A DNA stretch of 36,148 nt from Verrucomicrobiota bacterium (GTDB taxonomy: Bacteria > Verrucomicrobiota > Verrucomicrobiia > Limisphaerales > UBA11358): assembly GCA_028872915.1 (NCBI GenBank), contig JAGWNY010000032.1, positions 1 to 36,148 on the forward strand, read 5' to 3'. The notes beneath the pieces are model-generated. The model worked only from the letters and a program-made list of their open reading frames with translations, had not been told where the DNA came from and did no database searches. The translations under genes and the position numbers were made by a program. How positions within the stretch are numbered: the stretch's first letter is position 1; each line of letters begins with the position of its first letter. This document shows, one piece after another, positions 1 through 36,148 of this stretch.

Positions 1-86
1 TATCAGGCATTTTGGTTCGATCTGGCCATCCGACGGCCTTTTAGCGGTTCAGAGGCTGTGCCTGCCAGCCAGTGTCGGTTGTTCAC
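1..86. other. Left edge, no gene seen
   Basis: No coding sequence is supported here. This stretch, up to about base 140, lies beyond the point where the porin loses its family similarity, so it may be foreign or rearranged DNA. Confidence 0.4.
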
Positions 87-1232
87 CTAGATCGCTTCAT
101 GGCCAGTTCCTTCAAAGCACTTTTTACCCATTACAAACAATGAGGAACCCGCTTCATTTTGTCCATCGCTCCAGCCCAGGCGCGAAAAAACCCCGACATT
201 TTTCATAATTTCCTGTTCCCAATTCAGGCCGAAACCGTATTTGTAACGCAGTGCAGCCGAGGCCGTAATATCGGCGGGCCGAATCGGATTATTCACTGCG
301 TCCTGATAGCTGCTCATATTCGCGCGATTCAGATAAACCAGTAACCGGATTGCTCCCGGATGAGTGTTGATGCCGTAACGGCGTTCCAATTCCGTTGCCA
401 TTCCGTAGGTGGATAACACCGGGCCGTCTTGCGCTAAATTATCATACGGCCATTTAAAAAACCGATCTTCGGCGGTCAAATTGTTTGCAAAACGCGGCGC
501 CTGGAAAATTCCGTAGCGCAAAGTCCATTTCGGTTGATTCAGTTCGATGGCTAGGCCGGTGGTGTAGCCAATAGCATCCGCCGGATAGTCCCAAGCTTCG
601 TTGGCCATCAGCGCCCAGTTCATGAACTGTGTGCGCGGGTCGTTGGCGTAGGCGTTGTTGTCGAAAATATCCTTGGCGCTAAACCGGCCAAGCGTGAACG
701 TGAACCGGGAAACGTCCTGTTTTCCCGCCAACGTGAACTGGTCGTCGGGCACATCTTCCTGTTCGCCGCCCAAACCAACGGTCTGGCGGATGAACAGGCG
801 CGAAATAGTGCCGTTGGGGACCTCCGTGCCCAGACGAAAGGCTTCGCCGTTGGGAAAACCGTCCACGCCCAGCGTGTTGTTCAGACCAAAGCCCTGCCAC
901 ATCATTCCGTCAATATGGGCCTCGGCGCCGCGCCACAGCCGGACACCGGCCATTAAATCCACCGACACGGTTTCGCGGGTTTCGCCGCCGGACGGCAGGC
1001 TGTTGAAACCAGGGTGGGTGTATTTCGCGGAAAGCGCCGGATAACCCTGCACGATGTCAGTATTTTGTGCGTGCCAATTCCAGCGTTCTTCTCCGGTCGT
1101 GGATTGTTCAAAGCCTGAAACTAAATTTGTGCTGGCAGCGTCACAGCAATAAATTTCCGTCAGCGCGAATAGCGTAATGACGCTGAATACAACAAAAATG
1201 AGTCGGTTTCGTCTCAACAGGCCGGAAAACAT
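87..1232 (-). pseudogene. OprB-like carbohydrate porin, 3'-truncated
   Basis: The product (381 aa) starts with a hydrophobic export signal at about residues 10-30. It continues with beta-barrel-like sequence typical of the carbohydrate-selective porin (OprB) family: motifs such as GRFSAKDIFDNNAYANDPRT, NWALMANEAWDYPADAIGYT and the late FSRLGWSDGQNEAG. In this family the last motif is normally followed by roughly 60-120 more residues forming the final strands. Here the similarity stops at NEAG (near base 140) and is replaced by an unrelated tail of 19 residues and a stop. A barrel missing its C-terminal strand would not be expected to insert in the outer membrane, so I call it broken. The family takes up sugars across the outer membrane. 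The ATG at 1232 is just downstream of the regulator remnant at 1235-1456. The family call is from motif memory. Confidence 0.65.
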
Positions 1233-1234
1233 AA

Positions 1235-1456
1235 TTAATCATTGGGAACAATGACAACATAAAGGGTTAATCCTTGCCCCGAACTTTTCGCGTCGTGCCA
1301 GCGAACGGCCTCGCGAAGCAATTCCGTGGCATTGGCAAGTCGAAGCTTTTCCTTGATGCGGGCGCAGTATTCCTGGACGGTTTTAACGCTCACGTGAAAA
1401 TCCTCGGCGAAGATTGCCAGTGCCGCAGCCGCCTTGGCTTGAACCGGAAATTTCAT
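1235..1456 (-). pseudogene. Remnant of NarL-type regulator, C-terminal HTH only
   Basis: About 44 residues (AEDFHVSVKTVQEYCARIKE onward to AKSSG) match the end of the intact response regulator at 2059-2724 with only four substitutions. The receiver domain and the first half of the HTH are absent. Upstream of AEDF the reading frame has no regulator similarity (AAAALAIF instead of a DRELEVF-type segment). The original TAA stop, still present in the intact copy, is CAA here, so the frame reads through for 13 more residues to a stop at 1235-1237. At DNA level the 134-bp block 1277-1410 aligns without gaps to 2062-2195 with about 21 differences, most of them silent. That suggests the remnant came from a once-functional paralogue and is not a fresh copy. 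Confidence 0.75.
1277..1410. repeat. 134-bp direct repeat, copy A
   Basis: Aligns without gaps to 2062-2195 (copy B) with about 21 mismatches counted by eye, around 84% identity. It encodes the final LuxR-type helix-turn-helix of a response regulator on the minus strand. The two copies bracket the DUF4258/DUF2283 pair. Confidence 0.85.
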
Positions 1457-1590
1457 CCGGCGCAGGTTGCCTGGAAGCTCCTCCGCTGTCTGTCAGGCGC
1501 GGCCTGGTTTTTTGTCGGGCGGAATCCGGCGGGATGTTTTCAAAAATCATTTCTTTGAAATTTACGCCGTCCGCGTAATCTGCGATTGAC

Positions 1591-1845
1591 TTGAAACTGA
1601 TTCGCTTTTCCAAACACGCGTTGGGTTACACGGCCAAACGTGGTTTCACAGCGGAGGAGGCTGAAGAAGCCATTCGCACTTGTCCGTGGAGCGCGGCAGA
1701 GCTTGGACGGTTGGATTGCCACAAGAATTTTCCTTGCGGCAAGGAATGGAATGGAAAAATTTATTCAACAAAACAGGTTCGCCCGGTCTTCGTGGACGAA
1801 CCGGAAGAAATAGTTGTGATAACCGTCTATACGTATTATTTTTAA
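1591..1845 (+). CDS. DUF4258 small protein (toxin-like)
   Basis: 84 aa, TTG start at 1591; an in-frame stop at 1576-1578 leaves no ATG upstream. The sequence has the DUF4258 layout: an N-terminal FSKHALGYTAKRGFTAEEAEEAIR (read across positions 6-29) that resembles the family's 'H-A..R...RGI..EEV...I' helix pair, then beta strands ending in VVITVYTYYF. DUF4258 proteins are small and RelE-like in general character and are often encoded beside a DUF2283 gene, as here with a 3-bp gap. A toxin role is inferred from this pairing and not shown by the sequence. The pair is read from the opposite strand to its neighbours and sits between two copies of a direct repeat, so it may be a later insertion. 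Confidence 0.7.
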   Translation: MKLIRFSKHALGYTAKRGFTAEEAEEAIRTCPWSAAELGRLDCHKNFPCGKEWNGKIYSTKQVRPVFVDEPEEIVVITVYTYYF

Positions 1846-1848
1846 GCC

Positions 1849-2055
1849 ATGAAAATCAGCTATGATGCCGAAGTGGATGCCTTGAGCATTACGTTTCGCG
1901 AAACCACGGTCACAACCAAACATCTGGCCGAGGGCATCGCTGCGGATTACGATAGCGAAGGCCGGCTGGCGGGTTTGGAAATTCTGGACGCGCAAGAACG
2001 ATTCGGCGGTCGTGAAACAATGCAGCGAGTGGAACTCGAAGGCGTCGGCGCGTAA
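1849..2055 (+). CDS. DUF2283 small protein (antitoxin-like partner)
   Basis: 68 aa, ATG start three bases after the stop of the DUF4258 gene, so the two are almost certainly co-transcribed. The sequence MKISYDAEVDALSITFRE, then AEGIAADYDSEGRLAGLEIL, is a very clear DUF2283 signature (Y-D...D.L.I...... then I...D..G...G.EI). The family is small, soluble and of unknown biochemistry; it recurrently pairs with DUF4258 or similar small proteins and is suspected to be the antitoxin half. The gene ends at 2055, four bases before the stop of the convergent response regulator, leaving no room for a separate terminator. Confidence 0.8.
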   Translation: MKISYDAEVDALSITFRETTVTTKHLAEGIAADYDSEGRLAGLEILDAQERFGGRETMQRVELEGVGA

Positions 2056-2058
2056 CTT

Positions 2059-2724
2059 TTACCCCGAACTCTTCGCGTCGTGCCAGCGAACGGCCTCGCG
2101 GAGCAATTCCGTGGCGTTGCTGAGCTCGAGTTTTTCCTTGATGCGCGCGCAATACTCCTGAATCGTTTTGACGCTGACGCGAAAGTCCTCGGCGATTTGT
2201 TTCGTGCCGATTCCCTGGCCGAGCTTGTCGAAAACTTCCAGTTCGCGGTCGCTTAACAACTCAATCGCCGAATGGTTCACTGTCCGGCCGCGCGCGGTTT
2301 CGCCGGCCAGTACTTCGCCTGCTTTTTCGCTGACATACGGCTTGCCGTCCAGCACGCGGCGGATGGCCTCGACCATTTTTTGCGCGGTTTCGCGTTTGTT
2401 GACGTAACCCCGCGCGCCAGCGCGAAACGCGCGTTCGGCGTAAAGCGATTCGTCGTGCATCGAAAGAACCAGCACGGGAACATCAGCATGCAATTCTTTC
2501 AAATTCTTGATCAATTCGATGCCGGAGGAATTTTTCAGGTTGATGTCCGCGATCACCAAATCGGGTCTTGCCGACGCAACCGATGACAGTGCCGCCGGCG
2601 CGCTTTCCGTTCCGCCGCAAACCGCCAAATCCGGCTGTTGCTGAATCAAATTCGTCAACCATTCCCGCACCAGCGGGTGGTCGTCCACGAGAAAAATTCG
2701 CTTTTTGTTCGGCAGGTTGGTCAT
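2059..2724 (-). CDS. NarL/FixJ-family response regulator
   Basis: 221 aa, the usual length for the family. The receiver domain (about 9-125) has the acidic pair D14-D15, phosphoacceptor D60 (VIADINL), switch residue S88 (VLSMHDE) and K110 (GYVNKRE). A linker leads to a LuxR-type HTH at about 155-215 (LSDRELEVFDKLGQG, then the recognition helix VSVKTIQEYCARIKEKL). It is a cytoplasmic transcription factor that would be phosphorylated by the kinase encoded just upstream; their ORFs overlap by 4 bp (2721-2724), showing translational coupling. Targets are unknown. The truncated porin and the DUF4258/DUF2283 pair are nearby, but the porin's link to this system is broken by the rearrangement. Confidence 0.93.
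   Translation of the reverse strand: MTNLPNKKRIFLVDDHPLVREWLTNLIQQQPDLAVCGGTESAPAALSSVASARPDLVIADINLKNSSGIELIKNLKELHADVPVLVLSMHDESLYAERAFRAGARGYVNKRETAQKMVEAIRRVLDGKPYVSEKAGEVLAGETARGRTVNHSAIELLSDRELEVFDKLGQGIGTKQIAEDFRVSVKTIQEYCARIKEKLELSNATELLREAVRWHDAKSSG
2062..2195. repeat. 134-bp direct repeat, copy B
   Basis: Intact-gene partner of 1277-1410. It forms the 3' end of the response regulator at 2059-2724 (HTH region). The TAA stop (2059-2061) directly abuts the repeat. Confidence 0.85.
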
Positions 2725-3773
2725 GGTGAATTATTGCAGGAGGCGGGAATCGTGCATTTGACAAAAGTCCCGCCGGTCGGATTAGGCTCGATGGAAAGTA
2801 CCCCGTCCACCATGGCGGCCCGGTGCGCCATGATGCGAGTCCCCAGGCCGCGATTTTTTTGCCAGTCGTCGGTCAAACCAGAGCCATCGTCCTCAATGGT
2901 CAGTTCGACCCGCTCTTTCCGATTGGAAAGGCTCATCACGATTTGTTTCGGCTTGCCGTGGCGGATGGCGTTGTTGACCGCCTCCTGCGCGATGCGGTAA
3001 AGATGAGTCGCCGTGTTGGCATCGTGAATAAACGGCGGCGTGTCGCAAACAAACGTGCAACGGATTTTGGACACGATGCAAAAGTTTGCCGCCAATTCAC
3101 GCAACGCCAGGACCAGCCCTTCCGTGTCCATTTCCACCGGCGCAATCCCGTGCGCCAGATTCCGCGTCAAGGTGATGCCCGTTTCCGCGAGTCGGACAAT
3201 TTCCTTGGCGTCCGCCGATTCCGGCAGTGATTTGTTCGCGAGCTTTTCGCTCAACACTTGCCCCGCCATCGCCGTAGCCGCCCAATGTTGGCTGAGACTG
3301 TCATGCAAATCGTGCCCGATGCGCCGCTGTTCGCGCTCGCTGATTTCCAGAATTTCCTTTTCCAGCCGCGCCCGTTCCTGCATCTCATCTGCCAGCGCGG
3401 TGGTCCGCTGGCGCACCCGTTCCTCCAGTTCATTGCGCAATCGCCGCAAGCTCGTGAGCGTTTTCACCACGACAAAATAAACCGTCAACCCAATCGCGCC
3501 GTTCCACATGGGCACGAACACGCTCGGATAATGCGCGCCGGCGGCATAATCTCCCGCCACCGACACGACGACGCTTAAAATCGAAATCACAATCCCAAAA
3601 GTGCCGCCGACAAACCATGCCGCCAGCCCCACCGGAAGCAAATAAAACGCGGAAAAGAAAATCGCGTAGCCGGTGAAATAATCCACCACACCGATGACGA
3701 CCACCAGCGCCACGCTGATCGCGGCGGAAAAAGTCTTCGAGCGTTTCTCGAATTGGCTGGTCAATGCACCCAT
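2721..3773 (-). CDS. Membrane histidine kinase, NarX/HisKA_3 type
   Basis: 350 aa. The N-terminal part (about 15-105) carries about four hydrophobic helices with almost no periplasmic loop, so it probably senses within the membrane. A coiled coil (about 108-148, LRNELEERVRQRTTALADEM) leads to the HisKA_3 dimerisation box RRIGHDLHDSLSQH, with H157 of DLHD as the likely phosphorylated residue. The HATPase domain follows: N box IAQEAVNNAIRHG, G1 box IEDDGSGL and a C-terminal GGTFVKCTIP. It is the cognate kinase of the regulator at 2059-2724 (4-bp overlap, same strand). The stimulus cannot be predicted. Confidence 0.92.
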   Translation of the reverse strand: MGALTSQFEKRSKTFSAAISVALVVVIGVVDYFTGYAIFFSAFYLLPVGLAAWFVGGTFGIVISILSVVVSVAGDYAAGAHYPSVFVPMWNGAIGLTVYFVVVKTLTSLRRLRNELEERVRQRTTALADEMQERARLEKEILEISEREQRRIGHDLHDSLSQHWAATAMAGQVLSEKLANKSLPESADAKEIVRLAETGITLTRNLAHGIAPVEMDTEGLVLALRELAANFCIVSKIRCTFVCDTPPFIHDANTATHLYRIAQEAVNNAIRHGKPKQIVMSLSNRKERVELTIEDDGSGLTDDWQKNRGLGTRIMAHRAAMVDGVLSIEPNPTGGTFVKCTIPASCNNSP

Positions 3774-4161
3774 GTCCTGTTCGCAACAAAAACGATGTCC
3801 TTGTCAAATCATGCTGCCCGGCCAATGTTGCGGCAAGCAGCAACTGGCTCTGAACGGATTCGCTCCCTTCGGTCGCGCCATTGAAATTGTATATCGCTTT
3901 TGTATATGGGTTGCGGTTTTTATGGCCAAAAGTGGATAATCATTGCGAAAGCTCAAAGCGCAAAAACCCTGTATTCACAAGCAAAGCCAATGGGAACGAA
4001 ACATGGCCAAAGCCCGCTTTGGAATCACGAAACCGTTGCTCCGCCGCTGATCTATCGTGGCGTGAAGACATCTTACCATAAAGCCCCGAATTCATAATTC
4101 AAGCTCGTTTTCAAAGCCAATCCTCTGGCCAAATCAAGCGCCCGTGGTAATGTAGCCGCCG
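3774..4161. other. Intergenic region between divergent kinase and mlaE
   Basis: 388 bp with no supported gene. It must hold the promoters for the kinase/regulator unit (minus) and for mlaEF (plus). One weak sigma70-like candidate on the plus strand is TTGAAA at 3881-3886 and TATATG at 3903-3908 with a 16-bp spacer, but it lies about 250 bp before mlaE. I see no clear Shine-Dalgarno sequence before the mlaE ATG. Confidence 0.3.
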
Positions 4162-4941
4162 ATGACGTCATCCGCCAAAGAACGCGTGGTCAACATGCTG
4201 GCCGGTTTGGGGGAATTTGCCTTCCTGGCGCGGGATACCGCCGCATCGCTCCTGCGCTTGAAGGTGACGTGGCGGGATTTTCTGTTCCAGTTCTATTCAA
4301 TTGGCGTCGAATCCCAGGCGGTCGTGCTCATCACCGGCGCCTTTACCGGCATGGTCCTCGGCGCGCAGACCTACTTTCAGTTTCACAAGGTCCACATGGA
4401 CACGGCCACCCTGGCAGTCGTGGCCGTTTCCATGTGTGACGAACTGGGGCCGGTGTTGACGGCATTGATGGTGGCCGGAAGGGTCGGAGCAGCCATCGCC
4501 GCGGAGATCGGCACCATGCGCGTCACCGAGCAAATTGACGCTTTGCGGACCCTCGCAACCCATCCGGTGGACTATCTCGTCGTGCCGCGCGTGGGGGCGG
4601 CAATCCTGACAATGCCATTGCTCACCATGGAGGCCATTTGCGTTGGCATCGGCGCCAGCTACCTGGTCAGCACGAGGTTGCTTGGAATTGATCCGGCATA
4701 TTTGTGGTATAACGCGCTTCATTTCGCGGGTGACGCCGACATTGTCATCGGCGTGACAAAGGCCGTTTTCTACGGCGGCATCATTTCCCTCATCAGTTGT
4801 TACAAGGGCATGACGTGCGGACAGGGCGCCGAAGGCGTCGGGCGCGCCACCACCCAAGCCGTCGTCTATTCCGCCATCACGGTCTTGATCGTCAATTTTT
4901 TCCTCACGCTGACGCTGGGGAAACTCCTCGGCCTTCTTTGA
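4162..4941 (+). CDS. mlaE: MlaE-family ABC transporter permease
   Basis: 259 aa, standard length. It carries the family hallmark cytoplasmic segment EIGTMRVTEQIDALRTLATH plus the typical GMVLGAQTYFQF, DELGPVLTALMVAGRVGAAI and TKAVFYGGIISLISCYKGM stretches, with about five hydrophobic helices. MlaE is the inner-membrane core of a transporter that moves phospholipids between inner and outer membranes; related systems serve chloroplast lipid import and steroid uptake. The ATPase gene follows after 23 bp. The usual substrate-binding MCE protein (MlaD) and the other Mla components are not adjacent, so they must be elsewhere or absent. Confidence 0.93.
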   Translation: MTSSAKERVVNMLAGLGEFAFLARDTAASLLRLKVTWRDFLFQFYSIGVESQAVVLITGAFTGMVLGAQTYFQFHKVHMDTATLAVVAVSMCDELGPVLTALMVAGRVGAAIAAEIGTMRVTEQIDALRTLATHPVDYLVVPRVGAAILTMPLLTMEAICVGIGASYLVSTRLLGIDPAYLWYNALHFAGDADIVIGVTKAVFYGGIISLISCYKGMTCGQGAEGVGRATTQAVVYSAITVLIVNFFLTLTLGKLLGLL

Positions 4942-4964
4942 ACCCGCTTTGAACAATTTTAACG

Positions 4965-5708
4965 ATGATTGAAGCCCGCGATTTGAAGAAAAGTTTCGAC
5001 GCCCAGCCCGTGCTCGATGGCGTGAGCTTTGAGATCGAAACGGGCGAATCGGTCGCCATCATCGGGCGCAGCGGCTGCGGCAAAAGCGTCCTTTTGAAGC
5101 ATCTGGTCGGACTCCTCAAACCGGAGTCGGGCGCCGTGCTCATTGACGGCGAGAACATCGTGCCCATGAACGAACGGCAATTGCTCCGGGTGCGCCAGAA
5201 GTTCGGAATGGTCTTTCAAAGCGCCGCGTTGTTTGACTCCATGACCGTCGCCGAAAACGTGGCCTTTGCCCTCCGGCGCAATTCGCGCCTGTCGGAAGCG
5301 GAGATTGCAAGGCGCGTCGCCCATGCCCTGGACGTGGTGAACCTGCCGGGCACCGGCGACAAATCCCCGGCCGAATTGTCCGGCGGCATGCGCAAACGCG
5401 TCGGACTGGCTCGCGCCATCGTTTATGAACCGCGGATTTTATTATATGACGAGCCGACCACCGGCCTCGACCCCATCGTATCCGACAGCATTGACCAGTT
5501 GATGGTCCGCGTTCGGGACGAATTGAATGTCACGTCCGTTGTCGTCACCCATGACATGCGCACCGCGCGCCGCGTCGGCCATCGGGTCGTCATGTTGCAT
5601 CAGGGAAAGGTCCAGGCAAACGGCATGCCCGACCGGGTTTTCGATTCCACCGACCCCATTGTTCGGCAATTCGTTGACGGCGTTGCCGATGCCAGGGAGC
5701 CGTCCTGA
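4965..5708 (+). CDS. mlaF: MlaF-family ABC transporter ATPase
   Basis: 247 aa. All ATPase motifs are present: Walker A GRSGCGKS (34-41), Q loop at VFQSAALFDSMTV, signature LSGGMRKRVGLARAI (138-152), Walker B ILLYDEPTTGLDP and H-loop H196 (VVVTHDM). The AALFDSMTVAENVAF stretch and the LSGGM signature are typical of the MlaF branch. It drives lipid transport through the permease encoded 23 bp upstream. The pair forms a two-gene unit followed by a long non-coding region. The ATG at 4965 is the first in frame and aligns with the family start. Confidence 0.95.
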   Translation: MIEARDLKKSFDAQPVLDGVSFEIETGESVAIIGRSGCGKSVLLKHLVGLLKPESGAVLIDGENIVPMNERQLLRVRQKFGMVFQSAALFDSMTVAENVAFALRRNSRLSEAEIARRVAHALDVVNLPGTGDKSPAELSGGMRKRVGLARAIVYEPRILLYDEPTTGLDPIVSDSIDQLMVRVRDELNVTSVVVTHDMRTARRVGHRVVMLHQGKVQANGMPDRVFDSTDPIVRQFVDGVADAREPS

Positions 5709-5865
5709 AATCCCCGATTCACCCGCCATAATTTGATAATCTGATAATTTTTCTGGTGTCTCCGTGGTGAACAGCCTTTGCACAACCGCTTGCCGTCGTG
5801 GAGTGCGGTGGCCGTGACACCGCTTTCCCCAAAAAATCCGCGGCCGGATTGTTCCGCCAATGTCT

Positions 5866-5935
5866 TTCATCCTGTTCATCCTGTCTAAAATCTCTCTCCG
5901 CCCCTCCGCGCTCTCCGTGTCTCCCTGGTGAAATT
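5866..5935. repeat. Interspersed intergenic repeat, copy 1
   Basis: Begins with two 'ttcatcctg' units, then 'tctaaaatctctctccgccc', a C/T-rich stretch and 'ctggtgaaat'. The second copy lies about 110 bp downstream. On the other strand the unit reads as 'caggatgaa', a 9-bp word that I associate with dispersed intergenic repeats in environmental bacterial genomes. Confidence 0.65.
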
Positions 5936-5977
5936 GGCGTCCATTCGCGCGCCGCAATCTGACAATCCGACAATCTG

Positions 5978-6055
5978 TTCATCCTGTTCATCCTGTTCAT
6001 CCTGTCTAAAATTTCTTTCCGCCCCTCCGTGTCCCCTGTGCCGCGGGGGTGAAAT
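5978..6055. repeat. Interspersed intergenic repeat, copy 2
   Basis: Begins with three 'ttcatcctg' units (one more than copy 1), then 'tctaaaatttctttccgccc', 'ctccgtgtcccctgtgccg' and 'gggggtgaaatg'. It has the same order of blocks and the same strand as copy 1, and differs mainly in the number of 9-bp units and in the C/T-rich middle. Confidence 0.65.
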
Positions 6056-6081
6056 GCGCCGTAGTGGCGTTGAAATTCCCA

Positions 6082-6124
6082 AAAAAGTTATTCAACTCGG
6101 GCCAAATCAGTTAAATAACTTTTT
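6082..6124. repeat. 11-bp perfect inverted repeat (hairpin)
   Basis: AAAAAGTTATT at 6082-6092 and AATAACTTTTT at 6114-6124 are exact reverse complements separated by 21 bp. The A/T-rich arms end in an A run on one side and a T run on the other, which would suit a weak bidirectional terminator or a protein-binding palindrome. mlaF ends 370 bp before it, so a terminator role is uncertain. Confidence 0.5.
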
Positions 6125-6205
6125 GGAACCCGTTCCCGCGCAGGAGCTTGCGCGATAAATCCAGTTCGATAACTTTTCATGGACTTCCTTCCATCCCCGT
6201 GGTTT

Positions 6206-6241
6206 AATGCAACTGTAGTAATGAATGCAACTGTCGTAACG
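6206..6241. repeat. 18-bp tandem direct repeat
   Basis: Two head-to-tail 18-bp units, AATGCAACTGTAGTAATG and AATGCAACTGTCGTAACG, with 16 of 18 positions identical. Tandem sites of this size can be operators, but no gene starts close by. Confidence 0.55.
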
Positions 6242-6672
6242 AACAAGAAGGAAGCCGGGATCGCGCCAGTCGCGCCGTTGGAATCTCCGCGGTTCCGGCC
6301 CGGTATGAGCAAGGCCGTGAGACTGGCTGAGCCGGCGCCATCCCGTTGGCTGGCAGGCGATTGCCCTGCCGCCCCATTCGCGCCAAAAAACATCCTTTCC
6401 CCCGCCCGGCCCTCTCGCGCCTGTCGCCGCTCATCACCATTTGCAGTGAACCGGCGGTATTTGCAGTTAATTTGGTTTGCCGGGCATTTTTCCACCGCCT
6501 TCAACGTCCATATCGCCATGGACCGGGGCGGTTGCGGCGCAAGCCGCGCTGGGTTTCATCCGTGGTTAAACCGCGCCCGCCGCCCCTCCGCCGCAAAACA
6601 CGCGCGTCCAGGTTTGGAGGCCGGTGCCTGCATGAACCGGGCCGGGTTGCGTCAGGACAAATATGCCGTTAG

Positions 6673-7482
6673 TCATCCCCTTTTTGGGTTTTCGATGCAG
6701 GCGTAGGCGTTGTGGTTATGGATGCTTTCAAAATTTTCGGCCTGGACTTTATACCAGGTGACACGGGGGTCGGCGTTGAGCTTGACGGCGACGTTGCGGA
6801 CCAGGTCTTCCACAAACACGGGGTTTTCGTACGCCCTTTCGGTGACGGCCTTTTCATCCTGCCGCTTCAGGAGCGCATAAAGTTCGGAACTGGCGGAGTG
6901 TTCAATGATGGCAATCACGTCCTCGATCCAGACGATGCGATTGGAGCGGACTTGGACGGCGACTTCCCCGCGCTGGTTATGGGCGCCATATCTGGCAATG
7001 GCCTTCGAGCAGGGGCAAAGGGTGGTGACGTTGGCCTTGACGGTGAGCACAAAATCATGGTCCGAGCCGGCGGCGGAAGCGTCGAACCGGGCGGTGTAAT
7101 CCATGAGACTTTTCCGGCGGGAGACGGGCGATTTTTTGGACATGAAGTAGGGAAACTCGATTTCCAGGCGCGCGGTGTCGGCGTTGAGTTTTTGCCGCAT
7201 GGCGCGGAGGATATTGTTGATGTTTTCGACGTGGATGGCGTCGCCGTGGGCGTTGAGGACTTCGATGAAACGGCTCATGTGGGTGCCCTTGAAATGATGA
7301 GGGAGGTCCACGTACATGCCGACGGTGGCAACGGTGTTTTGGAAGGCGCGGGCCTTGTCGCGCACGCGGATGGGGAAGAGCAGGCGCCGGACGCCGACCT
7401 TGTCTATGGGCAATTCGCGCGTGTCGGGTTCGCTTTGTTTGTCGTGCAACGGTTCCGCCTGTCTTTTGCCGATTCGAGACAT
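6673..7482 (-). CDS. folE2: GTP cyclohydrolase IB (FolE2)
   Basis: 269 aa from the ATG at 7482 (MSRIGKRQ); the frame extends 13 codons further up but the family starts near here. FolE2 converts GTP to 7,8-dihydroneopterin triphosphate, the first step of folate (and in some bacteria queuosine) synthesis, in the cytoplasm. Signature stretches are present: KGTHMSRFIEVL (65-76), MSKKSPVSRRKSLMDY and the cysteine motif NVTTLCPCSKAI (151-162) with C156/C158, then GAHNQRGEVAVQV and ENPVFVEDLVRNVA. FolE2 is the metal-flexible alternative to zinc-dependent FolE. It is divergent from the secreted phosphatase-family gene at 7561, with 78 bp between them. folD, another one-carbon/folate gene, is in the same window but not the same operon. 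Confidence 0.95.
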   Translation of the reverse strand: MSRIGKRQAEPLHDKQSEPDTRELPIDKVGVRRLLFPIRVRDKARAFQNTVATVGMYVDLPHHFKGTHMSRFIEVLNAHGDAIHVENINNILRAMRQKLNADTARLEIEFPYFMSKKSPVSRRKSLMDYTARFDASAAGSDHDFVLTVKANVTTLCPCSKAIARYGAHNQRGEVAVQVRSNRIVWIEDVIAIIEHSASSELYALLKRQDEKAVTERAYENPVFVEDLVRNVAVKLNADPRVTWYKVQAENFESIHNHNAYACIENPKRG

Positions 7483-7560
7483 TACGCGAGAATAACAGGG
7501 GCGGCTGCATTCGCAAAACAAACTTGCCGGGCGCTCCGCGCGTTTTATGCTGATAATAAC

Positions 7561-8490
7561 ATGGGAAAATTCCGTTACTTGAGCGTTCTGGCGGCCGGAT
7601 TTCTTGCCTGCTTTTCTTCACGCGCGGAAATTTTCCACGTGGGGACGTTCAACGTGGAAAATTACCTCGAACAGCCGACGGCTGCGCGGCCCCGCGCCAA
7701 ACCAGCGGAGGCCAGGGCAAAAGTCCGGGAGAGCATCCGGGCGATGAATCCGGACGCGCTGGCGCTTGAGGAAATCGGCGGATTGGACGCGTTGATGGAA
7801 CTGCGGGCGTCGCTGAAGGCGGATGGCGATTATTTTCCGTATTGGGACATGGTGAGCGGGAGCGATACCAACATCCACGTTGCGATTTTGAGCAAATTTC
7901 CGATTGAGGCCCGCCATGCTTACACCAACGACACGTTTTTGCTGGATGGCCGCCTGTTTCGCGTGGACCGCGGCTTTGACGAAGTCACGGTCCGCGCGCC
8001 CGACCTGTCGTTTACGATCATCGCCGTGCATTTGAAATCGCGGCTGCGCGAACGGCGCGTGAACGAGGCGGAAGAACGGTTCGAGGAAGCGCGGATTTTG
8101 CGCAACATTATTTCCCAAAAACTTCGTTCCGATCCGCGCGCCCGGCTCATCGTGCTCGGCGATTTCAACGATACGCCCGATTCTCCCGCGATGAGGGAAA
8201 TCATAGGGCGGGGCCGTCTCAAGCTGACGGATACGCGCCCGGCGGAGCGGAACGGGGACGATGCGCCGGCGGAAAATCCGCGGTATGCGCCGCGGCGGAT
8301 TGTGTGGACGGAATATTATGGGGCGGAGGACAGTTATTCGCGGATTGATTATATTTTGCTCAGCCCGGCGATGGCCCGGTATTGGCTGCCGGCGGAAACA
8401 CACATCGTGACGCTGCCAAATTGGGGCGTCGCCTCGGACCACCGTCCGATTGTGGCGGGATTTGACACGCATGGCGCAACGTCCCCGTAA
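7561..8490 (+). CDS. Secreted endonuclease/exonuclease/phosphatase-family protein
   Basis: 309 aa. The reading frame is open well upstream, but ATG 7561 starts a convincing signal peptide (MGKFRYLSVLAAGFLACFSS, then RAEI), so I choose it; the upstream part overlaps folE2 antisense. Motifs of the EEP fold (DNase I, sphingomyelinase and inositol phosphatase superfamily) are visible: FNVENY (N31), LALEEIGG (E70/E71), AVHLKS (H157), LGDFND (D201, N203), SRIDYIL and SDHRP (D293, H294). All catalytic residues appear present. Substrate may be nucleic acid, phospholipid or another phosphodiester; the sequence does not decide. It is convergent with rsmB, which ends 16 bp downstream. Confidence 0.87.
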   Translation: MGKFRYLSVLAAGFLACFSSRAEIFHVGTFNVENYLEQPTAARPRAKPAEARAKVRESIRAMNPDALALEEIGGLDALMELRASLKADGDYFPYWDMVSGSDTNIHVAILSKFPIEARHAYTNDTFLLDGRLFRVDRGFDEVTVRAPDLSFTIIAVHLKSRLRERRVNEAEERFEEARILRNIISQKLRSDPRARLIVLGDFNDTPDSPAMREIIGRGRLKLTDTRPAERNGDDAPAENPRYAPRRIVWTEYYGAEDSYSRIDYILLSPAMARYWLPAETHIVTLPNWGVASDHRPIVAGFDTHGATSP

Positions 8491-8506
8491 TCGCGTTTGT
8501 CATTCG

Positions 8507-9919
8507 TCATCCGCGTTTCCTTGGCCATGCATTTGGATCGCGCCGGAGCCGCGCGATGAAAGCCCCGTCCACGCCGTCGGCAAACGGCAAAATCTCCCGC
8601 TGCCATTCCAGGACAAACCGTTTGTCCGACGCGAGAAATTTTGACAGCACCTGCCCGTTTTCCTCCGGCTCCAGGCTGCAGGTGCTGTAAACCAGGATTC
8701 CATCGGGCTTGAGCCGGGCGGCGGCCGATTCGAGCAAATCAAATTGTTCGCCGGCAAGCCGGTGAATTTCCGCCGGCGCCAGGCGCCAGCGCAAATCCAC
8801 CCGCCGCCGCAAAACACCGGTGTTGGAGCACGGGGCGTCCAGCAAAATTTTGTCGAACAGGGGCATGTTCCCCGCCCCGTTCCGCCGACGGCCACGGCCG
8901 AGGTCGGACGGGAACCGCGCGATCGTGACGCCAAGCCGCTGGCAATTTTCGCGGAGCAGCTTTAATCGCTCTTTGGAAGTATCTCCGGCCATAATGAGAC
9001 CGTGATTGGCCATACATTGCGCGATGAAGGTGGTTTTGCCGCCCGGCGCGGCGCAAACGTCCCAAATGGTCGCGCCCGGTTGCGGGTCGAGCGCCAGGGG
9101 CGCGAACAACGTGGCGGGGTCCTGGATATAGAACCATCCGTCCTGAAAACTTTTCAGCGAGGCGAGGGGCGGATGGGATTTAAGCTCGAAGACAAGGTTT
9201 TTGGGCAGGGCAGGGGCGGGCGGCTGTTCGCCGCGGAGATGCGCCGGGCCGGGCCAAAAATCGAACTGGACGCCTTCGCTTCGCCATGTTTCCAGGAGGC
9301 GCGCGGCGTCAATCTTTAAGGCGTTGACCCGTGCAAACGTCTTCGGCGGCGTGTTGTTCCATTCCAGGAGCCGGAGGGTGTTTTGGGGGCCAAATCGCCG
9401 GCTCCATTTCTCGACGAGCCAATCGGGATGGGACCAGCCGAGAGCGGGGCGGGAGGTTTTCCATGAATCCAATAATTTTTGAATTTGCTCCGCCTCGCGC
9501 AGGCATGAGCGCAAAACGGCATTGATGAAACCGGCCTGCGCGGCCAATCCGAGGCGTTTGGCGGTCTCGACGGTTTCATGAACGGCGGCGTGGGGGGGGA
9601 TTCGGCGCAGCCAGAAAATCTGGAACAAGCCCAGGCGCAGACAGTTTTGGAGCGGGATTTTTTGGGGGCGGGCGCCGGTTTTGCGATCAATCAACGCATC
9701 GAGAGTGGCGCGCCAGCGCACGACGCCATAGACGAGTTCCTGGCAAAGGGCGCGATCGGGGGCGGAAAGGGCGGCGTTGGAGAAGGCGCGCAGGAGCAGG
9801 CGTTCGGTGAACAGAGGACGTTCGGGCGGGGTTGCCGGCGCCCCGATCCACGTCTTCCGCAAAATTCGCGCTGCGATTTCTCTTGGATTTTGGGCGTTCA
9901 CCAGTTTTAATGATGACAC
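8507..9919 (-). CDS. rsmB: 16S rRNA m5C967 methyltransferase RsmB
   Basis: 470 aa with a GTG start at 9919 (a second GTG six codons later, at 9901, is possible). The N-terminal third (about 10-145) is a NusB-like RNA-binding domain with DRALCQELVYGVVRWR and AAVHETVETAKRLG. The C-terminal part is a Rossmann methyltransferase: SAM motif I WDVCAAPGGKTTF (287-298), motif IV DAPCSNTG with C364, and motif VI YSTCSLEPEENG with C414, the two cysteines used by m5C methylases (C414 as likely nucleophile). It methylates C967 of 16S rRNA using SAM. Its 5' end is only 29 bp from the proposed start of the divergent long greA gene. Confidence 0.94.
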   Translation of the reverse strand: MSSLKLVNAQNPREIAARILRKTWIGAPATPPERPLFTERLLLRAFSNAALSAPDRALCQELVYGVVRWRATLDALIDRKTGARPQKIPLQNCLRLGLFQIFWLRRIPPHAAVHETVETAKRLGLAAQAGFINAVLRSCLREAEQIQKLLDSWKTSRPALGWSHPDWLVEKWSRRFGPQNTLRLLEWNNTPPKTFARVNALKIDAARLLETWRSEGVQFDFWPGPAHLRGEQPPAPALPKNLVFELKSHPPLASLKSFQDGWFYIQDPATLFAPLALDPQPGATIWDVCAAPGGKTTFIAQCMANHGLIMAGDTSKERLKLLRENCQRLGVTIARFPSDLGRGRRRNGAGNMPLFDKILLDAPCSNTGVLRRRVDLRWRLAPAEIHRLAGEQFDLLESAAARLKPDGILVYSTCSLEPEENGQVLSKFLASDKRFVLEWQREILPFADGVDGAFIARLRRDPNAWPRKRG

Positions 9920-9948
9920 CCGGCAACAGGGACGCGAGATTAAAATGT

Positions 9949-11877
9949 ATGAGAGAGGAATTTGAAAAGTTGGCGGCGGCAGGAAAAATTGAAGCGCGGC
10001 ACATAGGACCGTTGACGCAATTGGCGGAAAGCGGGTGCTGCCAGCATAGAAGTTGGGGCTTTGGGAAAATCCGGTCGGTGGACACGGTGTTCGCCCGATT
10101 CACGATAGATTTCCCCGGAAAAGCAGGCCACACGATGGATCTGGGATTTGCCGCCGAGTCGCTCAAAGCGATTCCCAAGGACCACATCGTGGCGCGCAAG
10201 GCGAATGACCTTGAAGGCGTGCGCCGTCTGGCGGCGCATCATCTGGACTTGATCAAGCTCGTGCTCAACAGCTTCGGCGGCAAGGCGACGGCCGACCAGG
10301 TGCAGCAGACGCTCACACCGGAGGTGATTCCCGACGATTGGAAGAAATGGTGGGAGACGGCCCGGCGCGAAATGAAGAAAGACGGGCATTTCATCGTGCC
10401 CGGGAAAAAGACCGAGCCGATTGTGTATCAGGCGCAGGAAACGTCGCTGGAGGAGCGTTTGCTGACTGACTTCCGAAAGGCCAGGGGCTTGAAGGCGCGC
10501 GTGGCGGTGGCGGGTGAAATTTTGAAGATGGCTGATGACCTGACGAACAAGGGCGCCGTGGCCAACGAAGCGGTTTCCGCGCTGAACAGCGAGATTGCAT
10601 CCCACCAGCGCACGCAGCCCGCCGTGGCGCTGGAAGCAGTGTTCGTGCGGGAGGATCTTCGCGCGGCGGCGGGACTTGCGCCCGCGGCGGAGGAAATCAC
10701 CGAGGCCCAGGTCTGGCTCCAGGAAAACGTCAAGCCCGGTCCGCTGCTGGACCAGCTTCCGTCCGCGCGTCATGCGCGCGCCCTCGAGTCGTTCAAGGCG
10801 GCGCATCCGGAGCGGTGGCACGAGATTTTGATCGGCTCAATCAACGTGGTTCCGGCGCGGCTGGTCAGGGAGATGGCCGGATTGCTGGTTCGTGAAGGGC
10901 GGCTGGAATTGTTGAAGGACGCCGTGGCCCGGCTCATCAGCCAACACGGCGCCGGGAGCGAATTGCTGCTCTGGTTTGGCCGCGAACGCAACGAGGATTT
11001 TGTGGACATACTTGGGCCGGAAGTCTTCCGCGCCATGCTGACGGCCATGGAACGGGATCAGTTCAACGAAAAACGCTCGAATCGCCTGCGGGATTTCATC
11101 ATGGAGGACCAGGAGTTGCTGGGCGAACTGACGGCGTCGGCGGACATTGAAGTCATCAAGGACCTTACCCGCGCCCTGCAGCTTTCGACTGTTTTCGACG
11201 ACATGGACAAGCGCTCGCTTCTGGCGCGGCTTGTCAAGGCGCATCCGGCCGTCCAGTCCCTCGTGAGCGGCGAGCAGACCCGGCAGGACGCGACGTGGCT
11301 CGTTTCGTGGGAAAGCCTCGAACGCCGCCGGGCCGAATACCAGGAGCTTGTCCAGAAAAAAATCCCCGCCAACTCCAGGGAGATCGCCATTGCGCGCAGC
11401 TACGGCGACCTGCGCGAAAATCACGAGTACAAGGCCGCCAAGGAAATGCAAAAGGTTCTCATGCGCCGCAAGGACGAACTGGAAAACCAGCTTGCCCGCG
11501 CCCGCGGTTCCGATTTTTCCAACGTCCGGACGGATATCGCGGGGATTGGGACCATCGTGGAAGCCACGGACCTGGGCGGCGGCCAGCGTGAAACATTCAC
11601 CATCCTCGGCGCGTGGGACTCCGACCCGGAGAGGGGCGTCATCAGCTATCTCTCGCCGATCGGCGCGGCGCTCCTGAACCGCAAAGTCGGCGACGAAGTG
11701 GAATTTGACCTGCACGGCGGCAAACACCGCCATCGGATCGAGAAAATCGGGGCGGTCCGGCAGGCGCGATCCGGCGCGGATGCGCCCGCTGCGCCCCAGC
11801 CGTCCTCAGCCGCCTCGCCTGCTCCAGAGCCAGAGCCGGCAGCCGAACCGCCGACGGCGCCGGTTTCAAATTCTTGA
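9949..11877 (+). CDS. greA: Transcription factor GreA with long N-terminal extension
   Basis: 642 aa from ATG 9949 (MREEFEKL); the frame continues upstream to 9832, inside the divergent rsmB, and ATGs at 9910 and 9913 are alternatives. The last 190 residues are GreA/GreB: a coiled coil whose tip GDLRENHEYKAAKE carries D487 and E490, the two acidic residues needed to stimulate RNA cleavage in backtracked RNA polymerase, then an FKBP-like C-terminal domain (GIGTIVEATDLGGG, LSPIGAALLNRKVGDEVEF) and a Pro/Ala-rich tail. Ordinary GreA is about 158 aa. The 450-residue front part is helical and of unknown function; Chlamydiae also have a GreA of about 700 aa. The 3' end overlaps rluB by 4 bp. Confidence 0.9.
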   Translation: MREEFEKLAAAGKIEARHIGPLTQLAESGCCQHRSWGFGKIRSVDTVFARFTIDFPGKAGHTMDLGFAAESLKAIPKDHIVARKANDLEGVRRLAAHHLDLIKLVLNSFGGKATADQVQQTLTPEVIPDDWKKWWETARREMKKDGHFIVPGKKTEPIVYQAQETSLEERLLTDFRKARGLKARVAVAGEILKMADDLTNKGAVANEAVSALNSEIASHQRTQPAVALEAVFVREDLRAAAGLAPAAEEITEAQVWLQENVKPGPLLDQLPSARHARALESFKAAHPERWHEILIGSINVVPARLVREMAGLLVREGRLELLKDAVARLISQHGAGSELLLWFGRERNEDFVDILGPEVFRAMLTAMERDQFNEKRSNRLRDFIMEDQELLGELTASADIEVIKDLTRALQLSTVFDDMDKRSLLARLVKAHPAVQSLVSGEQTRQDATWLVSWESLERRRAEYQELVQKKIPANSREIAIARSYGDLRENHEYKAAKEMQKVLMRRKDELENQLARARGSDFSNVRTDIAGIGTIVEATDLGGGQRETFTILGAWDSDPERGVISYLSPIGAALLNRKVGDEVEFDLHGGKHRHRIEKIGAVRQARSGADAPAAPQPSSAASPAPEPEPAAEPPTAPVSNS

Positions 11878-12587
11878 GGATCCGCCTGCAACGATTTCTG
11901 GCCGACGCCGGCGTGGCGTCCCGTCGCGGGGGCGAACAGTATATTCGCGACGGGCGTGTCACGGTCAACGGGCGCCTGGCGGATGTGCCGGGGGTGAAGG
12001 TTGACCCGGCGAACGACGACGTCCGCGTGGATGGCGCGCCGGTCCGCGCCGCCCGCAAGATATATGCAGCCTTTCACAAGCCTTGCGGCTGCATCTGTTC
12101 GCGGCGGGATGAACGGGGCCGGCCCACGGTGTATCGTTTTTTGCCAAAAGAATGGCAATCCGTGGTTTCCGTGGGCCGCCTGGATTTTCAAAGCGAGGGA
12201 TTGCTTTTTTTTACGAATGATGGACAATTCGCCCTGCGCCTGACCCATCCCCGCCATGGGGTCCGGAAAAAATATGTCGCGACGGTGGAGGGCCGGGTGG
12301 AACGGAGTATGCTACAACAGCTTGTGCGCGGGGTGGGGCATCAGGGTCAGACCCTGCGCGCCGAACGCGCGGAATTGTTGCAGGCGTCGGACGCGTGCAG
12401 CGCGGTGGAACTGGAATTGGGCGAAGGCAAAAACCGTGAAGTACGGCGAATGTTTGAGACGCAGGGGCTGGTGGTCAAGCGGCTGCAGCGGACGCAGATA
12501 GGGAAGATTAAACTGGGCGATTTGAAGCCCGGCCGCTGGCGGATGTTGACAGAAACCGAAATCAAGACTTTACTGGAAAAAACATGA
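11874..12587 (+). CDS. rluB: RsuA/RluB-family rRNA pseudouridine synthase
   Basis: 237 aa, TTG start overlapping the greA stop (TTGA, 4 bp). An S4 RNA-binding domain (about 1-60, RLQRFLADAGVASRRGGEQY) precedes the catalytic domain, with the motif VGRLDFQSEGLLFFTNDG holding catalytic D104, then HPRHGVRKKYVATVEG and the family's closing EGKNREVRRMFE. It isomerises uridine to pseudouridine in rRNA; the RluB/RsuA/RluE branches are hard to separate by eye, and RluB (23S position 2605) is the most common form. It is translationally coupled both upstream (greA) and downstream (SH3 gene, 4-bp overlap). Confidence 0.9.
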   Translation: MRIRLQRFLADAGVASRRGGEQYIRDGRVTVNGRLADVPGVKVDPANDDVRVDGAPVRAARKIYAAFHKPCGCICSRRDERGRPTVYRFLPKEWQSVVSVGRLDFQSEGLLFFTNDGQFALRLTHPRHGVRKKYVATVEGRVERSMLQQLVRGVGHQGQTLRAERAELLQASDACSAVELELGEGKNREVRRMFETQGLVVKRLQRTQIGKIKLGDLKPGRWRMLTETEIKTLLEKT

Positions 12588-13645
12588 AAACGACATGCTG
12601 GTTGATTTGTGGAACGATGCTTGGCACAAGCATCCTTGCCCAGGACAACACCAATTCACTGCCGCCGATGCCGCCGCCATTGACGGCCCCGGAGGCGGCT
12701 CCCGCGCCCGCCGCGCCCCAGGCGGTTCCCGCGCCCGCGGCGCCAAAGAAAGCCAGAGCCGCCAAAAAGAAAAAGGCGGCCCCACGCCATCGCCTTTTCG
12801 AGCCGACTGTTTCGCTCACGCCCGGCCCGGCAGAGGTCAAAGCCAAGAGCCTGATCGTTCGGGGCCAGCCCGGCTTCAAGGGCGAAAGCATCACCCATCT
12901 CTCGCAAGGAGAAACGGTGAACGTGCTGGACGAGATCACGCTCAAACACCATGTCGTCGGCGAACCGCGGCAGTGGGCCAAAATCGCCTTGCCTTCCAGC
13001 GCTCACGTGTGGGTGGACTCCAAATTCATCGGACCGGATGGGGCCGTGAAACCGAAGAAACTGAATCTGCGCGCCGGGCCGGGGGAAAATTACGGCGTGG
13101 TGGGCACGCTCGAACAGGGCGCGACCGTCAACCAAATCCGGACCAAGGGCCATTGGATGGAAGTCGCGCCGCCGCCCAATGCATTTGCGTTCGTGGCGGC
13201 AATGTATCTGAAGCCGGCGCCTGAGGCGGCCGTTGCGCCGCAGCCGGCTCCTCCGCCATCCGAAGTCATGCCCCAACCCGCGCCCGTACCCGAACAGCCC
13301 GTCATGCCCGCGCCGGAAACGGCGCCAGGCCTGGAACTGACGCCGGAGCGCATCGCCACGCATGAAGGCGTGGTGCGGCATACCGTCAGCCCCATTACTC
13401 CCACGGCGTATGAGTTATATTCGCTGCAAACCGACCAAAACATTGATTACCTGTATTCCACCACGCCCAATCTTGATTTGGGACGGTATATCGGGATGAG
13501 AATTATTGTCACCGGCCCCGAAGCCCTCGCCGACCGGTTCCACAATGTTCCGGTCCTGACGGTCCAACGGATCATCGTGGTTGACACCAATGCCGCCCCA
13601 AGAAAAATCTACTACAGCCCAAGACAACGCCAGGAACATCGTTGA
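12584..13645 (+). CDS. Secreted protein with two SH3-like domains
   Basis: 353 aa, ATG overlapping the rluB stop (ATGA). A short signal peptide (MKTTCWLICGTMLGTSILAQ) is followed by a Pro/Ala-rich stretch (about 25-70) containing a Lys/Ala segment. Two bacterial SH3-type modules follow: about 85-145 (KSLIVRGQPGFKGESITHLS onward, with VNVLDEI) and about 148-205 (KLNLRAGPGENYGVVGTLEQ, then WMEVAPP). A second Pro-rich linker (about 210-250) leads to a C-terminal domain (LTPERIATHEGVV, TAYELYSL, GMRIIVTGPE) not recognised as a named family. SH3b modules usually bind peptidoglycan, so an envelope role is plausible. The 3' end overlaps folD. Confidence 0.75.
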   Translation: MKTTCWLICGTMLGTSILAQDNTNSLPPMPPPLTAPEAAPAPAAPQAVPAPAAPKKARAAKKKKAAPRHRLFEPTVSLTPGPAEVKAKSLIVRGQPGFKGESITHLSQGETVNVLDEITLKHHVVGEPRQWAKIALPSSAHVWVDSKFIGPDGAVKPKKLNLRAGPGENYGVVGTLEQGATVNQIRTKGHWMEVAPPPNAFAFVAAMYLKPAPEAAVAPQPAPPPSEVMPQPAPVPEQPVMPAPETAPGLELTPERIATHEGVVRHTVSPITPTAYELYSLQTDQNIDYLYSTTPNLDLGRYIGMRIIVTGPEALADRFHNVPVLTVQRIIVVDTNAAPRKIYYSPRQRQEHR

Positions 13646-14486
13646 CGGACGCGCCATCGCCGGGCAACTCCTGTGCGAACTGGCCGGCAAGGTGGCTGAG
13701 TTGAAAAAACGCGGCCTGCAACCCGGCCTCGCCTTCGTGCGCGTGGGCGAAGATCCGGCGTCCAAAGTTTATGTGGGGCGCAAGGAGAAGGCGTGCAAGG
13801 ACCTGGGCATCTTTTCCGAAACCCACGTACTGCCTGAAACAGTTTTGGAAGGGCGCCTGATCGAATTGATTGGCGCCTTGAACGCCGATCCGCGCCTTCA
13901 CGGCATCCTCGTCCAAGCCCCGCTCCCAAAATCAATTTCCGAAGCCCGCGTTTATTCTTCTGTTTTGCCGCACAAGGACGTGGACGGCTTTCATCCCGTC
14001 AACGCCGGCAAACTGATGCTTGGCGATCCCTCGGGCTTCCAGCCCTGCACCCCCGCCGGCATCATGGAATTGTTTGCCCGATCAGGCGTGCAAACCGCGG
14101 GCGCGGAAGTCGTCATCCTGGGCCGCGGCAATATCGTGGGCAAACCCATGGCGGCGATGCTCTGCCAAAAGGGAAAAAACGCCAACGCCACCGTCACGCT
14201 CTGCCATTCCGCCACCCGCGACGTTGCCGCTCATTGCCGGCGGGCCGATATTTTGATTGCCGCCATGGGCGTGGCGCATTTTGTCAAGGCGGACATGGTC
14301 AAGCCGGGGGCCACCGTCATTGACGTGGGCGTCAACCGCGTGGAAGGCAAAATCACCGGCGACGTGGACTTTGACGCCGTCCAGAAAGTGGCCGGAAAAA
14401 TCACGCCCAATCCCGGCGGCGTCGGCCCCATGACCATAGCCATGCTTATGTCCAACACCGTCCGCGCCGCTGAAACCTGGTCCTGA
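13590..14486 (+). CDS. folD: Bifunctional FolD (CH2-THF dehydrogenase/cyclohydrolase)
   Basis: 298 aa from ATG 13590, the only ATG ahead of the conserved IVDGRAIA; this places the first 56 bp inside the SH3 gene. FolD oxidises 5,10-methylene-THF to methenyl-THF with NADP and hydrolyses it to 10-formyl-THF for purine and initiator-tRNA synthesis. Signatures: SKVYVGRKEKACKDLGI with catalytic K65, HGILVQAPLPKSI (the family normally has Q-L-P-L-P; here Q-A-P-L-P), KDVDGFHPVNAGKL, the NADP-binding VVILGRGNIVGKPMAAML and the closing PNPGGVGPMTIAML. The start could also be TTG 13581. Confidence 0.95.
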   Translation: MPPQEKSTTAQDNARNIVDGRAIAGQLLCELAGKVAELKKRGLQPGLAFVRVGEDPASKVYVGRKEKACKDLGIFSETHVLPETVLEGRLIELIGALNADPRLHGILVQAPLPKSISEARVYSSVLPHKDVDGFHPVNAGKLMLGDPSGFQPCTPAGIMELFARSGVQTAGAEVVILGRGNIVGKPMAAMLCQKGKNANATVTLCHSATRDVAAHCRRADILIAAMGVAHFVKADMVKPGATVIDVGVNRVEGKITGDVDFDAVQKVAGKITPNPGGVGPMTIAMLMSNTVRAAETWS

Positions 14487-14495
14487 TTATTTTCC

Positions 14496-14924
14496 ATGAA
14501 CGCCGCCCGCATTTTACCCGACCTCCAGGCCTCCCTCCTGTGCGAGGAAGTCCGGCAGGAAATAACCGGCAACCCTTTTCTTATCGGCATCATCCAGGTC
14601 TTGCGCCTGCCCCGCGCGCCCATTGTCGTTGGACGCCTGTGCGTGTTCAACCGTTGGACGGCTGGGATCGGCCAGTTCACGGAAAACGTCCGCTTTCTTG
14701 CTCCCGACCACACAACGATCCTGGCCAAATCGGAAATGAAATTTGAATTGCGCGACCCCGCCCATCATTTCACCGCGGTCTCCTTCCTGGGCAACCTCGA
14801 ATTCAAGACCATCGGAACCTATTTCATCGAAGTCCTGGTGGACGACGTCATGAAACTCCGCTACCCCGTCCCCGTCATCGTGCCCCAGCCGCAAAATCCC
14901 CCGGCTCCTCCCGAAAAAAAATAA
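14496..14924 (+). CDS. Conserved hypothetical protein, DUF6941-like
   Basis: 142 aa, ATG nine bases after folD, so likely in the same operon. The layout is LLCEEVRQEITGNPFLIGII near the N-terminus, a central beta-rich part and GNLEFKTIGTYFIEVLVDDV near the end. It resembles small proteins annotated DUF6941, whose usual opening is 'CD.VR...G.L.L.G.F'. No signal peptide or membrane helix; a soluble beta-sandwich-like protein is the best guess. Function unknown; the DUF number is from memory. A hairpin terminator follows its stop. Confidence 0.65.
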   Translation: MNAARILPDLQASLLCEEVRQEITGNPFLIGIIQVLRLPRAPIVVGRLCVFNRWTAGIGQFTENVRFLAPDHTTILAKSEMKFELRDPAHHFTAVSFLGNLEFKTIGTYFIEVLVDDVMKLRYPVPVIVPQPQNPPAPPEKK

Positions 14925-14946
14925 GCCACCCATGAACCGGGTGGCT
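14924..14946 (+). terminator. Hairpin terminator after folD operon
   Basis: AGCCACCC (14924-14931) and GGGTGGCT (14939-14946) form a perfect 8-bp stem with a 7-base loop, starting at the stop codon region of the preceding gene. An A-run lies before it and only a short T-containing stretch (gcgtttcttg) after it, so Rho-independent termination on the plus strand is likely but not strong. Confidence 0.6.
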
Positions 14947-15050
14947 GCGTTTCTTGTCCGCCGTGACCCCGGCGAAGAAAGACGCGGCGAAAGGGATGCG
15001 CGCCCATTCGCGGTTTTTTCTTTCGGCTCTCTGCGCTAAAATAATGGCCG

Positions 15051-15848
15051 ATGAAGATTTCCGGTTTTCCGCAACCGTTCACGCCGCGCGGCGTCGCGGC
15101 GTTTGCGCGGGAGGGTTTGGGTATATTGCTGATGGCCTGGTTATTGGCGGCGCTGGCGGCCGGCGCGGCCTCGGCGTGGTGTTTGCAGAAGAATTGTTTC
15201 TCCGTGGCCGGCGCGGCCATCGAGCGGCTGCCGGACGCCGGGGATATATCGTTTGGGCGCCTGCATTGGCGGGGAGAATCGCCGGAAATGCTGGTCGAGG
15301 GGCGCGTGCTGGCGGTGGACGTGGACCTGGATCATTCCGGGGTTATCCGTTCGACGTGCGACGGGCAGGTGGAGTTTGGCGCAAAATCCATGCGGGTTTA
15401 CTCGCTGATCGGCTATTGGGAGGCGGCCTATCCGCCGCATGGTTATATTCCGTTCAATCGTCCGGCGCTGGAACCGCTTTGGAACGCGTGGGCGCCGTTG
15501 CTGCCGATCTTCTCGGCGGCGGTGATCGCGATTGGATTGCTGTTGTGCTGGACCGTTCTGGCGGCGGTGTATTTTTTTCCAGTCCGGCTCGCGGGCTTTT
15601 TTATGAACCGACATATAAACCTGATGGCGGCGTGGAAACTCTCCGCCGCGGCCCTTTTACCCGGGGCATTGGTGATGACCGGCGGCGTGCTGCTTTACAA
15701 CGCCGGTTGGTTGCAGTTGGCGGCGTTTGGCGGGTTTTTTGTGGCGCATTTCGTCATTGGCTGGATTTACGCGGCCATGAGCCTGGTCTTCGTTCCGAGG
15801 GCCACAGGCGCGCCGCCAAAAGGGAATCCGTTTAAAAAGAAGCGGTGA
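15051..15848 (+). CDS. Hypothetical integral membrane protein
   Basis: 265 aa, ATG 15051. Hydrophobic helices at about 24-43 (GILLMAWLLAALAAGAASAW), 148-170 (PIFSAAVIAIGLLLCWTVLA), 175-186, 202-222 and 225-247 suggest four or five membrane passes, with a soluble extracytoplasmic segment at about 50-140 (WRGESPEMLVEGRVLAVDVD). It ends in a basic tail NPFKKKR. No family recognised. The alternative frame at 14954-15835 is Arg/Gly-rich and has the look of a shadow, whereas this frame has normal membrane-protein composition. It stands alone between the folD unit and a 443-bp gap. Confidence 0.65.
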   Translation: MKISGFPQPFTPRGVAAFAREGLGILLMAWLLAALAAGAASAWCLQKNCFSVAGAAIERLPDAGDISFGRLHWRGESPEMLVEGRVLAVDVDLDHSGVIRSTCDGQVEFGAKSMRVYSLIGYWEAAYPPHGYIPFNRPALEPLWNAWAPLLPIFSAAVIAIGLLLCWTVLAAVYFFPVRLAGFFMNRHINLMAAWKLSAAALLPGALVMTGGVLLYNAGWLQLAAFGGFFVAHFVIGWIYAAMSLVFVPRATGAPPKGNPFKKKR

Positions 15849-16291
15849 AACAGCGCAGCCGGCTTCGCCAAGGCCGCGGCGCTGGGCCGGGAGGATGGCG
15901 ACGGGTAGTCATCAGGCACCGGTTTCTCAATTTCGTATCGCTCGCCAAGAGATTCATCAACGATGCAATCGCGCGGTTTGGTTGCACAGGTGAACTTGAG
16001 AAGTTGGCTCCAAATTCAGCTCCGCCTGGATGTCGCCAATTTGGGACATGCCGCGCCTGGCAACGCGGCGATATTGCGGGCTGATTTCTATTCCGAGAAA
16101 ACTTCTCCCGAAACGGGCGGCGGCAACGGCTGTTGACGGACATTTTTTTGTATTTTCGGGAAAAACCGAAGCAAAAGCATTGTTTTCTTTGAACGGAAGG
16201 CGGGGAAATTGGCTCGAAGACTTCGAAATTTGCCCCAATGGATAAGATTGCTTTGATTTTCGGGGGCGGATCGTAATCTTTAACGGACACA
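15849..16291. other. Intergenic region upstream of the membrane-system cluster
   Basis: 443 bp without a supported gene; the frames in it look non-coding. Its right part is A/T-richer than its surroundings (for example 'catttttttgtattttcggg'). A weak promoter candidate is TTGATT (16253-16258) with TAATCT (16274-16279), 15-bp spacing, placed just 12 bp before the GTG start at 16292, which would give a nearly leaderless mRNA. Confidence 0.35.
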
Positions 16292-17266
16292 GTGCTGAAA
16301 TTTTTCACCATTTCCGCGAATGCCTTCATGGAATTGATCCGGCAGCCGGTTTTTCTGCTGCTGATGACGGGATCGGTCTGCTTTGAACTCTTTCTGGTTG
16401 TGCCTAACTACTTTGCTTTTGGGGATGAGCCGAAACTGGTTGAAAATTCGGTGCTGGCGGCGATGCTGTTGTCGGGATTGCTTGGGGCGGTGTTGAGCGC
16501 CTCGGCGTCGCTGGCGCGGGAAATTCGGAGTGGCACGGCGCTGGCGGTGCTTTCCAAACCGGTTGGCCGCGCGCAATTTTTCCTGGGAAAATTTGCCGGT
16601 CTGGCCGCCGCGCTGACGCTGCTGACATACGTCAACACCGTTGGCGTTTTGACGGCGAGCCGCATGGCGTTTGATGCGTATGGGAAGACCGATCTGCCGG
16701 CCATTGGAATTTTTGCCGCCGGCATCGCGCTTGCTTATGCGTACGGCGGCTTCACCAATTTTTTTCTCCGGCGGCCATTTGTGAGCAACGCTACGCTTGG
16801 CCTTGTCGTCACTTCGACGCTGGCGGCGGCGGTGGTCTTCAAATTCACGGTGCAAATGGAAAGCCTGGACACGGTTGCCCGCGTGAACTGGAACCTGTTG
16901 CCCGCGGCCATCCTGGTTCTTTTCGCGCTTTGGATTCTCGCGGCGCTGGCGCTGGCCTGTTCCACCCGCCTGGACACCATTCCGACGCTGGCTATTTGCT
17001 CGGCCTTTTTTCTTGCCGGCCTGATGTCTGATTATATCTATTCCACGGCGGGCGGGAGCCTTGAACACGCGGGGCCATGGTGGGCGTCGGTTCTTTACAC
17101 GGTTCTTCCAAACTGGCAGCTTTTCTGGGTCGGCGATGCGATTGACACAGGCCAGAGCACTTTTCAGTGGGGATATGTAGCGAGGGCATTGGGATACGCA
17201 GTTTGCTATGGCGGGGCGGCGCTGGCGATTGGAACGGCCCTTCTCGAAGAACGCGAATTGAGTTAA
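16292..17266 (+). CDS. ABC-2 type transporter permease
   Basis: 324 aa, GTG start at 16292. Multiple hydrophobic helices across the whole length (about 5-25, 55-75, 100-120, 130-150, 170-190, 208-228, 235-255, 295-315). The segment LAREIRSGTALAVLSKPVGR then FFLGKFAGL is the typical ABC-2 permease loop that docks the ATPase. The same motif (RDIEECQMQVVASKPVARWQ, then GKWLG) occurs in the permease at 24549-25943. It opens a run of eight same-strand genes and lacks its own adjacent ATPase; the only ATPase of the ABC type in the cluster is at 23326. I infer these form one exporter with two permease halves. Substrate unknown. Confidence 0.8.
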   Translation: MLKFFTISANAFMELIRQPVFLLLMTGSVCFELFLVVPNYFAFGDEPKLVENSVLAAMLLSGLLGAVLSASASLAREIRSGTALAVLSKPVGRAQFFLGKFAGLAAALTLLTYVNTVGVLTASRMAFDAYGKTDLPAIGIFAAGIALAYAYGGFTNFFLRRPFVSNATLGLVVTSTLAAAVVFKFTVQMESLDTVARVNWNLLPAAILVLFALWILAALALACSTRLDTIPTLAICSAFFLAGLMSDYIYSTAGGSLEHAGPWWASVLYTVLPNWQLFWVGDAIDTGQSTFQWGYVARALGYAVCYGGAALAIGTALLEERELS

Positions 17267-17324
17267 AAGCGCCCCAAAACAGCCGAGGCGGCAACGATAT
17301 CCAAAACCCGCAAGGCGGAAAATA

Positions 17325-19190
17325 ATGGAACGACAGACACAAAAGAACGGCCTGGTGAATCTGGCGGCAGCGGTGATTGTCTTCATCGCGGCGGTTGCGG
17401 ACACGGTTTTTTCCAGTTCGCTGGCCGGGGAGGGGGCGTCGGTTTTTCTGGGCGTTGGGGCGCTGGCGGCGTTTGCGAGCTGGTTCCAGATGCGGCTGGC
17501 TGAAAACGAGGGCCTGGAAAAGCTCGAAGTTGCGGAAATGGCGCGTTTGCGGGGCGAAACCGCCTTGTTTGAGTCAAAGGAATCCGAATTATATCCGGCG
17601 CGGCGGGCGCGGGAACAGTTCGAAAAATTTTTGGTTCCCGGCATTGCGGTGGTGCTGTTCATTCTGGAAGGCGGGGCGGCGTGGGTGCTTTGGCGGTGGA
17701 CGGGCGAAAGCACGTTGGTGATTCCTTCGGCGCGGGCGGTGCCGGCGCTGTCGTTGTTCGCCATTTTTGGGCTGGTCCTGTTTCTGATTGGCCGGTTTTC
17801 AGTGACGATGGCGGGGCTGGAGGATCATCGGCTGTTGCGGCCGGGGGCGAGTTTTCTGCTGGCTGGGGCATACATGTGCTGCCTGGCGGCGCTGGCCATC
17901 GCCGGCGTGGCGACGCAATTTCCGCGGGCGGATTTCTGGGTGGCGCGGGCGTTTTGCGTGCTGCTGGGCATCATGGCAGCGGAGACACTTTTGACGCTGC
18001 TGCTGGAGATTTATCGTCCACGCGTCCAGGGGAAAGTGGCGCGGCCGCTTTACGACAGCCGGATTGCGGGCATCCTGGCGCAACCGGAGACCTTATTGAC
18101 GACGGCGGCGCAGACGCTGGACTACCAGTTTGGCTTCAAAGTTTCCGAAACGTGGTTTTATCAACTGGCGAAGGAAAACCTGCCGGCGCTGGCGCTGGCG
18201 CAATTTGTGGTCTTGATACTTTCGACGTGTATCGTGTTCATCGAGCCGGGCGAGCAGGCGATTGACGAGTATTTCGGCAAACCGGTGGCGGTGTTGAGTC
18301 CCGGTGTCCATTTGAAGTTTCCCTGGCCGGTGGACAAGGTTTACCGGTATCGGACGGACCGGATACAATCCTTTACGGTTGGTTCACAACTCACGGCGCA
18401 ACAGCAACAGGAAAACGTCATACTCTGGAGCACGCCGCACGGACTGGAGGAGAATTTCCTTGTCGGTTTCAAGCCCACCGCGGTGATCGGGGGCAATGAC
18501 GGAACGCAAAGCACGTTGAAAGCGCCGCCGGTGAGCCTGGTCAACCTGGGGATACCGGTTCAATTCCAGATCACGAACGTGATGGATTGGGCGTATAAAA
18601 ACGCCGATCCGACGAATTTGCTGGACGATTTGGCGACTCGCGCGGTGATTGACTACCTCGCCGGCGTGGATTTGCTGGATTTCCTGACACATGGGCGGTT
18701 GGATGCGGCGGTCCGGCTGCAGGGGCGCATCCAGGCGGCGGCCGATGATCGGGGACTTGGGGTGAGAATTCTTTTTGTGGGTCTCCAGGACATTCATCCG
18801 CCCGTGCCGGTGGCGGCGAGTTTTGAAGATGTCATTGGCGCGGAACAGAAGATGATTGCGGCGACGAACGACGCGACGTCGGAAGCAATTCGGACGAATG
18901 CGCTGGCGGGGGCGGACGCCTTTGCGGACGTGAACCTTGCGGAAGCCGACGAAACGCAGGTGGAAACGGCGGCGTTTGCGACGGCGGCGCTGTTCACCAA
19001 CCAGATTCCGGCGTTTGAAGCGGCGCCTTCGGTTTATGAGCAGAGGGTGTATTTCAACATGTTCGCCAGCGCGACGGCGCAGGCGCGAAAGTACGTTTTG
19101 CTGGCGACGAACACGGATGATTCGGAGGTGTTTGACCTGCGGGACACCATTTCGCAAAGCCTGTTGAACAATTTATCCGCGCCGAAGTGA
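17325..19190 (+). CDS. SPFH/band-7 protein with seven-helix N-terminal domain
   Basis: 621 aa, ATG 17325. About seven hydrophobic helices occupy residues 8-305 (for example 8-28, 34-55, 103-125, 140-160, 170-195, 202-225, 285-305). An SPFH domain follows (about 308-560): VFIEPGEQAIDEYFGKPVAV, LSPGVHLKFPWPVDKVYRY, a long beta-rich section and VRILFVGLQDIHPPVPVAAS. The C-terminal helical part is Ala-rich. HflK/HflC normally have one membrane helix, so the polytopic head is unusual. SPFH proteins assemble into large membrane rings or microdomains around partners such as the FtsH protease. The next gene starts 6 bp downstream and is HflC-like. Confidence 0.85.
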   Translation: MERQTQKNGLVNLAAAVIVFIAAVADTVFSSSLAGEGASVFLGVGALAAFASWFQMRLAENEGLEKLEVAEMARLRGETALFESKESELYPARRAREQFEKFLVPGIAVVLFILEGGAAWVLWRWTGESTLVIPSARAVPALSLFAIFGLVLFLIGRFSVTMAGLEDHRLLRPGASFLLAGAYMCCLAALAIAGVATQFPRADFWVARAFCVLLGIMAAETLLTLLLEIYRPRVQGKVARPLYDSRIAGILAQPETLLTTAAQTLDYQFGFKVSETWFYQLAKENLPALALAQFVVLILSTCIVFIEPGEQAIDEYFGKPVAVLSPGVHLKFPWPVDKVYRYRTDRIQSFTVGSQLTAQQQQENVILWSTPHGLEENFLVGFKPTAVIGGNDGTQSTLKAPPVSLVNLGIPVQFQITNVMDWAYKNADPTNLLDDLATRAVIDYLAGVDLLDFLTHGRLDAAVRLQGRIQAAADDRGLGVRILFVGLQDIHPPVPVAASFEDVIGAEQKMIAATNDATSEAIRTNALAGADAFADVNLAEADETQVETAAFATAALFTNQIPAFEAAPSVYEQRVYFNMFASATAQARKYVLLATNTDDSEVFDLRDTISQSLLNNLSAPK

Positions 19191-19196
19191 TTTTTT

Positions 19197-20138
19197 ATGA
19201 AACGGAATATTATAACCATCGTTATCGGGGCCACGCTCGTGATCATCGTTGCGCTGCTGCTCTTTGTATTTCAGGTGCGGCAGTCGCAAGTGGCGATCGT
19301 GACGACGTTCGGCAAGCCGGTGCGAAGCATTACGGAGCCGGGCGCATATTTCAAATGGCCCTGGCCGATCCAGAAAGTCTATATTTTCGACCAGCGCGCG
19401 CAGAATTTCACGGGCAAGTTTGAGGAGTCCCAAACGGCCGACAGCAGCATGATTTTGACTAGCGTCTATGTGGGCTGGCATATTTCCAACGGGATGCGCT
19501 TTCTGGAAGTGTTCCGGGGCGGTTCGATTCCGGCGGCCCAGCAAATGCTGGAACACATGCTGCGCTCGGCGGACCTGGCCGTGGTGGCGAATCACGACAT
19601 GGCGGATTTCGTGAATCCCGATCCGGGCCGGTTGAAATTCAACGCGATTGAAAATGAGATCCGGCAAAACGTCCAGAGCCAATTGAGCACCAACAATTGC
19701 GGGATGAGCCTGGATTTCCTCGGGTTCAAAAGAATCGGCCTGCCCGAAGATGTCACGGAAGCCGTCTTTACGCGTATGAAATCCGAACGGCAGGAACTCA
19801 TCAGCAAGTATCAGTCTGATGGCGACGCCGAAGCGGCGAAAATCCGTTCGGCGGCGGAGCGCCAGGCGGCGGCGGTGATGGCGCGTGCGAATGAAGAGGC
19901 GATCGGGATTCGCGCGCAGGGCGAACGCGAAGCGGCGAGCACTTACGGGGTCTTCGAGCAAAATCCGCAATTGGCTGAATTTCTGCTGCGGATTGACGCG
20001 CTGCAACGCTCGATGAACCGGAAGACGACGCTGATCTTTGATGAGCGCCAGCCTCCGTTTGACCTGTTCATGCACCTGCCGACCAATGCGCCCGCGGCTG
20101 CATCGGCTGGCAAAAATGACACGGCGTCCGGGCAATGA
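19197..20138 (+). CDS. hflC: HflC-like SPFH protein
   Basis: 313 aa, ATG 19197, six bases after the previous stop. One N-terminal helix (about 5-25, IITIVIGATLVIIVALLLFV) anchors an SPFH domain (FQVRQSQVAIVTTFGKPVRS, EPGAYFKWPWPIQKVYIFD, then DSSMILTSVYVGWHI). The C-terminal coiled coil (SERQELISKYQSDGDAEAAK onward, then AAERQAAAVMARANEEA) matches HflC. HflC with HflK forms a membrane cage around FtsH in E. coli; whether FtsH is the partner here is unknown. The gene overlaps the next by 4 bp. Confidence 0.88.
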   Translation: MKRNIITIVIGATLVIIVALLLFVFQVRQSQVAIVTTFGKPVRSITEPGAYFKWPWPIQKVYIFDQRAQNFTGKFEESQTADSSMILTSVYVGWHISNGMRFLEVFRGGSIPAAQQMLEHMLRSADLAVVANHDMADFVNPDPGRLKFNAIENEIRQNVQSQLSTNNCGMSLDFLGFKRIGLPEDVTEAVFTRMKSERQELISKYQSDGDAEAAKIRSAAERQAAAVMARANEEAIGIRAQGEREAASTYGVFEQNPQLAEFLLRIDALQRSMNRKTTLIFDERQPPFDLFMHLPTNAPAAASAGKNDTASGQ

Positions 20139-21211
20139 ACGAACACGACCATCCACATTCGCCGGCGGCCCCGGACGTTCAGGACGCCGACACGCAGGCA
20201 TTGTCGGATGCGTTGCGCAGCAGTTTCACGATTGTGAAATTTCTGATGGCGGTCATGATGATCGCCTTCTTCGCCTCGGGATTTTTCATCGTCGGCCCTT
20301 CGGAAAAGGCAATCGTCCTTCGGTTCGGCAAGCCGGTCGGCCAAGGCCGGAACGTGCTTCTGGGGCCGGGTTGGCATTGGTCCTTCCCGTATCCAATTGA
20401 CTCTGTCATCCACATTCCGATCTCGGAACGGCAGATGGTGCAATCCACGACGGGCTGGTATTACGAGACGGCGGCCGAGGAAGCGGCCGGAACCCCGCCA
20501 TCGGCGGGCAACGGGCTGGACCCGGCCCGCGATGGCTGCGTGATTACGGCGGACCGGGACATCATCCACTCGCGCGCGACGCTTTACTATCACATTGACG
20601 ATCCGGTGGCCTACATATTCAAGTTTGTTTCCGCGTCGAACGCGGTTCAAAACATGCTCGACAACGCGCTGCTCCAGACGGCCGCGCATTTCAAGGTGGA
20701 CGACGCTCTTTACACGGACCAGGCTGGATTCCAGGACGCGGTGCAGCGGCGCGTGGGCGATCTGGCGGAGGCGGCCGGGCTGGGGATCGTGGTTGACAGC
20801 TGCAACGTCGCGAACGTTCCGCCGCTGCAATTAGCCGCCATTTTCAGCCAGGTGACCGAGACGCGCGAACAGCGCAACACGACGATTTACGACGCGCGAA
20901 GCGACGCTGAAAAAACGCTTGCCAACGCCGGGGCCAAGGCGGCCGGCGCGGTGGACGCGGCTTATTCGGCCCAGACGAATTATCTGACCCGAATATTTGC
21001 GGATGCCAACACGTTCACCAAACTCCAGCCCTATTACAAGGCCAACGCGTCGTTGTTCGCGCAAGAAATTCTGGTGCCGGCGATGGGCGAGGTCCTGACG
21101 AACGTCGAGGACACCATCTTTTTGCCGCCGCGCGCGGATGGCAGCGCGCGCCAACTGCGGCTGATTATCAACCGTGAATTGCCTCCGCCAAAACCGGCGG
21201 CAGGTTCGTGA
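20135..21211 (+). CDS. hflK: HflK-like SPFH protein
   Basis: 358 aa, ATG overlapping the hflC stop by 4 bp. An N-terminal acidic cytoplasmic stretch (about 1-34) precedes one helix (about 38-56, FLMAVMMIAFFASGFFIVG). The SPFH domain starts with GPSEKAIVLRFGKPVGQGRN and VLLGPGWHWSFPYPIDSVIH, then continues with DRDIIHSRATLYYHIDDPVA. A coiled coil follows (TREQRNTTIYDARSDAEKTL onward) and the tail DTIFLPPRADGSARQLRLII. HflK usually has a longer Gly-rich front; this one does not. It is the third consecutive SPFH protein in the cluster. Confidence 0.85.
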   Translation: MNEHDHPHSPAAPDVQDADTQALSDALRSSFTIVKFLMAVMMIAFFASGFFIVGPSEKAIVLRFGKPVGQGRNVLLGPGWHWSFPYPIDSVIHIPISERQMVQSTTGWYYETAAEEAAGTPPSAGNGLDPARDGCVITADRDIIHSRATLYYHIDDPVAYIFKFVSASNAVQNMLDNALLQTAAHFKVDDALYTDQAGFQDAVQRRVGDLAEAAGLGIVVDSCNVANVPPLQLAAIFSQVTETREQRNTTIYDARSDAEKTLANAGAKAAGAVDAAYSAQTNYLTRIFADANTFTKLQPYYKANASLFAQEILVPAMGEVLTNVEDTIFLPPRADGSARQLRLIINRELPPPKPAAGS

Positions 21212-21264
21212 ACGTGACGCCGCCTTTTTTGACAACCGCGAATGGTCCATCATAGATTCCAACC

Positions 21265-23322
21265 ATGCAAGTTACATCCCTTTTAAGCCGCCACGGCGGG
21301 CACGAGCATGAGCACGACGATTCATGCGGCTGCGGGCACGATCATGAGCATTCATCCGTTCATTTGTGGCAGGCGGTGGCGGGCATCGTTCTCGTTCTCA
21401 ATGCGTTTATCGTGGATTGGCTGTTTTCGGAAGGCAGCACGGTGGCGAGCTTTAGCGCGTTTTTCGGGGCGATCATCCTGATTTATCCGATTGTGGTGAC
21501 CGCGGTGAAGGATTTGCGGGCGGGCCGCCTGAGCATCAATGAACTTGTGGCGGTGGCGGTGCTGTTCGCATTCGCTTCGGGAGCGCTGGGGATTTCGCAG
21601 GGGCAAAATTCGTCGCTGTTTGGGGCGCAGCCGAGCGCCGGCTATAAGATGGCGGGCCTGATTGCTTTTCTGATGCTGATGGGGGAAGTGATTGAAACGC
21701 GGACCGCGGAAGGCGCGCGGACATCCATTGAATCGCTGATCCAACTGACGCCGACGAAGGCGCGACGCCTCAAGCCCGACGGGAACGAAGAGGAGATCGG
21801 GGCGAGCGATTTGAAGGTTGGGGACGTGATCCGCATCCGGCCTGGGGACAACGTGGCGGCGGACGGGGTGATCGTGAGCGGCCAGGGGTCTTTCAACCAG
21901 GCGACGATTACCGGGGAATCGCTGCCGGCGGAAAAGAAGGCCGGCGATGATGTTTTTGCCGGCACGCAAAACCTGACGGGCCTGCTGGAAATCCGTGTCA
22001 GCCGCGCCGGCGAAGATACAACGCTTGGGCGGGTGCGCGCGCTCATACTGGCGGCGGAGAAGACGAAGCTGCCGATAATGAAGATCGTGGACCAGTACAT
22101 GGGCTATTATACGCCTCTGGTGCTGGTGATTGGGGCGCTGGTGTGGGGTTTTTCACACGACATTTACCGAGTCATTGCGGTTTTTCTGGTTTCGTGCCCG
22201 TGCGCCTTCATCCTGGCGACGCCGACGGCGATGGTGGCCGCGCTTTCGGCGGCGGCGCGGCTGGGCATTCTGATAAAGAACGTGGCGGACATCGAGGCGG
22301 CCTCGCGCATCAACGCGTTTGTTTTTGACAAGACCGGCACGTTGACCACCGGCCAGTTGGCGGTCAATCGCCTGGCGCCGCTCGGCGAGGCCAAGCCCGC
22401 GGAACTGCTTCGGCTTGCGGCTTCGGCTGAGAAATACAGCAACCATCCCACCGCAAAGGCCCTGGCGAAGCTCGCGACGGAAGCGGGCGTTCCGCTCACG
22501 GAGCCGGTGGATTTTTCGGAAGCGGCCGGCCGCGGCGTCAAGGCGAATATCGGCGGGGCGGCGGTCCTGGTTGGGCGCGCCCAATGGCTGAAGGACAACG
22601 GAGTGGATTCGGATTTTGAAAAGTCGGTTGACCTGAATGAAGCGGAAGGCTGGAGCCTGATTTTTGTCGCGCACAACGGCCAGTGCGTGGGCTGGGTGGG
22701 TTTGCAGGATGGGACGCGGGCGGAAGCGAGGGAATCCCTGGTTGAATTGAAGGAAAGCGGGGTGCGGCGCATCGCGATGATTTCTGGCGATCGGCAGCCC
22801 GTGGCGACCCGCGTGGCGGCCGAGATCGGCTGTGAAGAAGCCCGGGGGGATTGCCTGCCGCAAAACAAGGTTGAATTCGTGCATGCGATCAAAGCCAGGG
22901 GCTATCGGGTGGCGGTGGTGGGGGACGGCGTGAACGACGCGCCAGCGCTTGCGGCCGGGGACATCGGCATTGCGATGGGCGCCGCCGGGAGCGAAGTGGC
23001 GATCCACAGCGCGACCATAGCCCTGATGAACAATGATCTCCGCCGCCTGCCCTTTCTGGTGAGACTTTCGAGAAGCACGCGCACGGTCATCAACCAAAAT
23101 TTCATTTTCGGCGTCTGCTTCATCATCGTGGGCCTTTCGGCATCGGCCTTCGGTTTTATCGGGCCGGTGATGGCGGCGGTTCTGCACCTGAGCGGCACGT
23201 TCATCGTGATTTTCAACAGCGCGCGGCTTGTTCGCAAGGGGGAGGAGATGGAACATTTCCAATCCGACACGGCGCGTGCCCCGGGCCGGGTTTCAGGCGC
23301 CCTGGCCGCGCGGACGGCGTGA
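21265..23322 (+). CDS. P1B-type heavy-metal transporting ATPase
   Basis: 685 aa, ATG 21265. A short N-terminal His/Cys-rich tail (about 10-32: HGGHEHEHDDSCGCGHDHEH) takes the place of the usual HMA domain. Membrane helices follow, then TITGESLPAEK (actuator), the metal-site CPC at 311-313 (SCPCAFILATPTA), D355 in DKTGTLT (phosphorylated), H394-P395 (SNHPTAK) and GDGVNDAPAL (553-562). These are complete for an active P1B pump. The last helix has LHLSGTFIVIFNSARL with H641, S643 and T645; it lacks the Lys/Asp pair of ZntA-type pumps and the Met-Ser of copper pumps, so metal specificity is unclear (Zn, Cd, Co or Cu all possible). It sits 53 bp after hflK and 3 bp before the ABC ATPase. Confidence 0.92.
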   Translation: MQVTSLLSRHGGHEHEHDDSCGCGHDHEHSSVHLWQAVAGIVLVLNAFIVDWLFSEGSTVASFSAFFGAIILIYPIVVTAVKDLRAGRLSINELVAVAVLFAFASGALGISQGQNSSLFGAQPSAGYKMAGLIAFLMLMGEVIETRTAEGARTSIESLIQLTPTKARRLKPDGNEEEIGASDLKVGDVIRIRPGDNVAADGVIVSGQGSFNQATITGESLPAEKKAGDDVFAGTQNLTGLLEIRVSRAGEDTTLGRVRALILAAEKTKLPIMKIVDQYMGYYTPLVLVIGALVWGFSHDIYRVIAVFLVSCPCAFILATPTAMVAALSAAARLGILIKNVADIEAASRINAFVFDKTGTLTTGQLAVNRLAPLGEAKPAELLRLAASAEKYSNHPTAKALAKLATEAGVPLTEPVDFSEAAGRGVKANIGGAAVLVGRAQWLKDNGVDSDFEKSVDLNEAEGWSLIFVAHNGQCVGWVGLQDGTRAEARESLVELKESGVRRIAMISGDRQPVATRVAAEIGCEEARGDCLPQNKVEFVHAIKARGYRVAVVGDGVNDAPALAAGDIGIAMGAAGSEVAIHSATIALMNNDLRRLPFLVRLSRSTRTVINQNFIFGVCFIIVGLSASAFGFIGPVMAAVLHLSGTFIVIFNSARLVRKGEEMEHFQSDTARAPGRVSGALAARTA

Positions 23323-23325
23323 ACC

Positions 23326-24552
23326 ATGGATATGATGACTGAAGCCGGCCAAAGGCCCGAAACCGGGAAAGGCGCGTCCGAAGCGGTTGTTTCGGTGCGG
23401 GGCCTGACGAAGATTTTCAAGGACTTCTGGAACCGCCCGAAGGCGCGGGCGGTGGACAGGGTGGATTTTGACGTGTTCCGCGGGGAAGTGTTTGGCCTGC
23501 TTGGCCCGAACGGTTCGGGCAAGTCCACGACTGTGAAGCTTCTGCTTGGGCTACTGAACCCGACACGCGGACATATCCAGGTGTTCGGACATTCGCCGCG
23601 GCACGTGCGCACGAAGGAGCGGATCGGATATTTGCCGGAGGAATCGTATTTGTATCGGTACCTTGATTCGCGGGAGACGCTGGACTTCTTTGGGAATCTT
23701 TTCCAGATCAGCAAAGGGGAGCGGAAGAATCGCGCGGAACAATTGCTCGAAATGGTGGGCCTGGGCAATACCCGCAGCCGGGCCGTGGGCGAATTTTCGA
23801 AAGGGATGCAGCGGCGGATCGGGCTTGCGCAGGCGCTGATTAACGATCCGGACCTGGTGATTTTGGATGAGCCGACTTCGGGTCTGGATCCGATTGGCTG
23901 CCGCGAAGTCAAGGACTTGATTCTTGCCCTGGCCCGCCGGGGCAAGACGGTTATTTTGAGCAGCCATCTGCTTTCGGACGTGGAGGACGTGTGCAATCGG
24001 GTTGTGATCTATTATGGCGGGCGAATCCAGGCATCCGGCTCCTTGAAGGAATTGCTCGCCGAACCGGACACGCTGCAAATCACCACACCTGTGCTGCCGC
24101 GGGCAACGCTGGAACGGGTTCTGCAGATCGTTCGGGCCGACGTTGGCAGCGGAGAGGTGCGGGTGGACAACCCGACACAAAATCTCGAAAGCTATTTTCT
24201 GGAGGTGGTGCAAAAGGCGCGCGAAGCGGCGCATGACACCAGCGGCGCGCAATCGGGGGCGCGCGTGGCCGCCTACCTGCGCGGCGGGTTGGAGCAGCAA
24301 CCCGAGGAAGGCGGCGCCGAAAAAATACTCGAAAAGCTTGCCCTGCCCCCGGCGGCTCCGGCCGCTCCGGCGGCGGCGGTATCCGGACCGGAGGAAGGGA
24401 GGGTGGATGAAAAGAGACTTGAGGCGCTTGCGGGCGTCCGGCCCGCGCCCGTCCAAAAGCCGTCCCAAACGGCGCCCGAAACAAAGACCGACGACCTGTC
24501 CAAGGCCGATGAAAAATTGTCGGCGCTGCTTGGACGGAAAAAGCAAGGTTGA
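23326..24552 (+). CDS. ABC-2 exporter ATPase with Pro/Ala-rich C-terminal tail
   Basis: 408 aa, ATG three bases after the P-type ATPase stop. The ATPase domain (about 20-245) has Walker A GLLGPNGSGKST (57-68), signature FSKGMQRRIGLAQA (157-170), Walker B LVILDEPTSGLDP (177-189) and H-loop H214 (LSSHLLSDVE). The PEESYLYRYLDSRETLDFF segment after the Q-loop position is typical of ATPases paired with ABC-2 permeases. Beyond it, about 160 residues form a helical/variable section (245-325) and a Pro/Ala-rich linker ending in a Lys-rich tail (ALLGRKKQG). Such ATPases usually end near 300 residues. Overlaps the next gene by 4 bp; probable partners are the permeases at 24549 and 16292. Confidence 0.9.
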   Translation: MDMMTEAGQRPETGKGASEAVVSVRGLTKIFKDFWNRPKARAVDRVDFDVFRGEVFGLLGPNGSGKSTTVKLLLGLLNPTRGHIQVFGHSPRHVRTKERIGYLPEESYLYRYLDSRETLDFFGNLFQISKGERKNRAEQLLEMVGLGNTRSRAVGEFSKGMQRRIGLAQALINDPDLVILDEPTSGLDPIGCREVKDLILALARRGKTVILSSHLLSDVEDVCNRVVIYYGGRIQASGSLKELLAEPDTLQITTPVLPRATLERVLQIVRADVGSGEVRVDNPTQNLESYFLEVVQKAREAAHDTSGAQSGARVAAYLRGGLEQQPEEGGAEKILEKLALPPAAPAAPAAAVSGPEEGRVDEKRLEALAGVRPAPVQKPSQTAPETKTDDLSKADEKLSALLGRKKQG

Positions 24553-25943
24553 AAGGTCCGGTCGTGCAAAGAATCATTGCCATCAGCGGTTTGACATGGA
24601 AGGCGGCGATCCGCTTCCGGCTGTTTCTTGTGGTGGCCGTTCTTCTGGTACTGGCGGTCGCGGGTCTGCCACTGGTCATCGAGAGCGATGGTACCGCGCG
24701 CGGCTTTGCGGAAATCATACTGACGTACACGTTGAGCGTGACGACGGCGCTGCTGGGACTGTGCACCTTGTGGCTTGCGTGCGGCACGCTGGCCCGGGAC
24801 ATTGAGGAATGCCAGATGCAAGTGGTTGCGAGCAAACCGGTGGCGCGCTGGCAAATCTGGATCGGCAAATGGCTCGGCATCGTTACGCTGGACGCCGCGC
24901 TGCTCATTCTTACCGGCGGGTGCATCTACGGCCTCATGGAATGGCGGGCGGCCAGTCTGCCGGCGGCGGAACAAAAGAACTTGCGCGAACAGGTGCTGGT
25001 GGCCCGCGGCGCGGCCAGTCCACCCGGCGTCCAGGCGGAAATTGAGGACAGGACGGCGCAAATTCTCGCCGAACGGCTTAAACAAAATCCGGGCCTGGCG
25101 AACTTATCGGAGGCGGACAAGGCGGATGTCGTCAATCAAATCCGTTCGCAGGTGGAATCGGGTTTTGAATTGGTACCGCCCGGTTATTCGCGGCAATGGC
25201 GGATTCACCTTGGGGTTGCGAAGGATTTTCTTCGAAACAAGCCGATGCAGTTGAAGATTAAATTCAATTCCGCGGGAAGCCCCTACATCAGCTATTCGGG
25301 TTATTTTGCCGTTGGCGATCCTACCACCGGGAACAACTGGCAAAGCGGACTGATGACGGGCCTGGCGCCGGGTCATTTCCATGAGTTTTCCATTCCGGCC
25401 AATCTTTTTGACACGAACGGCATCGTGAACATCGTCTTTTCCAACCCGAACGATACGGCGCTCCTCTTTCCGACCACGGACGGCATCCAGGTCCTCTATC
25501 CTGAAGGGGGTTTTGCGATGAACTTTGCGCGGGCGCTTGGGGTGATTTTTTGCTGGATGGCGTTGCTGGCGGCGCTCGGTCTGGCGGCTGCCAGCTTTCT
25601 GTCATTCCCGGTGGCCGCGTTTGTTTCACTGTCCCTGCTTCTCATCGCTTTTTCGTCTGGCACGCTGTTTGATGCGGTGGCGATGAGCGGCTTCGGTTCC
25701 AGTCCAAATGAGGTTTCCATCGGCGACCGGATTTTGATTCCATTATTCAAGGGCATACTCGCGGTGACGGATCTGACACACACAGTTTCGCCCATTGACC
25801 GTCTGAGCACGGGGTACGCGATTTCCTGGACGACGCTTGGCGTCACCTTCTTGCGGGTGGTTTTGGTGCTGGGCGGCGTACTCGCGGTGGCGGGGATAGC
25901 GATGTTTTATCGGCGGGAACTGGCCGCGGCGCAAAGCCAGTAA
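24549..25943 (+). CDS. ABC-2 permease with large extracytoplasmic domain
   Basis: 464 aa, TTG start overlapping the ATPase stop (4 bp). Three hydrophobic helices lie before residue 135 (about 22-40, 55-78, 108-130), with the ATPase-docking loop ARDIEECQMQVVASKPVARW at about 80-100. A soluble insert of about 185 residues (about 135-320) follows, with a charged helical front (LREQVLVARGAASPPGVQAE) and a beta-rich back (LKIKFNSAGSPYISYSGYFA). Three or four helices close the protein (about 325-375, 425-455). The insert may bind the exported substrate or a periplasmic partner. The docking-loop motif links it to the permease at 16292. Confidence 0.82.
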   Translation: MKGPVVQRIIAISGLTWKAAIRFRLFLVVAVLLVLAVAGLPLVIESDGTARGFAEIILTYTLSVTTALLGLCTLWLACGTLARDIEECQMQVVASKPVARWQIWIGKWLGIVTLDAALLILTGGCIYGLMEWRAASLPAAEQKNLREQVLVARGAASPPGVQAEIEDRTAQILAERLKQNPGLANLSEADKADVVNQIRSQVESGFELVPPGYSRQWRIHLGVAKDFLRNKPMQLKIKFNSAGSPYISYSGYFAVGDPTTGNNWQSGLMTGLAPGHFHEFSIPANLFDTNGIVNIVFSNPNDTALLFPTTDGIQVLYPEGGFAMNFARALGVIFCWMALLAALGLAAASFLSFPVAAFVSLSLLLIAFSSGTLFDAVAMSGFGSSPNEVSIGDRILIPLFKGILAVTDLTHTVSPIDRLSTGYAISWTTLGVTFLRVVLVLGGVLAVAGIAMFYRRELAAAQSQ

Positions 25944-25952
25944 GATGGGACG

Positions 25953-27479
25953 ATGAATGCCCTGACAAAAAAGATACTTTTGACGTTGGCGGCTGTGGCG
26001 CTTCTGGCGGGCGCGGGCCGGTTCCAGGGATTGTTGAACCGTGATCGGGCGGCCCTCAAATTGACCATTTCCACCCCGCTGCGCGACGCGCCGCCGGTTC
26101 TTGCTTTTTCGACGGTGGCGCTGGGAGGTTTTCGGGGGTTGATCTCGAATTTCCTGTGGATGCGGGCGGATCGGCTTCAGCAGGCGGACAAGTTTTTCGA
26201 GGCGGTGCAATTGGAGGACTGGATCACTGACCTCGAGCCTCATTTTGCCGAGGTTTGGGCGTTTGAAAGCTGGAACATGGCTTGGAACATTTCGGTAAAG
26301 TTCAAAGACGCCAAGGACCGCTGGCGCTGGGTGCAGCACGGGCTGGAGATGCTCCGGGATAAGGCCCTGAAGTATGATCCCGATTCCGTGATTGTTTACC
26401 AGCAACTTGCGTGGATCTTCCAATTCAAGATGGGGGCCAACGTTGACGACGCCAATCGCTATTACAAGCAACAATGGGCGGAAGCGATGACGCCGTTTTT
26501 CGGTCCCTACGGCACGAACATCGCCCATCTCGTCCACCCGGTGACGGCCGCGGACCAGGCGGAAGCCGCGACACTGCGCGAAACCTACAAGATGGACCCG
26601 GCGCTGGTCCAACAGGTCAACCGGCAATATGGCCCGCTGGACTGGCGTTTGCCGGAGGCCAGCGCCATTTATTGGGCCGTCAAGGGATTGCAGGTGCTTA
26701 AAAATCACCCGGATAAAAAGGACCCCGCCTACATCGTGATGCTGCGCCGGGCCGTCTTTCAGTCCATGTCACAAGCCTTCAAGCATGGCCGGATCATCGC
26801 CAATCCTTACGTTCAAGGGATTGAACTGGCGCCGGACCTCGATCTCATTCCCAAGGTCAACGATTCCTATCTTGAGCAAATCAAGGAGGACCCAGGCGAC
26901 ACGACGATTCCCGATGCCCAACGCTATTTCCTGGCCGATGCGGTTTATTTCCTTTACGAAAACGACCGCGTCACGGAAGCCGCGCATTGGTACAAATATC
27001 TCGTGAAGAAATTTCCCGACCTGCCTCTCATCCAGGACAAGCTGGATTCCCTTCCCAAAAACCTGACGTTGAACGAATACGTCATTGAGCGGGTGCAGGA
27101 GGACATCGGCGAGACGTCACAGGACCGGGTGGCGGCGGCGATGGAGGCCCTGCTCACTCACGCCTACCTGGACCTGGCGATCGGCCAAAATTCGCGGGCC
27201 ACGGGCTACGAATTGCTCGCCCAACAGGTTTATGATCATTATCAGGCGACCTGGGGCGAAAAGTATCGCCGCGCGATTCTTCCTCCAATGGCCGACATCA
27301 AACGGTACGTCCTGGATCAACTTCTTGATCCGGCAAAAAACACCATTCCCTTTGCGGCCCGCGCGGCCATCCGCACCCAACTGCAAATGCCGCCGGAAAC
27401 CAATTCCGCGGCCCCGTTTGCCATTTCGACCATTACGAACGCGCCCTCTTCCGGTTCCGGCACAAATTCGGCGCGCTGA
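25953..27479 (+). CDS. Membrane-anchored helical protein, TPR-like, unknown function
   Basis: 508 aa, ATG nine bases after the permease. One N-terminal helix (about 6-25, KKILLTLAAVALLAGAGRFQ) looks like a signal anchor. The rest is soluble and mainly helical, with spacing and Trp/Tyr/Ala placement that recall tetratricopeptide-like repeats (FLWMRADRLQQADKFFEAVQ, EVWAFESWNMAWNISVKFKD, VIVYQQLAWIFQFKMGANVD, DAVYFLYENDRVTEAAHWYK), and a Ser/Thr/Asn-rich end. No family recognised. As the last gene of the cluster it is probably an extracytoplasmic partner of the transporter or SPFH complex. The cluster ends here; the next gene is convergent. Confidence 0.75.
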   Translation: MNALTKKILLTLAAVALLAGAGRFQGLLNRDRAALKLTISTPLRDAPPVLAFSTVALGGFRGLISNFLWMRADRLQQADKFFEAVQLEDWITDLEPHFAEVWAFESWNMAWNISVKFKDAKDRWRWVQHGLEMLRDKALKYDPDSVIVYQQLAWIFQFKMGANVDDANRYYKQQWAEAMTPFFGPYGTNIAHLVHPVTAADQAEAATLRETYKMDPALVQQVNRQYGPLDWRLPEASAIYWAVKGLQVLKNHPDKKDPAYIVMLRRAVFQSMSQAFKHGRIIANPYVQGIELAPDLDLIPKVNDSYLEQIKEDPGDTTIPDAQRYFLADAVYFLYENDRVTEAAHWYKYLVKKFPDLPLIQDKLDSLPKNLTLNEYVIERVQEDIGETSQDRVAAAMEALLTHAYLDLAIGQNSRATGYELLAQQVYDHYQATWGEKYRRAILPPMADIKRYVLDQLLDPAKNTIPFAARAAIRTQLQMPPETNSAAPFAISTITNAPSSGSGTNSAR

Positions 27480-27785
27480 TGGATTGTTTTTTTGACGGCG
27501 GAGGCGCGAGCGCTATTTGTTATGTGCCGAATTCTCATTATTCGGATGCCGGTTCGGAAAAAAACATGACCACCATTCGGCTGTGACAAGTTTGCGCGGG
27601 ACGAACGTAACCCGCCAAATACGGCCTCCAGTGTCAATAGCGAGGACTGACACGTTTACGCCGCTGCTTGCGGACTGCCACTATTTTTTTGGGTCCTTGC
27701 GGATGGCCTGTGGGAAAATCCCCAGCTACTTAAACCGGTTTTCGACTTCCTTGAAATGGAAATCGAGCGCGTTTTAAAGCCGGGG
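27480..27785. other. Intergenic region between convergent genes
   Basis: 306 bp between the ends of two convergent genes; it should hold terminators for both, but I find no convincing stem with a T-run. A 10-bp palindrome AAACCGGTTT is at 27732-27741. Nothing else is supported. Confidence 0.35.
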
Positions 27786-28421
27786 TCACAATGATTTGTT
27801 GGCGTCGAAGCGGGCGACGGCCTCTCTGCGGGAATGGACATGCAGCTTTTCGTAAATGCGCTTCACATAAGTGCGCACGGTGTTCTCGCTGATTTTAAGC
27901 CGGTCGGCGATTTCCTTGTAAATGCCCCCCCCGGCCAGCAACGTGAGCACTTGTGATTCGCGCTCGCTCAATTGCCCGGCATCGGGAACGGGAACGGGCA
28001 AATGTTTGAAAAATTCGACGACTTTGCGCGCGACGCGCATGGTCATCGGTGCGCCGCCTTCGTGGACCTGTTCGATGGCGCTGACAAGTTCCGAGGGCGG
28101 CCGGTTTTTTAAAATATAACCGCTGGCGCCGGCGCGAAGGGAATTGAAAACCAGATGGCTGTCTTCATACGTGGTGAGCATCAAAATGCGCAGCGCGGGG
28201 AATTGCGCTTTCAGTTTGGCGACGCATTCGATGCCGTTCATGCCGGGCAAATGGATGTCCACCAGCAACACGTCGGGCTGGTTTTTCACGACGCCGATCA
28301 GGGCGACTTCCGCGGTGGCGTAGGCATCCAGACATTGCAGGGCCGGCGCGCGGCGCAACAGCGCCAGGATGCTGTCGCGGGTTTTGCCGTCGTCTTCCAC
28401 GATGGAAACAGAGATGGGCAT
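27786..28421 (-). CDS. NarL/LuxR-family response regulator
   Basis: 211 aa. The receiver domain (about 3-120) has the acidic pair D10-D11, phosphoacceptor D55 (VLLVDIHLPG), T83 (LMLTTYED) and K105 (GYILKNRPP). The LuxR-type HTH at about 148-205 (LSERESQVLTLLAGGGIYKE, then ISENTVRTYVKRIYEKLHVH) binds DNA. It lies 3 bp after the giant sensor kinase on the same strand and is its obvious partner. Likely targets are the divergent tandem secreted-protein genes from 31636, by position only. Confidence 0.93.
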   Translation of the reverse strand: MPISVSIVEDDGKTRDSILALLRRAPALQCLDAYATAEVALIGVVKNQPDVLLVDIHLPGMNGIECVAKLKAQFPALRILMLTTYEDSHLVFNSLRAGASGYILKNRPPSELVSAIEQVHEGGAPMTMRVARKVVEFFKHLPVPVPDAGQLSERESQVLTLLAGGGIYKEIADRLKISENTVRTYVKRIYEKLHVHSRREAVARFDANKSL

Positions 28422-28424
28422 ATA

Positions 28425-31400
28425 TCAGGAATGGCTGGTTGAATTGGGTTGCGGCCAGAAATATTCGAAGGCAATGCGCGTGCCGGCGCCAAGCTTGCTA
28501 TGTATTTCAAATCGTCCCCCGATTTGTTCGGCGCGCTGCCGCATGTTGCGCAGGCCGTCGTCGGCGCCGTTGTTGGGCGCCGTATCGAAGCCGCAACCGT
28601 CGTCTTCGATTTGCATGACGATGGATTGGCCGGTGGCATTGATTTGCAGTCGGACCGTGCCGGCTTGCGCGTGGCGGATGATGTTGTTGAGAGCTTCCTT
28701 GGCGATGAGAAACAAATTGTGCCGCAATTCGGGTGAGACGGCGCGATCCGGCAACTCGGCCGGCAAATCAAGGATGCATCGGACGTTTGCGCTTTTCAAA
28801 AATCCCATGGCAAATTCGCCGATGTAATCAATCAATTCCGGCAGCGTGTTGCTGCGCGGATTAATCGCCCAAACGGCGGCATCCAAAGATTTAATCGCTT
28901 CGCGTGCCGCGTCCAATCCTTCGCGGACATAGGCGGCGGCGTCGCGCGAACCGGTTTCCTGCGAAGCCAATTCCAACAGCAATGTCACTCGCGTCATGCT
29001 CGCACCCAAATCGTCATGCAAATCTTTGGCGATGCGCGCCCGTTCGCGGTCAACCATCGCCTGCTGCTCGACAACGCGCAACCGGCGGCGCAATCGCCGC
29101 AGTGAAATATAACGCACGCTGACGGCGACGATGGATATCAAAAGAATGAGGGCGGCAACGCGGAACCACAATTGTTGCCAAAGAAACGGTTCAATTTCGA
29201 AAGCGACGGACGCGCCGGTTTCGTTCCAAACGCCGTCGCGGTTGCCGGCCCTGACCCGGAAACGATATGTTCCCGTTGAAAGATGCGTGTAGCTCACGCT
29301 ACGCAGTGTTCCATTTTCAATCCAATGGTCGTCGAAGCCGTCAAGGCGATATTGAAACGCGACGCTTTCCGGCGCGGTCAAATTGATTCCGGTAAATTCA
29401 AATTGCAACCGGCGGTGTCCGGGCGAAAGACGAAAGGTCACATTGGGATTTTCCAGATCCACGGCGTTGGTGACGGTCATGGGATTTCCGTAAACGGCAA
29501 TCGTCTGGTCATCGGCGATAATTTTGGTGAGGAGCACTCGGGGCGGCTGCGAATCCTGCCGCACTTGGTCGGGAGTAATTACAGCCAGCGCCGTGCGCGT
29601 CGGAATCCAGAGCCGCCCGTCGCGGCTGCGTAAGGCGCCTGGGGTGGCGCCAAAATTGGCGTCCAGCATCGGAACGCCTTCATTCGGGCCATATACAATG
29701 CAATGGAGTTGATTGATTTTGCCGGCGGCCAATTCATCAAATTCCCGCACGCGAATTTTGAAGATGCCGTGGTCCGCGCCCAGCCAAAGCCATCCGCGAC
29801 CGTCGAAGAGGATTTGCGAAATTTCATTATCGAACAATCCTTTGTCGAGCGATGCGCGGAAAAAGTGTCCGTCCTTATAGCGTCCGATTCCCGAACCGGC
29901 AAATCCCATCCACAGGCTGCCGTCAGATGAAACGCGGAGCGTGCGGATGGAAATCTCTTTGCCCATGACGGCGACCGATTCATCCGTCATCCTGCCGTTG
30001 CTGATTTTCAAAAGATTTCCATTGGCCGTGCCGGCCCAGATATTTGCACTGTCATCTTCGGCCATGGCGCGGATGACGTTCACGTCCGGTGACGGTTGAA
30101 AATTCTGAAACTTTCCGTTGTGCAGCCGTTCGATGATTTCGGGCACGCTGCCGCCAATCCAAATGTCCCCGTTCCGGCCGGCCAGCAGGCAATGAACGTT
30201 CCGGCTGCGAATGTTGCCGCGCGCCCGCCAGACCGTAAAGGCGCCGTTTTGGAGGCGATACAGGCTGCGTTGCTGGGTGCCAATCCAAATCGCGCCATGG
30301 GCGTCCGCGGTCACGCAACTCGCGGCAATGCCGTCCAAAGACGCGTTGGTAAAAGTTTTCCAAAGACCGTTGGTGCGAAATACGAGCAATCCATTTTGCG
30401 TGACCGCCCAAAGCGTGCCGTTGGTATCCTGGCACATGGATTGCACGGCTTCAAACGGCAAGCTGGTTTCCGCGCCTTCCAGCGTGATGGCCTGGCGTTG
30501 AATCCGATCCAGTCCGCCGCCGCCGGTTCCGGCCCAGATATTTCCTTCGCGGTCTTGTAGCAGGCACAAGATCTGGCGATACGACGTGGGAACGGATTCA
30601 AAATGATTGTGGGCAAAGTAAAACAAGCCCTTGTCCGATGTCCCGATCCATACGCCGCCGTTTCTGTCTTCGAGCAAAACGGGCAATTCCATTCCCGGCG
30701 GATGAAACGTTCCCAGTTCTTTCAGCTTTTCGTGTTCATGAAATTTAAAAAGTTTGCTGCCCGTGCAAATCCAAATGCCGCCGTCGCGCGCCGGAGCCAG
30801 ACGAGTGGCCATGGGTTTGCCCGGCAATGAAAATAAAGATTGGAAACGACCGTTTTCAAATTTGCCGAATTCACCGCCTTTGGCGAAGCACATTTGTCCG
30901 CCGGTATCAACGGCCAGCGAACATACCGGACCGTTCAGCAATCCTTCACCGGTTCCAAAGAGTTCGGCCTTGCCGTGCGACAACCGGCAGGCGACTCCGT
31001 CGCGATACGTGATCCACAAATTGCCGCCCGCATCCTCGGTGAGCGATTGCACCACGGCATTTTTCAAACCGTTCGTGAACAATTGCATCGCGCCTGATTT
31101 CGAGTGAACGACCGGGCCGTGGTCCAAGGCCATCCACAAGCCGCCATCACGACCGGTCAACAACATGCTCGTGCGTTCTCTCGTGCCCGGCGCAAACAGC
31201 TCGCGCGGGACAATTTCAAAACTGTTGCCGTCAAACCGCGCGAGATGCGTCGGCGTGGCCACCCATAAATAACCGTCAGGCGTTTGCGCCAGACTCGTCA
31301 CGATGTTATTGGGCAAGCCGTCTTCCATCTGCCATTTGCGGAGCGACCAGGAGGCATTGGTGGAAGCGGCCAGCAATTCGCCTGCGGCAACAGCCAAAAG

Positions 31401-31457
31401 GCCGGCCAAAAGCAATAAACGCTTGAGCAAGTTCAACCGTCGGGGCACATAGAACAT
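28425..31457 (-). CDS. Sensor kinase with periplasmic propellers (Reg_prop, Y_Y_Y)
   Basis: 1010 aa from ATG 31457, chosen because MFYVPRRLNLLKRLLLLAGL begins a good signal peptide; ATGs at 31490 and 31499 are alternatives. A long periplasmic part (about 30-620) consists of repeated propeller blades of the form 'D..G.LW.....G......' (GYLWVATPTHLARFDG, GGLWMALDHGP, GGNLWITYRDGVA, GGVWIGTSDKGLFYF, GNIWAGTGGGGLDRI and others). A Y_Y_Y domain follows (FQYRLDGFDDHWIENG, then SVSYTHLSTGTYRFRVRAGN), one helix (VAALILLISIVAVSVRYIS), the phosphorylation box RARIAKDLHDDLGASMTRVT and an ATPase domain (IAKEALNNIIRHAQAG, IEDDGCGFD). This is the layout of carbohydrate-responsive sensors in Bacteroidota, but with a separate regulator and no fused one. 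Confidence 0.93.
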   Translation of the reverse strand: MFYVPRRLNLLKRLLLLAGLLAVAAGELLAASTNASWSLRKWQMEDGLPNNIVTSLAQTPDGYLWVATPTHLARFDGNSFEIVPRELFAPGTRERTSMLLTGRDGGLWMALDHGPVVHSKSGAMQLFTNGLKNAVVQSLTEDAGGNLWITYRDGVACRLSHGKAELFGTGEGLLNGPVCSLAVDTGGQMCFAKGGEFGKFENGRFQSLFSLPGKPMATRLAPARDGGIWICTGSKLFKFHEHEKLKELGTFHPPGMELPVLLEDRNGGVWIGTSDKGLFYFAHNHFESVPTSYRQILCLLQDREGNIWAGTGGGGLDRIQRQAITLEGAETSLPFEAVQSMCQDTNGTLWAVTQNGLLVFRTNGLWKTFTNASLDGIAASCVTADAHGAIWIGTQQRSLYRLQNGAFTVWRARGNIRSRNVHCLLAGRNGDIWIGGSVPEIIERLHNGKFQNFQPSPDVNVIRAMAEDDSANIWAGTANGNLLKISNGRMTDESVAVMGKEISIRTLRVSSDGSLWMGFAGSGIGRYKDGHFFRASLDKGLFDNEISQILFDGRGWLWLGADHGIFKIRVREFDELAAGKINQLHCIVYGPNEGVPMLDANFGATPGALRSRDGRLWIPTRTALAVITPDQVRQDSQPPRVLLTKIIADDQTIAVYGNPMTVTNAVDLENPNVTFRLSPGHRRLQFEFTGINLTAPESVAFQYRLDGFDDHWIENGTLRSVSYTHLSTGTYRFRVRAGNRDGVWNETGASVAFEIEPFLWQQLWFRVAALILLISIVAVSVRYISLRRLRRRLRVVEQQAMVDRERARIAKDLHDDLGASMTRVTLLLELASQETGSRDAAAYVREGLDAAREAIKSLDAAVWAINPRSNTLPELIDYIGEFAMGFLKSANVRCILDLPAELPDRAVSPELRHNLFLIAKEALNNIIRHAQAGTVRLQINATGQSIVMQIEDDGCGFDTAPNNGADDGLRNMRQRAEQIGGRFEIHSKLGAGTRIAFEYFWPQPNSTSHS

Positions 31458-31510
31458 TAAATCACTTGGAAAAATTGAGCAACATAACATCGCAACCACG
31501 ATTTTCCCCG

Positions 31511-31531
31511 TGTCACATGAATGTCACATGA
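31511..31531. promoter_or_regulatory. Tandem 10-bp direct repeat, candidate operator
   Basis: TGTCACATGA occurs at 31511-31520 and again at 31522-31531, one base apart, so the centre-to-centre spacing is 11 bp, about one helical turn. This would place two regulator contacts on the same face of the DNA. It lies in the short gap between the divergent sensor kinase and the first secreted-protein gene, the expected place for the binding site of the regulator encoded at 27786-28421. Function is inferred. Confidence 0.45.
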
Positions 31532-31635
31532 AAACAAAATGGACGTTCGCGGAATCGCTGCTATTGTTGAACTGAACACCAAACATGGAGCCGGACTCAG
31601 TCATTGTGTCTGCTCTCGAACATTCAAAAATCAAT

Positions 31636-33726
31636 ATGGAATCAAATGGTCTTGGAGTCCGGATGCTGGCCGTCTTGCCAGCAACGTTGTTGCTCACAAT
31701 CGCGGCGCGGGCACAAATCGGCAGCGGTTGGAGTGTTTACACACCCAGCGAAAAATTTCAATATGAATCCAATGACATCGGGTTTTCCATCAGTCCTCCG
31801 CCCAGTTATTTCAATAACGGCTACTGTCAATTCAACAGAACCAATCCAGTGGATGAGTTCCAATTGTTGACGCACAATTCCAACCGCGCTGAAATTCGGG
31901 TCAACGACGATTACTCCACCGGCTCACACCAGTTTCAGGCCGACGTTTTGATTGCCACAACGACGACGACCGGTGAAACAATTCATCAAATCTTTAACGG
32001 CCCCGCCGGTCCGTGGCTGCTGATTAAAGAAACGAGCAATTACTTCGGCAGCATCCACGTGGGTGCGGCCACTGCTTCGCTGGCGACCAACTTGTATGGG
32101 CGCTGGTTTCAGTTCAACAGCATCAATGACATGAGCGATGATCAGACTTATCTCTACGTGAACGGGCAATTGGTGTGGCAAGGGACGAATCCCGGCGGAA
32201 CTTTTTACACCAAATATGGCGCCTATGGAACGCATGATGATGCTCATCCGGCTGACATGGTCTTCAGCAATGTGGTTTTGTTCACCGGAGGCACTCCCAC
32301 CGGCAACGCGGACTTTTCGCTGTCAGCTTCACCGACCAGCCAGTCGGTGACCCAAGGCAACAGCGTGTATTACACAAACACAGTCAGCGCCGCCAACGGG
32401 TTCAACGGCACGGTTGACTTGAGTGTCAGCGGATTGCCAGCCAATGCAACCGCCAGCTTCAGCCCGCCTTCCGTGTCTGGTTCGGGCACATCAACACTCA
32501 CGGTTGCGACTTCAACCTCGACGTCCACAGGCACCTACACATTGACCATCACCGGAACAAGCCTGACTAATTCAACAACGGCAACAGTCAATCTGATTGT
32601 CAATCAGCCCACGAGCCTGCCCGCAGGCTGGACGGATGCGGACATTGGCAGTCCGGCCAACGCAGGCTATGCCACTTACGCCAACGGCACTTTTACCGTT
32701 TCCGGCAGCGGTTCGGACATCTGGAATAGCTCCGACCAATTCAATTACGCCTATGAATCGGTCTTGGGTGATCAAACCGTCATTGCCCGCGTGGTTTCGG
32801 AGAACGGCACCGACGGTTATGCCAAAGCCGGTGTAATGATTCGTGAATCCTCCGCCGCTGATGCTGTGGAAGCTTCTGTCCTGCTGACGCCCACCAACGG
32901 TGTGGCGATGGAAATCCGACCCGCGACTGGAGCATCTTCAATCAACATGACCGGCTGGATCCGGAATGTCTTGCCTCCGCAATGGGTTTCGGTGGTGCGT
33001 TCAGGCGATACTTTCAGCGGTTATTATTCCGCCGACGGCTCAAGTTGGACATTGATTGCCAGCACAAATTTGAGCATGGCTTCCAGCGAATTGGCGGGGT
33101 TGGCAGTGACCTCGCATTACGTCCTCTCCGCGAACACAGCCACCTTTGACAATGTGAGTATTAATGCGCCACAGCCACAGCCGCCGGCGGCGCCATCAGG
33201 ATTAATATCGGTTTCAGGAGACAGCCAAGTCGCTTTGAACTGGACGGCTTCTTCAGGAGCAAGCAGTTATAATGTCAAACGCTCAACGGTCAGCGGCGGG
33301 CCATATACGACCATCGCGAGCGGAGTGACGAGCACCGCCTACACCGACACCAGCGTCGTCAATGGCACGACGTATTACTATGTCGTCTCCGCGGTCAATT
33401 CAGCCGGGGAAAGCCCCAATTCAAGCGAAGTGAGCGCCACGCCGCAGGCGGCGCAGGTGCCGGCGGCACCGACCGGATTGACGGCGAAAGGAGCCAAAAG
33501 GAAGATCGGTTTAAGTTGGAACGCTTCAAGCGGAGCAACCAGTTACAACGTCAAGCGTTCGAATGTTAGTGGTGGACCTTATACAACGATTACCGCGGGG
33601 GTGACGACGACTGGCTATACCGACAGTGGAATCAAGTCTGGCACGACATATTATTATGTGGTATCGGCCCTCAACGCCGTGGGCGAAAGTCCTAACTCCA
33701 GCGAGGCAAGTGCCACAGCGAAATAA
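31636..33726 (+). CDS. Secreted multi-domain protein, polysaccharide-lyase-like, copy 1
   Basis: 696 aa from ATG 31636, which begins a signal peptide (MESNGLGVRMLAVLPATLLL, cut near ARA-QIG); the frame opens 17 codons earlier at 31585. Domain order: (a) a jelly-roll domain (about 27-222) with RAEIRVNDDYSTGSHQF, IHQIFNGPAGPWLLIKET and TFYTKYGAYGTHDD, which resemble the R.E.R, Q.H and Y..Y..Y motifs of PL7/PL20-type polysaccharide lyases; (b) an Ig-like domain (about 225-325); (c) a concanavalin-like module (about 330-525, ITARVV-type core, YAKAGVMIRES); (d) two fibronectin type III repeats (about 530-612 and 620-696, each with SYNVKRS and TTYYYVVSA). The lyase link is by motif resemblance only; no substrate can be named. 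Confidence 0.8.
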   Translation: MESNGLGVRMLAVLPATLLLTIAARAQIGSGWSVYTPSEKFQYESNDIGFSISPPPSYFNNGYCQFNRTNPVDEFQLLTHNSNRAEIRVNDDYSTGSHQFQADVLIATTTTTGETIHQIFNGPAGPWLLIKETSNYFGSIHVGAATASLATNLYGRWFQFNSINDMSDDQTYLYVNGQLVWQGTNPGGTFYTKYGAYGTHDDAHPADMVFSNVVLFTGGTPTGNADFSLSASPTSQSVTQGNSVYYTNTVSAANGFNGTVDLSVSGLPANATASFSPPSVSGSGTSTLTVATSTSTSTGTYTLTITGTSLTNSTTATVNLIVNQPTSLPAGWTDADIGSPANAGYATYANGTFTVSGSGSDIWNSSDQFNYAYESVLGDQTVIARVVSENGTDGYAKAGVMIRESSAADAVEASVLLTPTNGVAMEIRPATGASSINMTGWIRNVLPPQWVSVVRSGDTFSGYYSADGSSWTLIASTNLSMASSELAGLAVTSHYVLSANTATFDNVSINAPQPQPPAAPSGLISVSGDSQVALNWTASSGASSYNVKRSTVSGGPYTTIASGVTSTAYTDTSVVNGTTYYYVVSAVNSAGESPNSSEVSATPQAAQVPAAPTGLTAKGAKRKIGLSWNASSGATSYNVKRSNVSGGPYTTITAGVTTTGYTDSGIKSGTTYYYVVSALNAVGESPNSSEASATAK

Positions 33727-33812
33727 CGGTTTTTATTTAATGTCAAGCTAAACACAAAACAATGAGCCGACGCAATTATTGTGGCTGCTCGCAACCAAAC
33801 AAACAAAGAAGT

Positions 33813-35189
33813 ATGAAACTGAACATTCCTAGAGTCCGGATGCTGGCCGTCCTGCCAGCAACGTTGTTGCTCACAATCTCGGCACAAGCGCAAATCGGCG
33901 GCGGTTGGAGTGTTTACACACCCAGCGAACGGTTTGAATATGAATCCAATGACATCGGTCATTCCATCAGTCCTCCACCCAGTTATTTCAATAACGGCTA
34001 CTGCGCCTTTACCAGAACCAGCAAGACCGACAGGTTTCAATTGTTGACGCACAATTCCAACCGCGCTGAAATTCGCGCCAACGATGATTATTCCACCGGT
34101 TCACATCAGTTTCAGGCTTACATCTTGATTCAACCGCCTACAACCGGAGAAACCGTTCATCAAATCTTTAACGGTCCCGCCGGGCCGTGGCTGCTGATTA
34201 AAGAGACGTCCGCTTACAACGGCAGCCTTCATGTCGGCGGGGCAACCGCTTCGCTGGCGACCAATCTTTACGGGCATTGGTTCCGGTTCAATAGCATCAA
34301 CGACATGAGCGACGACAAGACTTACCTCTATGTTAATGGGCAACTGGTTTGGACCGGAACAAATCCCGGTGGAACGTTTTATACCAAATATGGCACCTAT
34401 GGAACACATAGCGATGCGGATACGGCCGACATTATCTTCAGCAATGTGGTTTTCTACACCGGCGGCACTCCTACCGGCTGCAGTCCCACGCCCATCGTGC
34501 CCTACCTCCAGGTCAACGGCGGAGCCTGGCAGCAGACCGACACCGCAACCATTACTTCCGGTCAAAGCGTAACCTTCGGCCCGCAGCCCACCACCGGCGG
34601 CTCCTGGAGTTGGAGCGGTCCCAACGGCTTTAGCTCGACCTCCCGCCAGGTCACCGTCAACAACATCACCAGCAGCGGCAACTACACCGCCACTTACATC
34701 AATTCCTGCGGTGATTCCAGCTCCGACACCTTCGTCATCACCGTCAGCGGCGGCGGCATTGACACGACCGCCACTTACCATATCCAAAACGAAGCCAGCG
34801 GCCTGGTGTTGAATAATCAAGGCTCGACAACCGACGGCACCGCCATTACGCAGTGGTCATCGTCGTCCACTAGCGACAATTTGAAATGGACATTTATCCT
34901 GACGAGCAACGGCTATTATCAAATCAACAGCGTTAAGAGCGGCTTGGACGCCGTGGTGCAAAGCGCTTCAACCTCGCAAGGGGCGGGCATCATCCAATGG
35001 TCGTTCGGTTCGGCGGGCAACGACCAATGGCAGCCGCAGGCGAACAGCGACGGCAGCTACACCTTTGTGAACCTGCACAGCGGCTTGGTGCTTGAGGACC
35101 CCGCTTCCAGCGCGTCCACCAGCACGCAAATGGATCAATGGGGCTCCAATGGTGGCAGCAACCAGAAATGGAAACTGCTGAAACAGTAA
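33813..35189 (+). CDS. Secreted polysaccharide-lyase-like protein with ricin-type lectin, copy 2
   Basis: 458 aa from ATG 33813 (MKLNIPRVRMLAVLP, signal peptide ending near AQA-QIG); the frame opens at 33762. The N-terminal jelly-roll domain (about 27-222) matches copy 1 with moderate divergence (RAEIRANDDYSTGSHQF, VHQIFNGPAGPWLLIKET, YTKYGTYGTHSD). The rest differs: an Ig/PKD-like domain (about 232-320; SWSWSGPNGFSSTSRQVTVN) and a C-terminal ricin-type beta-trefoil (about 328-458) with three Q-x-W repeats (TQWSSSS, IQWSFGS, DQWGSNG), a carbohydrate-binding module. A 19-bp hairpin follows the stop. Confidence 0.82.
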   Translation: MKLNIPRVRMLAVLPATLLLTISAQAQIGGGWSVYTPSERFEYESNDIGHSISPPPSYFNNGYCAFTRTSKTDRFQLLTHNSNRAEIRANDDYSTGSHQFQAYILIQPPTTGETVHQIFNGPAGPWLLIKETSAYNGSLHVGGATASLATNLYGHWFRFNSINDMSDDKTYLYVNGQLVWTGTNPGGTFYTKYGTYGTHSDADTADIIFSNVVFYTGGTPTGCSPTPIVPYLQVNGGAWQQTDTATITSGQSVTFGPQPTTGGSWSWSGPNGFSSTSRQVTVNNITSSGNYTATYINSCGDSSSDTFVITVSGGGIDTTATYHIQNEASGLVLNNQGSTTDGTAITQWSSSSTSDNLKWTFILTSNGYYQINSVKSGLDAVVQSASTSQGAGIIQWSFGSAGNDQWQPQANSDGSYTFVNLHSGLVLEDPASSASTSTQMDQWGSNGGSNQKWKLLKQ

Positions 35190-35200
35190 ATTAAAATCCC

Positions 35201-35243
35201 GCAACGCAACGCGCGATTGCCAGACAATCGCGCGTTGCGTTGC
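35201..35243 (+). terminator. Perfect 19-bp hairpin after copy 2
   Basis: GCAACGCAACGCGCGATTG (35201-35219) and its exact reverse complement (35225-35243) enclose a 5-base loop CCAGA. It begins 11 bp after the stop codon of the preceding gene. Such a stem would terminate transcription or protect the mRNA 3' end, but there is no T-run after it. Confidence 0.65.
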
Positions 35244-35333
35244 TCGAATAGTATAATGGCTGCATCGTCCAATATTTAGCAAATCTTGTCTCGGCTCGAA
35301 CGAGATTAACTCTTCACTTTAGGCCGACAATAT

Positions 35334-36148
35334 ATGAAGTTGAAAATTCTCGTAATTCGCATGGCTGTTGTCTTGCCGGCCTTTCTATTTTTGGCAGTCA
35401 CGGCGCGGGCGCAAATCGGCACCGGTTGGAGTGTTTACACGCCCAGCGAAAAATTTCAATATGAATCCAATGACATCGGGTTTTCCATCAGTCCTCCACC
35501 CAGTTATTTCAATAACGGCTACTGTCAATTCAACAGAACCAATCCAGTGGATGAGTTCCAATTGTTGACGCACAATTCCAACCGCGCTGAAATTCGGGTC
35601 AACGACGATTATTCCACCGGTTCGCATCAGTTTCAGGCCGACGTTTTGATTGCCACAACGACGACGACCGGTGAAACGATTCATCAAATCTTTAACGGCT
35701 CCGCCGGTCCGTGGCTGCTGATTAAAGAAACGAGCAATTACTTCGGCAGCATCCACGTGGGTGCGGCCACTGCTTCGCTGGCGACCAACTTGTATGGGCA
35801 TTGGTTTCAGTTCAACAGCATCAATGACATGAGCAATAACCAGACTTATCTTTACGTGAACGGGCAATTGGTATGGCAAGGGACGAATCCCGGCGGAACT
35901 TTTTATACCAAATATGGCGCCTACGGCACGCACGACGATGCGCATCCGGCTGACATGGTCTTCAGCAATGTGGTTTTGTTCACCGGAGGCAGCCCCAACG
36001 GCGGCGGCGATTTCTCAATGACCACGACGCCTTCGTCGCAAATTGTCGCGCCCGGCGCGGGAACAAATTACACCGTTTCCATCAGCCCGATTGGCGGTTT
36101 CAGCACCAACGTTGATTTGAGCGCGATTGGATTGCCCGCGGGCGCGTC
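35334..36148 (+). CDS. Secreted polysaccharide-lyase-like protein, copy 3 (runs off window)
   Basis: 271 codons from ATG 35334 to the window end with no stop, so the gene is incomplete at its 3' side. The product starts with a signal peptide (MKLKILVIRMAVVLPAFLFL, cut near ARA-QIG) and continues with the same jelly-roll domain as copies 1 and 2. In the domain it differs from copy 1 by about four residues and about 21 of 570 bases. An Ig-like domain follows (DFSMTTTPSSQIVAPGAGTN, then GGFSTNVDLSAIGLPAGA), homologous to the second domain of copy 1. Later modules are outside the window. Confidence 0.85.
   Translation, partial: MKLKILVIRMAVVLPAFLFLAVTARAQIGTGWSVYTPSEKFQYESNDIGFSISPPPSYFNNGYCQFNRTNPVDEFQLLTHNSNRAEIRVNDDYSTGSHQFQADVLIATTTTTGETIHQIFNGSAGPWLLIKETSNYFGSIHVGAATASLATNLYGHWFQFNSINDMSNNQTYLYVNGQLVWQGTNPGGTFYTKYGAYGTHDDAHPADMVFSNVVLFTGGSPNGGGDFSMTTTPSSQIVAPGAGTNYTVSISPIGGFSTNVDLSAIGLPAGA

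Follow-up and report, generated by a model that had tools for sequence, protein, structure and literature searches.

A conserved, modular eight-gene cluster of Verrucomicrobiota combining three SPFH-family genes, a P1B-type ATPase and a putative ABC-2-like exporter

SPFH proteins are widely held to organise membranes, and to our knowledge few bacterial members have a defined client. In the HflK-HflC-FtsH system of E. coli, two SPFH proteins have a protease as their partner. Prokaryotic SPFH proteins have been split into 12 subfamilies (PMC2636767), in a paper whose main text does not contain the word “ATPase”.

A different association is found at the hmtA locus of Pseudomonas aeruginosa. According to the accessible sections of the literature, the “hmtA-containing cluster” PA2434-PA2439 is raised 5.6- to 14.4-fold on zinc depletion and has a weak Zur site, with PA2437-39 assigned to the HflC/HflK families and PA2435 being HmtA (PMC4542158). 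PA2439 is the first gene of the locus; Zur with zinc shifts its promoter in EMSA, and hmtA mRNA is low throughout and unresponsive to zinc (PMC8531726). This shift is at odds with a review stating that Zur bound every zinc-uptake promoter except that of hmtA (PMC10393844). HmtA is reported as a Zn/Cu importer (PMC8456098), and the same review holds that import by HmtA needs confirmation (PMC10393844). The PA2438 and PA2439 proteins are raised without zinc (PMC11761036), and HflC/HflK-family genes have already been placed in or near the hmtA cluster (PMC4542158; PMC11761036). PA2437-39, which correspond to PA14_33110/33080/33070, are annotated as FtsH modulators (PMC9431628). PA14_33070/33080/33110 are also known as PaFlo5-7, whose deletion has only slight effects: biofilm drops by ~20%, and virulence is reduced in a larva model (PMC13086221). 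The words “HmtA” and “ATPase” are absent from the main text of that paper, and in the accessible parts of the literature that was searched, hmtA is nowhere connected with the SPFH operon of PaFlo5-7, nor are SPFH proteins proposed to hold the pump.

Here we describe a cluster with the hmtA-type composition, a trio of HflK/HflC-family genes plus a P1B ATPase gene, joined to the genes of a putative exporter. The initial annotation of this DNA knew of no characterised machine of such composition. This has to be narrowed: the SPFH trio and P1B half occurs on proteobacterial plasmids and has a partly studied counterpart of the same composition at hmtA, whereas its physical meaning and the link to an exporter are new.

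Layout of the cluster and the proteins it encodes

The window, the whole stretch analysed, comprises 36,148 nt (positions 1-36,148 of the forward strand of contig JAGWNY010000032.1, assembly GCA_028872915.1) from a Verrucomicrobiota bacterium placed by GTDB in Verrucomicrobiia; Limisphaerales; UBA11358. The genome that contains it is 3.19 Mb and 93% complete. Eight open reading frames, A to H, lie on the + strand at 16292-27479, with successive gaps of 58, 6, -4, 53, 3, -4 and 9 bp; the ORF coordinates bear out the gene number, shared strand and spacing first reported. The proposal of an operon-like unit is supported, and judged by their gaps A-H are likely to form a single transcript. Among the promoter-like sites in the region, the strongest (21229-21258, TTGACA, 18, TAGATT, 10/12 match) falls in the D-E gap and could give the pump gene E its own start, in a scan that returned 5 such sites against 3.7 expected, near chance overall. 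No Zur-like palindrome is seen upstream of A in 15840-16300, where the phylum's own motif may differ; the genome has one FUR-family gene. Elsewhere in the window are an MlaE permease and ABC ATPase pair (4162-5708), a 681-aa frame (9832-11877) with C-terminal GreA/GreB elongation-factor domains preceded by ~490 residues without a Pfam family at E 0.01, and a 475-aa protein in which ricin-type lectin domains are repeated (33762-35189).

Three of the genes encode SPFH proteins, with Band_7/SPFH scores of 50.4 bits for B, 84.3 for C and 71.8 for D (cut-off 23.6). C (19197..20138, +, 313 aa) and D (20135..21211, +, 358 aa) each have one N-terminal TM and are HflC-like and HflK-like, respectively. 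B (17325..19190, +, 621 aa) consists of a six-TM domain, a TM helix and an HflK-like SPFH part. The best-scoring model is HflC for C (122 bits against a cut-off of 134) and HflK for B and D (102 and 109 bits, respectively, against 159), so all three fall short of the hflK/hflC equivalog level. In an SPFH tree of 81 rows, 22 each for B, C and D, with warnings on some long branches and odd compositions, every one of the three forms its own clade (support 100/99 for B, 99/93 for C and 100/93 for D), each spanning Verrucomicrobiota and Proteobacteria; the proteobacterial plasmid copies group with the SPFH genes of the window. The canonical clades stand apart (HflK 99/96, HflC 93/77), with HflK as sister to B+D and HflC as sister to C. 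In this tree B, C and D fall outside the HflK and HflC clades, and their scores are below cut-off. Canonical HflK (251-302 bits) occurs in 32 of the 116 order genomes, and 30 of these 32 have a full B as well; the SPFH proteins of the cluster reach at most 178 bits. In the window's own genome, ftsH is on another contig and no HflK exceeds the cut-off in the 93% that is complete. The absence of a protease beside the SPFH genes was confirmed at the locus.

In the predicted model of B, six long helices occupy residues 2-230 and another lies at 277-300, followed by the SPFH part at ~303-594. The earlier label of a seven-helix SPFH protein fits this layout of six helices plus one before the SPFH part. 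By predicted fold, the six-TM domain matches zinc transporters of the CDF type (YiiP, ZnT family). At the sequence level, PF01545 is absent from the Pfam matches of seven B N-terminal parts, and a profile comparison with CDF gives a probability of 0.3%, the CDF profile being thin at 3 sequences. Of 158 B proteins, 152 do not have the CDF metal-site motif [DH]xxx[DH] in the TM2 stretch, and likewise 152 do not have it in the TM5 stretch. The membrane domain is therefore best described as a predicted CDF fold that lacks the CDF metal site.

The pump gene E (21265..23322, +) encodes a 685-aa protein which scores 540 bits on TIGR01525 (cut-off 346) and 448 on the cadmium-family P1B model (cut-off 313.5), and falls just under the copper cut-off (395.8 against 397). 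It has a His/Cys-rich N-terminus, DKTGT, TGE, CPC in TM6 (residues 311-313) and His641 in TM8. With a family model over cut-off, DKTGT and a Cys-bearing xPx in TM6, E has the sequence features of a P1B-type metal ATPase. DKTGT, TGE and HP are intact in all 22 aligned E proteins. CPC is found in 135 of 151 E proteins (window included), 4 being unscored by the pattern; the other 12 lack the full motif (5 VPA, 2 LPC and one each of MPC, IPC, CPV, CPS and SPV), and a soft metal is therefore not assured in every lineage. VPA belongs to other Verrucomicrobiota families (L225, L229, L232, L243, L244), and L225, the sole one aligned, keeps DKTGT; LPC, MPC and IPC occur in L255-L258. The TM8 pattern has His at its first position in 116 of the 122 E proteins that it matched, another 29 being unmatched. 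A tree places 24 E rows on one side of a branch from ZntA, CopA and four own P-type ATPases, the branch being weakly supported (93/59) with few reference sequences.

The remaining genes are exporter-like. A (16292..17266, +, 324 aa, about 7 hydrophobic segments) and G (24549..25943, +, 464 aa) resemble ABC-2 permeases with every match below Pfam gathering scores: A reaches 26.7 bits on ABC2_membrane_2, just under the cut-off of 27.2, and G 20.4 bits on an ABC-2 model, also under 27.2. G has ~200 less hydrophobic residues between its hydrophobic segments. F (23326..24552, +, 408 aa) is an ABC ATPase (ABC_tran, 114 bits); among the best 25 of 189 matches it does best on DrrA- and GldA-type models and reaches none of the listed equivalog cut-offs. 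H (25953..27479, +, 508 aa) has one N-terminal TM and a helical, TPR-like superhelix, and no Pfam or NCBIfam family over cut-off.

Conservation and modularity

The cluster is conserved over most of the order. B (E < 1e-140) is present in 112 of 116 order genomes, in two of them in pieces; among the other four there is a contig-edge fragment (G301), weak matches in two (G346, G358) and none in G361. H is found in 111 of the 116 and has no family model in Pfam or NCBIfam. Of 40 H-anchored loci from the order, 30 contain the full set of eight genes, unbroken in 26 and with a gap of more than 600 bp between E and F in 4. The other ten hold FGH (5), H, GH, EFGH, FGH with an SPFH gene, or FGH listed as FHG; some of these stop at contig ends, and in 7 of the ten genomes (L245-L248, L250-L252) the missing part is recovered elsewhere, whole or mostly. 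Among 80 named B-anchored loci, which are the best 80 of 515 confirmed relatives and are therefore silent on more distant phyla, 49 hold all eight genes; the other 31 include loci cut by contig ends and real splits. The seven genes flanking the cluster in the window (five upstream, two downstream) occur in none of the 30 full order loci, which extend ~0.1-4.5 kb beyond A and ~0.8-5 kb beyond H and so test farther flanking genes in part only. With 30 of 40 order loci intact and the flanking genes at 0 of 30, the eight-gene grouping is not chance. Across 31 full clusters, that of the window among them, median gaps run from -4 to 27 bp apart from E-F (94 bp), sizes that are rough because starts were taken as first start codons. 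Two genomes show additional arrangements: G316 has a second A-F-G-H without B-E (L264, G316:C52) besides a full cluster (L263), and in G319 a canonical HflK/HflC pair comes after F-G-H in the same orientation (L096:1255-5488).

Outside the order, the cluster is seen to be made of separable modules, a core of B-C-D-E and F-G-H (with A). Of 40 B-anchored loci there, 38 keep the order B-C-D-E, and the other two (L236, L242) are incomplete, without E or without D-E. Twelve of the 38 run on to F-G-H without A, 9 end at F, 6 are A-B-C-D-E, 5 are B-C-D-E alone, 3 have all eight genes and 3 take other forms. Diverged B-C-D-E stands alone in other orders of the window's class (L256-L258) and likewise in another class (L255). 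Conversely, 20 H-anchored phylum loci, chosen from the stronger matches, comprise 8 with A-F-G-H and no B-E, 4 FGH, 3 GH and 5 H alone. Beyond the phylum, a tblastn search of plasmids found HflK-like relatives of B, and all eight plasmid loci fetched and scored have B-C-D-E in the same order as the window, with none of A, G or H. Their hosts are five Rhizobium, one Paraburkholderia, one Burkholderia and one Klebsiella, the Burkholderia and Klebsiella plasmids being typed as conjugative; two further Rhizobium records outside these eight have a similar B. Thus a P1B ATPase is the constant neighbour of the SPFH trio in two phyla and on plasmids. Upstream of B-E, the Paraburkholderia locus (L266) has ABC-3 metal permeases and a PCu(A)C chaperone, and a Verrucomicrobiota locus has a CDF (Cation_efflux) gene with a His-rich N-terminus (L218:14744-15739), 235 bp upstream of B on the same strand; other tested genes beside stand-alone B-E loci are mostly not metal genes.

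Co-occurrence was counted in a sample of 288 phylum genomes, for classes other than the window's, with pieces counted and with own-class rows and one weak H row excluded. Among the matches listed, strong H is found in 175 such genomes and type-1 B in 109; all 109 with type-1 B also hold H, and 66 of the 175 with H are without type-1 B. The seven genomes with type-2 B, again among the matches listed, include three with strong H and four with none strong. In the nine B-anchored loci that end at F with no G or H, H lies on another contig or far off in the seven genomes for which its position is listed. Such a distant H alongside B-E-F fits interacting parts better than loose neighbours. Free separation of the neighbours, which would speak against a common machine, is seen in part: the A|B, E|F and F|G junctions can be broken, yet H accompanies type-1 B in 109 of 109 other-class genomes among the matches listed. 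The association of exporter and pump over most of the order and part of the phylum is supported; the cluster is, however, a set of separable modules and no indivisible machine.

Possible organisation and alternatives

A-H is a real, conserved and modular cluster. In the reading that we favour, to which we give an even chance, an SPFH assembly of B, C and D organises the Zn/Cu P-type ATPase E, coupled here to an A-F-G-H exporter. Gene content, order, conservation, the separate SPFH clades and co-occurrence back this reading; from them we infer the assembly of the complex, the metal and its direction, the coupling of the modules and the physical organisation of the exporter by SPFH proteins. The operon would hold two co-selected modules. 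In the first, the HflK paralogues B and D and the HflC paralogue C would build a mixed inner-membrane ring or cage that houses or clusters E in the place that FtsH takes within the HflKC cage. The metal that E carries through this membrane would be a soft one (Zn and/or Cu), and transport may be directed inward, as has been claimed for HmtA. The second module, A-F-G-H, would be an ABC-2-like exporter in which TPR-like H sits anchored on the inner membrane's outer face, and would act next to the SPFH scaffold. In a bolder version, which we think unlikely, a three-part SPFH cage, whose B subunit has the CDF-fold domain lacking a metal site, would surround the pump as HflKC surrounds FtsH and would either pass the metal on to, or gate, an adjacent ABC-2 exporter with a TPR-like periplasmic arm; in some lineages, pumps without the metal cysteines would act on another substrate.

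The modularity itself suggests that B-E could serve metal homeostasis and A-F-G-H envelope export as unrelated functions on one transcript, without mechanical coupling. A-F-G-H occurs by itself in 8 of 20 H-anchored phylum loci, and among 40 B-anchored loci B-C-D-E is by itself in 5 and joined by A only in 6. These counts, the 66 of 175 listed genomes having H without type-1 B, the eight plasmid loci without A, G and H, and the promoter-like site before E all agree with such a division. However, it leaves unexplained why every listed other-class genome with type-1 B also has H (109/109), why F follows B-E in 9 of 40 loci without G or H, with H distant in seven of these genomes, and why 30 full order loci keep the set together while sharing none of the seven flanking genes, and we regard it as somewhat doubtful. 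The trio might instead be the lineage's ordinary HflK/HflC acting on FtsH, with pump and exporter as incidental neighbours, in line with an FtsH encoded elsewhere in a genome with no HflK over cut-off (93% complete) and with the annotation of PA2437-39 as FtsH modulators in the accessible text of PMC9431628. This is very unlikely given the clades apart from HflK/HflC, the 32 of 116 order genomes that have canonical HflK, 30 of them alongside a full B, and a constant neighbour that is a P1B ATPase.

In a plain detoxification operon, E would rid the cell of excess Zn/Cd/Cu while the SPFH proteins did no more than stabilise the membrane; this would suit the scores of E, over the cadmium-family P1B cut-off and just under that for copper. 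CPC is nevertheless absent from E in some lineages, and the TM8 segment of E shows neither the ZntA-type nor the CopA-type motif. Most characterised P1B ATPases are exporters (PMC10393844), but in P. aeruginosa it is starvation for zinc, and not an excess of it, that induces the counterpart (PMC4542158), and its pump HmtA is reported as an importer (PMC8456098; PMC10393844). Simple efflux seems unlikely beside the favoured SPFH-organised pump.

Comparison with known systems

The hmtA locus PA2439-PA2434 resembles B-E in composition and order, clustering a trio of SPFH-family genes (HflK-family, HflC, HflC-family) with the P1B ATPase gene of HmtA. By numbering, and unlike B-E, it has PA2436 between the trio and the pump and PA2434 after the pump, and the accessible literature describes no A-F-G-H exporter there. 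ABC-2 exporters that have an accessory protein, of the Gld, Nos and Drr types, are like the cluster in joining an ABC ATPase to two permeases, which in the cluster are putative ABC-2-like ones; H differs in being TPR-like and outside any Pfam or NCBIfam family. CDF transporters have metal-site residues in TM2 and TM5, which the membrane domain of B lacks, along with any sequence match. Compared with the two SPFH proteins of HflK-HflC-FtsH in E. coli, the window cluster has three, in separate clades, one of which (B) carries an extra six-TM domain; and where E. coli has a protease partner, a P-type ATPase gene adjoins the trio instead. With this ATPase as its constant neighbour, the trio therefore makes the contents of an SPFH cage testable outside FtsH.
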